From the NCBI GenBank assembly GCA_028277795.1, contig JANQFP010000017.1, forward strand, positions 1 through 54,788: DNA of 54,788 bases. Reading direction: 5' to 3'. A model generated the notes under the pieces. That model made no database searches. It saw only the letters and a program-made list of their open reading frames with translations, and was not told the DNA's origin. Source of the stretch: Rhodospirillales bacterium. Its GTDB lineage: Bacteria; Pseudomonadota; Alphaproteobacteria; Rhodospirillales; JANQFP01. Positions 1 through 54,788 of this stretch are shown one piece after another. Positions within the stretch are counted from its first letter, which is position 1, and the number at the start of each line of letters is the position of its first letter. Made by a program: the position numbers and the translations under genes.

Positions 1-1110
1 CAGCAGCCGCCACGCCACAAGCCCCACCGCGCCATAGAGAACCAGCGCCAAGGGGATCCAGAGGCGGACGAAGGCGGCGCCGGGATAATCGGGAAGGCCG
101 TGCGCCAGGCCGGCTGCGGCGAGGAGACATGTCACCGCAGTGACGGAAAGCACCAACCTCCACCGCTGCCGCGGCACCAGGACGAAACCCACCGCCACCA
201 GCAGTGCCGCTTCAAGTCGGCCGCCGAAGCCGCTGATCCAAGCCTGGACAACCTCGTATGCGACACCCAGATTGCCGGCGACGGCCGAAACGATCGACTG
301 CTTGCCTGCTGTCCAGCCCGCGTAGGGCTCCATGGACAGGGCGGGCTGGGAGATGATCAGGCCGAGGTAAGAGGCGACGACGACCATGGCGAGCCCGCTG
401 CCCACAGTGCCCCATTCCCGGGGGCCCCATGGCCGGGGTGACCACAGGGCAAGAAAGACGAGCGACACCACCCCGTAAACCCGTCCGAGGGGGTGCATGG
501 CCAGCATGACCGCGATGGCGCCGACAACCAGGGCAGGATGGCGCCGGCCCATGGCCATGGCCGCCCACAAGGCCATGGCAACCGCGAAGGCGAGATTGCT
601 GGGGACGATAGTGTGGAGGCCGTGTCCCCTGAACAACGTGACCGCCACCAGGAGCAGGGCCATACCGGCCGCGCCGGGCCCCCACACGGCATGAAGAAAA
701 GCCGCTGCCGCCAGGGCGACGAGCGGGATTCCCGCGAGTTGCACCGCCTTGTAGGCCTGTTCCCACGTCATGCCGAGACCGCGGACGCCGGCGAGAATGA
801 CCGAGTGCAAGGGATGGAACACGTACAGCAGCCGATGGTACTGCCGGTACGCCAGACGGGTGGCCGCGGCGTCGGAGACGGGCACGGCGAGCTGCTGGCG
901 CAGGTCCGTCAGGGCCGGGCAGTCCTGGAGGAAGCAGGATTCCAGTTGCGCCGCCTTGACGATGTATCCGTAGGCGTCGTCCGGTTCGACCGGCGCAGCC
1001 CGCTCCAGGATGGCGGGGGCAAAGAAACCGATTCGAACAACGATAAATAAAACGACACAAAGGCCGAAGAAGCCGGTCTCTAAGTAACTGTTCGAAAAGG
1101 ATTTCCGCAT
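1..1110 (-). CDS. Multi-pass membrane protein, GT-C/GT39-like, C-terminus cut by window edge
   Basis: An open frame of 370 codons runs leftward from an ATG at 1110 to the window edge with no stop, so the C-terminus is missing. The protein starts MRKSFSNSYLETGFFGL, has one N-terminal membrane segment and then a probable periplasmic stretch with an acidic EPDDAYGY motif. Such acidic residues in the first extracytoplasmic loop are typical of GT-C polyprenyl-phosphate-sugar transferases. Repeated hydrophobic segments follow (LHAVWGPGAAGMALLLVAV, LAFAVAMALWAAMAMG and others). It lies 77 bp downstream of the amidotransferase gene on the same strand and probably ends the same surface-glycan operon. 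The GT-C assignment is inference from topology; no specific substrate can be named. No strong Shine-Dalgarno sequence is visible before the start. Confidence 0.7.
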   Translation of the reverse strand, partial: MRKSFSNSYLETGFFGLCVVLFIVVRIGFFAPAILERAAPVEPDDAYGYIVKAAQLESCFLQDCPALTDLRQQLAVPVSDAAATRLAYRQYHRLLYVFHPLHSVILAGVRGLGMTWEQAYKAVQLAGIPLVALAAAAFLHAVWGPGAAGMALLLVAVTLFRGHGLHTIVPSNLAFAVAMALWAAMAMGRRHPALVVGAIAVMLAMHPLGRVYGVVSLVFLALWSPRPWGPREWGTVGSGLAMVVVASYLGLIISQPALSMEPYAGWTAGKQSIVSAVAGNLGVAYEVVQAWISGFGGRLEAALLVAVGFVLVPRQRWRLVLSVTAVTCLLAAAGLAHGLPDYPGAAFVRLWIPLALVLYGAVGLVAWRLL

Positions 1111-1187
1111 CGTCACAATGTGGCGGCAGAATCAAAGTAGGCTAAAGGCTTGAAAATAATGCGGTGCCGGCGGTGTTCGGGCAACGC

Positions 1188-3065
1188 TCAATTTCCCCCG
1201 TCCGCCAGCCGCCCCATCACGCCGAACAGCACGTAGAGAGTCCAGATTTTCTTGCGGTGGTCGCGGCGGCCGGCGCGGTGGTCGTCCAGGTAGCGGGCGA
1301 TGACCGCACGGTTGAACCAGCCCGCCGCCGGGTTGGCGGCATCAAGCAGGGTGGCGCGGACCCGGTCGTGGAGGGCGCCGCGCAGCATGTCGGCCAGCGG
1401 CAGGGCGAACCCGTGCTTGGGTCGGTAAACGGCCTCCCAGGGCAAGTGGCGGGCCGCCAAGATTTTCAGCAGGTGCTTGGTCTCGAACCCGCGCACCTTC
1501 CAGTCGGCGGGCAGGGACAGGGCGAACTCGGCGAAGGCCCGGTCGAGATAGGGCGAACGCACCTCCAGGCTGGTCATCATGGAGGCCCGGTCCACCTTGG
1601 CCAGGATATCCTCGGGCAGGTACGTCACGGTGAACAAGTGGAGCAGCCGCTCCATGGTGCCGGTGGCGGCGCCGTCCATGAGTTTGGTCAAGGGCGCGAG
1701 CACGTCGCCTTTGGGCGCCACCTCCGGCCGCCACAGGGCGGCGCGGTCGGCTCCGGTGAAGGGCGCCATCCACAGGAAGGCCTGGAGATGGGATGGCGCA
1801 CCCAGTCCCTGCGCGAACTGACGGGCGACGAAGTCCGGGCTCATGTAGCGGGACGACGCGGGAAGCCGGTCCAGGGTCCCGCGCACCACGGGCCCGAACC
1901 ACCGCGGCAACGCCGCCGCCAGGGGCGAGAAGCGCGCGGCCTTGAAGGGGGCGTAACCGCCGAACAGCTCGTCGGCGCCGTCGCCGCCGAGGGCCACGGT
2001 CACCCCCCGCCGCGCCGCCCGGCACACCAGATAGGTTGGCAGCAGGGACGAATCGGCCAGCGGCTCGTCGAGCCGCTCGCCCACGGTGGCGAGGGCGTCC
2101 AGAACCTCGTCCCGGGTCAGGTCGATGATCTCGTGCGTCATGCCGTAGCGGTCTGCAACGGCCACGGCAAACGGGGTCTCGTCGTAGGAGGCGTTTGGCA
2201 TCCGCACGGTGTAGGCGGTGATTCCCGGGGCGTGGCGTGCCGCCATGGCGGCCACCAATCCCGAATCGACACCGCCCGAAAGGAACACGCCGACGGGCAC
2301 GTCGGCGATGACCCGGTTCCGGATGGAGGCGTCGAGCAGGGCCTCCAGCCGGTCCACCGCCGCCTCCATGGTCAAAGTCCGGTCCGCAGGGCTGACGTTC
2401 GGCCGCCAGTAGGGCCGGACTTCTGACGTGCCGTCCCCCAGGCGCATCAGGTGGCCGGGCGGCAGCTTGCGGATGCCGGCGAACCCGGTGTTGGTGCCGG
2501 GCAAGTATTCGTAGGTCAGGTACTGATCGATGGCTGCGAGATCGGGAGCCCGGTCGCGGAATGCCGGGTGGCGCTGGATGGCCTTGATTTCGGAGGCGAA
2601 CACGAAGACGCCATCGCGCTCGCCATGGAACAGCGGCTTCTCGCCGAATCGGTCGCGGGCCAGCCACAGGGCGCCGTTTTGACCCTCTTGGAACGCGAAG
2701 GCGAACATGCCATCGATTCGTTCCAAGGCTCCCTCGACGCCGTGCCGGCGGATGAGCCAGAACAAAACCTCGGTGTCGCAGTCGTCACGCAGGGGCACGC
2801 CGTCCTTTCGCAGGGCCCGGGCGTGCTCCCGATAGCCGTAGATCTCGCCGTTGAACACCAGCGCGTCGCCGCTTTCGGGATCGTAGCGGGGCTGGGCGCC
2901 ACCGGTCACGTCGATGACCGCGAGCCGCCGATGGCCGAGGACGATACCGTCGTCGACCCACACGCCCTCGCCGTCCGGGCCCCGATGGGTGAGCGTCGCC
3001 GTCATGGCGGCGATCAGCGGCCCGGCGTCACGGCCGGGAGGGGTGAAACCGGCGATTCCGCACAT
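1188..3065 (-). CDS. asnB: Asparagine synthetase (glutamine-hydrolysing)-like amidotransferase
   Basis: The 625-aa protein begins MCGIAGF, so the Cys exposed after Met removal is the class II glutaminase nucleophile. The glutaminase half (about 1-210) contains THRGPDGEG and the FNGEIYGYREH segment. The synthetase half carries the ATP-pyrophosphatase loop SGGVDS near residue 262 and GGDGADELFGGY. The family transfers ammonia from glutamine to an adenylated carboxylate. In glycan loci such enzymes often act on uronic acids rather than free aspartate. The ATG is 6 bp downstream of the glycosyltransferase gene stop, implying translational coupling in a leftward operon. The glycan-modifying role is inferred from the neighbours; ordinary asparagine synthesis cannot be excluded. 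Confidence 0.9.
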   Translation of the reverse strand: MCGIAGFTPPGRDAGPLIAAMTATLTHRGPDGEGVWVDDGIVLGHRRLAVIDVTGGAQPRYDPESGDALVFNGEIYGYREHARALRKDGVPLRDDCDTEVLFWLIRRHGVEGALERIDGMFAFAFQEGQNGALWLARDRFGEKPLFHGERDGVFVFASEIKAIQRHPAFRDRAPDLAAIDQYLTYEYLPGTNTGFAGIRKLPPGHLMRLGDGTSEVRPYWRPNVSPADRTLTMEAAVDRLEALLDASIRNRVIADVPVGVFLSGGVDSGLVAAMAARHAPGITAYTVRMPNASYDETPFAVAVADRYGMTHEIIDLTRDEVLDALATVGERLDEPLADSSLLPTYLVCRAARRGVTVALGGDGADELFGGYAPFKAARFSPLAAALPRWFGPVVRGTLDRLPASSRYMSPDFVARQFAQGLGAPSHLQAFLWMAPFTGADRAALWRPEVAPKGDVLAPLTKLMDGAATGTMERLLHLFTVTYLPEDILAKVDRASMMTSLEVRSPYLDRAFAEFALSLPADWKVRGFETKHLLKILAARHLPWEAVYRPKHGFALPLADMLRGALHDRVRATLLDAANPAAGWFNRAVIARYLDDHRAGRRDHRKKIWTLYVLFGVMGRLADGGN

Positions 3066-3071
3066 ATCCTG

Positions 3072-4067
3072 TCAGGTCGCGGTGTCGTCGGAGGCGGTGC
3101 CATCCGCAGACGCCCCGCGCACCGACCGCACCAGGTAAGGGCTGCGGCCCCGGGCCTCGAAGTAAGTGCGCGATTGAATCTCGGCGACCACCCCGAGCAG
3201 CACGAACAGGATACCGGACAGACCCAGGGTGGCCGCCAGCAAGGGCAACGGCGTCTGGATCAGGGTGGTCGCCTCGAAATACTTGAGATAAAGGGCCCAG
3301 GCGAAGACCAGTATCGACACCACCACGCAAAGGATCCCGATCTTGCCGAAGAACTGGATGGGTCGGTCCAGTGCCCGGTCGAGGAAATACATCAACAGGA
3401 TATCCAGCATCACCCGCAGCACGCGCCCCAGGCCGTATTTGGAACGACCATGCCGGCGTGGCCGGTGGTTGACCGGGATCTCGGTGATGCGCGCCCCCTC
3501 CCACCCCGCGTAGACCGGGATGAACCGGTGCATCTCCCCATAAAGGCGCACGTGCTCCACGACCTCCCGGCGATAGGCCTTGAGGGTGCAGCCGTAGTCT
3601 CGCAAAGGCACTCCCAGCAGCCGGGAAATCAGCCAGTTGGCGACACGCGACGGCAGGCGGCGGGTGATCAGGCGGTCCTGGCGGTCCCGGCGCCATCCCG
3701 AAACCACGTCGAACCCTTCCTCCAGCTTGGCGACCAGGCGGGGGATGTCGTCGGGATCGTTCTGCAGGTCGCCGTCCATGGGGACCAGGACGTCGCCGGT
3801 GCTGTGCTCGAAGCCGGCCATCAGGGCCGCCGTCTGGCCGTAGTTGCGGCGCAGGTGGACCACCCGCACCGCCGAATTGCCGTTCGCCAATCCGTCCAGC
3901 ACCTCGGCCGACCCGTCGCCGCTGCCGTCGTTGACGTAGACGATTTCGTGGTCCTTGCCGAGGCCGGCCAGGGCGCCGGTCACGCCGGAGTGCAACGGCT
4001 CGATGTTATCCCGTTCGTTCAGAATGGGGACGATGACCGATACGCGCATGGCGCGGGAGCATATCAC
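3072..4067 (-). CDS. Family 2 glycosyltransferase (DPM1/GtrB-like) with C-terminal membrane anchor
   Basis: This 331-aa protein opens with the GT-A signature VSVIVPILNERDNIEPL. The nucleotide-sugar/metal motif is MDGDLQNDPDDIPRL (DxD-like), and VSGWRRDRQD follows. Residues about 230-310 hold two hydrophobic segments (GILCVVVSILVFAWAL and a second ending LFVLLGVVAEIQ). This layout matches polyprenyl-phosphate glucosyl or mannosyl synthases that charge undecaprenyl phosphate at the inner membrane. Such donors feed GT-C membrane transferases, and several candidates for these sit nearby (1-1110, 5615-7141, 7288-9216). It lies 34 bp downstream of a methyltransferase gene and 6 bp upstream of asnB. 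The sugar cannot be deduced. Confidence 0.88.
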   Translation of the reverse strand: MICSRAMRVSVIVPILNERDNIEPLHSGVTGALAGLGKDHEIVYVNDGSGDGSAEVLDGLANGNSAVRVVHLRRNYGQTAALMAGFEHSTGDVLVPMDGDLQNDPDDIPRLVAKLEEGFDVVSGWRRDRQDRLITRRLPSRVANWLISRLLGVPLRDYGCTLKAYRREVVEHVRLYGEMHRFIPVYAGWEGARITEIPVNHRPRRHGRSKYGLGRVLRVMLDILLMYFLDRALDRPIQFFGKIGILCVVVSILVFAWALYLKYFEATTLIQTPLPLLAATLGLSGILFVLLGVVAEIQSRTYFEARGRSPYLVRSVRGASADGTASDDTAT

Positions 4068-4101
4068 CGGCCCGTTTCAACGGACAGGTGCCTTGTCGAG
4101 A

Positions 4102-4935
4102 TCACGCCTTGACGCCGACGGCGCACCACGACATCTGGTTGACCCAAGCCAGGTCGACGTGGGCGAATCCGGTGCCGGCCATCAGGGCCTCCACCTCGGC
4201 GCGGCGCCAGTAGTGGGCGATGCGCGGCAGCATCTGATCGAACACGATGTGATGGAGATGACGAAACGGGAAGCCCCGCAGCAGCCGGAAGTACTCGATC
4301 CTGGACAGACCGAGGCGCAGCAGCACCCACAGCAGCGCGGCCGGCCCGTAAGCGAGGATTCGGACCCAGGACACGGGCAGGCGGCTGAACAGGAGCCTGC
4401 GCAAGGGATCGGCGACGGCCAGGTAGAGGCCCATGTTCTCGCGGCCATAGACCCAGATCAGCACCTTGCCGCCGGGCTTGGCTGCCTCGGTCATGCGTTT
4501 CAGCGCCAGAGCGGGATCGTCCAGATGGTGCACAACGCCGATACTGAACACGATGTCGAAGGCATCTGTCGCCACCGCCTCGTAGGCGCTGGCCCGGCGC
4601 ACCTCGACGGTGGGAAAGGCCGCCAGGTTGTGCCGAGCCCGGTCGAGGGACGCCTCGTCCAGGTCGATGGCGAGGCCGCCCGCGGCCCCACACCGCATGG
4701 CCCAGACGCTGTTGCGGCCGGCGCCGCAGCCCACGTCCAGGAAGGTCCTGCCGCGCCAGTCCCGCTCGGGATCGAGCAACATCGTCCAGCGCCGGAACTG
4801 CGCCTCCTGCTCGGCCGTGAGATCGGAGAAGCGCGACCACGAGTAACCGAATCGATCGGGGCTCCCGGCGGCCGTGTCGGGGGATGGCGGCGCCGGTGTG
4901 GTCTCGGGCGCGGTGTCGGGGGCTTGTTGGGACAT
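4102..4935 (-). CDS. Class I SAM-dependent methyltransferase
   Basis: The 277-aa protein has a Pro/Thr/Ala-rich N-terminus of about 28 residues, then the Rossmann SAM-binding motif LDVGCGAGRNS near residue 66. Acidic motif II follows (AIDLDEASL), then DIVFSIGVVHHLDDP and the post-motif PGGKVLIWVYG. These are hallmarks of class I methyltransferases. The C-terminal half has a hydrophobic stretch around LAYGPAALLWVLLRL that may associate with membrane or a lipid substrate. As first gene of the leftward glycan operon it could methylate a sugar or a lipid-linked intermediate, which is inference. It is divergent from a second, different methyltransferase gene across only 47 bp. Confidence 0.88.
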   Translation of the reverse strand: MSQQAPDTAPETTPAPPSPDTAAGSPDRFGYSWSRFSDLTAEQEAQFRRWTMLLDPERDWRGRTFLDVGCGAGRNSVWAMRCGAAGGLAIDLDEASLDRARHNLAAFPTVEVRRASAYEAVATDAFDIVFSIGVVHHLDDPALALKRMTEAAKPGGKVLIWVYGRENMGLYLAVADPLRRLLFSRLPVSWVRILAYGPAALLWVLLRLGLSRIEYFRLLRGFPFRHLHHIVFDQMLPRIAHYWRRAEVEALMAGTGFAHVDLAWVNQMSWCAVGVKA

Positions 4936-4982
4936 GGCCGACGGACTCGACGTTGGGCGGTCCAGGATAGCGGAGCGGGGCG

Positions 4983-5765
4983 GTGAGCGAGCCCGCCCAA
5001 GGTGCCTCCGGCTCGGCCGCCCAATCGGCCCATTATGACGCGATTCTCGATGCGTACGAACGCCATTACTTCGACGGACCGTCCATGGCCTATCGGGACG
5101 AGTTCATCTACCGGCCCCTGTTCGCCGGCCTCGACATGAACGGCTGGCGGGTGGCCGATCTGGCGGCCGGCAGTGGCTACAACTCGCTGGCCCTGTTGGA
5201 GCGGTTTCCCGACGCCGAGGTCACCGGGTTCGACATCTCGGAGTCCGCGTGCAAGCGGTACGAAGTGGTGGTCGGCCGCCCCGCCGTCCAGGCCGACCTC
5301 ACCCGGAGCGCCGACGCTGGGGAGGCCTTCGATGCCGCGTTGATCATCGGCGGCCTGCACCACTGCGCGACCGACCTGCCGGCGACCCTGGCCACCATTG
5401 CCGGGTTGCTCAAGCCGGGCGGCCGGCTCCTCATGTTCGAGCCCAATCGGCACTACGTGCTGGAGGGCGCGCGCAAGCTCTGGTACCGCCTCGACCGCTA
5501 CTTCGAGGCCTCCAGCGAGGCCGCCCTGGACCACGACGACCTGGTGCGCATGGCGTCGCCCAAGTTCGCTCCGGAGATGGTGCGTTACTTCGGCGGGCCG
5601 GCCTTCTTCCTGGTCTACAACAGCCTGGTCTTCCGTATCCCGCCGGCGGTCAAGCCGGCTTTGGCAGGCCCCCTGATGGCGGCGGAGCGGGCGTACAACG
5701 CGCTGCCCGGCCGCTGGCCCTTCTCGTCGTTCGTGGCCCGCTGGATCCGCGCCGGCGACGGGTGA
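4983..5765 (+). CDS. Class I SAM-dependent methyltransferase (GTG start)
   Basis: The 260-aa frame starts at a GTG; a GGAG about 6-10 bp upstream supports it. SAM-binding features are VADLAAGSGYNSLALLE (motif I), GFDISESACKRYE (motif II), ALIIGGLHHC and KPGGRLLMFEPN. The protein resembles SAM methyltransferases of glycan clusters, but substrate residues are not recognisable. Its 3' end overlaps the end of the convergent membrane-protein gene by about 150 bp. That overlap is unusual and suggests that the neighbour has a run-on C-terminus. Confidence 0.87.
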   Translation: MSEPAQGASGSAAQSAHYDAILDAYERHYFDGPSMAYRDEFIYRPLFAGLDMNGWRVADLAAGSGYNSLALLERFPDAEVTGFDISESACKRYEVVVGRPAVQADLTRSADAGEAFDAALIIGGLHHCATDLPATLATIAGLLKPGGRLLMFEPNRHYVLEGARKLWYRLDRYFEASSEAALDHDDLVRMASPKFAPEMVRYFGGPAFFLVYNSLVFRIPPAVKPALAGPLMAAERAYNALPGRWPFSSFVARWIRAGDG

Positions 5766-7141
5766 TGTGCTGTCCCGGCCCGGAGGGCGGCCACCCGCTC
5801 GGCGGCAAGCACCGTCCACGCGCCCACCGAATAGAGGACGGCGAACACCGCCAAGGCGGCCAGGCCGGTCCGCAGCCGCGGCGCCCACGAGGTTCCACGG
5901 GCACGCAGTTGGTGATAGAGGGCGTCGAGCAGGACGCAGATGGCCGCGATGTATGAGAGTTGGAGATATCGGGTATAGCGCGGCTCCCAATGGACCGGGG
6001 CGAGGCTGACAACCGCGTGGAGCGCGGGCAGGGCGAGCACCAGGGCGATCACCGGCTCCTTCCGTCGTATCCAGCAGGCGCCGAGGAGCAGGGCTACACC
6101 GATGGTCGAGAAAAGCCGCATGGGGCGATAGCCCAATCCGCGGGGCCGCTGGGAATCGTGGCGCGACAGCATCCGCCAGGCGCGGGTCGCCGTCGCTCGC
6201 AGGTAATGACCGGGATGCTCGGCCACCGCGTCCAGGAACATGCCCATGAACAGGTCGTTGGCCTCGATGGAGTGCCAGGCCATGCCCCGGTCCCGCAGGA
6301 ACCGGATCCAATGGATGTCGTCGGTCACCCATCCCTGATCGTTGGGCAGGATCCCCAGCCCCTCCCACAGGGCGACGCCGCCGCCGGTGGTGGTGAACAG
6401 CCAGGCGCCGTGGGTGGTCTTGTTGTGCAGGCCCCACGGGAACAGCAGCACGACGAACCCGGCGGCCATGAGCAGGGCCCGGCCGGTTCCCCGGAATCCG
6501 AAACGCAGGAGCACGATCACCAGCGCAAGGCCGATGAAGAACAGGTGGTCGGGGCGGACCAGGACGTGGAAACCGGCCGCCAAACCAAGGATAACGGCGG
6601 CCCAAGCAGCCCGCGTTTTGAGAATGTGGACCAGCAGCGCCAACTCGGTGATCCACAGGGCCGGGGCCAGGGATTCGCCCAGCACCGAGCTGGGCCCGAA
6701 CACGAAGGACGCATGGACGGCGTAGAAGATGATGCCCAACAGCGCGAATGGCCGCGCCAGCCCGAACCACCGGAGCACGTAGTACAAAGGTGCCACGGCC
6801 GCCGCGTCGAGCACCCCCTGGATCACCCGGAGGGCGGTCATGCTGTCGCCGGAAAGGGCCCGGATGGCGGCGATGAACGCCGGATAGCCGGGGGGATAGA
6901 ACAGGGCGTCGTAGGTGCCGTCCTCCAGCAGCCGGCCGGCGAGGCTCCAGTAGGCTCCGGACAGGACACCGGCGTAGTTCGCGCGCGCCCACGACAGGTA
7001 GTCGGGCCAGCCGTAAGCGAGCACCGCGTCAATCCGCAGGATGGCGGCGACCGCCGCGATGACCGCGACGGTCCAGGCAACGCCTCGATCGCTGTCCGTT
7101 ATGCTTGCGATCTTTCGGTCAACGGTCGAAAAGGAAATCAC
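5615..7141 (-). CDS. GT39/ArnT-like integral membrane glycosyltransferase
   Basis: This 508-aa polytopic protein has about ten hydrophobic segments. The first extracytoplasmic region contains YGWPDYLSWARANYAG and DGTYDALFYPPGYPAF, an arrangement typical of dolichyl-phosphate-mannose-type (PMT/GT39) transferases, where acidic loop residues and a YPPGYP-type motif recur. Such proteins move a sugar from a polyprenyl-phosphate donor to a periplasmic acceptor. The last 50 or so residues are hydrophilic, low in recognisable structure, and encoded antisense to the 3' end of the methyltransferase gene. They may be a non-conserved extension after loss of an earlier stop. The start could move a few codons because only the ATG at 7141 was examined. 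Confidence 0.8.
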   Translation of the reverse strand: MISFSTVDRKIASITDSDRGVAWTVAVIAAVAAILRIDAVLAYGWPDYLSWARANYAGVLSGAYWSLAGRLLEDGTYDALFYPPGYPAFIAAIRALSGDSMTALRVIQGVLDAAAVAPLYYVLRWFGLARPFALLGIIFYAVHASFVFGPSSVLGESLAPALWITELALLVHILKTRAAWAAVILGLAAGFHVLVRPDHLFFIGLALVIVLLRFGFRGTGRALLMAAGFVVLLFPWGLHNKTTHGAWLFTTTGGGVALWEGLGILPNDQGWVTDDIHWIRFLRDRGMAWHSIEANDLFMGMFLDAVAEHPGHYLRATATRAWRMLSRHDSQRPRGLGYRPMRLFSTIGVALLLGACWIRRKEPVIALVLALPALHAVVSLAPVHWEPRYTRYLQLSYIAAICVLLDALYHQLRARGTSWAPRLRTGLAALAVFAVLYSVGAWTVLAAERVAALRAGTAHHPSPARIQRATNDEKGQRPGSALYARSAAIRGPAKAGLTAGGIRKTRLL

Positions 7142-7287
7142 GGCCTGTCATCGATGCGTGGTGCATCGGTACTCGGAACGCCTCCGCGAACCGAGCCCCC
7201 GGGGTTTCTTGAACGACATATCACACGCTCGCGCCACCCATTCAATCCACTAACCTTGGTATCGGCGAGACCCGTGGCGTTACGAAC

Positions 7288-9216
7288 ATGACCCTTTTGC
7301 ATCGATGGTCGCTGCCGATCGTTCTTGCGGTGGGTGTGGTGGGCGTGGTCCTGGGCCTGGTCGGGTGGAAAGGACATCTGCCCACCCTCGATGACCTGAA
7401 TTCCGTCCGTGATGCCGCCGCCTTCCTCGAAAGTGGGTCGCTGCCGCAGAAAGGGACCCTGACCAGCGCGGGGTCATACGCACCGCCGGGTCTCACATGG
7501 CTGTATTTGCCGGGCGTGGCCACCTTCGACCACCCGGGCCTGTTCGCCTCGATCGGCAGCGCGTTGCTGTACCTCGGGGCCGTCGTCGGCCTGTTCGTGC
7601 TGGCGCGAGGCCAACTGGGCATCGCTTGCGCCCTGGTCGCCACGATCCTGTTCGCCCTGTCGTCGACGGGGCATTTCTTTGCCCACTCGTTGTGGCCCCG
7701 AGGACACCCGGTGTTCATTGTGTGGATGATGGTGTTCGCCTCCCGTTGGGTGTCCGATCGGGACTCGCGGTTTCTGGCGGCGGCGTTCGCGGTCTGGGGC
7801 GTGGGCATGTACGTGTTCATGGAGCTCGCCCCGGCCCTGTTCATCCTGCCTGTCCTCTGGTGGGTCTATCGCCCGCCCATCGGGTTCCGGTCCCTGGCCG
7901 CGGCCGCCGTCCTGCTCCTGGTGGTGTGGTCGCCATACCTGGCGTACGAAGCCGATCACGGCCTCCGTAATGTGTGGTCTCAGGTCGCCCAACAGTCCCT
8001 GATTCCGGCCGACTTCGAGGCAAGCTGGTGCGATCCCGGCCTGCGCCCGGTCCTGGAGGATCAGCTGGGTGGACTCGATCTGGCGGGGCGGGACTCCGGC
8101 ATCGGGGCGGACGCACCGGGCGGTTTCCTCGTTGGGTTGGGAATTGCGCTTGCCGGACGGATCAGCGTCCTGGCGCTCGCGTTGACGGCCAATTTCGATT
8201 TGTCGTGGGGGAGCGTGCTCGTCAAAAAATCCGCGGAAGCCGTCCTTGGGCTCATCGTCCTGTTCGTCTTGGTGGTCGGTCTTTCCCGGGGGCGCCGGAA
8301 GGCGGAGCCGCCTTGGCGAAGGGTCCGGTGGGTGCCAATGCTGGCCTCGGCCGCCGGTGGTGCCGCGTTGGTGGCGGGTGTCGTCGTCAACGAGGTGTTG
8401 CTCCGCCAGTTCATCAGCCGCGACGGGCACCTTTGGCCCGAGGAGATCGCGGTCATCCGCAGCTTCCAGACGGTGATGATCTTGGGCGGGCTCGGGCTGC
8501 TGGCCCGCCGCCCATTGGGACGTCTGATCGGCCGAACGCGTGACGCCATCGTCAGCGTCCGCGAACCGGCCTTCTCCATTGAGTTCCTGCGCGTTCTGGC
8601 CATTTCTCTGGTGGTTCCGGCCGGTTTGCTGATCGTTTTGACAACCCCGAGCGTGGCCCGGCGGTTCATGTGGCTGTGGCCGTTCCAGAGCATCTTCCTC
8701 GCCGTTTTTGTCGTCCACATCCTGCCGCGGCTGGCGCCCCGGCCGGGGGTGGCCGCATTGGCGGCCGGTGTCCTGCTCGCGGCCGTGTGCGGCGGGGTCG
8801 TATCCAAGCAAACCACCTCCTGGGCCCGCCGCGGATTTTCCGGCGAGGAGCACCCCTTCAGGAAGACCATGGAGTTCGTCGGACGTTCGCTGCGGGAGCA
8901 GGGGCACGAATCCGCCATGATCGGCTACCAGGTGCCGTTTTCCGGCTATCAGGCCTCTTTCAACATTCGTGATCCCCGGTACAAGGTCGGCGCGCTCGGC
9001 GATTTCCTCCTGGTCGACGGATTCGGAGTCCGGAACCGAAACACCTGCGCCGAGGGCGTGCATCCCGATGATGAGTTGCGAATCGTCACCGACGCACCGA
9101 AAGGGAAGACCATGGCCGCAGTCGTCCCCGTGTCGGCCGAAGGCTTCGAGGTGGTTGCCACGTTCGGTCCCTATCGGGTGATCAGGCGGGTCGCGGCCAC
9201 GGACGGTGGGGCCTAG
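7288..9216 (+). CDS. Large polytopic membrane protein, GT-C-like, with soluble C-terminal domain
   Basis: This 642-aa protein begins with a membrane segment (SLPIVLAVGVVGVVLGLVGW). A loop containing PTLDDLNSVRDAAAFLESG and GSYAPPGLTWLYLPG follows, reminiscent of the acidic and proline-rich first loop of GT-C enzymes. About ten further hydrophobic helices follow. Residues about 515-642 form a soluble tail beginning FSGEEHPFRKTMEFVG, probably periplasmic. It is the first gene of a tight rightward operon (6 bp to the next gene) with an O-antigen ligase-like protein and an amidotransferase. A role in assembly of a surface polysaccharide is inferred from context; no catalytic residue is certain. 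Confidence 0.75.
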   Translation: MTLLHRWSLPIVLAVGVVGVVLGLVGWKGHLPTLDDLNSVRDAAAFLESGSLPQKGTLTSAGSYAPPGLTWLYLPGVATFDHPGLFASIGSALLYLGAVVGLFVLARGQLGIACALVATILFALSSTGHFFAHSLWPRGHPVFIVWMMVFASRWVSDRDSRFLAAAFAVWGVGMYVFMELAPALFILPVLWWVYRPPIGFRSLAAAAVLLLVVWSPYLAYEADHGLRNVWSQVAQQSLIPADFEASWCDPGLRPVLEDQLGGLDLAGRDSGIGADAPGGFLVGLGIALAGRISVLALALTANFDLSWGSVLVKKSAEAVLGLIVLFVLVVGLSRGRRKAEPPWRRVRWVPMLASAAGGAALVAGVVVNEVLLRQFISRDGHLWPEEIAVIRSFQTVMILGGLGLLARRPLGRLIGRTRDAIVSVREPAFSIEFLRVLAISLVVPAGLLIVLTTPSVARRFMWLWPFQSIFLAVFVVHILPRLAPRPGVAALAAGVLLAAVCGGVVSKQTTSWARRGFSGEEHPFRKTMEFVGRSLREQGHESAMIGYQVPFSGYQASFNIRDPRYKVGALGDFLLVDGFGVRNRNTCAEGVHPDDELRIVTDAPKGKTMAAVVPVSAEGFEVVATFGPYRVIRRVAATDGGA

Positions 9217-9222
9217 GCCGCC

Positions 9223-10449
9223 ATGGACAGTGGACGCTCGCCCGCCCCATTCATCATGTTGCTGGCCGCGACCGCGCTGATCGGGCCGGTTGGGGTTGCG
9301 GCGCCCCGGGGGCTGGTGCCGCTGTTGGGAATCGCCTGTTTCGCCGGGGCTGTGATGCTGTGGCCGGAACGACGATTTACGCGGGCGTTCCCGCTACGCC
9401 TGACCATTCCGCTGGCGGCGTTTGCCGCCATCGGCGTGGCCAGCGCCGGCTGGGCTCCGGACCCCCTGCGTGCCGCCACTTTGACCCTCAAGGTGGCGGT
9501 GTTGTGCGTGGCCGGGCTGGTGGTCCTCCGGGCGGCCGCCGATCTCGACGACTCCCGCCGCGCCCGACTGGAGGACGCATTTCTCGCGGGGTACGGCCTT
9601 GGCTTCGTGGTCCTCGGGGTCGCCGTCGGTTACGTCCTGGCCTCCGGTGAGTCCCTGTGGGGCCGGCACGAGGGCGACCCCTTCACCCCATTGTCGCGCG
9701 GCGAGGCCGTTCTGGCGTTGTTGTCCGCGCCGGCGGCGACGGTGCTGTGGCGGCGCCGAGGCTGGTGGGCCGGCGCCGTTCTGGTCGCCGCCGTGATCAC
9801 CGCTTTCGCCTTTTTGTCCAACATGACCGTCCTCGGGGCCATGGGAGGGGCGGCGGCGGCCTTTCTGATGGTCCGGGTCTGGGGGCGCCGTGGGCTGCTG
9901 GTTCTTGCAGTGGTCGTCGCCGGCGTCACCATCGCCGCCCCCGCGGCCATGCGGCTGGTTCCGAGCGGCGACGACATGTTCCACAAGGTCGGGACCGTGT
10001 ATCCGTCGGCGGTGCACCGCATTTACGTCTGGCATTTCGTGACCGACCGCGTGTTCGAGCATCCGTGGCGGGGGTGGGGCATGGATGCGTCACGCCGGAT
10101 CCCGGGCGGCGACCAGAACCTGAACCTCGATCCGCTGGCATTCTGGGACCGCGAGCTGCTGCCCCTGCATCCCCACAACTCGGCTCTCCAGGCGTGGCTC
10201 GAGCTGGGCGTGCCGGGGGGCCTGCTGATGGCGGTGGTCATCTGGATCGTCCTCGTGCCGCCGGCAGGGGCCGCGCCCCCGCTGGCCGACCCGCTGCGTG
10301 CGGCGGCGACCACCGGCTACCTGGTGATCGGCGGTCTGTCCTACGGGTTGTGGCAGAACTGGTGGGTGGCCATGGCCTGGCTGCTGGCGGCGCTGGCCGT
10401 GGGCTGCGTCGGCCCGGACGTGCCGGCGAAGGAGCGGCGGACGACCTGA
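9223..10449 (+). CDS. O-antigen ligase / polymerase family (Wzy_C) membrane protein
   Basis: The 408-aa protein is a hydrophobic multi-helix protein. Near its C-terminal third it has a large loop with VHRIYVWHFVTDRVFEHP, RGWGMDASR and LPLHPHNSALQAWLELGV. The pattern of R/W residues followed by HPHN-x-LQ-x-W-x-E-x-G is characteristic of the WaaL/Wzy_C superfamily, which joins or polymerises undecaprenyl-linked glycans in the periplasm. It sits 6 bp after the preceding membrane protein gene and 1 bp before the amidotransferase ATG, so the three are almost certainly cotranscribed. Ligase and polymerase functions cannot be told apart by sequence inspection. Confidence 0.87.
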   Translation: MDSGRSPAPFIMLLAATALIGPVGVAAPRGLVPLLGIACFAGAVMLWPERRFTRAFPLRLTIPLAAFAAIGVASAGWAPDPLRAATLTLKVAVLCVAGLVVLRAAADLDDSRRARLEDAFLAGYGLGFVVLGVAVGYVLASGESLWGRHEGDPFTPLSRGEAVLALLSAPAATVLWRRRGWWAGAVLVAAVITAFAFLSNMTVLGAMGGAAAAFLMVRVWGRRGLLVLAVVVAGVTIAAPAAMRLVPSGDDMFHKVGTVYPSAVHRIYVWHFVTDRVFEHPWRGWGMDASRRIPGGDQNLNLDPLAFWDRELLPLHPHNSALQAWLELGVPGGLLMAVVIWIVLVPPAGAAPPLADPLRAAATTGYLVIGGLSYGLWQNWWVAMAWLLAALAVGCVGPDVPAKERRTT

Positions 10450-10450
10450 C

Positions 10451-12478
10451 ATGTGCGGCATCGCCGGAATCCTTCACGACGGCCGCGGCCCGCCGCCCGG
10501 GCGTGGCCCCGTGGCCGCCCTGCTCGACGCCATGCGCGACACCATGGTCCACCGGGGCCCCGACGGGGCGGGCTGCTGGGTGTCCGAGGACGGCCGCGTC
10601 GGGCTGGCCCACCGCCGCCTTGCCATCGTCGACCTGACCGACGGGGCGGCCCAGCCCATGGCCAACGAGGACGGCTCGGTCCTGGTCACCTTCAACGGCG
10701 AGATCTACAACCACGCCGGCCTGCGGCGCGAGCTGGAGCGGGCCGGCCACCGCTTCCGCAGCGACCACTCGGACACCGAGGTGCTGGTCCACGGCTACGA
10801 GGAATGGGGGGCCGGGGGACTGGTGGACCGCCTCGATGGCATGTTCGCTTTCGCCCTGTGGGACCAGGGACGGCGGGTCCTGACCCTGGCCCGGGACCGC
10901 ATCGGCATCAAGCCTCTGTACTTCACCCGCGCCGCCGGCCGCTTCCTGTTCGCCTCCGAGATCAAGGCCCTGCTCGCCGACCCCTTGGTGGCCCGCGACA
11001 TCGAGCCGGCGGCGTTGAACCACTACCTCAGCTTCCTGGTGACGCCGGCGCCGCTGACCATGTTCAAGGGCATCTTCAAGCTACCCGCCGGGCACCTGCT
11101 GGAGGTGAACGGTGAAGGCACCATGCACGCCCGCCGGTACTGGGACGCGGTGCCGGGGCACGGCATCGACGGCGCCGAGCAGACGGCTTTGATGCCTGGC
11201 CCGGAGCAGGAGCAGATCTACGTGCGCGGTATCCGGGAGCGCCTGGAGACGGCCATCGAGAAGCGCATGATGTCCGACGTCCCCTTCGGGGTGTTCCTGT
11301 CGGGCGGAATCGATTCGTCGGCCAACGTGGGGCTGATGAGCCGCTTCATGGACCGCCCGGTGGAAACCTTCACCGTCGGCTTCAAGGACCATCCACGGCT
11401 CAACGAGCTGGACTACGCCGACCGGGTGGCCCGGCTGTTCGCCACCCGCCACCACCAGGTGCTGATCGGCGAGGCCGACATGGTCGGCTACCTGGACGAC
11501 CTGGTGCATCACCAGGACGAGCCGCTGGCCGACTGGGTGTGCATCCCGCTGTATTTCGTCTCCCGCCTGGCCAAGGACAGCGGCGTCACCGTGGTCCAGG
11601 TCGGCGAGGGTTCCGACGAGCAGTTCTCCGGCTACCGCAGCTACATGGCGTACCTGCGCCTCCATCGGTGGTTCTGGCGGCCCTACACCCGCACGGTGCC
11701 GGAGTCCGTGCGCCGCGCCGTGGCGGCGGTGGCCGAGGCGGCGGCGATGGCGGCGGCGCCGTTCACCGGGCGCCTGGACCGCTACGCCGACATCCTGATG
11801 CGGGCGGGCCGCGGCCAGGAGCTGTTCTGGAGCGGGGCGCACGCCTTCTGGAACGTGCACAAGGGACGCCTGGTCCGGGAGGCGCCGCGGAGCGACGGCT
11901 GGCCCGACCTGGCCGCCGCCGGCTTCGACCTGACGGGGCTGGCCGACCCCGACAGCGCCGCAGCGGTGGGCGCCATGCTGTCGGCCTTCGACCGCGGGCA
12001 CGGCGACCCCGACGCGCTCACCCGCATGATCCACGCCGAGTTCCGCCTGCGCCTGCCGGAGCTGCTGCTGATGCGGGTCGACAAGATCACCATGTCGACC
12101 TCGGTGGAAGGGCGGGTGCCGTTCCTCGATCACCGGCTCGTCGAGTTCACCATGGACATCCCCATGGCCTGGAAGGTGCGGGGCGGCGAGCCCAAGTACC
12201 TGCTCAAGCGCGCGCTGGCCGACCTGCTGCCCGACGACGTGCTGTACCGCCCCAAGATGGGTTTCGGGGCGCCCATGGCGGAGTGGCTGCGCGGCGACTT
12301 CGGCGGCCGCGCCGAGGCGGCGGTGCTCGGCTCGCGGCTGCTCGATCGCGGCATCTTCGACCGCGGCCATATCGCCGACCTGTTCCGTGATCACCGCTCG
12401 GCACGGCGGGATCACGCCTTGCACCTATGGACCCTGTTCAACCTGACCGCCTGGTACGACCGCTGGATCGCCGCCTGA
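10451..12478 (+). CDS. asnB: Asparagine synthetase-like amidotransferase, second copy (675 aa)
   Basis: The protein begins MCGIAGI, giving an N-terminal glutaminase Cys. VHRGPDGAG, FNGEIYNHAGL and DRIGIKPLYF complete the class II glutaminase half. The synthetase half holds SGGIDSSAN (near residue 286) and GEGSDEQFSGY. At 675 aa it is longer than classical AsnB and differs clearly from the copy at 1188-3065, so the two are not a recent duplication. Similar longer copies occur in exopolysaccharide loci. The ATG is 1 bp after the previous stop. A strong terminator lies 31 bp downstream. It may amidate a sugar acid of the local glycan (inference). Confidence 0.9.
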   Translation: MCGIAGILHDGRGPPPGRGPVAALLDAMRDTMVHRGPDGAGCWVSEDGRVGLAHRRLAIVDLTDGAAQPMANEDGSVLVTFNGEIYNHAGLRRELERAGHRFRSDHSDTEVLVHGYEEWGAGGLVDRLDGMFAFALWDQGRRVLTLARDRIGIKPLYFTRAAGRFLFASEIKALLADPLVARDIEPAALNHYLSFLVTPAPLTMFKGIFKLPAGHLLEVNGEGTMHARRYWDAVPGHGIDGAEQTALMPGPEQEQIYVRGIRERLETAIEKRMMSDVPFGVFLSGGIDSSANVGLMSRFMDRPVETFTVGFKDHPRLNELDYADRVARLFATRHHQVLIGEADMVGYLDDLVHHQDEPLADWVCIPLYFVSRLAKDSGVTVVQVGEGSDEQFSGYRSYMAYLRLHRWFWRPYTRTVPESVRRAVAAVAEAAAMAAAPFTGRLDRYADILMRAGRGQELFWSGAHAFWNVHKGRLVREAPRSDGWPDLAAAGFDLTGLADPDSAAAVGAMLSAFDRGHGDPDALTRMIHAEFRLRLPELLLMRVDKITMSTSVEGRVPFLDHRLVEFTMDIPMAWKVRGGEPKYLLKRALADLLPDDVLYRPKMGFGAPMAEWLRGDFGGRAEAAVLGSRLLDRGIFDRGHIADLFRDHRSARRDHALHLWTLFNLTAWYDRWIAA

Positions 12479-12509
12479 CGCCGCGCTGACGGCGGAAAGG
12501 CAAGTGGTA

Positions 12510-12556
12510 GGGGGCACCGCGCGGCTTCCCGGGAAGTGGCGCGGTGCCCCCTTTTT
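12510..12556 (+). terminator. Rho-independent terminator of the glycan operon
   Basis: A perfect 13-bp inverted repeat (GGGGGCACCGCGC at 12510-12522 with GCGCGGTGCCCCC at 12539-12551) is followed by TTTTT. The interior CTTCCCGGGAAG is itself palindromic, so the hairpin can extend through nearly its whole length. It ends the rightward operon; the leftward regulator gene ends just beyond at 12578. On the opposite strand there is no T-tract after the stem, so it is mainly a + strand terminator. Confidence 0.92.
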
Positions 12557-12577
12557 CATGCGATGGCCGGGCTACCG

Positions 12578-13456
12578 TCACGTGCCCGGTTCTGCGGCGT
12601 CCGCGGGCCCGGTGGAATCGCGGGCCTGGGCCGTCCACTCGTCCACCTTGGCCGTCAGCGCCTCGGCCGAAACCGGGACCTTGAGGACGTGGTCCAGGTA
12701 CCGTGCGGCGGAGGATTCGGGGAGCCCCTCGAACGCCGTTGGCCACAGGAGGACCAGCGGTCCCAAGGGGCCTTCGGCCCGTCGTCTGGCGAACTTGGCG
12801 ATCATCGGCGCCTGCATGTCGGTGCTCTGGAAGGCGATGAGCGTCAGGTCCGCCTGGAGCTCGTCGACGCGCCGGACGTACTCCATGCCGCTGGCGATCC
12901 GGGTCACCGCGTATCCCCGGCCGTCGAGGGTGGCGCCGATGCCGTCGAGGTCGGGATCGGCCGGTCCGACCAGGACGATCCGCGGCCCGCTGGCCGCCGC
13001 TAGTCGTTCGGCCCCGGGTTCGTCGCTGCCGGTCAGGCTGCGGTACAGCTTGACATGCTCCTTCTCCTTGTTCTCCGCCATACGCGCCATCTGCCGTAGT
13101 GAGGACTTCACCTTCATGAGCAGCAACTCGAAATCCACCGGTTTGGTCAAGTAGTCGTCGGCCCCCCGGTCCAGCCCGGCGACCACGTCCTCGCGTTCCG
13201 CGAGGGCCGAAAGGAGGATGAACGGCGTCTCGGCATAGCGCGGATGATTGCGGCGGAGGTCCTCCATCAGGTCGAATCCGCTCATGCCCGGCATGGTGAT
13301 ATCGCACAGGATAAGATCGGGGCGGTGGCGGGTCAGGGCCTCGAGTCCGTCCTCGCCGCTGCCTGCCTCGACTACGTCGTATCCGTTCTGCCGCAGTTCC
13401 TCGGCGATGTCGTGGCGGATGTCCGCTTCGTCCTCGATGCACAGGATCGTGGCCAT
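12578..13456 (-). CDS. Response regulator with C-terminal pseudo-receiver domain
   Basis: The preferred ATG (13456) gives 292 aa beginning MATILCIEDEADIRHDI; an upstream ATG at 13498 would add 14 unconserved residues. The N-terminal receiver (about 1-120) is complete: acidic pocket EDE, phosphoacceptor in LCDITMPGMSG, and DDYLTKPVD with the invariant Lys. A linker helix (LRQMARMAENKEKEHVKLYR) joins it to a second domain that also looks receiver-like. There the aspartate region reads DLTLIAFQST and the Lys region DHVLKVPVS, so phosphoacceptor and Lys are lost. No DNA-binding or enzymatic output domain is visible. It resembles the adjacent gene closely enough to be a tandem duplicate. Confidence 0.88.
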   Translation of the reverse strand: MATILCIEDEADIRHDIAEELRQNGYDVVEAGSGEDGLEALTRHRPDLILCDITMPGMSGFDLMEDLRRNHPRYAETPFILLSALAEREDVVAGLDRGADDYLTKPVDFELLLMKVKSSLRQMARMAENKEKEHVKLYRSLTGSDEPGAERLAAASGPRIVLVGPADPDLDGIGATLDGRGYAVTRIASGMEYVRRVDELQADLTLIAFQSTDMQAPMIAKFARRRAEGPLGPLVLLWPTAFEGLPESSAARYLDHVLKVPVSAEALTAKVDEWTAQARDSTGPADAAEPGT

Positions 13457-13521
13457 GGCCCTTCCTTGCGTGCTGCCACGCGCCTCGTCTCGGGACACGG
13501 GCCTTCCGATGGCGACTCCGC

Positions 13522-14421
13522 CTAGGCGGTGGCCTGCAGGCCGTCGTCGTCGCCGCGCGTCGCCAGGCTGACCACCTTTTCGACGAGCTTCTGCCGATCG
13601 TACGGAGTCCGAATGACGTCGTCGAACAGGGTGGCATGCCGCGGGTCCGGCAGGTCCGACATGTCCGGCGGCAACAGCAGAATAACGGGAAAGGCGGATC
13701 GGACCGGCGCCCGGCCCAGCGCCTCCATCACCGCGGGCGCGGCCAAGTCGGCCGTTTGATAGGACATGAGGACCACGTCGGCAGCGACGTTCTGGAGGGC
13801 GGCCAGGAACTCCGCGCCGCTGTCCACGGCGAAGACGCAGTGACCGGCCGCTTCCAGGTCCTCAATGACGGGATCGAGGTCGACCTCGCCGTTGATCACC
13901 GTGACCACGGTCATCAGGTCGCCGGGGTCCAGGGGGCCGGCGTTGGCCGGAATGCGAGGCAGGGCATCGGCATCGACGACCGCTGACTCCCTGGCAATCA
14001 TGGCGCGGGAGAGGGCCGCCATCTGCGCGTGCTTGTGGGCCTGCATGCGGGCCACTTGACGCAGGCGCGACTGCACCGTCGCCCGCAGCATCTCGAAGTC
14101 GACGGGCTTAACCAGATAGTCGTCGGCCCCCAGGGTCTTGCCGGCGATGATGTCCTGGCGGCCGGCGCGGGCCGTCAGGAACAGGAAGGGGATATCGGCG
14201 AGGTCCGGATGATCTTCGCGCAGCCGCCGCAGGACCGCATACCCGTCCAGTCCCGGCATGGTGATGTCGCACAGCACCAAGTCCGGTTCGCGGTCGACGA
14301 TGAGGTCCAGACCGGTGGTGCCGTCGCCCGCTTCCAGGGTCTTGTATCCGGCTTCCTGCAGGTCCTCGACAATGTCCGCCCTGAGGTCGGCTTCGTCCTC
14401 GATGCACAGGATGGTCGCCAT
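13522..14421 (-). CDS. Response regulator with C-terminal pseudo-receiver domain, paralogue
   Basis: I chose the ATG at 14421 because the 299-aa product then begins MATILCIEDEADLRADI, matching its neighbour exactly; an in-frame ATG at 14499 adds 26 unrelated residues. The receiver has EDE, LCDITMPGLDG and DDYLVKPVD. A helical linker (LRQVARMQAHKHAQMAALS) leads to a second alpha/beta domain whose equivalent sites read DVVLMSYQTAD and DDVIRTPYD, so the Asp and Lys of an active receiver are absent. It is 65 bp upstream of its paralogue on the same strand and is likely cotranscribed. Output is probably by protein-protein contact rather than DNA binding, which is inference. Confidence 0.88.
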   Translation of the reverse strand: MATILCIEDEADLRADIVEDLQEAGYKTLEAGDGTTGLDLIVDREPDLVLCDITMPGLDGYAVLRRLREDHPDLADIPFLFLTARAGRQDIIAGKTLGADDYLVKPVDFEMLRATVQSRLRQVARMQAHKHAQMAALSRAMIARESAVVDADALPRIPANAGPLDPGDLMTVVTVINGEVDLDPVIEDLEAAGHCVFAVDSGAEFLAALQNVAADVVLMSYQTADLAAPAVMEALGRAPVRSAFPVILLLPPDMSDLPDPRHATLFDDVIRTPYDRQKLVEKVVSLATRGDDDGLQATA

Positions 14422-14484
14422 GAACGCGCCTTTCGAAGCCCGGTCCGACATCTCGGAAATGCCGCCACCGGCCCAGGGATTCAA

Positions 14485-14640
14485 GGTCTTGATAAGCAAT
14501 TATAAGATAATTTTCCAAATTATCCATTATTCCGTCGCCAATTAGCCATATACAAAAGTATAATATGTTATACGGATGGATAGTTATCAAATATCCCTCC
14601 ACCTAATTTCTTTTCTTTTGTTTTGGCGTTACAATGGAGG
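14485..14640. promoter_or_regulatory. AT-rich divergent control region between response regulator and kinase genes
   Basis: About 150 bp of strikingly AT-rich sequence lies in otherwise GC-rich DNA, between the leftward regulator start (14421) and the rightward kinase start (14702). TATAAT hexamers occur on both strands, for example 14559-14564 on the + strand. No convincing -35 at standard spacing could be paired with them. Pyrimidine runs (TTTCTTTTCTTTTG) lie at 14607-14620. The composition suggests a promoter and protein-binding region; no gene fits here. Confidence 0.6.
14506..14524. repeat. Perfect 8-bp inverted repeat, candidate operator
   Basis: GATAATTT and AAATTATC form a perfect dyad separated by TCC within the AT-rich divergent region. 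The size (two 8-bp arms, centre-to-centre about one helical turn) suits a dimeric regulator. No known consensus was recognised. Confidence 0.5.
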
Positions 14641-14701
14641 TTGTGCTGGGCGAGGGACGGACTCCGCTGGCGACGCCGCGGGCCGATACGGGGGAACCGG
14701 T

Positions 14702-15940
14702 ATGGCGATGATGAGCGCAGAGACCACAGCCTCGGGGTCACGCCCGCCCGCCAGCGCGAGGGCCGGCACCGATTCGTTCGCCGACCGCACCGCGACGGAG
14801 GAGGCCTCGGTCCGGCTGCTGGTGGTGGACGACGAACCGGACATCGTCGAGGAGATGGCCGAATACCTGCGGGCGAAAGGCTTCGACTGCGAGACCGCCT
14901 TCGATGCCCTCGAAGCCCTGCGCAGGATTCAGGCGGACCCCGAGATCGCCTTGGTGCTCACCGATATCCGCATGCCGGGCATGAGCGGACTCGAACTCAT
15001 GCGCCGGCTCCGCGACGAAGCCGGCCGCGACATGGAGGTCATCGTTCTCACCGGCCACGCCGGGAGGGACGAGGCCATCCAGGCCCTGCAGGCGGGGGCG
15101 GCCGATTTCCTCACCAAGCCCATCTCGCTGCGCGAGCTGGTCCATTCGGCGGCCCGCACGGTTGAGACCATCCGCACCCGCCGGGCCGAACGGCGGTACA
15201 GGACCGCCCTGGAGCACAGCTTGGGCAAGGAACGCCAGCTCAACCGCTTGCAGCGGGAGTTCGTCTCCATGGTGTCCCACGAGTTCCGCACGCCGCTGGC
15301 CATCATCGACGGCGCCGCCCAGCGGCTGGTGCGCCGCAAGGGGGCGTTGAAGCCGCACGACGTCGCCGAGAAGACCGAGCGGATCCGCAAGGCCGTGGCG
15401 CGGATGACCACCCTCATCGACAGCACCCTGTGCGCCTCGCGGCTGGACGCCGGCAAGATCGAGCTGTCGCGCCGGCCGTTCGACCTGGCCGAGGTGGTGG
15501 CCGGGGTCGTCGCCAGGCAGGCGGAAATCAGCACCGATCACGACTTCGTCGTCGACATGGCAGACCTGCCGCCCGCCGTCTACGCCGATCCGGAGTACAT
15601 CGAGAGGGTGTTCGCCAACCTGGTGTCCAACGCGGTCAAGTACTCAGGCAGGCAGCCGCGCATCGAGATCGCCGGATGGAGCGAAGGCAATGTCGCCGCG
15701 GTGTCGGTTCGCGATCACGGCGTCGGTATTCCGTCCGACCAGGTGCCGCGCCTGTTCCAACGCTTCTTCCGGGCCAGGACCGCGGCCGGCATTCCGGGGA
15801 CCGGCATCGGCCTCCATCTGGTGCGCGAGTTGGTCGAGATGCATGGCGGGACCATCGACGTGGTCAGCGAGGAAGGCGCCGGCACCACGTTCACCGTCCG
15901 CCTCGCGTCCGCGCCCTCCGCCAACGACTGGGACATTTGA
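14702..15940 (+). CDS. Hybrid receiver-histidine kinase (REC-HisKA-HATPase)
   Basis: The ATG at 14702 gives 412 aa; a longer frame opening at 14576 would run through the AT-rich regulatory region and adds no recognisable domain. Residues about 38-155 form a receiver (LLVVDDEPDIVEEM, LVLTDIRMPGMSG, DFLTKPIS). A dimerisation helix follows with the H-box VSMVSHEFRTPLAII (His near 193). The ATPase has the N-box NLVSNAVKYS, HGVGIPSDQ and GTGIGLHLV. There is no transmembrane segment, so it is cytoplasmic. A receiver placed in front of the kinase suggests it is itself controlled by phosphotransfer. It is divergent from the paired regulators and probably works with them or with the downstream GGDEF-EAL protein (inference). 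Confidence 0.9.
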   Translation: MAMMSAETTASGSRPPASARAGTDSFADRTATEEASVRLLVVDDEPDIVEEMAEYLRAKGFDCETAFDALEALRRIQADPEIALVLTDIRMPGMSGLELMRRLRDEAGRDMEVIVLTGHAGRDEAIQALQAGAADFLTKPISLRELVHSAARTVETIRTRRAERRYRTALEHSLGKERQLNRLQREFVSMVSHEFRTPLAIIDGAAQRLVRRKGALKPHDVAEKTERIRKAVARMTTLIDSTLCASRLDAGKIELSRRPFDLAEVVAGVVARQAEISTDHDFVVDMADLPPAVYADPEYIERVFANLVSNAVKYSGRQPRIEIAGWSEGNVAAVSVRDHGVGIPSDQVPRLFQRFFRARTAAGIPGTGIGLHLVRELVEMHGGTIDVVSEEGAGTTFTVRLASAPSANDWDI

Positions 15941-16052
15941 ACGCGGAGAGAGGGGGTGGCCGAGGCAACGGACGGCGGCGGTCGGTGTGGGGCCCTGGGG
16001 GCCGGGCGGGCACCGACGCGCGCCGCAGCGGCGGCCGGCGCGAGGTGACCCC

Positions 16053-17819
16053 ATGGTCAAGATCCTGTGTATCGAGGACGAGGCGCCGATCCGGGACGAC
16101 ATCGTCGAGGAACTCCGCGACGCGGGCTTCACCACGGTGGCGGCACCCACCGGCGAGGCGGGCCTGCGGGCCATCGTCGAGGAGGTGCCCGATCTGGTGC
16201 TGTGCGACATCACCATGCCGGGGATGTCGGGGCTCGACGTGCTGCGCACCGTGCGCCGGGACCACCCGGAGCGGGCCGACATGCCCTTCATCTTCCTTAC
16301 CGCCCTGGCCGACCGCGAGTCGATCATCGACGGCAAGACCCTGGGCTGCGACGACTACCTGACCAAGCCGGTCGATTTCGGCATCCTGATGGCGACCGTT
16401 CGGGCCCGACTCGATCAGGTGGCGCGCGTGGCGGATCGGGAGCGGACCAAGCTGCGCCGCCTCGACGCGGCCGTAGCCGAGGCGACGCGCACCATCCAGG
16501 AACTGGAGCAGACCGACCCGCTGACCGGGCTGGCCAACCGCGACCGCTTCCTCGCCGCCCTGGAGCAGGCCGTTCGGGGGGTCCGATCGCCGCATGTGCT
16601 GCCGGCGGTGCTGGTGGTCCGGCTCGACAGTCTCAAGGACCTCAGCAACACCCTGGGCCTGGCCGCGGGGAAAGCCATCCTCACTACCATCGCCCGGCGT
16701 CTCGGTGCCTGCCTGGAGTCGCGGCCGGCCGCTGGCGGGCATGACGGCGCCGACCTCATCGCGCGCCTGGGCGACGATGAATTCGGCGTCATCCTGCACC
16801 GCTGCCGGGGACCGGAGGAGGCATGCGGCCTGGCCGACCGCATGATCCGGTCCACCCGCATGCCGGTCATCCTGGAAGGCCGCGACGCGGTCACGTCCGT
16901 CGGCATCGGCATCGCCGTCGGCGTCCCCGGCGACGCCGATGCCGAGGCCTTATTCCGACGGGCGGGGATCGCGGCCCAGCGGGCCAGCGTCGAAGGTCCC
17001 AACGTCTACCGTCTGCATGACGACGACTGGGCGGCCAAGGTCACCGACGGGACCGCCCTGCGGCAGGACCTGCCCAAGGCGGTGCGGCGGGGCGAACTGG
17101 TCCTACACTACCAGCCCCGGGTGGACTCGGTGCACGGCCACGCGGTGGCGGCCGAGGCCTTGGTCCGCTGGCGCCACCCCCGGCTGGGGATGGTGTCCCC
17201 GGACGTGTTCATCGCCATCGCCGAATCGAGCGGGGAAATCCACCCGCTCGGCCGCTGGGTGCTGGACCGGGCCTGCCGCGATGCGTTGGCCTGGCCGGCG
17301 GTCGGAACGTCGCCGCCCAAGGTGGCGGTCAACCTATCACCCCTGCAGGTCTTGAGCCGCAACATCGTCGCCACCGTGGCCGAAATCCTGAACGATACGG
17401 GCTTGCCGCCGGAGCGGCTGGAGCTGGAGGTCACTGAAGGGCGGTCGATGGACGACGTGGATGCGGCCTTCGCCAACCTCAACCAGTTGCGCGCCAAGGG
17501 TGTCACCATCTCGCTGGATGATTTCGGGACCGGGTATTCCTCGCTTGCCTACCTGAAACGGTTCCCCGCCTCGGTGGTCAAGATCGACCGTACCTTCGTC
17601 CGGCACCTGCCCGACGATGCCAACGACGCGGCGTTCACCAACACCATTATCGACCTGGCGCATTTCCTCGGCATGACCGTGGTCGCCGAAGGCGTGGAGA
17701 GCGAGAACCAGGCGCGATTCCTGCGCGATCAAGGATGCGATCAGCTCCAGGGCTACCTGTTCGGGCACCCGGTGCCGGTGGAGGACCTGGGGCGGCTGTT
17801 GATGGCGCGCGCCGCGTGA
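16053..17819 (+). CDS. Response regulator with GGDEF and EAL domains (c-di-GMP signalling)
   Basis: The ATG at 16053 follows GAGGTGA and gives 588 aa beginning MVKILCIEDEAPIRDDI. The receiver (1-120: LCDITMPGMSG, DDYLTKPVD) is closely related to those of the two tandem regulators. A GGDEF-type domain (about 150-325, LTGLANRDRFL) has the altered active-site motif GDDEF near residue 240 and no obvious RxxD inhibitory site. The EAL domain (about 340-575) looks intact: AAEALVRWRHP, DDFGTGYSSLAYLKRF, KIDRTFV, VVAEGVE and QGYLFG. The likely net activity is c-di-GMP hydrolysis under phosphorylation control, with the GGDEF part weak or regulatory. That conclusion is inferred from motifs. Confidence 0.92.
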   Translation: MVKILCIEDEAPIRDDIVEELRDAGFTTVAAPTGEAGLRAIVEEVPDLVLCDITMPGMSGLDVLRTVRRDHPERADMPFIFLTALADRESIIDGKTLGCDDYLTKPVDFGILMATVRARLDQVARVADRERTKLRRLDAAVAEATRTIQELEQTDPLTGLANRDRFLAALEQAVRGVRSPHVLPAVLVVRLDSLKDLSNTLGLAAGKAILTTIARRLGACLESRPAAGGHDGADLIARLGDDEFGVILHRCRGPEEACGLADRMIRSTRMPVILEGRDAVTSVGIGIAVGVPGDADAEALFRRAGIAAQRASVEGPNVYRLHDDDWAAKVTDGTALRQDLPKAVRRGELVLHYQPRVDSVHGHAVAAEALVRWRHPRLGMVSPDVFIAIAESSGEIHPLGRWVLDRACRDALAWPAVGTSPPKVAVNLSPLQVLSRNIVATVAEILNDTGLPPERLELEVTEGRSMDDVDAAFANLNQLRAKGVTISLDDFGTGYSSLAYLKRFPASVVKIDRTFVRHLPDDANDAAFTNTIIDLAHFLGMTVVAEGVESENQARFLRDQGCDQLQGYLFGHPVPVEDLGRLLMARAA

Positions 17820-17980
17820 GCGCCGGTGTGATTGGGAAATGGAACGGCGCCTTACCGGATGGCTGACCAACTGTCTGGCCACCGACAGGGTTTCCTGCGA
17901 AAATACGATTCGCTGTTGTGATAACGGCGGGGACGTACGGGCCGGGACGCCGCCCCGCGGGTCCGGTTTCGGCGGGGGCG

Positions 17981-18652
17981 ATGCAAATCCTATTGGCCGA
18001 CGATCACACCCTTATCCGGGAAAACCTCGGGGCGTTCCTGAAGACCCTCGAGGAGGGGGTGACGGTGATCGAGGCGTCGTCGTTGCCGGAGGCGAGATCC
18101 ATCGCTGCCTCCCATCCGCGCTTCGATCTGATCATCCTGGACCTCAACATGCCGGGCATGAACGGTTTGCAGGGACTCACCGAGATGATCGAGCATCACC
18201 CCGATGTGCCGACGGTGATCCTGTCGGGGTCCATCGAGCGCGAGGACGTGGTCGGCGCGCTGAACCAGGGCGCCCGCGGCTATATCCCCAAGACCATCAG
18301 CGGCAAGGCCATGCTCAGCGCGGTGCGCCTGATCCTGTCGGGCGAGACCTACGTGCCGACCATCGCGCTGCCCGGGGGCGATGTTCCTTCGGTCGAACGC
18401 GGCGCGGACGCGCCGCCGGCCGATTCAGCGACCGGGACCCCGCTCGATGATCTGACTGCGCGCGAGCGCGAGGTGCTTTCCCTGCTGGTCAAGGGGCTGC
18501 CCAACAAGGCCATCGCCCGGGAACTGGACCTCAAGGAGATCACGGTCAAGGTGCACCTGCAGAACGTCTTCCGCAAACTCGGGGTGTCCAACCGGGCGCA
18601 GGCGGTGGCCAAGACCCTGGCCCTGAGCCGGGACGTCGGTCTGCCGTCCTGA
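17981..18652 (+). CDS. NarL/FixJ-family response regulator (REC-LuxR HTH)
   Basis: The ATG at 17981 gives 223 aa starting MQILLADDHTLIRENL; an upstream in-frame start at 17918 adds 21 residues of no recognisable family. The receiver has the DD pair, phospho-Asp in LDLNMPGMNG and the Lys in GYIPKTIS. The C-terminal HTH reads LTAREREVLSLLVKGLPNKAIA followed by TVKVHLQNVFRKLGVSN, the canonical LuxR/GerE pattern, so it is a DNA-binding transcription regulator. It is convergent with the large hybrid kinase gene, 36 bp apart. That kinase or its neighbour could be its phosphodonor, which is untested inference. Confidence 0.92.
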   Translation: MQILLADDHTLIRENLGAFLKTLEEGVTVIEASSLPEARSIAASHPRFDLIILDLNMPGMNGLQGLTEMIEHHPDVPTVILSGSIEREDVVGALNQGARGYIPKTISGKAMLSAVRLILSGETYVPTIALPGGDVPSVERGADAPPADSATGTPLDDLTAREREVLSLLVKGLPNKAIARELDLKEITVKVHLQNVFRKLGVSNRAQAVAKTLALSRDVGLPS

Positions 18653-18688
18653 CACGGAACAAAGAACACACCGTTTTCCGAAGCGCGC

Positions 18689-21600
18689 TCAACCGCCGTT
18701 GGTCACCCGATCGACGGCATCCTTCAGGTCCTGGAGTCGTACCGGTTTCTTGAGCACGGCGGCCGCGCCCTCGGCGACGATGTCCTGCTCGTCCCACAGG
18801 TTGGTGTGGCCGGTGGCGACGATGACCGGCACCTCGGCGCCACGCTTGCGCAGCTCGCGCAGCAGATCGTTGCCGTCCATCACCGGCATGCGCAGGTCGG
18901 TGATCACGACGTCGGCCCCCCATGCGCCCAGGCGATCGAGGGCCGCGGCGCCGTTGCCCACGGTATCGACCGCATAGCCTTTGTGCCTCAGGTAGTCGGC
19001 CATCCCATGGGCCGCCAGGTCCTCGTCTTCGACCACGAGGACGCGCACGGGGCCCTCGTGTGTCGGCGTCCCCTGCCCGGCCGCCGTCGCCGCCGCCGGG
19101 GACTCGGGCAGGGTCTCCGCCGCTTGGGGCGCCGCCGGCAGGGCGATCTCGAAGCGGGCGCCGTCGTTCACGTTGCTGACCGTCAGGCGGCCACCCATGC
19201 CGTGGACCAGGGTGAAGCTGATGGACAGTCCGAGGCCCGTTCCCTCGCCTTCCGCCTTGGTGGTGAAGAACGGGTCGAAGACGCGACCGAGGTCGTCCTC
19301 GGCGATGCCGCCGCCGTTGTCGCACACCGCGATGACCACCATGCCGTTGGCGGCATCGTCGATGACCTCGACGGTCACGGTGGGGACGAAATCGGCGCCG
19401 CCGTCGGCGGCCGCCGTCAACACGGCATCGCGGGCGTTGTTGAGGAGATTGAGTAGGACCTGCTCCAGGCGCAACGGGCGGCCGGACACCGCCGCGCAGG
19501 TGACGGGCAGCGCCTGCTCCATTCGGATGCCCGCCAACCGGAACTGATCGGCCAGCAGGTCGACGGCGCTGGCCAGCGGCCATCGGGGATCGAAGGTCTG
19601 CGGCTCCTCGTCGCGTTCCTTGCGGCTGAACAGGCGCATGTGACCGATGATTTCCGCCATGCGTTCCGTCTGTCCGCCGATGGTCTCCAGCTTGCTCCTC
19701 AGAACCGCGGGATCGAGCCGCTGTTCGTCCATGGACAGAAGACAGAACTCGGCGGCCATGGAGATGACGCTGAGCGGCTGATTGAGCTCGTGGGCCATGC
19801 CCGAGGCCATTTCACCGAGGGTCGCCATCTTCGCCGTCTGGGCCAACTGCTGCTGCGTCAACCGGGCCTCGGTGACGTCGGTGACCGACGACAGGATCAC
19901 CGTGTCGCCGCCGTATTCGACGCCCTGGCTCGATACCAGGACCCAGCGCACGGTGCCGTCGGCATGCCTGAACCGGGTCTCCACGGCACCGGTGGCATGT
20001 GCTCTGGGAGCGGCGATGACGGCCGGAGTGTCCTTCGGTTCGTAGCACAGCGTCCTGACGTCACGGCCCGCCAGGTCTTCGGCCGAAACGCCGACCAGCG
20101 TGCTCAGGGCGCGGTTGGCGAAAAGGACCACGCTGTCCGCCTCGCGGACCATCATGATTCCCACGGGCGACGTCTGGGCGATGACCCGGAAGCGGGTCTC
20201 GCTTTGGCGGAGGGCCTCCTCGGCGCGTTTGCGCGCCGTGATGTCGCGCCCGACGGCGGCAATGCCTTCGACCTCGCCGTTCTGGCCGCGCAGCGGCAGG
20301 AACACGGTGGCCATGTACCGCTCGTGGTCGTCGGGAAAGGCGATCCATTGCTCCAGCCTGGCCTCTTCGCCGCCCAGGCACGCATCCAGGTGCGGCCGCA
20401 GGCAGCTTTCGAAGAACGCGTCGCTCACCGCCGCCCTGACCCCCGTGCCGCCGACGTTGTCGCCGTCGACCCCATGCGCCTGCGCATAGGCTCGGTTGAC
20501 GTAGCGGTAGACGTATTCCACGGGGCCACCGGTCGCGGCGGGGGCGAAGAAGGCGACCTGCTCGGGGATGGCGTCGAGAATACGCTGGCTGAGCCGCAGG
20601 ATCTCTTCGGCCTGTTTGCGATCGGTGATGTCGCGGATGACACCGATGTAGAAACGGTGGCCGTCCCGCTGCAGGATGCTGATCGTCAATTCCACCGGGA
20701 AGACCGATCCGTCCTTGCGCCGCCCCTCCACCTCGCGGCCGCCGCCCAGCACCGAAATGTCGACCTGACCCCTCGCCAGCCGGTCGAGATGGCCATCATG
20801 AACGGCGCGGGACGACTCGGGGATGAGGACGTGGACGTTCTTGCCGATCACCTCGTCGGCGGTGTAGCCGAACAGGCTTTCGGCCGCCGGATTGAAGGTG
20901 TCGATGGCGCCGCTTTCGTCGATGGCCACGATGCCGTCGCGGACCGTGTCCATGATGCCGCGCAGGCGCTCCTCGCTGTCGCGCACCGCGAGTTCCGCCC
21001 GTTTCCGCGCGGTGACGTTGGCGCGGATGATGGCGGTGCCGCCGTCACGGGTCCGGTATTCGCGGATCTCGATCCATTGGCCGCCGCGGAACCGGTGCTC
21101 ATGAACCCGGTCCGAGGACCGATGGATGGCCATGCGCTCGCGCACCCACTCCTCGGCCCGGCCGCGGGCATCGACCACATCGCCCCGTTCCGCCAGGACC
21201 CGCGCCAACTCCTCGAACCGAACGCCGGGCACCAGCATGTGGGAAACCCCAGAGAACGCCTGGGTGTAGTTCTCGTTGCACAGCACGAACCGGTCGTCGG
21301 CATCGAACAGGGCGAAGCCGTCGGCGATGCTTTCGATGGCGTCCTGCAACCGGGTCTCCGCCGCCACCTGTTCGGTGACGTTGGTCGCCGTGCCCCGGTA
21401 GCCCTGGAAGGTCCCATTTTCGTCGTAGACGGGGACGCCGTTGACGCTCACGAAGCAGTCCTCGCCGCTATCGGAGGTCACGAGGTATCGAAAATCCTTG
21501 AACGGCCGCCGTGCAAGAAGGTCTTTCCGGTGCTGCATCCACACCGGGTCGTCGTCGTCGCCTTTGGCGAACTCCTGGCGCGTCTTGCCGACGATGGATT

Positions 21601-22654
21601 GCCGGCTGACTCCGGCGACGAACTCTTGGGGTTGTGACAGCCAGTTGAACCGCAGGTCCGGGCCCATTTCCCAGAACCAGTCGGACGCCGACTCGGCGAA
21701 GTCCCGGAAGCGGTTCTCGTTGGTTCTGATGGCCGCTTCGGCCGCCTCCAGGTCGGCGACCGTGGCGCGCAGGCGAGCGTTGAGGGCGACCACCGCCCGG
21801 TAATGCCATGCCAGGAGGGCGATGGTGCCCATGACGATGACCAAACCCATGGCGGCGAGAATGCGCCGCGGCGTCCAGTAGGGAGGGGCCTCCTGGTACC
21901 ACGTGGTGTAGATGCGGCGGTATTCGGGCGACCGCAGCACTCGGGCGATGATGGGGTCGAACCGGTCGAGCAGGGCACGGTCCTCCTTGCGGACGACCAT
22001 CGCCCGTTTGAACTCGCGCACCGGCTCGCCTACGACCTTAATGAGGTCGGCGACCCCGGCTTCGCGGGCTCGCTTCCACACCACGCCTTCCGACAGGATG
22101 AGGGCATCCGCCGCGCCGCCGATCAGGGCGAACAGGGCTTCGGAGACCTTGTCGAAGGTGACCGGGCGGATGGCGACGCCGGCCGCCAGCGACTCCGTCG
22201 GCAGGGTCTTGTCGACCAGGGCCACCGGCCGGCCGGCCAGGTCCTCGAGGCCGTCGATGTCCGTCGCCGTGGTGCGGACGAAGACCAGGATGCGGTCGGT
22301 CTGGACCGGCATGCCGAACGCGAACTCGGCCATCCGCGCCTCCGTCACCGCCAGCATGGGGATGAGGTCGGCATCTCCTCGCCGCAGCGCCTCGAAGGTG
22401 TCGGCGAATGTCTCCTCGACCCGGTAGGTCAACGTGACCCCGGCCCGCCGCGCCACTTCGTTCATCAACTGGACGCCGAACCCGCCCGCGCCGCCCTGCC
22501 CGTCGGGCTGGTAGAGGGGTGGCCACGACCGTGGGACCGCCGCCGTCATCGGCGTGGTCGCAGGCGGTTCGGCCGACGCCACGACCGTCCAAAGACAGGC
22601 CGTAACCATCGCCGCCGCCAGCGCCGTGGGCGCCAGGCGGCCGGTGGGGCTCAT
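18689..22654 (-). CDS. Hybrid sensor kinase: periplasmic SBP3-type sensor, five PAS domains, HisKA, HATPase, REC
   Basis: I placed the start at 22654, where MSPTGRLAP begins a signal peptide (LAAAMVTACLWTVVASAE) and AGGAGGGG lies 6 bp upstream; a longer open frame upstream is antisense noise. Of 1321 aa, about 40-255 resemble a family 3 solute-binding protein (FGVQLMNEVARRAGVTLTY, DADLIPMLAVTEARMAEF). A membrane helix follows near 262-284. Five PAS-like domains start near 314, 436, 562, 690 and 815. The kinase core has MASGMAHELNQPLSVI (His near 953), NLLNNARDAV and FTTKAEGEGTGLGLS. The final domain (about 1203-1318) is a receiver with VITDLRMPVMDG and LKKPVR. It probably senses a small amino-acid-like or organic ligand in the periplasm and integrates cytoplasmic cues. 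Confidence 0.9.
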   Translation of the reverse strand: MSPTGRLAPTALAAAMVTACLWTVVASAEPPATTPMTAAVPRSWPPLYQPDGQGGAGGFGVQLMNEVARRAGVTLTYRVEETFADTFEALRRGDADLIPMLAVTEARMAEFAFGMPVQTDRILVFVRTTATDIDGLEDLAGRPVALVDKTLPTESLAAGVAIRPVTFDKVSEALFALIGGAADALILSEGVVWKRAREAGVADLIKVVGEPVREFKRAMVVRKEDRALLDRFDPIIARVLRSPEYRRIYTTWYQEAPPYWTPRRILAAMGLVIVMGTIALLAWHYRAVVALNARLRATVADLEAAEAAIRTNENRFRDFAESASDWFWEMGPDLRFNWLSQPQEFVAGVSRQSIVGKTRQEFAKGDDDDPVWMQHRKDLLARRPFKDFRYLVTSDSGEDCFVSVNGVPVYDENGTFQGYRGTATNVTEQVAAETRLQDAIESIADGFALFDADDRFVLCNENYTQAFSGVSHMLVPGVRFEELARVLAERGDVVDARGRAEEWVRERMAIHRSSDRVHEHRFRGGQWIEIREYRTRDGGTAIIRANVTARKRAELAVRDSEERLRGIMDTVRDGIVAIDESGAIDTFNPAAESLFGYTADEVIGKNVHVLIPESSRAVHDGHLDRLARGQVDISVLGGGREVEGRRKDGSVFPVELTISILQRDGHRFYIGVIRDITDRKQAEEILRLSQRILDAIPEQVAFFAPAATGGPVEYVYRYVNRAYAQAHGVDGDNVGGTGVRAAVSDAFFESCLRPHLDACLGGEEARLEQWIAFPDDHERYMATVFLPLRGQNGEVEGIAAVGRDITARKRAEEALRQSETRFRVIAQTSPVGIMMVREADSVVLFANRALSTLVGVSAEDLAGRDVRTLCYEPKDTPAVIAAPRAHATGAVETRFRHADGTVRWVLVSSQGVEYGGDTVILSSVTDVTEARLTQQQLAQTAKMATLGEMASGMAHELNQPLSVISMAAEFCLLSMDEQRLDPAVLRSKLETIGGQTERMAEIIGHMRLFSRKERDEEPQTFDPRWPLASAVDLLADQFRLAGIRMEQALPVTCAAVSGRPLRLEQVLLNLLNNARDAVLTAAADGGADFVPTVTVEVIDDAANGMVVIAVCDNGGGIAEDDLGRVFDPFFTTKAEGEGTGLGLSISFTLVHGMGGRLTVSNVNDGARFEIALPAAPQAAETLPESPAAATAAGQGTPTHEGPVRVLVVEDEDLAAHGMADYLRHKGYAVDTVGNGAAALDRLGAWGADVVITDLRMPVMDGNDLLRELRKRGAEVPVIVATGHTNLWDEQDIVAEGAAAVLKKPVRLQDLKDAVDRVTNGG

Positions 22655-22660
22655 GGCCTT

Positions 22661-22668
22661 CCCCTCCT
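22661..22668 (-). promoter_or_regulatory. Ribosome binding site deciding the hybrid kinase start
   Basis: Read leftward the sequence is AGGAGGGG, 6 bp before the ATG at 22654. It is one of the strongest Shine-Dalgarno sequences in the window and settles the start at the signal peptide. Confidence 0.8.
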
Positions 22669-22733
22669 GTCCCGTGTATGGCCGGGGCCGGCCCGTATGT
22701 GGCGTGCCAATCCTATTGTACACCCGCTTTCTG

Positions 22734-25700
22734 CTATGTCGCCCCTGCCGGCTCATGCGGCGGGTCGCCGGGCGCCGTGCCGTCATCCGGGGCGGGGGCA
22801 CCGTTTCGGCAGACGTCGGGGCACAGCGCGCACACCGCGTCCGGGACCTCCCGCCGGTCGCCGCCGGCCGGCAACACGATGGTGAACTCGGCGCCGCCGT
22901 TGACGTTGGCGGCGGCAATGGTGCCACCCATCTCCTTGACGATGCCGTAGCTGATGGACAGGCCGAGCCCGGTCCCTTCGCCGACCTGCTTGGTGGTGAA
23001 GAAGGGTTCGAACACCCGGTCGAGGAACTCGGACGGAATGCCGCCGCCGCTGTCGCGCACCGACAGGCGCAGTTGTCCGCGCTCGGGTCCGTCGGCCAGG
23101 TGGACGTCGATGCGATCGGACGTTTCGGTGCCCAGGCGCTGGCGTTTGTCCCGGATGGCATCGCGGCTGTTGGCCAGCAAGTTGATCAGGATCTGCTCCA
23201 TCTGGACTCCCCGCCCGCGGACCAGGCGGGCGGACGGGGGCAGGTGGAACCCGACGGCGATCTGGTTGAGCCGCAACTGCTCCTGGATCATCGAGGCGGC
23301 TGCGAGCACGGCATAACGCAGGCACACCGTCTCCGACGCTTCGTCTGGTCGCCGCCCGAAGGCGCGCACGTGCTCGATGATCGCCGCCGCCCGGTCGGTC
23401 TGCCGGGAGATGCGGTCGAGCTTGGAGGCCAGCACCGCGGCCGGGACCGCGTCCTCGGCCAGCAGCTCGCGCGTGCTGTCGGCGGCCATGCGGATGACGC
23501 TGAGGGGCTGGTTGAGCTCATGGGCGATGCCGGTGGCCATCTCGCCGAGGGAGGCCAGGGTCGACATGTGCATGAGCTGGGCCTGGGTCTCCTTGGTCTT
23601 GGTGATGTCCTCCTCGACTCCGAGGAAATGGGTCACGGTCCCGTCGCCGTCGCGGATGGGGGCGATGGTGGCCCCGGCGACGAAGATGTCGCCGTTCTTC
23701 TTCCTGTTGCGCAGCTCGCCGTGCCACTCGCGCCCGGCGGTGATGGTGGCCCACAGGTCCGCATAGGTCTCGGCCGGCATTTGACCCGACTTGAGGATGC
23801 GGGGGTTCCTGCCGACCACGTCCTCCGGCCGGTAGCCGGTCACCTCGTAGAACCGCGGGTTGGCGTACTCGATGGCGCCGTCGGTGTCGGTGATGACGAC
23901 CATGGCCGGGCTTTGTTCCACGGCCCGCGACAGCTTGCGGACGTCTTCCTCGGCACGGCGTTGCTCGGTGATGTCCTGAACCGTGCCGGTCATGCGCACC
24001 GGGATGCCTGAGTCGTCGAACGAAACCTCGGCTTCCTCGTGGACGATGCGCTCGGTGCCGTCGGGCAGGACGATGCGGTGGTCGAGACTGTATGGGACGT
24101 CGGCGTACAGGGCCGCCTTCACCGCGGTCTCCACCAGCTCCCGGTCGTCCGGGTGGACGGTGGCCAGGAAGGCGTCGTAGGTCGCCACCGTGGCCCCCGG
24201 CTCCAGGCCGAAGATGCGGTAGGTCTGGTCGGACCACGACAGGGCGTTGCCGACCACGTCCAGGTCCCAGCTTCCCAGGCGGGCGATGCGCTGGGCGTCG
24301 GCCAGGCTGGCCTGGCTGCGGCGCAGGGTCTCGGCGGCGATCTCACGGGCGGTGACGTCACGGCGGATGATCACGGTGCCGCCTTCGCGGGTCCGGGATT
24401 CGTGAATCTCGAACCGGCGGCCGTCGGTGTATCGGCGCACCTGAAAGCGCCCGCCGGTGCGGTGCCAGGCCATGCGCTCTTCGATCCATTCCTCGCGCCG
24501 GCCTTCGGCATCGAGGATCATGCCGCTGTTTGCGGCCGCCCGCACGACCTCGACGAAGGGCACGCCGGGCGCCAGCACGTCGCCGGCCCAGGGCATTCCG
24601 CGCCGGTAGTTGGCGTTCCAAAGCACCAGACGGTCGCCGGCATCGCACAGGGCGAAGCCGTCGGCGATGCTTTCGATGGCATCGTGGAGGCGGGCCTGTG
24701 CGAGGACGACATCGGCCTTGGCGTGCACCCGCGCGGTGATGTCCGACCCGATGCCGCGGAACCCCTGGAATGCGCCCCGGTCGTCGAACATGGGCACGCC
24801 GCTGATGCTGCAGAAAACCTCCGCGCCGGCATCGTTGCGCGCCCGGAAGCGCAGGTCCTTGAACGGCCGGTGCCCCTCCAGGTCGTCGACGGAGCCATCG
24901 CCGCCCTCGTTGCCGAGAGGACCTTCGGCGAGGTCGCCGTGGGTGCGGCCGATGATGCGGCCGGGCGCGATGCCGAGGATGCGCTCGAAGGTCTCGGAAA
25001 CGTACGTGCAGCGCAGGTCCGGCCCGGTCTCCCAGAACCAGTCCGAGGCGGCGCCGGCGAAGTCCCGGAACCGCTGCTCGCTCGCCTGCAGGGCCACCTC
25101 CTGCCGCTTGAGGCCCGTGGTGTCGCGGCCCACGCATTGCGCCTCGACCATGCGTCCGCGGCCGTCGAAGAAGGCGCGGGTATGCCAAGCCTGCCAGCGT
25201 TCCTCGCCGTCGGCCGACAGGACGCGGCGCTCATCGTAGGCCATCGGGTAGCCCGGCGTGAGCCCGGCCAGGGTGTGGACGATGACCCGCCACTCCCCGC
25301 GCAGGGCCGGGTCCGACAGCTTGGCGCCGGAGAGGTCCCGGGTCCGGCATCCGTAGTGGGCGGCGAAGGCGCTGTTGAGGAAGGTCAGGGTGCCGTCGGG
25401 GGTGAAACGGCAGACCATCTCCGCCTGATCGTCGATGACCGTCTGCAACTGCTCGCGGGTGCGGCGCACGGTGAGCGCCGCCGCCAGCACCGAGAGGACA
25501 GTGAGGGCGATGCCGAGGACCAGCGCCACCACGGCCAGGCGGCGGCCGAAGCCGGCGCTCTCGGCGAGCAGGACCGTGTGGGAGGCGACCGCACCGGCGA
25601 GCAGGAAGCGGTCCGGGTTCAGGGGGTCGAAATGGAGCCGATGGGCGACCATGCCCACGTTCCGGTCGGCGAAATCGAAGAAGGCCGCGCCCCCGGTCGT

Positions 25701-26696
25701 GCGGGCCTCGAGCACCGAGCGGCTGACCGGATAGTCGTCCTGGACCCGCGCCCGGCGCTCGAACTCGAAGGCGAACTCCTTGCCCGGATCGGGATGGAGC
25801 AGGTAGTCGCCGCGCTGGTTGGCGATGAAGTAGGTGATGCCGTCGGGACTGTCGCGGAAACCCCGGGCGAGTTCATGGAACATGGCGTTGATGATGACGA
25901 TCCCGAACGGCGTTCCGTCCGCGGCGGTGACCGGTGTTGCGATACGGACGACGGGGACGGCGGGCACCTGGATGCGGCCGTGCTCGCGGTTGAGATCGAT
26001 CGGCGACACATAGACCGGCCCCTGCGTCAGGGCCAGGGTCTCGGCCACGTAATAGCGGTCTCCCTTCCGTTGCAGGTCGGCCTCGGGCACGATGGAGACG
26101 CGGTCTCCGAGCCGCTCGGCCCGGGCGATCTCGCGGCCGCCGTCGGCGACGCCGATCAATCGCGCCTGCAGGAGGTCCGCCCGGTTGCGCAGCAGGGTGG
26201 CCAGCAACTCCCCCAGACGATCCCGCCACGTCCCGACGGTCGCGTTTTCCCGCGCGTCGCCACCGCCCGCCTGGGCGGCGCCCATCAGGCCGCGGACCTC
26301 GCGCGATTGGGCCAGGATCAGGACATCCTGCCGGTAGCGGTCGATGGCCGTCTCAAGGGACTTGGTCTCACGGACCACGTCGGCGGCGAGGGTGCGGAAG
26401 GACTGCCCGGTCAGCAGGGCGCCGGCGTCGCGATACGCCAGATAGGCGATACCCGCCACCCCGAGGCCCGTGATGGCCAGAGACAGAAGGCCGATCCGCA
26501 AGGGGAGCGTGTACCGCACCGTCGGGCCTATGGGCCGGGCCCGGTGGACCCAGGCGGCGGCATGGTCGGCTCGGTCCCTGGCCGCTGCCGGGCCGTCGTC
26601 CGCACTTCGACGCCACATGCCCGACGGGCCGGCGCGCGCCACCCGCCGGCCGTCAGGGGAACCGCTTCCGTCCCGTTGCCGGTCATTCTCGACCAC
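22734..26696 (-). CDS. Membrane sensor histidine kinase with periplasmic sensor and five PAS domains
   Basis: The frame starts at a GTG (26696) and gives 1320 aa; an internal ATG 26 codons later is possible. Membrane helices lie at about 65-89 (GLLSLAITGLGVAGIAYLAY) and 377-400, enclosing a roughly 280-residue periplasmic region that resembles a double-Cache-type sensor by size and position (LGDRVSIVPEADLQRKGDRY). Five PAS-like domains start near 415, 540, 675, 805 and 920. The kinase core has MATGIAHELNQPLSVI (His near 1057), NLLANSRDAI, RDSGGGIPSE and GEGTGLGLSIS. There is no receiver domain. The tail has CALCPDVC near residue 1294, an unusual Cys cluster. Shared phrases such as ASDWFWE and IESIADGFAL show it is a paralogue of the kinase 79 bp downstream. 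Confidence 0.88.
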   Translation of the reverse strand: MVENDRQRDGSGSPDGRRVARAGPSGMWRRSADDGPAAARDRADHAAAWVHRARPIGPTVRYTLPLRIGLLSLAITGLGVAGIAYLAYRDAGALLTGQSFRTLAADVVRETKSLETAIDRYRQDVLILAQSREVRGLMGAAQAGGGDARENATVGTWRDRLGELLATLLRNRADLLQARLIGVADGGREIARAERLGDRVSIVPEADLQRKGDRYYVAETLALTQGPVYVSPIDLNREHGRIQVPAVPVVRIATPVTAADGTPFGIVIINAMFHELARGFRDSPDGITYFIANQRGDYLLHPDPGKEFAFEFERRARVQDDYPVSRSVLEARTTGGAAFFDFADRNVGMVAHRLHFDPLNPDRFLLAGAVASHTVLLAESAGFGRRLAVVALVLGIALTVLSVLAAALTVRRTREQLQTVIDDQAEMVCRFTPDGTLTFLNSAFAAHYGCRTRDLSGAKLSDPALRGEWRVIVHTLAGLTPGYPMAYDERRVLSADGEERWQAWHTRAFFDGRGRMVEAQCVGRDTTGLKRQEVALQASEQRFRDFAGAASDWFWETGPDLRCTYVSETFERILGIAPGRIIGRTHGDLAEGPLGNEGGDGSVDDLEGHRPFKDLRFRARNDAGAEVFCSISGVPMFDDRGAFQGFRGIGSDITARVHAKADVVLAQARLHDAIESIADGFALCDAGDRLVLWNANYRRGMPWAGDVLAPGVPFVEVVRAAANSGMILDAEGRREEWIEERMAWHRTGGRFQVRRYTDGRRFEIHESRTREGGTVIIRRDVTAREIAAETLRRSQASLADAQRIARLGSWDLDVVGNALSWSDQTYRIFGLEPGATVATYDAFLATVHPDDRELVETAVKAALYADVPYSLDHRIVLPDGTERIVHEEAEVSFDDSGIPVRMTGTVQDITEQRRAEEDVRKLSRAVEQSPAMVVITDTDGAIEYANPRFYEVTGYRPEDVVGRNPRILKSGQMPAETYADLWATITAGREWHGELRNRKKNGDIFVAGATIAPIRDGDGTVTHFLGVEEDITKTKETQAQLMHMSTLASLGEMATGIAHELNQPLSVIRMAADSTRELLAEDAVPAAVLASKLDRISRQTDRAAAIIEHVRAFGRRPDEASETVCLRYAVLAAASMIQEQLRLNQIAVGFHLPPSARLVRGRGVQMEQILINLLANSRDAIRDKRQRLGTETSDRIDVHLADGPERGQLRLSVRDSGGGIPSEFLDRVFEPFFTTKQVGEGTGLGLSISYGIVKEMGGTIAAANVNGGAEFTIVLPAGGDRREVPDAVCALCPDVCRNGAPAPDDGTAPGDPPHEPAGAT

Positions 26697-26750
26697 CCGG
26701 ATACAACCCCTAGATAGTATCCGAGTGCGGATTCAATAGGAATTATGCTT

Positions 26751-26783
26751 ACGGTTACGGCGCTTATACCAAAGGATAACCGT
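26751..26783. repeat. 7-bp inverted repeat in the glgB-kinase spacer
   Basis: ACGGTTA (26751-26757) and TAACCGT (26777-26783) are perfect complements around a 19-nt loop. The spacer (26697-26815) lies after the leftward glgB-like stop and before the leftward kinase start. There is no T-tract, so it is a weak terminator candidate or an operator. Confidence 0.3.
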
Positions 26784-26815
26784 TGCGCCGCGCCACCATT
26801 CGGGTCGGCCGGCCG

Positions 26816-29239
26816 TCACTCCTCGACCCGTTGCAGGACCACCGCGGCGAACGGCGGCAGGCGCAGGGACAGGGAGTATGGCCGGTCGTGCGAGGACTCG
26901 GCGTCGGCCCGCACGCCGCCGAAGTTGCCGACATTGCCGCCGCCGTAGGACTCGGCGTCGGTGTTGAGCTTTTCCATGTACAGGCCGTCCTCGGGAACGC
27001 CGATGCGGTAGCCCTCGCGCACCACCGGCGTGAAGTTGCAGACCACGACGGCGAAATCGCTGGGGTCCTTGCCGTGGCGCATGTAGGCGATGACGCTCTG
27101 GTCGGCGTCGTGGTAGTCGATCCAGGAGAAACCGCCGGGATCGCAGTCCCCCTGATGGAGCGCCGTGGTGCCCGTGTACAGGTGGTTGAGGTCGCGGACC
27201 AAGTTCTGGACGCCGGCATGCAACGGGTCGCCCAAGAGATGCCAGTCCAGGCTGATGTCGCTGTTCCACTCCCGGTCCTGGGCGAACTCGCTGCCCATGA
27301 ACAGAAGCTTCTTGCCCGGCTGGGTGTACAGCAGCGCGTAGTAGGTCCGCAAGTTGGCGAACCGCTGCCAGCGGTCCCCGGGCATGCGGCTGAACAGGGA
27401 CCCGCGGCCGATGGACATGTGGTCGTGTGTCAGCGGCAGCACGAAGTTCTCGTCGAAGGCGTGGAGCAGCCAGTTGGTCATTTCGTCCTGGTAGTACTTC
27501 CGGTGCACCGGATTGCGGGCCATGTAGCGGAGCGTGTCCCACACCCAGCCGACGGCCCATTTGTAGCCGAAGCCGAGGCCGCCCAGATGGGTCGGATGGG
27601 AGACCATGGGCCACGCCGAGGTCTCCTCGGCGATGGTGAAGGCGCCTTTCTGTTCGGCGGCGATCAGGTCGTTGAGACGGCGCAGGAAGCCGATGGCCTC
27701 CAGGTTCTCGTTGCCGCCATGGAGGTTGGGCGTCCATTCGCCGGGGCCGCGGTCATAATCCAGGTACAGCATGCGCGCCAGATCGTTCATGCGCAGCCCG
27801 TCGATGTGGAACCGGTCCAGCCAATAGAGGGCGTTGCTGGCCAGGAAGCCCGCCACCTCCGGGCGCCCGTGGTCGTAGAACAGCGAATAGCCGTCCTTGG
27901 CGCGCCCCCGATTGGGGTCGGGATGCTCGTACAGGGCCGTGCCGTCGAAACCGCCGAGGCCGTTGGCCTCGTTGGGGAAATATCCGGGCACCCAGTCGAG
28001 GACAACCCCCAGCCCCTGCTTGTGGCAGCGGTCGACGAATGCGCGGAAATCGTCGGGCTTGCCGTAGCGGCTGGTGGGCGCGAACAGGGCCGTGGCATGG
28101 AAGCCCAGCGAACCGTCGTAGGGATGCTCGGCCACCGGCATGAGCTGGATATGGGTGAACCCCATGTCGACGACGTAGTCCACCAGGTCGTCGGCCAGCT
28201 CCCGGTAGGTGAGCAGGCGGTGGCCTTCCTCCGGCTTGCGGCGCCATGAGCCGAGATGGACCTCGTAGAAGCTGAGCGGCGCATCGGGGGCATGACGGGC
28301 ATCGCGGCCCTTCATCCATTTGCCGTCCGTCCAACGATGGCGTCCGGGAGCCGTGACCACGGAGGCGGTACCCGGCGCCCGCTCGCCGGCGAAGGCATAG
28401 GGGTCGGCGCGCTGGGTGACGTGCGCCCCGGAGTCGGACGCGATCTCGAACTTGTAGAGGTGCCCGTCCTTCGCCCCCGGCACGAACAGCTCCCAGATTC
28501 CGGCGTCGCCCACGCGGCGCATCGGGTGGCGGCTGCCGTCCCAGTCGTTGAAATCGCCGATGACGGCGACCCGGCTGGCGTTGGGCGCCCATACCGCGAA
28601 GGTGACGCCGTCGGTCCCGTCGACGGTGGTCGGGTGGGCGCCGAACCGCTCGTAGGCGCGCACCAGTTCGCCTTCCGAGAACTCCTCGATGTCCCGCTTC
28701 GAAAACAGTGAGGGGACGCCTTTCTTGTCCTTGTCCGGCGCGGCCTCGACGGCCGCCGGCTGCCTTTGCCTCTTCGCCGGCGCACGCGGTTTCGCGGGTG
28801 CCGGCGAGGGCGGCGGCGGGGCCTTGGGAGCGACCGGCAGCGTCCGGGCCTGGGGTCCCCGACCCTGCGCCGGGTCCGGCGCCGCCTGGGGCTTGGCCTG
28901 GCTGAGGATGTCGAGGGCGGAGATGCCGGCCCCGGGGGCGCTGGGGACGGGGATCGGCGTCGGCTCCGTGGGCAGCTCCGTTGCCGGCTCCGGCGTCGGC
29001 GATGGGGCGGCCGGGCGATCGCCGGCGGCCGCTGCGGCGGAGGGCGCCGCGGCGGGGTCGGGCGCACGCTTCGGCGCCTTGGTTCCCTTTGGCGATGCGG
29101 GTTTCGGTGCCGGTGGCGCTGGCGGCGGGGCCGCTGCCGATTTGTCCTTCGATGTCTTGGGTTTAGGTGCGGCCGCCGGCTTGCGCGGGGTCTTCCGCCG
29201 GGTGCCGGCGTCGGCCTTCTTATTGTCCTTGCCCGCCAT
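26816..29239 (-). CDS. glgB: GlgB-like 1,4-alpha-glucan branching enzyme homologue with altered active site
   Basis: This 807-aa protein has three parts. Residues 1-178 are an Ala/Pro/Lys-rich, probably disordered extension. A CBM48-like domain follows (GVTFAVWAPNASRVAVIGDF, 211-230), then a GH13 catalytic barrel and C-terminal beta domain. Its GlgB family membership is clear from LMPVAEHPYDGSLGF, FDGTALYEHPDP and HIDGLRMNDLARMLYLDY. Yet the family nucleophile Asp (GLRVDAV in ordinary GlgB) is Asn485 (codon 27785-27787), VPGHF is VPGYF, and SHDEVVHGK is THDHMSIGR. The AEE acid/base motif (538-539) and His605-Asp606 remain. It may be inactive, scaffold-like or altered in specificity. It is divergent from glycogen phosphorylase. 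The start ATG follows GGAGGGA. Confidence 0.88.
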   Translation of the reverse strand: MAGKDNKKADAGTRRKTPRKPAAAPKPKTSKDKSAAAPPPAPPAPKPASPKGTKAPKRAPDPAAAPSAAAAAGDRPAAPSPTPEPATELPTEPTPIPVPSAPGAGISALDILSQAKPQAAPDPAQGRGPQARTLPVAPKAPPPPSPAPAKPRAPAKRQRQPAAVEAAPDKDKKGVPSLFSKRDIEEFSEGELVRAYERFGAHPTTVDGTDGVTFAVWAPNASRVAVIGDFNDWDGSRHPMRRVGDAGIWELFVPGAKDGHLYKFEIASDSGAHVTQRADPYAFAGERAPGTASVVTAPGRHRWTDGKWMKGRDARHAPDAPLSFYEVHLGSWRRKPEEGHRLLTYRELADDLVDYVVDMGFTHIQLMPVAEHPYDGSLGFHATALFAPTSRYGKPDDFRAFVDRCHKQGLGVVLDWVPGYFPNEANGLGGFDGTALYEHPDPNRGRAKDGYSLFYDHGRPEVAGFLASNALYWLDRFHIDGLRMNDLARMLYLDYDRGPGEWTPNLHGGNENLEAIGFLRRLNDLIAAEQKGAFTIAEETSAWPMVSHPTHLGGLGFGYKWAVGWVWDTLRYMARNPVHRKYYQDEMTNWLLHAFDENFVLPLTHDHMSIGRGSLFSRMPGDRWQRFANLRTYYALLYTQPGKKLLFMGSEFAQDREWNSDISLDWHLLGDPLHAGVQNLVRDLNHLYTGTTALHQGDCDPGGFSWIDYHDADQSVIAYMRHGKDPSDFAVVVCNFTPVVREGYRIGVPEDGLYMEKLNTDAESYGGGNVGNFGGVRADAESSHDRPYSLSLRLPPFAAVVLQRVEE

Positions 29240-29580
29240 GTGGTGTGGTCCCTCCGATGTGGCGGCGGCACCTTCGCCGACCTGAGCGGCAAATGCAAGC
29301 CGCTGAAGGCGGGCTTCTGGGCGGCCCGGGGCGACGTGGCCCGGGTGGCGGCCAATCGGCGGCCCACCCCCGTTGCGCCCTTGGAAGGCGGCGGCTTAAG
29401 AGGCTATGATGGCGCCCCCACGACAAGATGGGACGGGAGGCGAGCCGGTCTGGTCCGACCGGCCTCAGTCAGGAGAAACGAAGGTCGCACCACCCCCGGG
29501 AGCTTCGGCTGAGAGCCGGACGTCCGGGCGGCGGTGGAGCGGACCAATGCCCCGAATTCCTGCAGGGAGGTTGACGAACA
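29240..29580. promoter_or_regulatory. Divergent intergenic region between glgB-like gene and glgP
   Basis: This 341-bp spacer holds no credible gene. It contains the ribosome binding sites of both flanking genes (GGAGGGA read leftward near 29251; GGGAGG near 29566 for glgP) and one good sigma-70-like promoter candidate at 29381-29410. Several purine-rich stretches are present. No riboswitch-like fold was recognised by eye. Confidence 0.55.
29381..29410 (+). promoter_or_regulatory. Candidate sigma-70 promoter for glgP
   Basis: TTGGAA (29381-29386) and TATGAT (29405-29410) are separated by 18 bp, about 170 bp before the glgP ATG. The match to TTGACA-N17-TATAAT is good, but it is a prediction only. 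Confidence 0.45.
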
Positions 29581-32139
29581 ATGAAGGTCCAGGACGTGAA
29601 AAAACAAGTGACGCAGGCCAAGGCGGACGGGGCCTGCATGGATGTACAGATGGGCATGAGCGTCGACAGTCTGATCTGCGACTTCAACATCCACCTGAAA
29701 TACACCCTGGCCAAGGACGAATATACGGCCACCAACCAGGACCGCTTCCAGGCCCTCGCCCTGGCGGTGCGCGACCGCCTGATCGAGCGCTGGATCAACA
29801 CCCAGCAGACCTACCATCACCGCAACGTCAAGCGGGTCTACTACCTGTCTCTGGAATTCCTGGTCGGGCGGGCCATGGGCAACAACGTCATCAGCCTGCT
29901 CATGGAGGACACCTGCCGCGACGCCATGAACAAGCTGGGCCTCGATTGGGACGTGCTGCGCGACGAGGAGGTCGATGCGGCGCTGGGCAACGGCGGCCTC
30001 GGCCGCCTCGCCGCGTGCTTCCTGGACTCCATGGCCACGCTCAAGCTGCCGGCCATCGGCTACGGCCTGCGCTACGACTACGGCATGTTCCGCCAAAGGG
30101 TCGAGAACGGCTACCAGGTGGAGGAGCCCGACAACTGGCTGCGCCTGGGCAACCCGTGGGAGATCCCGCATCCTGAGTATTCCTACCGGGTGCGCTTCGA
30201 CGGCCGCGCCGAACAGCAGCGCCTCAACGGCGGTTCCCGCTGGCGCTGGGAGGACACCAACCTGGTCATCGGCATGCCCTTCGATACGCCGATCGTCGGC
30301 TTCGGCTCCTACAACGTGAACACACTGCGCCTGTGGTCGGCCAAGGCGGCCGAGGAGTTCGACTTCCACGACTTCTCGCGGGGCTCCTACGTGGAGGCCG
30401 TCGAGGACAAGGTGATGGCCGAGAACCTGACCAAGGTGCTGTATCCCGACGACAGCGTGTCCGCGGGGCGCGAGCTGCGGCTGCGCCAGCAGTACTTCTT
30501 CGTCTCGTGCTCGATCCAGGACATCGTCCGCCGCTTCAAGAACGACAACGACGACTGGACCGCCTTCCCCGACAAGGTGGCCATCCAGCTCAACGACACC
30601 CATCCGGCGCTGGCGGTGCCGGAGCTGATGCGCATCCTGATGGACGACGAGCAGCTGGACTGGGACGAGGCCTGGGACATCACCGTCAACGCCACCGGCT
30701 ACACCAATCACACCTTGCTGCCGGAGGCCCTGGAGAAGTGGCCGGTGCACATGTTCGAGCGCATCCTGCCCCGGCATCTGCAGATCATCTACGAGATCAA
30801 CAGCCGCTTCCTGCGCCAGGTGGCGACCCGCCATCCGGGCGACAACGAGCGGCTGGCGCGCATGAGCCTGATCGAGGAGTACCCGGACAAGCACGTGCGC
30901 ATGGCCTACCTGTCGGTGGTCGGCTCCCATTCCACCAACGGGGTGGCCGCGCTGCACACCAAGCTGCTGCAAGAAGGGGTCATGCGCGACTTCGGCGACA
31001 CGTTCCCCGAACGCTTCAACAACAAGACCAACGGGGTAACGCCGCGGCGCTGGCTGCTCAAGGCCAACCCGGGGCTGTCGCAGCTCATCACCGACACCAT
31101 CGGCGACAGCTGGATCACCGACCTGGATCAGCTCCGCGGGCTGGAAAAGCATGCCGGCAAGCCGGCCTTCCGCAAGAAGGTGCGCGAGGTGAAGCGGGCC
31201 AACAAGGCGGCGCTGGCGGACTACATCGAGCGCGAGGTGGGGGTCACCGTGTCGCCCGACTCCCTGTTCGACGTGCAGATCAAGCGCCTGCACGAATACA
31301 AGCGCCAGCTCCTGCTGTGCCTGTACATCATCACCCTGTTCAACCGCATCAAGGACACCCCCGAGTTGGACGTGGTGCCGCGCACATTCATCTTCGGGGC
31401 CAAGGCGGCGCCCGGCTACAGCATGGCCAAGCTGATCATCAAGCTGATCCACCAGATCGGCGGCGTCATCAACTGGGACCCCCAGATCGGCGACAAGATG
31501 AAGGTGGTGTTCCTGCCCGACTACCGGGTCTCCCTGGCCGAGAAGATCTTCCCCGCCGCCGACCTCAGCGAGCAGATCTCCACCGCCGGCATGGAGGCTT
31601 CGGGCACCGGCAACATGAAGTTCGCCATGAACGGGGCGTTGACCATCGGCACCCTGGACGGCGCCAACATCGAGATCAAGCAGGAGGTGGGCGAGGACAA
31701 CATCTTCATCTTCGGCCTCACCGCCCAGCAGGTGGAGGCCAGCCGTGGCAGCTACGACCCGATGAGCGTCTATCACAGCGACCATGAGATCCGCCGCGCC
31801 ATCGACCTGATCAAGGACGATTTCTTCAGCCTCACCGAGCCGGGCATCTTCCGGCCCCTGGTGTCGGCCCTGCTGGAGGGCGGCGACTACTACATGCTGC
31901 TGGCCGACCTGCGCAGCTACATCGAGACCCAGGCCAACGTCGATGCGCTGTACCGGGACCCGGAAACCTGGACCGAGAAGGCCATCCTCAACATCGCGCG
32001 CACCGGCATGTTCAGCTCCGACCGCACCATCGCCGAGTACGCCCGTGACATCTGGCGCGCCGATCCGGTCGACATCGATCTGCCGCAGACTCCGGCGCAG
32101 CCGGCCAAATCGGCCAAGGTGGCGGCCATCAAGCGCTGA
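29581..32139 (+). CDS. glgP: Glycogen/starch phosphorylase
   Basis: The 852-aa protein releases glucose-1-phosphate from alpha-1,4-glucan ends using pyridoxal phosphate. Family landmarks run throughout: VYYLSLEFLVGRAMGNN, LGNGGLGRLAACFLDSMATL, RYDYGMFRQ, NDTHPALAVPELMR, NGVTPRRWL, and the PLP-binding segment EASGTGNMKFAMNGALTIGT with its lysine. Length and motifs match complete GH/GT35 enzymes. GGGAGG lies about 9 bp before the ATG. Divergent pairing with a branching-enzyme homologue places both in glycogen turnover. A hairpin at 32162-32189 follows the stop. Confidence 0.97.
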   Translation: MKVQDVKKQVTQAKADGACMDVQMGMSVDSLICDFNIHLKYTLAKDEYTATNQDRFQALALAVRDRLIERWINTQQTYHHRNVKRVYYLSLEFLVGRAMGNNVISLLMEDTCRDAMNKLGLDWDVLRDEEVDAALGNGGLGRLAACFLDSMATLKLPAIGYGLRYDYGMFRQRVENGYQVEEPDNWLRLGNPWEIPHPEYSYRVRFDGRAEQQRLNGGSRWRWEDTNLVIGMPFDTPIVGFGSYNVNTLRLWSAKAAEEFDFHDFSRGSYVEAVEDKVMAENLTKVLYPDDSVSAGRELRLRQQYFFVSCSIQDIVRRFKNDNDDWTAFPDKVAIQLNDTHPALAVPELMRILMDDEQLDWDEAWDITVNATGYTNHTLLPEALEKWPVHMFERILPRHLQIIYEINSRFLRQVATRHPGDNERLARMSLIEEYPDKHVRMAYLSVVGSHSTNGVAALHTKLLQEGVMRDFGDTFPERFNNKTNGVTPRRWLLKANPGLSQLITDTIGDSWITDLDQLRGLEKHAGKPAFRKKVREVKRANKAALADYIEREVGVTVSPDSLFDVQIKRLHEYKRQLLLCLYIITLFNRIKDTPELDVVPRTFIFGAKAAPGYSMAKLIIKLIHQIGGVINWDPQIGDKMKVVFLPDYRVSLAEKIFPAADLSEQISTAGMEASGTGNMKFAMNGALTIGTLDGANIEIKQEVGEDNIFIFGLTAQQVEASRGSYDPMSVYHSDHEIRRAIDLIKDDFFSLTEPGIFRPLVSALLEGGDYYMLLADLRSYIETQANVDALYRDPETWTEKAILNIARTGMFSSDRTIAEYARDIWRADPVDIDLPQTPAQPAKSAKVAAIKR

Positions 32140-32161
32140 ACGCCGCTGCCCGACTCACGCT

Positions 32162-32197
32162 GCCGCCGCCCCCGCCCCGGGGCGGCGGCATTCGTTT
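32162..32197 (+). terminator. Probable intrinsic terminator after glgP
   Basis: An 11-bp perfect GC-rich stem (GCCGCCGCCCC at 32162-32172, GGGGCGGCGGC at 32179-32189) is followed by ATTCGTTT. The T-tract is interrupted, so efficiency is uncertain. It separates glgP from the convergent porin-like gene. Confidence 0.55.
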
Positions 32198-32209
32198 GTG
32201 CGGATCGGG

Positions 32210-33472
32210 TTAGAAGAACCGGAACAGGCGGATCTGGACGAAATCGTCCTTGCGGAAGCCGGACAGCGGCACGTCTTCGACCGGCACGCCGAAGAACCCA
32301 CTGGCCTCCAGCTCGATCTTCCAGTCGTCGCCGATGCGCCGCTCGGCCTCAATCGCCAGGGAGGTGGCCTGGGTCTTCTTGTCCACCGCCACGCCGATCA
32401 GGAACGAGGTGTCGTCGACGTCGTTCATGGTCAGCCGCACGCCGCCGAAGACGTCGTTGTCGGCCGAGGTGACCGGGGCGGTGCTGTTGCGGCCGTCCCA
32501 CAGGTACTCGACCAGCAGACCGATGTCTGCGTCCGATTCGAAAACGCCGAAGAAGGTGTATTCGAAGCCCGCCACCGAGGCGAAGAACTGGTTGTCGCCG
32601 TTGTTCCACCGCGAGATGGCCTCTCCCTTCCACAGCCACGCCCCCTGGGTGAGCTGCACGTCGAGGCCGGTCTGGTCGATGATGTCGTAGGTGGGCACGA
32701 GCCGTGGCCGCAAGCTGGGCTCCACGCCGAGCGGGGTGCGCGGCTCCCGACCGGTGCCGTGGAAGTGGTAGATGCCCACGTCCCAGTCCTCGATGCTGTG
32801 GGACCAGCGCAGCGCCGCGTCCGGGTGCAGCTCGCGCAGATCGGACTCGTAGTCGGGGTGGTCGTCGTCGACGGGAATGGCACTGCGCAGCCGGCCGTCC
32901 CGGCCGGGGAAGGGCCGCTGGCGGAAGGCGGGCATGTAGAACACGCCGAAGGTGCCCCAGTCGGTGAAGTAGTTCAGGTTGATCAGGGGCTGGCCCAGCT
33001 TGTCCTCCTCGTCCGGGTCCTCCAGGGCATCGGTCTGGTTGATGATGTCCACCAGATGGCGGGATTCGGTGACGCCCCAGAAGACCTTGCCCAGGCCCAC
33101 CGTCAGGTCCCAGTCGCTGCCCAGGTGCTGCCAGTTGGCCTCGCGCAGGTCGCCGTGGGTGCGGTCACGGTCGGTGGCGTCCAGGCGGACGAAGGGGATC
33201 AGCGTCAGGCGGTCGTCGCCGTCGTTGAAGTCGTACCGGTACTCGGGCTGGAGGAGCAAAGCCGGTTGCACCCGGGCCGGCTTCTGGTCCAGGTGGGCGG
33301 AGGCATCGAAAAAGGCGCGGACCTCGGCGGCCACGTAGCCGGTGAACTCGTGCTCGCCGGTCAGCCAGCCGTCCTCCTGCTCGCTCTCCGCCGCGTCGTC
33401 CTGGGCGGCGGCGGGAATGGCCGACCCCGCCAAGGCGTAGGCCAGCAGGAGGGCGAGGCGCCGGCGGGCCAT
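32210..33472 (-). CDS. Outer-membrane beta-barrel protein of an RND/LolA-like export set
   Basis: The 420-aa precursor has a signal peptide ending AAAQDD and many alternating-residue strands (YRYDFNDGDDRLTLIPFVRL, WDVGIYHFHG). It finishes ...IRLFRFF, with the C-terminal Phe typical of BAM-assembled outer-membrane proteins. The start lies 1 bp after the stop of the LolA-like gene and the two share an operon with the RND exporter. Barrels of this kind are often found with MMPL/COG1033-type transporters and predicted lipoprotein-sorting proteins. It may provide the outer-membrane end of a lipid-export route. No specific porin family is claimed. Confidence 0.82.
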   Translation of the reverse strand: MARRRLALLLAYALAGSAIPAAAQDDAAESEQEDGWLTGEHEFTGYVAAEVRAFFDASAHLDQKPARVQPALLLQPEYRYDFNDGDDRLTLIPFVRLDATDRDRTHGDLREANWQHLGSDWDLTVGLGKVFWGVTESRHLVDIINQTDALEDPDEEDKLGQPLINLNYFTDWGTFGVFYMPAFRQRPFPGRDGRLRSAIPVDDDHPDYESDLRELHPDAALRWSHSIEDWDVGIYHFHGTGREPRTPLGVEPSLRPRLVPTYDIIDQTGLDVQLTQGAWLWKGEAISRWNNGDNQFFASVAGFEYTFFGVFESDADIGLLVEYLWDGRNSTAPVTSADNDVFGGVRLTMNDVDDTSFLIGVAVDKKTQATSLAIEAERRIGDDWKIELEASGFFGVPVEDVPLSGFRKDDFVQIRLFRFF

Positions 33473-33473
33473 G

Positions 33474-34268
33474 TCAGCGCAGCCTCTTCAACCGGTTGGG
33501 CTTGAAGTCGCTGTCGCTGAGGCCGGTCCGGAAACGGTACTCCGACCACACCATGTCCGTGCTCTTACCCGTCTGATGGTTGACCATTGCCATCTTTCCC
33601 GGCCGCCAGTAGCGGTCCAGGTACTGGGAGTAGTCATGGTAGGTCAGGGTCTTGAGGAAGGCGTTCTTGCGGTCGTAGTACTCGATCTTGTAGGTGCGGT
33701 AGGTCTTGTGCTCAAGCCACACCGTCTGGCGCTTGTAGCCTGACGCCTTGTCCTTGGGGAAACGGTCGAGCACGTAGCATTGCAGGCTCTCGTCGCCTGG
33801 GCACGCCTCGTCGCGCAGGAACTTGTAGTCGTACTTGGTCACCTCAGGCGTGGTCAGGTCCTCGTAGGAGAACTCGCTGCCGACGTAGGACCCCGACTTG
33901 TTGCTGGAGCTGATGCGCTTGACCCGCTTCAGCGCCGGCAGATAGAGCCACTGGTCGTCGTCGCCCTCTCGATGGGTATAGGTGAGCACCGCGGTGCCGT
34001 TCACGTCGCGCGGCTTGGAGAACACGTTGAGGCTCTTGTCGCCGTCGTTCTCCACCTCCAGGGTGCGCGCCTGGAAGGTGCGGACGCTCTCCTTGCCCTG
34101 CTTGTTGCGCAAAACCATGGTTCCGTCGGCGACGGAGTCGCCGAAACCCGAGTCGTAATCGTCGGCCTCAACGGCGATACGCTTCCCCTTTTCCTCCGGG
34201 GTCTCCGCGGCAGCCGGCGCGATCTGGAGCAACAGGGCGGCTAGAATGGCAGTGGCGATACGAATCAT
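33474..34268 (-). CDS. LolA-like periplasmic protein (outer membrane lipoprotein-sorting family)
   Basis: The 264-aa precursor has a clear signal peptide (MIRIATAILAALLLQIAPAAA). The mature part contains the hallmark DDQWLYLPALKRVKRIS followed by SGSYVGSEFSYEDL, which identifies the LolA-like family often annotated 'outer membrane lipoprotein-sorting protein' (PF17131 type). LolA-fold proteins carry acylated cargo in a half-barrel across the periplasm. The ATG overlaps the RND exporter stop by 4 bp and the gene ends 1 bp before the barrel gene, so the three are translationally coupled. Cargo is inferred to be the acylated product of the adjacent synthetase. Confidence 0.9.
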   Translation of the reverse strand: MIRIATAILAALLLQIAPAAAETPEEKGKRIAVEADDYDSGFGDSVADGTMVLRNKQGKESVRTFQARTLEVENDGDKSLNVFSKPRDVNGTAVLTYTHREGDDDQWLYLPALKRVKRISSSNKSGSYVGSEFSYEDLTTPEVTKYDYKFLRDEACPGDESLQCYVLDRFPKDKASGYKRQTVWLEHKTYRTYKIEYYDRKNAFLKTLTYHDYSQYLDRYWRPGKMAMVNHQTGKSTDMVWSEYRFRTGLSDSDFKPNRLKRLR

Positions 34269-36598
34269 GACATCTTCCTCCTGTCCAGCAGGATGAGCAG
34301 GGGTGGAAGGAACAGGAAATCGGCGATCAGGGCCACCGAGATGGTGATGGCGCTGAGCAGGCCCATGTCGCCGTTGACCGCGAACCCCGACGAGGCCAGC
34401 ACGCCGAAACCCGCGACCAGGGCCACCGTGGTCACCGTCAGCGCGATGCCCACGGAGCTGAAGGAGTAGCGGACCGCGTCAGCCGAATCCATGCCGTACT
34501 CCCGGCGGCCGCGCAGGTACTTGCTGAGCAGGTGCACGGTGTCGTCGACCACGATGCCCAGGGTCATGGCGATGACCACCGAGATGGCCAGGTTGACCTC
34601 CTGGAACAGGTAGCCCCAGATGCCGAAAGCGATGGCCGCCGGCATCAGGTTGGGCGCCAGGCTGACGCCGGCAATGAGCGCGTCACGCAGGACGAAGCCC
34701 AGAACCGCCGAGATCAGGACCAGGGCAAGCAGCGTGCCGCGGAGCATGGACCAGTTGTTGCGCTCGGAGATGCGCGACACCGCCATGGACATTCCCGTGG
34801 CCTTGGCCCACATGTCGGGCGCGTTCTCCTGGAGCCACGCCTCGCCCTTTGCGGCGATGTCCAGGAGCTCGGCCGAGGTCGTGTTGACCGGCGTCACCGT
34901 CACCCGCGAGGCCGACTTGCCCACGTCCATGGAGCTGTTGAGGTCGAGGCCGTAGGGCACCGACAGCTCGTAGAGCATCAGGTACTGGGCCGCCAGTTCG
35001 CTACTTTCGGGGATGGCGTAGAAGGCGGGATCGTCGCCGTTGACGTTCTGATTGAGGCGCTTGATGGTGTCGCTCATCACCGAGACGTGGGCCACCTTGT
35101 CCTGTTGTCGGTACCACTCGGCGAACTTGTCGAGCTTCTCCAGATACTCTGGCCGGGTGATGCCCTGCTCCTCGCCCGCCGGCACCGAGAACTCGATGGC
35201 GTGGATGCCCGTCAGGCGGTCCTGGGTGAAATCGGCGTCGACCCGGAACTGGTAGCGGTGGTCGAAGTATCGGATGAAATCATCGTCGAGGATGATGCGG
35301 GTGATGCCGAACCCGGCCGCGACCAGGACAAAACCCGTGGCGATCATCAACGGCACGCGTCGGCTGATCACGAAATCGGCGAGGCCATCCATGAACCGGC
35401 TCGTGTCGGCGGCCGTCCGTGCCCCGACGGGCAGCAGTGCCAGCACCGCCGGTGCCGAGATGACCGAGTAAAGCCATGCCAGGATCACCCCGATGGCGAC
35501 CAGGTTGCCGAGCTCGCGCAACGGCGGGGATTCGCTAAAGTTGAGGCTGAGGAATCCGATGGCCGTGGTGATGGACGTGATGGCAATGGGCTGCATATTG
35601 ACCCGCAGGGCCTCGACCAGCGCCGCCTGCTTGTCGAGCCCGTGGGCCCTCTGTTGCTGCATGGCGGCCAGGATGTGCACGCAGTGGGCCACCGACAGGG
35701 TCATGACGATCACCGGGGCCGCCGACGTGGAGGAATTGAGCACCAGCCCGTACCAGCCGGCCAGGCCCAGGGTGCTGAACACCGACAGGATGATGACCAG
35801 GAAGGTCACCAAGGTGCCGAGGATGGTCCGCATGGACACGGCGATGATCACGATGATCAGGGCCAGCATGGTGAGCACCAAGGTCTTGGAGTCCGCCTCC
35901 GAGGCCTCGGCGAAGGCCATGTCGATCATCACGCCGCCGGCAAGGTAGAAGTCGATCTCCGGGTGCCCGGCCCGGGCCTTGTCCACCATGTCGCGGACGT
36001 AGGTGACCACCTGCGGGATCTCGTCCAGGCTCTCGGCCGGGTTCAAGACCGTGATGACCACGGCGGTGACGTCGCCTTTTTCCGAGACGACCTTCTTGTA
36101 CAAGGCCTTGCGGGTCATGGCGATGTCGCGCACCGCGACCAGTTGCTCATCGGTCAGCGACGCCGCGTCGGTCACCAGATCGGAGATGACCAGATCCTCC
36201 CCCTCGGCCCGCGAGTACTGGAAGTTGGTCAGTGAATCGACGCGCCGCGAGAACGGCGTTTGCCAGCCCTGCTCGGTCAGCTCCTCGACTAGGCTCAGGG
36301 TCTCGCGGGTGAACACGTTGCCGTTCTTGGGCGCCATGACGATGAGGACACTGTTGTCCTTGGTGTAGGTCTCCTCCAGCGCCTCCAATGCCATGCGGTC
36401 CGGGTTGTCCTTGGCGAAGTACACCCGGCTGTCGGTTTCCACGATCAGCTTGCCGGTCGCCTCGTCCACGTGGAACCGCATGCCTGAAGCCGCCACGGCG
36501 GCGAGCAGCACGGACACGATCAGGATGACCCACCGCAGCCGGACGATGGTCTCGCCCAGTGGATAGGGTTGGGCATGGACCGCCGCATCGTCGCTCAT
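34265..36598 (-). CDS. RND/MMPL-family exporter (COG1033 type)
   Basis: The ATG at 36598, preceded by AGGGGGAAA, gives 777 aa beginning MSDDAAVHAQPY; a start at 36700 adds 34 residues. After one N-terminal helix (LRWVILIVSVLLAAVAASG) comes a large periplasmic domain (DSRVYFAKDNPDRMALEALE). Two blocks of about six helices follow, separated by a second periplasmic domain, with conserved segments ITSITTAIGFLSLNF and VIAMTLGIVVDDTVHLLSKY. This is the RND superfamily 'predicted exporter' layout related to lipid transporters HpnN and MmpL. It overlaps the LolA-like gene and lies 104 bp downstream of the FAAL-NRPS gene on the same strand, which suggests that it exports the synthetase product. Confidence 0.92.
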   Translation of the reverse strand: MSDDAAVHAQPYPLGETIVRLRWVILIVSVLLAAVAASGMRFHVDEATGKLIVETDSRVYFAKDNPDRMALEALEETYTKDNSVLIVMAPKNGNVFTRETLSLVEELTEQGWQTPFSRRVDSLTNFQYSRAEGEDLVISDLVTDAASLTDEQLVAVRDIAMTRKALYKKVVSEKGDVTAVVITVLNPAESLDEIPQVVTYVRDMVDKARAGHPEIDFYLAGGVMIDMAFAEASEADSKTLVLTMLALIIVIIAVSMRTILGTLVTFLVIILSVFSTLGLAGWYGLVLNSSTSAAPVIVMTLSVAHCVHILAAMQQQRAHGLDKQAALVEALRVNMQPIAITSITTAIGFLSLNFSESPPLRELGNLVAIGVILAWLYSVISAPAVLALLPVGARTAADTSRFMDGLADFVISRRVPLMIATGFVLVAAGFGITRIILDDDFIRYFDHRYQFRVDADFTQDRLTGIHAIEFSVPAGEEQGITRPEYLEKLDKFAEWYRQQDKVAHVSVMSDTIKRLNQNVNGDDPAFYAIPESSELAAQYLMLYELSVPYGLDLNSSMDVGKSASRVTVTPVNTTSAELLDIAAKGEAWLQENAPDMWAKATGMSMAVSRISERNNWSMLRGTLLALVLISAVLGFVLRDALIAGVSLAPNLMPAAIAFGIWGYLFQEVNLAISVVIAMTLGIVVDDTVHLLSKYLRGRREYGMDSADAVRYSFSSVGIALTVTTVALVAGFGVLASSGFAVNGDMGLLSAITISVALIADFLFLPPLLILLDRRKMS

Positions 36599-36702
36599 CA
36601 GCTTTCCCCCTGGCCGACCCGAATGGGTCCTGCCGCTCCCTCTGCGGGCCCCGGTTGCCGCATGCGCCGGCCTCGCGCCAGCGTTCGGCTGCCGCATCAA
36701 AT

Positions 36703-39700
36703 CTATCGCCGAAACCCCGGCGGCGACACCATTTTGTCGGCAACTGGTTCGGTTTCAATGGAATTTTTTGCGTCCGCCGATCGCGGCGGCGGAGCCTTGG
36801 CCCCGTCGGCACCGGTGATGCAGTCGTTGATCACGGCCGCCAGGTCGTTGACGTAGGGATCGCGGAACATGCGCCCGTGCCATCCCGGCACCCGCAGCGT
36901 TTCCATCCCGCCTTTGGCCCGGAACCGCCAGCGGAAGAAGAACTGGAAGCGGAACGGCGCATTGCCCTGGGTCATCAGCAGGGTGATGCGCCCCGGGTAG
37001 TCGCGGACCCGGTGGCGGCGCATGGCCCTGAGCTGCGCTTCAAGGCCCTGATCGTTGAAGACGGTACGAAGCCAGCGGCTGAACACCTCGCTGGTGCCGA
37101 ATCCGAACCGGGTGACCAGCGCCTTGATGATGCGGAACAGGATGAGGCTGCCGATGGACCAAGTGGGGTAGATGGTATCGAGGAGGATGAGGGACGCGAC
37201 CTCGCGTCCCTGCTCGCGGAGCCGGCGCGCCACATCCACCGCCACCACGCCGCCCAGCGAGAAGCCGGCGATCAGGTAGGGACCCTGGGGCTGGACGGCG
37301 ACGATCTCGTCCACGTAGCGCTGGGCCACGTCGGCGATCTCCAGCTTCAGCCGCCCCTCGCCATTGGCCCGCGGTGGCACCAAGCCGTAGAACGGGCGAT
37401 CGACGCCCATGCGTGGTGCCAGCGCAGCGAACCGCATGACGTCGCCATGTCCGGCAGCGACGCAGAAGAACGGCGTGCGGCCCTGGCCTTGCTGGATGGA
37501 CACCAGAAGCCCCTCGCGCGCCGACGCGGATGCCGAACGCAGGTCCTGGGCCAACGCCTCGATGGTTGGCGATTCGAAGATGGCGGTTGGCGGCACCTTG
37601 TAGCCGAGTTGTTTCTCCAACTGTCCCAAGATGCGGAGCGCGAGCAGGGAGTGGCCTCCGAGATCGAAGAAGTTGTCGCGGATGCCGATGGGCTTGATGT
37701 CGAGCACGCTCTCCCAGATCCGCGACAACGCGGTTTCCAGGTCGTCACGCGGCGCGGTGAACTGGCGGCCGGTGGCCGCCGCCGCCTCGTCGGGCGCCGG
37801 CAGGGCGTTGCGGTCGACCTTGCCACTGGGGGTCTGGGGCAGGGCGTCCACAACCATGAACGCCGCCGGAATCATGTATTCGGGCAGGACCCGGTCGAGG
37901 AAGGCGCGCAACTCGGCGGCATCGGGCGCGGCCCCGGTCCGGGGCACCACGTATCCGATCAGGCGGGGCTCGGTGGCCCCGTCCCGGCGCGCAGCCACGG
38001 CGGCGTCGCGTACCCCCGGCGCCTCCATGAGGCGGGCTTCGATCTCGCCCAGCTCGACGCGGTAACCACGCACCTTCACCTGGGCATCCAAGCGGCCCAG
38101 GAACTCGATGACGCCGTCGGGCCGGTAGCGGGCGAGGTCGCCGGTCTTGTAGAGCCGTCCGCCGCCGGCGGGGTCGGAGGGGTCGGTCACGAAGCGCTCG
38201 GCAGTCAGCTCGGGCCGGTTCAGGTAGCCGCGGGCCAGCCCCTCGCCGCCGATGTGCAGCTCCCCGGGAACGCCCACCGGCACGGGCTGCATGTTGGCGT
38301 CAAGCAGTTGGACGGTGGCGTGCGAAACCGGCCGGCCGATCGGCACCACCGTCTCGGTGCTGCCGCGGATGCAGCGCCAGTGGGTGGCGAAGATGGTGGC
38401 CTCGGTCGGGCCGTAGAAGTGCTGGAGCTCGGCGCCGCAGACGGCGAAGAACCGTTTCTGCAAGTCTCCCGACACGGCCTCGCCGCCGCACACCACATGG
38501 CGGAGGGCGCCGCAGCGGGCCAGGTCGGGGACCTCCACCATGTGCTGCAACAGCGACGGAACGCAGGACATGGCGGTGATCTCCCGGTCCGCCATCTCGC
38601 CGACCAGCGCCGCCGGATCCCGCAGGATGCCGGGCGGAGCGACGACCAGGCGCGCCCCCGCCAGCAACGGGGTGAAGATCTCCCACACGGCCGGGTCGAA
38701 GCTCAGCGGGATGGTCTGCAGGATGCGGTCGGCAGCCGTGATGCCGAGCACCTTCTGCTTCCACCGGAGGCGGTTGCAGGCGGCCTCATGGGGCGTCATC
38801 ACGCCCTTGGGCACGCCGGTCGAGCCCGATGTGTAGAGGACATAGGCCAGGTTTTCGGAAGAGACCGTCACCGCCGGGCTGTCGCTGGGCCGGCCCGCCA
38901 CCTGGGGCCAGTCGCTGTCGAGGCACAGGGTCACGGCGTTGGTGGACAGGCCGTCGCGCAGGCGGTCCAGGGTCAGGAGCACCGGAGCCGCGCAGTCGTC
39001 GATCATGAAGCGCACGCGGTCCGGCGGGTTGGCCGGATCGATGGTCACGAAGGCGCCGCCGGCCTTGAGGACCCCCAATAGGGCGATCACCATCTCCAAC
39101 GACCGTTCCATGATGACGGCCACCAGACCGTCCGCTCCGACGCCCAGGTCGACCAGATGATGGGCGAGCTGATTGGCGCGGGCGTCCAGGTCCCGGTATG
39201 TCAGCTCTTGGTCCATGAACGTCACGGCCACGGCTTCGGGCGTCCGCGCCGCCTGGTCCTCGATGAGCCGGTGCAGGCAGGCGCCGGCGAAGGTCTCGGG
39301 CCGCGGCACGTCGGCCGAGCGCGCGTTCCAGGCGGCGATGCGGTCCGATTCGGCCGGCGTCAGCATGGGGAGGCCCGCCACCGCGGCGTCGGGGTCCGCG
39401 ATGGCAGCGGCGAGCAGCACCTGGTAGTGGCGGGCCAGACGCTCGATGGTGTCGCGGTCGAACAGATCGCTGGCATAGCTGAGATAGGCGAAAAGGCGGC
39501 TCGGCGTCTCGAAGAACTCCAGGTTGAGGTCGAACTGCCCTTCGAGCTGAGGCAGCACGAAGGGGACGAACGCCACCCCGTCGCTGGCGATGCCCTGGCC
39601 CGGGCCGCCCTCGGCGCGGAAGCCGGCGTCGGCCTCGAAGTTCAGGCGGGTCAGGCCGAAGGCGATCTGGAACAACGGCGGTCGGCTGGGATCGCGCCGC

Positions 39701-42700
39701 GGATTGAGCTGTTCGACCAGCACCGAGAAGGGCAGCTCCTGGTGGTCGATGGCCTCGCGTACCGTGTGCCGCACCCGCTCGGTCAGGTCGCGGAAACTGA
39801 CCGTGTCGTCGAAGTCCGTGCGCAGCACGACCGGATTGACGAAATAGCCGACGGTGCGGTCGAACCCGCGGTCCCAGCGCCCGGCCATGATGGTGCCCAC
39901 GGGGATGTCGGTGCGCCCCAGGTAGCGGCTGAGCAGGACCAGGAACACCGCCTGCAGGACGATGAACGCGGTGGCCCCGGTCTCCGCCGCCAGCCGCCTC
40001 AGGCCGGTGGTATCGGCCGGCGACAGCGTGATGGGCACGGTGCCGCCGCTGAAGGTCTGGACGGGGGGGCGGGGCTTGGCCATGGGGAGGTCGGTCTCCG
40101 GCGGGCTGTCGGCCAGGCGCCGGCGCCAGTACTCCAGGTCGGCGGTGCCGTCGGCGCTGGCCAGTTCCCCTTCCTGCCGGCGCAGGAGATCGGCATAAGG
40201 AGCCGACAGCGGCGGCGGCAAGCCTTCGTGGTCGGTCTCGTTGGCGTAGAGGGCGAACAGGTCTTCAAGCACCACGTTGACCGACCAGCCGTCGCAGATC
40301 ATGTGGTGGCTGCACAGCATCAGCACGTGCCGGTCCTCACTCAGGCGGAACAGGACGCACCGGGTCAAGGGGTCGTCCAGCAGGCGGAACGGGCGACGCG
40401 CCGCCTCGTAGAGGGCCTCGACCACCTGGGTGTCCGATCGCCCGCCCAGGTCCACGTGCTCGAGCGGGATGACCGTCTTGCCGTTCAGCACCAACCGCGG
40501 CTCGCCGTGGCGCAGGGTCAGCCGCGCCGCGAGCAGAGGATGGCGTGCGCCGAGGGCGTCGAGGGCCCGTTGCAGGGCCTCGCCGACGACGACGCCATGG
40601 ACTTGCAGGGTCATGGTCAGGTTGTAGGCCGAGCTGTCGGCGGCCAACTGCTGCTGGAACCACAAGGCCGCCTGGCCGCGGGTCAGCGGCAACTCGGTCG
40701 CCGCGCCGCCGTTGATGGGCGCAGTGTCGGGCGCCGTGTCCGGGGCCTCCACCACGACCGGCACTCGGCCGTCGGGGAGACGCCGGCCCAGATCGTCGGC
40801 CAACGCCTCCAGGCTGCGGTCCTCGAGAAACGTTGTGACCGGCAGGGACAGCCCCAAACGGCTCTCGACGATGTGGGCGAGACGGGCGGCGGCCAGGGAG
40901 TCGAGCCCCAGGGTATGGACCGGGCGATGGATGTCGACTCGCCCAACAGGGACGTTGAGGGCGCCCGCCACCTGGGCCTGCATGTAGGTGAGCAGATCCG
41001 GGGCCTCGCCGTCGAACAACGCCGCCGCCACCTCCTCGGCGCCGGGATGACGGTCGACGGCGGTATGAGGGGCGTGGGTCGCCACGTCGCGCCAGACCTC
41101 CGGCAGGGTGTCGGTGACGAAGCTGTCGCGCACCGCGTGCCGCATGATCTTGCCGCTCGACGTCTTGGGATTGGTCCCCGGCTTGACCAGGATGATGGCG
41201 TCCAGGTGGATCTCAAGATCGGCCCACACGGCGACGCGGATGGCATCGACCACGGCGGCGAGGTCGTATTTCTTGTAGTGCCGCCCGACTTCGTGGACCA
41301 GGACGATGATCTCCTCGCCATCCACGCCCACCTCGAACGCGGCACCGCCGGCAGACACCAGGAGATCGTGGCAGCCTTCGGCCGCGAACTCGATGTCGTG
41401 CGGGTGGACGTTGCGGCCGTGGACGATGATCAGGTCCTTGATGCGGCCGGTGTAGAACAGCTCACCGCCGTCGATGAAACCCAGGTCCCCGGTGCGCAGG
41501 AACGGGCCGGCGCTGTTGGACTTCAGACGAGCGTCGAAGTCCTCGGCCGTCTGATCGGGACGCTCCCAGTAGCCGCGGGCCACGTTGCTGCCGTGCACCC
41601 AGATCTCGCCGATCCGCCGCTCGGGGCAGGGTTGACGGGTGCGGGGATCGACGATGGACACCTCCTGGTCGAGGGCGGAGCGTCCGATGCTGACCAGGAC
41701 ACGGGCCGCCTCGTCGGTATGGGCAACGGGGACCGCTTCGTGGCGGTCCAGCCCGGCGGCGTCGTAGGCGCGCACCACCGGCAGTTCCCATTTGCGCGCG
41801 CAGGACACCCAGAGCGTTGCTTCGGCCAGGCCATAGATGGGTAGGTGGGCATCGGCGCGGAAGCCGTATTCGGCGAACACCTCGGCGAATTTCTGGATGG
41901 TGCTGGCGCGGATGGGTTCGGCACCATTGAACGCCACCCGCCAGCTGCTGAGATCGAGGTCGGCGCGCTCCTCGGGCGTGGTCTTGTAGATGCACAGGTC
42001 GTAGGCGAAGTTGGGTCCGCCGCTGCTGTGCGGGCGGTACCGCGAGATGGCCTTGAGCCAGCGGATCGGCCGCTGGATGAACCGGATCGGCGGCATGACC
42101 ACGTTCTGGGTGCCCAGGAAAAGCGGCAGGATGGTGCAGCCGATCAGCCCCATGTCGTGGAACATGGGCAGCCACGTAAGCATGGCCGTCTCGTCGGTTT
42201 GCGCCGCCCCCACCGCCAGCATCCGCAGGTTGGACAAGAGGTTGGCGTGGCTGACCATCACCCCTTTGGGCACGCCCGTGGACCCGGAGGTGTACTGGAG
42301 GAACGCCAGGGTGTCCGGATCCAGCTCGAGCTGGCGCCATTGGCCGGCTCCCCCGTCATCGATGGTATCGGTGCACAGCCACGCGGCCCCGGCCAGGGCG
42401 GGAGCGGCCTCCGCCGGGCCACGGGCGATGGCCAGGATGTCCTCGGTGGTCAGGATGATGGCCGGCCGGCAGTCGGCGGCGATGGCCTCGATGCGCGGCA
42501 TGGCCCGGTTGCTGCGTGGCGGCGGCGCCGGAACGGCCACCGCGCCGGCATAGAGGCAGGCGAAGAAGGCGGCAATGAACTCGATCCCCGGCGGGTGCAG
42601 CAATAGCACCCGTTCGCCGGCGGCGCCCCGCTCCTGGAGGGCGGCGGCGATGGCGCGGATGCGGCGGTCGATGTCGGCGTAGGTGACGCGGCCGCTCTCG

Positions 42701-42837
42701 GTCTCGCCGTCCTCCAGGAAGGTGACGGCCAGACGGTCGGGATGCCGAGCCGCCCGCCACCGGAGAACCGAGACAACGTCGGAGAAATCCGGACCGGTAC
42801 GGGACGGATCGACGTGCACCTGCCAGCTTCCTTCCAT
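36703..42837 (-). CDS. Single-module hybrid synthetase: FAAL-ACP-C-A-PCP-TE
   Basis: The ATG at 42837 gives 2044 aa (MEGSWQVHVDPSR); an ATG 14 codons upstream is possible. Domains in order: fatty acyl-AMP ligase (about 10-590, LQYTSGSTGVPKGVMVSH); acyl carrier (Ser near 645 in LGLDSLAAARL); condensation domain (about 715-1150, SHHMICDGWSVNVV with an intact HHxxxDG); adenylation domain (about 1180-1680, YVLYTSGSTGVPKGVM, FYGPTEATI, VKVRGYRVELGE); peptidyl carrier (Ser near 1727, FDLGGHSLLAL); and thioesterase (Ser near 1860, GFSLGG). Logic: activate a free fatty acid, load it on ACP, acylate one PCP-bound amino acid, release by TE. By-eye specificity residues are D P W S V G F I F; I cannot match these to a substrate. 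Downstream exporter genes are on the same strand. Confidence 0.95.
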   Translation of the reverse strand: MEGSWQVHVDPSRTGPDFSDVVSVLRWRAARHPDRLAVTFLEDGETESGRVTYADIDRRIRAIAAALQERGAAGERVLLLHPPGIEFIAAFFACLYAGAVAVPAPPPRSNRAMPRIEAIAADCRPAIILTTEDILAIARGPAEAAPALAGAAWLCTDTIDDGGAGQWRQLELDPDTLAFLQYTSGSTGVPKGVMVSHANLLSNLRMLAVGAAQTDETAMLTWLPMFHDMGLIGCTILPLFLGTQNVVMPPIRFIQRPIRWLKAISRYRPHSSGGPNFAYDLCIYKTTPEERADLDLSSWRVAFNGAEPIRASTIQKFAEVFAEYGFRADAHLPIYGLAEATLWVSCARKWELPVVRAYDAAGLDRHEAVPVAHTDEAARVLVSIGRSALDQEVSIVDPRTRQPCPERRIGEIWVHGSNVARGYWERPDQTAEDFDARLKSNSAGPFLRTGDLGFIDGGELFYTGRIKDLIIVHGRNVHPHDIEFAAEGCHDLLVSAGGAAFEVGVDGEEIIVLVHEVGRHYKKYDLAAVVDAIRVAVWADLEIHLDAIILVKPGTNPKTSSGKIMRHAVRDSFVTDTLPEVWRDVATHAPHTAVDRHPGAEEVAAALFDGEAPDLLTYMQAQVAGALNVPVGRVDIHRPVHTLGLDSLAAARLAHIVESRLGLSLPVTTFLEDRSLEALADDLGRRLPDGRVPVVVEAPDTAPDTAPINGGAATELPLTRGQAALWFQQQLAADSSAYNLTMTLQVHGVVVGEALQRALDALGARHPLLAARLTLRHGEPRLVLNGKTVIPLEHVDLGGRSDTQVVEALYEAARRPFRLLDDPLTRCVLFRLSEDRHVLMLCSHHMICDGWSVNVVLEDLFALYANETDHEGLPPPLSAPYADLLRRQEGELASADGTADLEYWRRRLADSPPETDLPMAKPRPPVQTFSGGTVPITLSPADTTGLRRLAAETGATAFIVLQAVFLVLLSRYLGRTDIPVGTIMAGRWDRGFDRTVGYFVNPVVLRTDFDDTVSFRDLTERVRHTVREAIDHQELPFSVLVEQLNPRRDPSRPPLFQIAFGLTRLNFEADAGFRAEGGPGQGIASDGVAFVPFVLPQLEGQFDLNLEFFETPSRLFAYLSYASDLFDRDTIERLARHYQVLLAAAIADPDAAVAGLPMLTPAESDRIAAWNARSADVPRPETFAGACLHRLIEDQAARTPEAVAVTFMDQELTYRDLDARANQLAHHLVDLGVGADGLVAVIMERSLEMVIALLGVLKAGGAFVTIDPANPPDRVRFMIDDCAAPVLLTLDRLRDGLSTNAVTLCLDSDWPQVAGRPSDSPAVTVSSENLAYVLYTSGSTGVPKGVMTPHEAACNRLRWKQKVLGITAADRILQTIPLSFDPAVWEIFTPLLAGARLVVAPPGILRDPAALVGEMADREITAMSCVPSLLQHMVEVPDLARCGALRHVVCGGEAVSGDLQKRFFAVCGAELQHFYGPTEATIFATHWRCIRGSTETVVPIGRPVSHATVQLLDANMQPVPVGVPGELHIGGEGLARGYLNRPELTAERFVTDPSDPAGGGRLYKTGDLARYRPDGVIEFLGRLDAQVKVRGYRVELGEIEARLMEAPGVRDAAVAARRDGATEPRLIGYVVPRTGAAPDAAELRAFLDRVLPEYMIPAAFMVVDALPQTPSGKVDRNALPAPDEAAAATGRQFTAPRDDLETALSRIWESVLDIKPIGIRDNFFDLGGHSLLALRILGQLEKQLGYKVPPTAIFESPTIEALAQDLRSASASAREGLLVSIQQGQGRTPFFCVAAGHGDVMRFAALAPRMGVDRPFYGLVPPRANGEGRLKLEIADVAQRYVDEIVAVQPQGPYLIAGFSLGGVVAVDVARRLREQGREVASLILLDTIYPTWSIGSLILFRIIKALVTRFGFGTSEVFSRWLRTVFNDQGLEAQLRAMRRHRVRDYPGRITLLMTQGNAPFRFQFFFRWRFRAKGGMETLRVPGWHGRMFRDPYVNDLAAVINDCITGADGAKAPPPRSADAKNSIETEPVADKMVSPPGFRR

Positions 42838-42952
42838 ATCACACCATGGCTGCTGCTGCCGCGCGACCGCGCCCCTCATCGGCAGTCTGCCTGTACATGG
42901 TCAGGGGGCGCGCTCGGTTGCCTCGCACCATGGTGTCGTGGAAGATGGATCG
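42838..42952. promoter_or_regulatory. Divergent spacer between the synthetase and PPTase genes
   Basis: These 115 bp separate the leftward synthetase ATG from the rightward PPTase start and must hold promoters for both arms of the cluster. No clear -35/-10 pair or operator could be picked out by eye. Confidence 0.4.
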
Positions 42953-43780
42953 ATGCTATGCCACTCGTCACAGTGGTACAAGACTGCCTCGCCGACGGTG
43001 CCGTCCCGCCGGCTCCCGGCTGGACGGGACGTCCATGTCTGGTGTTGCGCCCTGCGCCGGATCGGCCCCCCGATGGTCGTCTTGGCCTCGGTGCTGTCCG
43101 AGGAAGAGCGGCGGCGGGCCGAGGCCTACCGGTTCGCCGCCGACCGCCGGCGGTTTACGGTCGGACGGGCGCTCCTGCGTTGGCTGGTGGCGTGCTACAC
43201 CGGCCGGCCGGCGCGTGCGCTCAGGCTCGTCGCCGGTCCCTACGGCAAGCCGATGCTGGCCGACGGCGGCGGCCACGCGCTCCGCTTCAGCCTGTCGGCG
43301 ACCCGGGGCTTGGCGGTGGTCGCCCTGGCCGCGGGCCGCGACGTCGGCGTGGACGTGGAGGGACTGCGTCCGCTGCCCGATGCCCTGACCCTGGCCCGCA
43401 CCGCGTTCACGTCCCGCGAGGCGGCCGCCCTCGACCGCCTGCCGGACTCCGACCGGGCAACCGCCTTCCTGCGCGCCTGGACCCGCAAGGAGGCCGTGGT
43501 CAAGGCCATCGGTGCCGGTCTGTCCTTCGGGCTCGACCGGGTCGAGGTCACGATGACTCCGGCGCCGCGGCTGCGGGCCATCGAAGGCCGGTCCCGGGAC
43601 GCCGCCGGATGGTCGCTGGTCGATCTGGGCCTCCCCCGGGGGACCCTGGGCGCGTTGGCCGTCGCCGGGCCGACGCCGGTGGTGACGGTTCGGACCACCG
43701 ATATCGACACCCTCGCCCGGCACCTGGCCCGGGCTCCGGCGGCCACGCCGCGATTGACGGTTAATCCTGATCTGCCATAG
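42953..43780 (+). CDS. Sfp-type 4'-phosphopantetheinyl transferase
   Basis: The ATG at 42953 gives 275 aa; upstream in-frame starts would overlap the divergent synthetase gene. Diagnostic motifs are GVDVEGL (Mg-binding Asp/Glu) and AWTRKEAVVKAIGAGLSFGL, matching the F/Y/G-VDxE and WxxKEAxxK signatures of the Sfp/EntD superfamily. LSEEERRRAEAYRF and FTVGRALLR complete the family pattern. It attaches the CoA phosphopantetheine arm to carrier-protein serines. The adjacent two-carrier synthetase is the obvious client. 43 bp separate it from the flavo-oxidase gene on the same strand. Confidence 0.92.
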   Translation: MLCHSSQWYKTASPTVPSRRLPAGRDVHVWCCALRRIGPPMVVLASVLSEEERRRAEAYRFAADRRRFTVGRALLRWLVACYTGRPARALRLVAGPYGKPMLADGGGHALRFSLSATRGLAVVALAAGRDVGVDVEGLRPLPDALTLARTAFTSREAAALDRLPDSDRATAFLRAWTRKEAVVKAIGAGLSFGLDRVEVTMTPAPRLRAIEGRSRDAAGWSLVDLGLPRGTLGALAVAGPTPVVTVRTTDIDTLARHLARAPAATPRLTVNPDLP

Positions 43781-43823
43781 GGTTATCCGGCACCTTCGCC
43801 TGCGCGAACAAGGGGGACCTCCC

Positions 43824-45404
43824 ATGAACGTCGACGAATTCCTGACCGACGTCCGCAAGGACCTGGCCGCCGAGGACGTCATGAACGACGCCGACTCGCT
43901 GGCCCGCTATGGCCAGAACCTGAGCGGCTACGAACGGCGGATTCCCCTGGTCGTGCGCCCGCGCAGCACCGAGCAGGTCGCCAAGGTGGTCACGGCCGCC
44001 AACCGCCACCTGGTTCCCCTCTACGCCTTCAGCCAGGGCAAGAACTGGGGACTGGGCTCCAAGCTGCCGGTGGTCGACGACTGTGCCCTGGTGGACCTGA
44101 GCGCCATGAACCGCATCCTCGACGTCAATACGACCTACGGCTATGCCATCGTCGAGCCGGGGGTGACCCAGGGCCAGTTGGCTGCCCATCTCAGCGAGAA
44201 CAAGATCCCGTTCTTCATGGACGTGACCGGCTCCGGCGCCTCGACCAGCATCATCGGCAACATGATGGAGCGCGGCGTCGCCTACAACTCGCTCCGTGCC
44301 GAGAAGCTGCTGTCCCTGCAGGCGGTGCTGGGCAACGGCGAGATCATCCGCACCGGCTTCGGCCATTTTCCCCAGTCCAAGGTGACGGCACTGTGCCGCT
44401 ACGGCACCGGGCCGGACCTGCTGGGCCTGTTCCCGCAGTCCAACTACGGCATCGTCACCGAGGCGACGGTGGAGCTGATGCCCGTGCCCGAGCACCAGAT
44501 GGTCTTCCTGGTCAACATCAAGGACGAGAGCCAGCTCGGACCCATGGTCGATGCCATGCGGCAATTGACCCAGCGCGGCGCCCTGGAAAGCGTTGTGCAC
44601 ATCGGCAACCGGCGGCGCAGCGAGGTCACCATGACACCGCTGATGTACCACTATCTGCAGAGCCAGGGCCGGCAGGTGACCCGCGACGAGGCGGAGAGGA
44701 TGGTCTCGGCCCAGCTCAAGGGCCCGTGGAGCGCCATCGGCGCCATCATGGGCACCAAGAGCCACGTCTCGGCCTCCAAGCGCGAGATCAAGGCGGCCCT
44801 CGGCCGCTTCGGCCGGCTCGACTTCATGACGGAGGGCCTGCTGCAGTTCGCCAAGACGGCGACCAAGCTGGCCGGCGTCAAGAGCATCAACGACTTCCTG
44901 TGCGCGTCGGAGCCCCTGCTCGCCCTGCCCCGCGGGGTGCCCACCGACGCCGCCCTGCACAGCGCCTACTGGCCGGCCGCCGACTCCAGTCCCGACCTGA
45001 GCCAGCCCGACGTCAGCGCCGGCGGCATGCTGTTCGCGGCCCCCATCGTCCCCCAGGACAGCGAGTCCGTGCGCCTGGCCGTGGAAGCCACCGACCGGGT
45101 CGGAGACGAGCACGGCTTCAAGCCGGCCGTCACCCTCAACATGATGCACGACAAGTCCCTGGAAGGGGTGGTCAGCATCGATTTCGTCCGCGCCGACGCC
45201 GAGCAATGCCGCCGCGCCAAGGAATGCATGCGCGGCCTCAACCAAGCCTACATGGATCTGGGTTTCATGCCCTACCGCATCGACATCGAGAACATGCCGA
45301 TGATCATGGACGCCGACGATCCGTTCTGGAAGACGGCAAAGGCGTTGAAGACGGTCTTGGACCCCAACAACATCATCTCGCCGCGCCGGTTCAATCTGGT
45401 GTAA
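43824..45404 (+). CDS. FAD-dependent oxidase, VAO/PCMH (4-cresol dehydrogenase-like) family
   Basis: The 526-aa protein starts after AGGGGGA. The PP-loop FAD-binding half (about 37-225) includes PLVVRPRSTEQVAKVVTAAN, LYAFSQGKNWGLGS and GSGASTSIIGNMMERGVAY. The C-terminal cap ends KTVLDPNNIISPRRF, as in vanillyl-alcohol oxidase and the p-cresol methylhydroxylase flavoprotein. Those enzymes oxidise para-substituted phenols. If the synthetase uses an aromatic building block, this could be a tailoring enzyme; that is speculation from its position in the PPTase operon. No adjacent cytochrome c subunit is present, so an oxidase or other electron acceptor is more likely than a PCMH complex. The gene ends 11 bp before a convergent gene. 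Confidence 0.88.
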   Translation: MNVDEFLTDVRKDLAAEDVMNDADSLARYGQNLSGYERRIPLVVRPRSTEQVAKVVTAANRHLVPLYAFSQGKNWGLGSKLPVVDDCALVDLSAMNRILDVNTTYGYAIVEPGVTQGQLAAHLSENKIPFFMDVTGSGASTSIIGNMMERGVAYNSLRAEKLLSLQAVLGNGEIIRTGFGHFPQSKVTALCRYGTGPDLLGLFPQSNYGIVTEATVELMPVPEHQMVFLVNIKDESQLGPMVDAMRQLTQRGALESVVHIGNRRRSEVTMTPLMYHYLQSQGRQVTRDEAERMVSAQLKGPWSAIGAIMGTKSHVSASKREIKAALGRFGRLDFMTEGLLQFAKTATKLAGVKSINDFLCASEPLLALPRGVPTDAALHSAYWPAADSSPDLSQPDVSAGGMLFAAPIVPQDSESVRLAVEATDRVGDEHGFKPAVTLNMMHDKSLEGVVSIDFVRADAEQCRRAKECMRGLNQAYMDLGFMPYRIDIENMPMIMDADDPFWKTAKALKTVLDPNNIISPRRFNLV

Positions 45405-45415
45405 CGCCCAGCGGC

Positions 45416-47665
45416 TCAGGCGGACGACTCGCTGTCGGCCTGCCAGCGCGCCAGCGCCGGTTTGGCGTAAACGTAGGCCTTGTCGGCGATCTTGGGGGCG
45501 TTGGCGTAGCCCATGATGGGGTACTCGGACACCGGCGGCTCCAGATACAGGTCGGCGATGCCGTCGCGCACGATCTTGCGCTGGGCCAAACCGCCGATGG
45601 CCGTCGAGCGGGCGATGACGTCCATGATGTTGGGGACGTTCATGCGCTCCGTGAAGGGGTTGAGCCGGCTCATCAGGACCTTCCAGCCCGACAATCCGCC
45701 GTCATAGGGGGTGTTGGACAGTAGGTCGTCCTTGGGATTGACGTCGATCGCGATCAAGGTGCCGCCCTCGTTGTAGCGCTCCATGACGTCGGCGGGGACG
45801 TTGTTGAGCAGAGCCCCGTCGACCAGCAGGTCGCCGTCCTCGTGCACCTTGGGCGGGAAAAGGGCCGGCGGCGTATTGCTGGCCAGCACGGCTTCCGAGA
45901 GCAGCCCCTTGTCGTGGATCATGACGGTGGCCCGGCTCAGGTTGCACGACACGCTGAAATAGCGCCGCCACAGGTCCTCCACCGTGGCGTCACCGAAGAT
46001 GGCCCGCACCCCGCGGGTGAACTTGCGGCCGCGGAATACGGACACCATCGGGATGGTCAGGTTCTCTCCGGCCAGGCACAGGTCGAGGGTCCGCTTGATG
46101 ATGGTGTCGCCGTCCCACTGCATGGCGCATTGGGCCCCGATCAGGGCGCCCATGCTGGTGCCGCCTACCAGGTCGATGGGGATGCCGGCCTCGGTGAGGG
46201 CGCGGATGATGCCGATGTGGGCGAAGCCGCGGGCACCGCCGCCGCCGAAGACCACCGCCACGGCCCGTCCGGTGAGGAACCGGGCCAGCCGCCCGAAATC
46301 CTCGGTCCGCCGCAGCCGCACGTGATGGTGGTTGCCGATGCGGCGCGCCGACAGCCAGGCCAGCGAGCCCGACGGCACTTCGGTGTCGGTGTCGTGCAGC
46401 AGCACCAGGCTGGTGCGCCGCCCGGTGAGCTTGTGCTCCTCGGTAAGCTGCTGCTCGATCTCGCCCTTCTCCGGCGGTCCCTTGGCGTCGGCCATGAACA
46501 GGATGTGGTCGCCCTGGCGCAGGCAGCGCCGCGACCAGTTGGACACCCGCTCGTCGGCCACGTAGATCACGTACCGGTAATTGAACTCCTGCTCGTTGAG
46601 CCAGTCGAGCAGCGTCGCGTTGCGCGGGTCGTCGAAGGCGGCCTGGGCGAATCCCTCCCGGCCCATGATCTGGTCGCACTGCTGGCTGGTCAGCAGCAGG
46701 GTCGGGCCGACTTCGGACAGGGCCTGGGCCAGCCATTCGCCGGCCTCGGCAACCGGCACGCCCTGGCGCACCGGGATGAGGGCGAAACTGTTGGCGGACT
46801 TGGCCCCGCGGCTCGTGGCCCGTTTTCCGCCGCCGCCGAAATGGCGAACGATGATGCCGACGAACAGCCGGTTGATGACGTGGGGATACAGGCCGAGAAG
46901 CCGTTCCAGCTCGGCCCCGTTCATCTTGGCGACCGTGCTGTCACGCACGGCGATCACGTCGGCGGCGCGCGGTGCGCCGGTGATGACCCCCATTTCGCCG
47001 ACGCTCTCGCCCGGCCCGACCTCGTTCAGGAACAGGCTGCCGCTGCCCGGCTGGTTGAGCCAAATGCGCAGCCGGCCGCTGACCACGACGAACAGGGAGT
47101 CCGCCGGCTCGCCCTGGCGGCAAAGGACCGAGCCGCTTTGCAGCGTCAGCAGCTCCATGCCCGATTCCAGTTCGTGCAGCACGTCCTGGTCCACGTCCTT
47201 GAAGATCTCGCTGGCCCGCAGCACGATGCCGAATCGGATGCGCTGCATGCGCTCGGTCATCGCCTCGGCCACCGGCCCGATCTGGTCGGGGTGCTGGTCC
47301 AGGAGGTTGGCAAAGGACTCGGCGCTGAGGGAGAGCAGGCGGGTAGGTTCGGTGGCGCGCACGGTTGCCGAACGCTTGCTGTTGCCGAGGAGCGAGATCT
47401 CGCCGACGCTGTGGCCGGGGCCGGGCTCGGCGAGCACGCGCTCGGTGTCCATCCACTCCGACGTCACCGACAGCCGGCCGGACCAGATCAGGTACAGGCT
47501 GTTGCCCGGGTCTCCCTGGGAGAACAGCACCTGGTCGGCGTCCATGTCCACCCAGGTGAACTCGGGCACCATCAGGCTCAGGACCTCGGGCGCGACCGCG
47601 CTGAACAACTGGGTCGAGGCCAGGAACGTCTGAATGTCGGCGGCTTGTGGATCGGATGCGGTCAT
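45416..47665 (-). CDS. Patatin/NTE-family phospholipase with two cyclic-nucleotide-binding-like domains
   Basis: The 749-aa protein has two Crp-like cNMP domains (about 15-135 and 150-270, with LFSQGDPGNSLYLIWSGRL and VLCRQGEPADSLFVVVSGRL). A linker region with IYVADERVSNWSRRCLR follows, then a patatin domain (about 465-640). The patatin motifs are intact: VVFGGGGARGFAHIG (oxyanion loop), nucleophile Ser in GGTSMGAL near residue 502, and Asp in VDGALLNN near 617. This matches bacterial relatives of neuropathy target esterase, serine phospholipases at the membrane. It is convergent with the flavo-oxidase gene. A role in phospholipid remodelling or fatty-acid supply for the FAAL is possible but inferred. 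Confidence 0.93.
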   Translation of the reverse strand: MTASDPQAADIQTFLASTQLFSAVAPEVLSLMVPEFTWVDMDADQVLFSQGDPGNSLYLIWSGRLSVTSEWMDTERVLAEPGPGHSVGEISLLGNSKRSATVRATEPTRLLSLSAESFANLLDQHPDQIGPVAEAMTERMQRIRFGIVLRASEIFKDVDQDVLHELESGMELLTLQSGSVLCRQGEPADSLFVVVSGRLRIWLNQPGSGSLFLNEVGPGESVGEMGVITGAPRAADVIAVRDSTVAKMNGAELERLLGLYPHVINRLFVGIIVRHFGGGGKRATSRGAKSANSFALIPVRQGVPVAEAGEWLAQALSEVGPTLLLTSQQCDQIMGREGFAQAAFDDPRNATLLDWLNEQEFNYRYVIYVADERVSNWSRRCLRQGDHILFMADAKGPPEKGEIEQQLTEEHKLTGRRTSLVLLHDTDTEVPSGSLAWLSARRIGNHHHVRLRRTEDFGRLARFLTGRAVAVVFGGGGARGFAHIGIIRALTEAGIPIDLVGGTSMGALIGAQCAMQWDGDTIIKRTLDLCLAGENLTIPMVSVFRGRKFTRGVRAIFGDATVEDLWRRYFSVSCNLSRATVMIHDKGLLSEAVLASNTPPALFPPKVHEDGDLLVDGALLNNVPADVMERYNEGGTLIAIDVNPKDDLLSNTPYDGGLSGWKVLMSRLNPFTERMNVPNIMDVIARSTAIGGLAQRKIVRDGIADLYLEPPVSEYPIMGYANAPKIADKAYVYAKPALARWQADSESSA

Positions 47666-47856
47666 CGACGTACTGCGGCCCCCCTCAACGTCGATACGCC
47701 GGCGTCACGGGACCGGCCGGCTCGCTCTTGCGCCGGGTTCTCGGAACGCGTTGCCGGACCTGCCGGCGGTCACCGGCGAGGGTCCGCGCCAGCACCATAG
47801 CCGCCAAATACGGCGCGGACGAGTCTTTTCAGCGGTGCTCCGGGACCCTGGAATTC

Positions 47857-49296
47857 TTAGGGGTTTTCCGCTGCCGGCGCCCGGCCGTAGCGGTCGTCGA
47901 ACCGCACGATGTCGTCCTCGCCGAGATAGGCCCCCGACTGGACCTCGATCAAACGCAGTGGGATCTTGCCCGGGTTTTCGAGGGAATGGCGCACGTTGAG
48001 GGGGATGTAGGTGGACTGATCCTCATGCAGGTAGAAGGTCTCGTCGCCGCGGGTGACCCGCGCCGTGCCGCTGACCACCACCCAATGCTCGGCCCGGTGA
48101 TAGTGCATCTGCAGGCTCAGCTTGGCCCCCGGGTTGACGACGATCTGCTTGACCTGGAACCGGCCGCCGCTGTCGATCTCCTGATAGTTGCCCCAGGGGC
48201 GGAAGACGCGGGTGTGCACGTAGTGCTCGCTGCGGCCGGTCTTCTTGAGCTCCTCGACGATGCCGCGGACCTCCTGTGCCCGCTCCCGCGGCACCACCAG
48301 CACCACGTCGTCGGTGGCGACCACGACCAGGTCCTCGATGCCGATGGCGGCGATCAGCTTGCCCTCGCCGCGCAGGTAGTTGTTGCGGGTGTCATGGGCG
48401 ATGACGTCGCCCTGGCACACGTTGCCGTCGGCGTCCTTGGCGCCGATGTCCCACAGGGCCGACCACGAGCCCACGTCGCTCCACCCCATGTCGATGGGGA
48501 CCACGGCCGTGTTGTCGGCCTTCTCCATGACCGCATAGTCGATGGAGACGGATTCGCAGGCGGCGAATTCGTCGGTCCCGAGGCGCAGGAAGTCCAGGTC
48601 CTCGCGAGCCGCCGCCACCGACCGCCGGCAGGCCTCCAGGATGTCCGGCTTGTGGTGCGCCATCTCGTCCAGGAACCGCCGCACCGGAAAAATGAACATG
48701 CCGCTGTTCCAGTCGTAGTCGCCGCTGGAAAGATAGCCTTGCGCGGTCTCCCGATCCGGTTTCTCGACGAACCGGTCGACCCGGAAGCAGCCGTCCAGGC
48801 GGTCCCAGGGGGCGCCGCGGCGGATGTAGCCGTATCCGGTCTCCGGCGCCGCGGGCGGAATGCCGAAGGTGACCAGCGCGCCGTCGCGCGCCGCGGCCAG
48901 GCCCGTTGCCACCGCGGCGTGGAAGCGCGCGGTATCCCGGATCACGTGATCCGAAGGAAGCAGCATCATCACCGCATCGGGGTCCTCCTCGGCGAGAAGC
49001 AGGGCCGCCGCCGTGGCCGCCGGGGCGGTGTTGCGGCCCACCGGCTCGAGCACCAGGCGGCGGGGGCCAGCGAGGAGTTCGCGCAGTTGCTCGGCGATGA
49101 TGAAGCGGTGATCCTGGTTGCAGATGACCATGGGTGCGGCGAAGCCGTCGCCGGTCAGACGGTCGGCGGTCTCCCGAAGCATGCTGCGGTCCGAGGCGAG
49201 ATCCAGGAGCTGCTTGGGGAACAGCGCCCGCGACATGGGCCACAGGCGCGTGCCGGCGCCCCCCGACAAGATGACCGGATACACGGTGCCGTCCAT
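47857..49296 (-). CDS. manC: Mannose-1-phosphate guanylyltransferase / mannose-6-phosphate isomerase
   Basis: This bifunctional type II enzyme has 479 aa. The nucleotidyltransferase half starts with VILSGGAGTRLWPMSRALFPKQLL and includes MLLPSDHVI, FVEKPDRETA and YDWNSGMF. The isomerase-like cupin half carries RPWGNYQEID and LSLQMHYHRAEHWVVVSGTA with metal-binding His/Glu residues. The enzyme makes GDP-mannose for exopolysaccharide or LPS and fits with the glycan genes at 1-12.5 kb, although it is far from them. It is divergent from the metallophosphatase gene. 191 bp follow its stop before the patatin gene start. Confidence 0.95.
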   Translation of the reverse strand: MDGTVYPVILSGGAGTRLWPMSRALFPKQLLDLASDRSMLRETADRLTGDGFAAPMVICNQDHRFIIAEQLRELLAGPRRLVLEPVGRNTAPAATAAALLLAEEDPDAVMMLLPSDHVIRDTARFHAAVATGLAAARDGALVTFGIPPAAPETGYGYIRRGAPWDRLDGCFRVDRFVEKPDRETAQGYLSSGDYDWNSGMFIFPVRRFLDEMAHHKPDILEACRRSVAAAREDLDFLRLGTDEFAACESVSIDYAVMEKADNTAVVPIDMGWSDVGSWSALWDIGAKDADGNVCQGDVIAHDTRNNYLRGEGKLIAAIGIEDLVVVATDDVVLVVPRERAQEVRGIVEELKKTGRSEHYVHTRVFRPWGNYQEIDSGGRFQVKQIVVNPGAKLSLQMHYHRAEHWVVVSGTARVTRGDETFYLHEDQSTYIPLNVRHSLENPGKIPLRLIEVQSGAYLGEDDIVRFDDRYGRAPAAENP

Positions 49297-49338
49297 GCAA
49301 GCCTCCTCTGTCCGCCGCCCCCGGTGCCGCCGTGCCTG

Positions 49339-49368
49339 TGGACATGGGGCGCGGCCCGATAATTAATA
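49339..49368. promoter_or_regulatory. Motif TGGACA-N14-ATAATTAATA in the manC/phosphatase spacer
   Basis: TGGACA (49339-49344) is followed after 14 bp by ATAATTAATA. The same two elements occur 15 bp apart at 51270-51300 before apaG. In a GC-rich spacer the shared AT-rich block suggests a promoter or binding site. The spacing does not fit a standard sigma-70 -10. Confidence 0.35.
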
Positions 49369-49406
49369 AGGCGGAGGCGCCGCACATCAAGGACCCATAC
49401 CGTCGG

Positions 49407-50192
49407 ATGGCCGTTTTCGATGTCCTGACCGGACTGTTCACCGGCGCGGTGCGCCCAACCGCCCGCGTGCCCGAGGGCCTGCGCGTCTATGCCATCGGCG
49501 ACATCCACGGCCGCGTCGACCTCCTCCGGCACCTGCACCGGCGCATTCTCGACGATGCCGCCAGGGCGCCTGCGGGAACGCGGTTCACCGCCGTCTACCT
49601 GGGCGACTACGTGGACCGCGGCGAGCACAGCCGCGAGGTCATCGACCTGCTGCTGGACCGGCCCCTGGAGGGGTTCGAGGCCGTCTACCTGAAAGGCAAT
49701 CACGATCATTCCTTCCTCACCTTCCTCGACGACGAGTCCGTGGGGCCGGGCTGGTTCGTCTACGGCGGCGACGCCACGATCCGCAGCTACGGGGCCTCGG
49801 CGCCGGCCAGCATGCCCCTCAACCAGCGCCTCGCCTATGTGCAGCAGGCGCTGCGCCGGACCGTGCCCGAGCCGCATCGGGTCTTCCTGGAACGCCTGCA
49901 GCTCAGCCGCTCCATCGGCGACTACCTGTTCGTTCACGCCGGGATCCGGCCCGGGTGCCCGCTCGACGAGCAGGCGCCCGAGGACCTGCTGTGGATCCGT
50001 GACGAGTTCCTGGCTTCCCGCGCCGACCACGGCAAGGTGGTGGTGCACGGCCATTCCATGAGCCGCCGCCCGCAGGTGCGCCGGAATCGCATCGGCATCG
50101 ACACCGGGGCCTACCGGTCCGACGTCCTCACCTGCCTGGTCCTGAACGGCAGCGCGCGGCGGTTCCTGGATACGTCCGACGCCACCGAATGA
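49407..50192 (+). CDS. Serine/threonine-type metallophosphoesterase (PPP family)
   Basis: The ATG at 49407 gives 261 aa starting MAVFDVLTGLF; another in-frame ATG at 49332 would place the start inside the divergent promoter region. Metal-binding motifs appear in order: YAIGDIHGRVDLL, YLGDYVDRGEHS, YLKGNHDHSF, FVHAGIRPG and VVHGHSMSRRP. These are the GDxHG, GDxxDRG, GNHD, H and GH sites of the PPP family, which includes bacterial protein phosphatases and symmetrical Ap4A hydrolases. Size suits either. Similar small phosphatases are common in alphaproteobacteria. Substrate cannot be read from sequence. Confidence 0.92.
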   Translation: MAVFDVLTGLFTGAVRPTARVPEGLRVYAIGDIHGRVDLLRHLHRRILDDAARAPAGTRFTAVYLGDYVDRGEHSREVIDLLLDRPLEGFEAVYLKGNHDHSFLTFLDDESVGPGWFVYGGDATIRSYGASAPASMPLNQRLAYVQQALRRTVPEPHRVFLERLQLSRSIGDYLFVHAGIRPGCPLDEQAPEDLLWIRDEFLASRADHGKVVVHGHSMSRRPQVRRNRIGIDTGAYRSDVLTCLVLNGSARRFLDTSDATE

Positions 50193-50297
50193 CCCTGCGT
50201 TAACCTTTTTTTCGCCCCAAACCATCACGCTGGCGCCACAGTCGGCCGCCACCCTGGGACGGCCGTGACCGGATGACCACCCAGGAGATGCGCCGCC

Positions 50298-51239
50298 ATG
50301 TCCACCTCGATTCGCACCGCCGCCCGCGTGCTGCCATTCGTCCTCCTCGCCGGGTGCGGGGCCACCTTCGACTATGCCGGCCTGCGCGATCTGCAGCCGT
50401 CAGGAGACGGCTTCGCCGCCCACCTGGCCCGCGACTACAAGGACTTCGCCCTGTTCGAAGCCGACCGCATGTACGACTGGCCCGACGCCGCCCGCTTCGG
50501 CGACAAGGCGCTGGCCGCCGCCGCCGGCGCCCCGCCGGCGCCCGAGCGCCCGGCCGACTGGCGGCTGCCGGACTCGGCACGCGCGGCCATCGCCACCGCC
50601 CGCGCGCGCCTCGCCGCCGCCCTGTCCGGCGGGGCACGGGAGCGCGCCCCCCGTGCCGCCGCGTCGGCCCAGACCCGGTTCGATTGCTGGGTCGAGCAGC
50701 AGGAGGAGAACTGGCAGGTCGACCATATCGCCCGCTGCCGCGACGGGTTCCACGCCGCCATGGATCGGGTGACGGCGGCCCTGACGACGCCGCCGGCCGC
50801 CGCCGAGGATACCTCGGCGCCTCCTTTGCCGGTCGTCCCCGCCGCCCATGTCCCCGAGACCATGAGCGCGACGGTGGCGGTGGCGCCTCCGGCGCCGCAG
50901 TCGTTCACCGCATTCTTCGCTTTCGACAGCGATGCCCTCGACGCCCCCGCCACGGAGGCCATTGCCGCCGCCGCCCGGGCCGCGGCGTCCGGGGCCAAGG
51001 TGCGGGTGGTGGTCCACGGCCATGCGGACCGCGCCGGTGCCAAGCCCTACAACATGGCCCTGTCGCGTCAGCGCGCCCTGGCGGTGTCCCGGGCCCTGGC
51101 CGAGCACGGCGTGGCGCCGGACCGCATCACCATCGGCGCCTACGGCGAGACGCGGCCCCGCGTGGCGACGCCCGACGGCATCCGCGAGCCCCGCAACCGG
51201 CGGGTCGAGGTGACCGTCGGCCCCGCTCCCTCCTTGTAA
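50298..51239 (+). CDS. OmpA-family lipoprotein
   Basis: The 313-aa precursor has a lipobox (LLAGC, Cys about residue 20) after a short hydrophobic signal, so it is likely lipidated. The middle is Ala/Pro-rich with one stretch around CWVEQQEENWQVDHIARC. Residues about 200-305 form an OmpA C-terminal domain: AFFAFDSDAL, VVVHGHADRAG, NMALSRQRALAVSRAL and EPRNRRVEV, including the Asp and Arg that bind meso-diaminopimelate. It presumably links the outer membrane to peptidoglycan. AGGAG lies 10 bp before the ATG. Confidence 0.92.
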   Translation: MSTSIRTAARVLPFVLLAGCGATFDYAGLRDLQPSGDGFAAHLARDYKDFALFEADRMYDWPDAARFGDKALAAAAGAPPAPERPADWRLPDSARAAIATARARLAAALSGGARERAPRAAASAQTRFDCWVEQQEENWQVDHIARCRDGFHAAMDRVTAALTTPPAAAEDTSAPPLPVVPAAHVPETMSATVAVAPPAPQSFTAFFAFDSDALDAPATEAIAAAARAAASGAKVRVVVHGHADRAGAKPYNMALSRQRALAVSRALAEHGVAPDRITIGAYGETRPRVATPDGIREPRNRRVEVTVGPAPSL

Positions 51240-51269
51240 ACGCGGCCGCGACAGGACGCTGCTCAGTCC

Positions 51270-51300
51270 TGGACAAATGCCCGACTCGGCATAATTAATA
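51270..51300. promoter_or_regulatory. Motif TGGACA-N15-ATAATTAATA before apaG
   Basis: The same pair of elements as at 49339-49368, with one extra base between them. It lies about 60 bp before the apaG start in the only AT-rich block of this spacer, which makes it a candidate promoter or shared regulator site. Confidence 0.35.
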
Positions 51301-51345
51301 GAGCGGCGCCGGCCGCTCTCCGCGGCGGCTCGGCGCCGGAAAATC

Positions 51346-51355
51346 GGAGGAGGGA
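51346..51355 (+). promoter_or_regulatory. Ribosome binding site that decides the apaG GTG start
   Basis: GGAGGAGGGA ends 6 bp before a GTG at 51362, but 21 bp before the next in-frame ATG at 51377. The spacing favours the GTG. Confidence 0.7.
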
Positions 51356-51361
51356 ACACCG

Positions 51362-51784
51362 GTGCAAGGGCCATCCATGGACGATGCGGGTGCCTATGCC
51401 GAGACCACCCGCGAGATCACGGTGACCGTGCAGCCGTACTATCTGGAGGACCAATCCCATCCGGACGAGCGGCACTTCGTCTGGGCCTACCACGTGCGCA
51501 TCCAGAACAACGGCGGGCAAACGGTCCAACTGGTCAACCGCCATTGGCGCATCACCGATTCCCTGGGCAACGTCCAGGAGGTGCGCGGCGCCGGGGTGGT
51601 CGGCGAACAGCCGGTGCTGCGTCCCGGCGAGTCCTTCGAGTACACCAGCGGCACGCCGCTGGCGACGCCCTCGGGGATCATGGTCGGCGAGTACCAGATG
51701 GCCCTTGAGAACGGCGAGGCCTTCGACGTCCAAATTCCGGCGTTCTCGCTCGACAGCCCCCACGCCGGCGGCCAGGTGCACTGA
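51362..51784 (+). CDS. apaG: ApaG protein
   Basis: The 140-aa protein starts at GTG by its ribosome binding site. The ApaG/DUF525 domain fills it: [82 protein letters not shown] and a final [13 protein letters not shown]. ApaG has an FN3-like fold; it was named for cobalt/magnesium phenotypes in enteric bacteria, and its biochemical role is poorly defined. The gene stands alone here, without its common ksgA/apaH partners. Confidence 0.95.
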
Positions 51785-51793
51785 CTGCGCCTT

Positions 51794-51839
51794 GAACTGG
51801 GGGTCGGCAATGCCCACTCTGAGTTGGGGGTCGCGGCAA
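51794..51839. repeat. Two imperfect direct repeats between apaG and folE
   Basis: GAACTGGGGGTCGGCAA (51794-51810) and GAGTTGGGGGTCGCGGCAA (51821-51839) repeat with a 27-bp period. They are too few to call an array. Multiple short subterminal repeats occur at ends of some insertion sequences, so a remnant is possible, but no transposase or target duplication is seen. Confidence 0.4.
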
Positions 51840-51891
51840 GGTGCGGCTCGGAGTTCTAGGACGCCATAGAGAAACGGAACGGACAATTCCC

Positions 51892-52533
51892 GTGAGCACC
51901 CGCGATCCTCTCACCCTGGTCACCAACCGGGACGTCACCCGGAAGCCGAGCCGCGAAGAGGCCGAAGACGCCGTGCGCACGCTGCTGCGCTGGGCCGGCG
52001 ACGACCCCGGCCGCGAAGGCCTGCAGGACACGCCGGGCCGCGTGGTGCGCAGCTTCGAGGAGTTCTTCTGGGGTTACGAGGCCGATCCCGTCGACATCCT
52101 GGCCCGCACCTTCGAGGAGACCGACGGCTACGACGAGATGGTGCTGCTCCGCGACATCCGCTTCGAATCCCACTGCGAGCACCACATGGCGCCCATCATC
52201 GGCCGGGCCCACGTGGCCTACCTGCCCAGCCACCGGGTGGTGGGCATCAGCAAGCTGGCGCGGGTGGTGGAGGTCTACGCCCGCCGCCTGCAGATCCAGG
52301 AGAAGATGACCGCCCAGATCGCCAATGCCATCGACCAGGTGCTGGAGCCGGACGGGGTGGCGGTGGTCATCGAGGCGGCCCACCAGTGCATGACCACCCG
52401 GGGCGTGCACAAGCCGGGCGTGGTCATGGTCACCAGCCGCATGCTCGGGGCCTTCCGCGAGAACCCTGCGACCCGCCGCGAGTTCCTCGCCATGGTCGGC
52501 AACCCGTCCGGCGGCGAGGTCCACTTCGTGTGA
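51892..52533 (+). CDS. folE: GTP cyclohydrolase I
   Basis: The GTG at 51892 gives 213 aa beginning [10 protein letters not shown]; an earlier start at 51841 would add 17 residues overlapping the repeat region. Signature regions are ALRT-type helix [32 protein letters not shown], the zinc and catalytic segment [38 protein letters not shown] and [11 protein letters not shown]. Both zinc Cys residues and the catalytic His are present. It converts GTP to dihydroneopterin triphosphate for folate synthesis (or other pterins). It is monocistronic as far as the sequence shows. Confidence 0.96.
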
Positions 52534-52620
52534 CCCGACTTGCGGACGGACCCGAGGTCCGGACGTCCCACTCCCGGTTGCGCAATCCCCCTTGACCGCG
52601 CCGGCGCGAGCGGTTTGAGT

Positions 52621-52652
52621 GACCGCCGCCCGGCCGTCGCCGGGCGTCGGTC
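52621..52652. repeat. Strong hairpin upstream of trkH
   Basis: Arms GACCGCCGCCCGGC and GCCGGGCGTCGGTC pair at 13 of 14 positions around a CGTC loop, 15 bp before the trkH ATG. There is no T-tract, so it is not a classic terminator. It may lie in the trkH leader mRNA and affect translation initiation. Confidence 0.45.
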
Positions 52653-52667
52653 ATCCGGGACCCGGCC

Positions 52668-54116
52668 ATGGATTTCCGCCCCATCTTCCTGATCATCGGC
52701 CTGCTGCTGACGACCCTGGCCGCCGGCATGTGCGTGCCGGCCGCGGCCGACGCCTTCGCCGGCAACCCCGACTGGCAGGTTTTCCTGGTGGCCGCCGGGG
52801 TGACCCTGTTCGTCGGCGTCGCCATGGCGCTGACCAGCTACGCCGGCGGCACCCGGCTCAACGTGCGCCAGGCCTTCATCATGACCACCCTGGCGTGGCT
52901 GTTCCTGACCTTGTTCGCCGCCCTGCCGTTCATGTTCTCGGAGCTGGAGATGAGCTTCACGGACGCCATCTTCGAGGCCATGTCGGGCATCACCACCACC
53001 GGCTCCACGGTGATCACCGGCCTCGACGAGGCGCCGCCGGGAATCCTCCTGTGGCGGGCGTTCCTGCAGTGGATGGGGGGCATCGGCATCATCGTCATGG
53101 CCATCGCCGTGCTGCCCATGCTGCGGGTCGGCGGCATGCAGCTCTTCCGCATGGAGTCGTCCGAGCCGGGCTCGGAGAAGGCGCTGCCGCGGGCCGCCCA
53201 GATCGCCGGCGCCATCGCCGCCATCTACGCCGGCCTGACGGCGATCTGGGCCGCCGCCTACTGGATGGCGGGCATGACCGGCTTCGAGGCCATCGCCCAC
53301 TCCATGACCACCATCGCCACCGGCGGCTTCTCGACCTCCGACGGCTCCATCGGCCACTTCGACAGCGCGCTCATCGACGTCATCGCCACCCTCGGCATGA
53401 TCGTCGGCGGCCTGCCCTTCCTCCTCTACCTGAAGACCGTGCAGGGCCACTGGCGGGCGCTGTTCGATGACTCGCAGGTCCAGTGGTTCCTGTCCATCGT
53501 CGCCATCGCCGTCATCCTGACGGCAGCGTTCCTGTGGCTGGACACCGGCTTCGATCCCTTCCAGTCCATGCGCTACGCCGCCTTCAACGTGGTCTCCATC
53601 ATCACCGGCACCGGATACGCCACCGCCGACTACGGCCTGTGGGGCGGATTTGCGCCGCCCATCTTCTTCTACATCATGTTCATCGGCGGCTGCGCCGGAT
53701 CGACCACCTGCGGCATCAAGATCTTCCGCTTCCAGGTGCTGTACGCCGCTGCGCGCACCCAGATCTATCACCTGCTGCACCCCCACGGGGTGTTCATCCC
53801 GTACTACGGCCGGCGGCCCATCCCCGACGAGGTCATCGTCTCGGTGCTGTCGTTCTTCTTCGTCTTCGGCATGTGTTTCGGCCTGCTGGCCATCGGCCTG
53901 GGCATGCTGGGACTGGACTACCTGACCGCCGTGTCCAGCGCCGCCACGGCCATCTCCAACGTCGGCCCGGCGCTGGGGCCCGTCGTCGGTCCCTCGGGCA
54001 CCTTCCAGCCCCTGCCCGACGCCGCCAAGTGGCTGCTCAGCGCCGGCATGCTGTTGGGCCGGCTGGAGCTGTTCACGGTCCTGATTCTGTTCAGCCCGGC
54101 CTTCTGGCGGGGATGA
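52668..54116 (+). CDS. trkH: Trk-type potassium uptake protein TrkH
   Basis: This 482-aa membrane protein has the four pore repeats of the SKT superfamily. Selectivity-filter segments are visible: MSGITTTGSTVITGL, TTIATGGFSTSDGSI, IITGTGYATADYGLW and ISNVGPALGPVVGP. GGCAGSTTCGIKIFRFQVL is also highly conserved. TrkH imports potassium with regulatory TrkA, whose gene is not in this window. A strong hairpin lies just upstream. A 98-aa membrane protein gene follows 32 bp downstream on the same strand. Confidence 0.96.
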   Translation: MDFRPIFLIIGLLLTTLAAGMCVPAAADAFAGNPDWQVFLVAAGVTLFVGVAMALTSYAGGTRLNVRQAFIMTTLAWLFLTLFAALPFMFSELEMSFTDAIFEAMSGITTTGSTVITGLDEAPPGILLWRAFLQWMGGIGIIVMAIAVLPMLRVGGMQLFRMESSEPGSEKALPRAAQIAGAIAAIYAGLTAIWAAAYWMAGMTGFEAIAHSMTTIATGGFSTSDGSIGHFDSALIDVIATLGMIVGGLPFLLYLKTVQGHWRALFDDSQVQWFLSIVAIAVILTAAFLWLDTGFDPFQSMRYAAFNVVSIITGTGYATADYGLWGGFAPPIFFYIMFIGGCAGSTTCGIKIFRFQVLYAAARTQIYHLLHPHGVFIPYYGRRPIPDEVIVSVLSFFFVFGMCFGLLAIGLGMLGLDYLTAVSSAATAISNVGPALGPVVGPSGTFQPLPDAAKWLLSAGMLLGRLELFTVLILFSPAFWRG

Positions 54117-54148
54117 GGAGCGGTCGAGAACGCGGGGGGAGTGATCGC

Positions 54149-54445
54149 ATGAGAACCATCGTCTGGGCCGGCGCCCTGTTCCTCGCCGCCTGCCTGTGGG
54201 GCTGGCTGACCACCGTCATCGCCTTTCCCGGGCAGGTGCCCTTCAAGCACGCGGCCTGGGTGGCCATCGACAACGGCCTGCCGCTGTTCCTGGTCACCGG
54301 CGCCATCGGCGTCATTGTCTTCGTGCTCGAGCGGTTCCAGTCGGCGCGCCGTCACCTGCCCATGTGGACATGGACGGCGACCCTGCTCGTGGCCATGCTG
54401 GTCCTGGGCCTCGGCAGCCTGTCGGGGCGTAGCGGCTTCCACTGA
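54149..54445 (+). CDS. Small three-helix membrane protein, unknown function
   Basis: The ATG at 54149, preceded by GGGGGGAGTGA, gives 98 aa beginning MRTIVWAGALF. Three hydrophobic segments are clear: an N-terminal helix to about residue 22, GLPLFLVTGAIGVIVFVLE, and TWTATLLVAMLVLGLGSL. The gene lies 32 bp after trkH and is probably cotranscribed with it. No family was recognised. An accessory role to TrkH is only suggested by position. Confidence 0.7.
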   Translation: MRTIVWAGALFLAACLWGWLTTVIAFPGQVPFKHAAWVAIDNGLPLFLVTGAIGVIVFVLERFQSARRHLPMWTWTATLLVAMLVLGLGSLSGRSGFH

Positions 54446-54463
54446 CGGCCGGTTGCGGCCGGC

Positions 54464-54625
54464 TCAGCCTTGATCGGCGATCTGCTGCATGACCTTGAGG
54501 AGCTGGCGTAGCAGCTTGGTCTGCCTGGCCGCTTCGTCGGCCAGATCCGCGACACGAGCCTCGGTGCCCGAGGTGTAGGATTCGATCCGGTCTAGGGATT
54601 CGGCAAGTCGGTCTGTGGTGAACAC
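54464..54625 (-). CDS. Small 53-aa helical protein (GTG start)
   Basis: A leftward frame starts at GTG (54625), with GGGGGG 8 bp upstream, and ends at TGA (54464-54466). It encodes 53 residues: MFTTDRLAESLDRIES is followed by a heptad-rich helix (ARVADLADEAARQTKLLRQL). The amphipathic pattern and clean ribosome binding site support a real gene despite its size. No family is recognised. It is convergent with the small membrane-protein gene, 18 bp apart. The 163 bp from here to the window end show no further feature. Confidence 0.6.
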   Translation of the reverse strand: MFTTDRLAESLDRIESYTSGTEARVADLADEAARQTKLLRQLLKVMQQIADQG

Positions 54626-54788
54626 GGTGAGGCCCCCCGATTGTGGTTACGGCGTGTCGAGACCGCGCCGCGACGCCGTCCCATCACACCCTAGCCCGCA
54701 TTTCTCACATCCACCATGGTCTGCGCGGCGTTGTCCCGCCGCCAGGGCAGGAGAACCGCGCCGCGCGATGCGGGGCCATCGGGCAAGC

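What the first reader, a model, noticed from the sequence alone, without database searches (positions are those of the whole stretch)
32210..45404. Candidate lipid system: FAAL-NRPS-TE synthetase coupled to an RND/LolA-like/beta-barrel export route
One locus holds a complete small lipopeptide synthetase (FAAL-ACP-C-A-PCP-TE), a Sfp-type PPTase, a VAO-type flavo-oxidase, and a translationally coupled RND exporter, LolA-like carrier and outer-membrane barrel. Domain order and gene spacing are seen directly. The idea that an N-acyl amino acid (or its oxidised form) is made, pulled from the inner membrane by RND, ferried by the LolA-like protein and placed in the outer membrane is inference. LolA-like plus MMPL pairs are known with aryl polyene lipids, but pairing them with a one-module FAAL-NRPS is, to my knowledge, not an established pathway.
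Basis: partly seen in the sequence, partly recalled or inferred. Interest (0 to 1): 0.82.

Follow-up and report, generated by a model that had tools for sequence, protein, structure and literature searches.

The report
Lipopeptide synthetase beside portable lipid exporter
This alphaproteobacterium carries a small enzyme assembly line that probably joins a fatty acid to one amino acid, and beside it a three-protein cassette that probably carries greasy molecules to the outer membrane; the two parts usually live apart, but a comparable pairing is already known in Acinetobacter, so it is a useful variant rather than a new kind of system.

Summary
The genes are real: a FAAL-ACP-C-A-PCP-TE synthetase, a PPTase, a 4-cresol-dehydrogenase/VAO-type flavoprotein, and a tightly coupled RND / LolA-like / beta-barrel trio. 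They form two modules with separate histories. (2) The trio is a free-standing cassette, complete in 52 of 57 sampled proteobacterial loci, nearly always without a synthetase. Yet the trio has landed beside assembly lines at least four independent times, and the Acinetobacter baumannii Ac-505 operon (A1S_0112-0119) has the same kinds of parts in the same order, with RND and LolA-like parts fused. So 'not an established pathway' is wrong in kind. Export of the product here is plausible (about 50%) but unproven. Partly supported; a new variant of a known kind.

The parts
32210..33472 (-). Outer-membrane beta-barrel (DUF1302-related, 420 aa, C-terminal Phe)
   Evidence: No Pfam hit itself; 2 of 19 homologues hit DUF1302; AlphaFold model pLDDT 79.8/pTM 0.77; Occ/OprD/AlgE-type fold Z about 23
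33474..34268 (-). LolA-like periplasmic carrier (PF17131)
   Evidence: E 2.6e-61; PDB 3BK5 1.8e-84; start overlaps RND stop
34265..36598 (-). RND/MMPL (HAE3-like) inner-membrane transporter, likely ATG start at 36598 (ORF opens at TTG 36700)
   Evidence: MMPL E 8.3e-35; HAE3 TIGR00921 below its cut-off; 63-68% identity in G099/G098/G087
36703..42879 (-). One-module synthetase FAAL-ACP-C-A-PCP-TE, 2058 aa
   Evidence: motifs
41095..42780 (-). FAAL domain of the synthetase (approximate)
   Evidence: NF004509 residues 34-590, PDB 3KXW residues 34-595
39340..40698 (-). Condensation domain (approximate)
   Evidence: PF00668 residues 728-1180
37801..39279 (-). Adenylation domain, code DPWSVGFIFK (approximate)
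   Evidence: TIGR01733 / AMP-binding; code conserved in orthologues
36790..37728 (-). PCP and thioesterase domains (approximate)
   Evidence: PF00550, PF00975
42953..43780 (+). Sfp/HetI-type 4'-phosphopantetheinyl transferase (start uncertain)
43824..45404 (+). VAO / 4-cresol-dehydrogenase-type flavo-oxidase
   Evidence: all close relatives found lie beside the synthetase
45416..47665 (-). NTE-type patatin esterase (two cNMP-binding domains, NTE P-loop, patatin); near the synthetase also in G210, G211, G1026
47857..49296 (-). ManC-like sugar nucleotidyltransferase; a homologue (53%) also lies near the synthetase in G099
   Evidence: function assigned by reading the sequence, not scanned
49332..50192 (+). 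Calcineurin-like phosphoesterase, next to NTE and oxidase in G210 and G1026

Best explanation
Two modules are juxtaposed. Module 1 (36703-45404, probably with 45416-50192) makes one small lipid. The FAAL domain activates a fatty acid as acyl-AMP and loads the ACP, the C domain joins it to one alpha-amino acid chosen by the A domain (code DPWSVGFIFK, residue unassigned), and the TE releases an N-acyl amino acid. The PPTase activates the carrier domains, and the VAO-type flavoprotein probably oxidises the product; its conserved Tyr-Arg pair would fit a phenolic (tyrosine-like) group. The NTE-patatin may free fatty acids for the FAAL (speculative). Module 2 (32210-36598) is a portable export cassette for lipids or hydrophobic molecules: the RND pump lifts the molecule from the inner membrane, the LolA-like protein carries it across the periplasm, and the Occ/OprD-like barrel passes it into or through the outer membrane. 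In this genome module 2 sits directly downstream of the synthetase and most likely exports its product, as proposed for the analogous Acinetobacter operon. Shown: genes, domains, motifs, gene order, conservation. Inferred: product, oxidation step, transport direction and the coupling itself (about 50%); that the two modules are historically separate I hold at about 90%.
For: Domains and motifs intact. Oxidase beside the synthetase in G000, G099, G098, G210 and G1026; searches of 385 class and 398 phylum genomes with the oxidase found only one further close relative, in G1026, and it lies beside the synthetase. A-domain code DPW(S/T)(V/I)G(F/C)I(F/Y)K kept in six genomes. Trio contiguous and free-standing in most of 57 loci, complete in 52. 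Trio, or its LolA-barrel part, sits with other lipid or assembly-line pathways: PKS-NRPS in G608, PKS, C protein and sulfotransferase in G497, PKS in Sulfitobacter, sterol genes in G298-G300, NRPS in A. baumannii; the RND tree needs at least 4 separate linkages. A similar RND/LolA/DUF1302 system, AmeABCD, affects monoterpene tolerance and dye efflux (PMC6394551). Same strand, 104-base gap, no terminator. All four genomes of the order with a synthetase of 50% identity or more also carry the closest trios; in G099 the two lie about 35 kb apart in 4.0 Mb.
Against: The trio is not next to this synthetase in any other genome examined; G210, G211 and G1026 have the synthetase without a trio-type LolA. 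In G087 the synthetase is followed directly by an AcrAB-type pump instead. The trio occurs almost always without a synthetase. Assembly-line genes within about 10 kb of trios are not significantly commoner than at 40 control sites. The four shared genomes are among the nearer relatives, so co-occurrence may be descent. A promoter in or just before the 104-base gap cannot be excluded (one promoter-like site at 36758-36731(-)). No product is known.
Confidence: 0.55

Rival explanations
1. The juxtaposition is accidental. The trio handles an unrelated hydrophobic substrate (as it must where it is free-standing), and the synthetase product leaves by another route or stays in the inner membrane.
For: Trio free-standing in nearly all of 57 loci; synthetase relatives exist without a neighbouring trio and three genomes lack it; G087 has an AcrAB-type pump downstream of the synthetase.
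Against: Co-directional, 104-base gap, no terminator; recurrent independent placement of the trio beside assembly lines; like arrangement in the A. baumannii operon.
Confidence: 0.35
2. The synthetase product serves the XrtA/PEP-CTERM exopolysaccharide system (as acyl decoration, signal or surfactant of the matrix), and the exporter is interchangeable or absent. It would be an NRPS-based counterpart of the N-acyl amino acid synthases already linked to exosortase loci.
For: In G210 and G1026 the synthetase, NTE, phosphoesterase and oxidase lie inside XrtA loci near FemAB, chain-length and XrtA genes; in G099 and G098 next to an EpsB-type XrtA glycosyltransferase. [quoted passage not shown]).
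Against: In the window's genome the XrtA locus is on another contig without the synthetase; near the window's set only a ManC-like gene and, 34 kb off, XrtA-like amidotransferases below their model cut-off are seen. This rival concerns the product's use and does not exclude export by the trio.
Confidence: 0.3
3. The trio imports a hydrophobic compound rather than exporting one.
For: In Thalassolituus oleivorans an RND-LolA fusion and a porin are induced on a long-chain alkane and were discussed under alkane transport (PMC6304351).
Against: AmeABCD deletion raised net dye influx, pointing to efflux (PMC6394551); the neighbours here are biosynthetic.
Confidence: 0.1

Closest known systems
Acinetobacter baumannii A1S_0112-A1S_0119 operon (acinetin 505; PMC5376624)
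   Same: FAAL, ACP, C-A-PCP-TE, then RND, LolA-like and barrel, and a PPTase, in one co-directional operon; homologous part by part (FAAL 37%, A 34%, LolA 27% E 2e-27, barrel 29% E 6e-8). Product detected in culture supernatant.
   Different: FAAL and ACP are separate genes; RND and LolA-like are fused in one 1216-aa protein with a START-like N-terminus; an acyl-CoA dehydrogenase stands in place of the VAO oxidase; extra epimerase/hydrolase gene; glycine code DILQLGVVWK; its RND lies in a distant branch.
AmeABCD of Castellaniella defragrans (HAE3 RND, DUF1329/LolA, COG4447, DUF1302; PMC6394551)
   Same: Same three-compartment plan: HAE3-like RND, LolA-superfamily periplasmic protein, DUF1302-type outer-membrane protein.
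   Different: No AmeC-like gene here; no terpene genes; LolA-like protein is the short PF17131 type; sequences not compared directly.
Pyoverdine starter synthetase PvdL and related FAAL-NRPS proteins (NF004282/PRK05691)
   Same: FAAL-ACP-C-A-PCP order.
   Different: Here one module ending in a TE; score far below that model's cut-off.
N-acyl amino acid synthases (TIGR03694) beside PEP-CTERM/exosortase loci
   Same: Likely kind of product and, for the synthetase's relatives, the same genomic setting.
   Different: Different enzyme class; this genome has two such genes elsewhere (C251, C101).
Aryl polyene / xanthomonadin clusters with MMPL and LolA-like genes (from memory)
   Same: MMPL plus LolA-like export pair.
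   Different: No ketosynthase in the window.

Membership tests
Ac-505-type operon (A1S_0112-0119) | FAAL, ACP and C-A-PCP-TE synthetase | tested here: met
   fused into one protein here
Ac-505-type operon (A1S_0112-0119) | RND, LolA-like and barrel directly downstream of the TE | tested here: met
   unfused here
Ac-505-type operon (A1S_0112-0119) | Acyl-CoA dehydrogenase gene | tested here: not met
   The flavoprotein is VAO-type; no acyl-CoA dehydrogenase among the genes next to the synthetase
Ac-505-type operon (A1S_0112-0119) | Glycine-type A domain code | tested here: not met
   DPWSVGFIFK against DILQLGVVWK
Ac-505-type operon (A1S_0112-0119) | Single transcript | not testable with these tools
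   Only spacing and absence of a terminator known
AmeABCD-type HAE3 export cassette | RND of the HAE3 family | tested here: inconclusive
   TIGR00921 best NCBIfam model, 150 bits against cut-off 352
AmeABCD-type HAE3 export cassette | LolA-superfamily/DUF1329 periplasmic protein | tested here: met
   DUF1329 33.6 bits, cut-off 23.1; PF17131 206.9 bits
AmeABCD-type HAE3 export cassette | DUF1302 outer-membrane protein | tested here: inconclusive
   No hit for the window barrel; 2 of 19 homologues, best E 5e-5; barrel fold predicted
AmeABCD-type HAE3 export cassette | AmeC-like (COG4447) gene in the cassette | tested here: not met
   The three genes abut with no room for a fourth
VAO / 4-cresol dehydrogenase flavoproteins | FAD-binding fold and overall similarity | tested here: met
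   PDB 1WVE E 6.5e-52
VAO / 4-cresol dehydrogenase flavoproteins | Tyr-Arg phenolate-binding pair near the C-terminus (role from memory) | tested here: met
   PYR(I/M/V)DI aligns with YRVNTR of 1WVE and is conserved in the orthologues that hold the region
VAO / 4-cresol dehydrogenase flavoproteins | Oxidation of a para-substituted phenol | not testable with these tools
   needs an enzyme assay
Aryl polyene cluster | Ketosynthase genes | tested here: not met
   No KS match in the window by tblastn

The most novel reading that the evidence does not exclude
A conserved, uncharacterised pathway (FAAL-NRPS-TE and VAO oxidase, with a PPTase or with an NTE-patatin and phosphoesterase) that belongs to XrtA/PEP-CTERM exopolysaccharide loci makes an oxidised N-acyl amino acid for the cell surface. 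It would be an NRPS counterpart of the exosortase-linked N-acyl amino acid synthases. In this lineage it has left the exopolysaccharide locus and acquired a general-purpose RND/LolA-like/barrel cassette as dedicated exporter.
Probability: 0.3. Interest if true: 0.65.

Novelty: new variant of a known kind. Interest (0 to 1): 0.45.

Why it matters
How Gram-negative bacteria move small non-ribosomal lipids to the outer membrane is poorly understood. A three-gene cassette that recurs beside unrelated lipid and assembly-line pathways (NRPS, PKS, sterol) is a testable candidate for a general lipid-export route. It also reinterprets A1S_0116/A1S_0117 of the A. baumannii biofilm and motility operon as an RND-LolA fusion plus a barrel of the same kind. 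The synthetase-oxidase set gives a concrete candidate metabolite for XrtA exopolysaccharide loci.

Tried and rejected
Conserved coupling of synthetase and trio: rejected as a rule. Enrichment of assembly lines near trios: apart from the window, 3 of 57 trio loci (L059 and L148 by tblastn, L151 by inspection) against 1 of 40 control regions, not significant; direct abutment to the RND looks more unusual but was not tested with a control. Co-occurrence of trio and close synthetase in four genomes: glycogen phosphorylase identities (51-54% in G087, G098, G099; 56-57% in G210, G211; 47-48% in G033, G034, G039) show these genomes are among the nearer relatives, so descent may explain it. The oxidase-synthetase link rests partly on looking beside synthetases already found; the class and phylum searches with the oxidase are the independent part and gave one more case. 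Aryl polyene reading: no KS in the window. Amino acid prediction: the code is unlike those I know, left open. Single-sequence barrel model failed (pLDDT 29.6); the alignment-based model was used. The genome-collection scan with the RND found only two loci. A phylum search with the synthetase failed on the machine. Foldseek alone gave porin-like barrels with TM about 0.5; VIA-align gave the clearer Occ/OprD/AlgE result.
Full report
What is there. The window is a whole contig (G000:C172) of a 4.4-Mb alphaproteobacterial genome that is the only one of its family in the collection; named records with related RND genes are a Magnetospira MAG and an alphaproteobacterial MAG. The synthetase at 36703-42879 has the order FAAL-ACP-C-A-PCP-TE with intact C, carrier and TE motifs. 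Divergent from it lie a HetI/Sfp-type PPTase and a VAO/4-cresol-dehydrogenase-type flavoprotein. Downstream on the same strand come an MMPL/RND transporter, a PF17131 LolA-like protein and a barrel. The last three are tightly coupled; the RND starts 104 bases after the synthetase stop with no terminator-like site between.

The barrel. It has no Pfam hit but is well conserved (19 sequences). An alignment-based model (pLDDT 79.8, pTM 0.77) matches Occ/OprD and AlgE structures at Z about 23 with 3.0-4.1 A rmsd over about 300 residues. Two of 19 homologues hit DUF1302 weakly, and the gene in the same position in a Prevotella cassette is annotated DUF1302.

What the trio is. A search of 317 genomes of the order found 26 with a barrel match, about 22 of them strong. 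A LolA profile search of 398 proteobacterial genomes found many more. In 57 loci fetched, 52 had RND, LolA-like and barrel together, usually with ordinary neighbours and, in several genomes of the order, a neighbouring AefR-type TetR regulator. The trio is therefore a free-standing cassette. In a minority it sits with lipid or assembly-line genes: a KS-ACP-C-A-PCP-TE protein just upstream in G608; a PKS, a condensation protein and a sulfotransferase directly upstream in G497; a type I PKS directly upstream on Sulfitobacter plasmids; an NRPS end convergent with it in G161; and sterol genes next to the LolA-barrel pair in G298-G300 (the RND is about 11 kb away in G298 and was not seen in the stretches of the other two). 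On an RND tree the assembly-line linkages need at least four separate changes. Assembly lines near trios were nevertheless not significantly more common than in 40 control regions, so recurrence is shown but a general association is not.

The precedent. The A. baumannii operon A1S_0112-0119, read here from a chromosome filed as a plasmid (L103), encodes FAAL, acyl-CoA dehydrogenase, ACP, C-A-PCP-TE, a 1216-aa protein, a 423-aa protein, an epimerase/hydrolase and a PPTase. The 1216-aa protein contains both MMPL and LolA_like domains, and the 423-aa protein is a distant homologue of the window barrel. The published account (PMC5376624) calls these an RND transporter and a possible porin, reports one transcript and a lipopeptide-like product in supernatant, acinetin 505, and proposes RND export. 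I found no paper in the library that names the LolA-like part. Thus a one-module FAAL-NRPS with an RND/LolA/barrel route is already known in kind. The window differs in its oxidase type, A-domain code, unfused parts and a distant RND lineage.

What the synthetase travels with. Homologues with 50% identity or more in the order occur in G099, G098 and (partial contig) G087. In G099 the oxidase and PPTase lie beside it in the same divergent arrangement; in G098 the oxidase does, with a PPTase about 2 kb beyond the TE; in both an XrtA-type EpsB glycosyltransferase is convergent downstream. In G087 an HlyD-type protein and an AcrB-type pump follow the synthetase directly. In G210 and G1026 the synthetase, NTE-patatin, phosphoesterase and oxidase are contiguous inside XrtA/PEP-CTERM exopolysaccharide loci. 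The window has the NTE-patatin and phosphoesterase too, with a ManC-like gene between; its own XrtA locus is on contig C150 without them. Close relatives of the oxidase are rare and were seen only beside the synthetase. The A-domain code is conserved across these genomes but not in G211.

Coupling. Trio and this synthetase are adjacent only in the window's genome. G210, G211 and G1026 lack a trio-type LolA. G099 has both about 35 kb apart; a distance that short would arise by chance about 2% of the time (my estimate from genome length). The genomes sharing both are among the nearer relatives. The position directly after the synthetase is filled by the trio here, by an AcrAB-type pump in G087 and by no pump elsewhere. 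I read this as an exchangeable exporter position, with even odds that the trio exports the product here.

Mechanism. Fatty acid to acyl-AMP to acyl-ACP (FAAL), condensation with one amino acid, release by the TE, oxidation by the VAO-type enzyme, then extraction by the RND, carriage by the LolA-like protein and passage into or through the outer membrane via the barrel. Enzyme classes and gene order are shown; product, oxidation and transport are inferred from the families. AmeABCD supports efflux of hydrophobic compounds by a similar set; the T. oleivorans pair was discussed under alkane transport.

Verdict. Observation confirmed; interpretation partly supported; a new variant of a known kind, of moderate interest. 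The stronger lead is the conserved synthetase-oxidase set in exosortase loci.

Noticed in passing
   Followed up: yes
L164-L165 (G1026), L096-L097 (G210): FAAL-NRPS-TE, NTE, phosphoesterase and VAO oxidase embedded in XrtA/PEP-CTERM exopolysaccharide loci next to FemAB.
   Followed up: partly
L103:11055-14705 and 14702-15973: The A. baumannii A1S_0116-type protein is an RND with a START-like N-terminus and a LolA-like C-terminus, overlapping a DUF1302-related barrel gene.
   Followed up: yes
L056-L058 (G298-G300): LolA-like and barrel genes beside a squalene epoxidase-cyclase fusion, an ERG4/ERG24 reductase and a Rieske oxygenase: possible sterol export.
   Followed up: partly
L222 (Leisingera plasmid): LolA-like and MMPL genes inside a biosynthetic cluster with adenylate-forming enzyme, hydroxybenzoate monooxygenase and AHL synthase.
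   Followed up: no
window 1188-3065 and 10451-12478: Two asparagine-synthase-like genes whose best model is the XrtA/PEP-CTERM amidotransferase, below its cut-off, on a different contig from the genome's XrtA locus.
   Followed up: partly
L104 (Pseudoalteromonas 23.9-kb plasmid): Trio genes on a small plasmid next to gamma-mobile-trio recombinase genes, with the barrel on the opposite strand: a hint of mobility.
   Followed up: no
window 18689-32139: Large PAS-type sensor kinases beside glycogen branching enzyme-like and glycogen phosphorylase genes.
   Followed up: no
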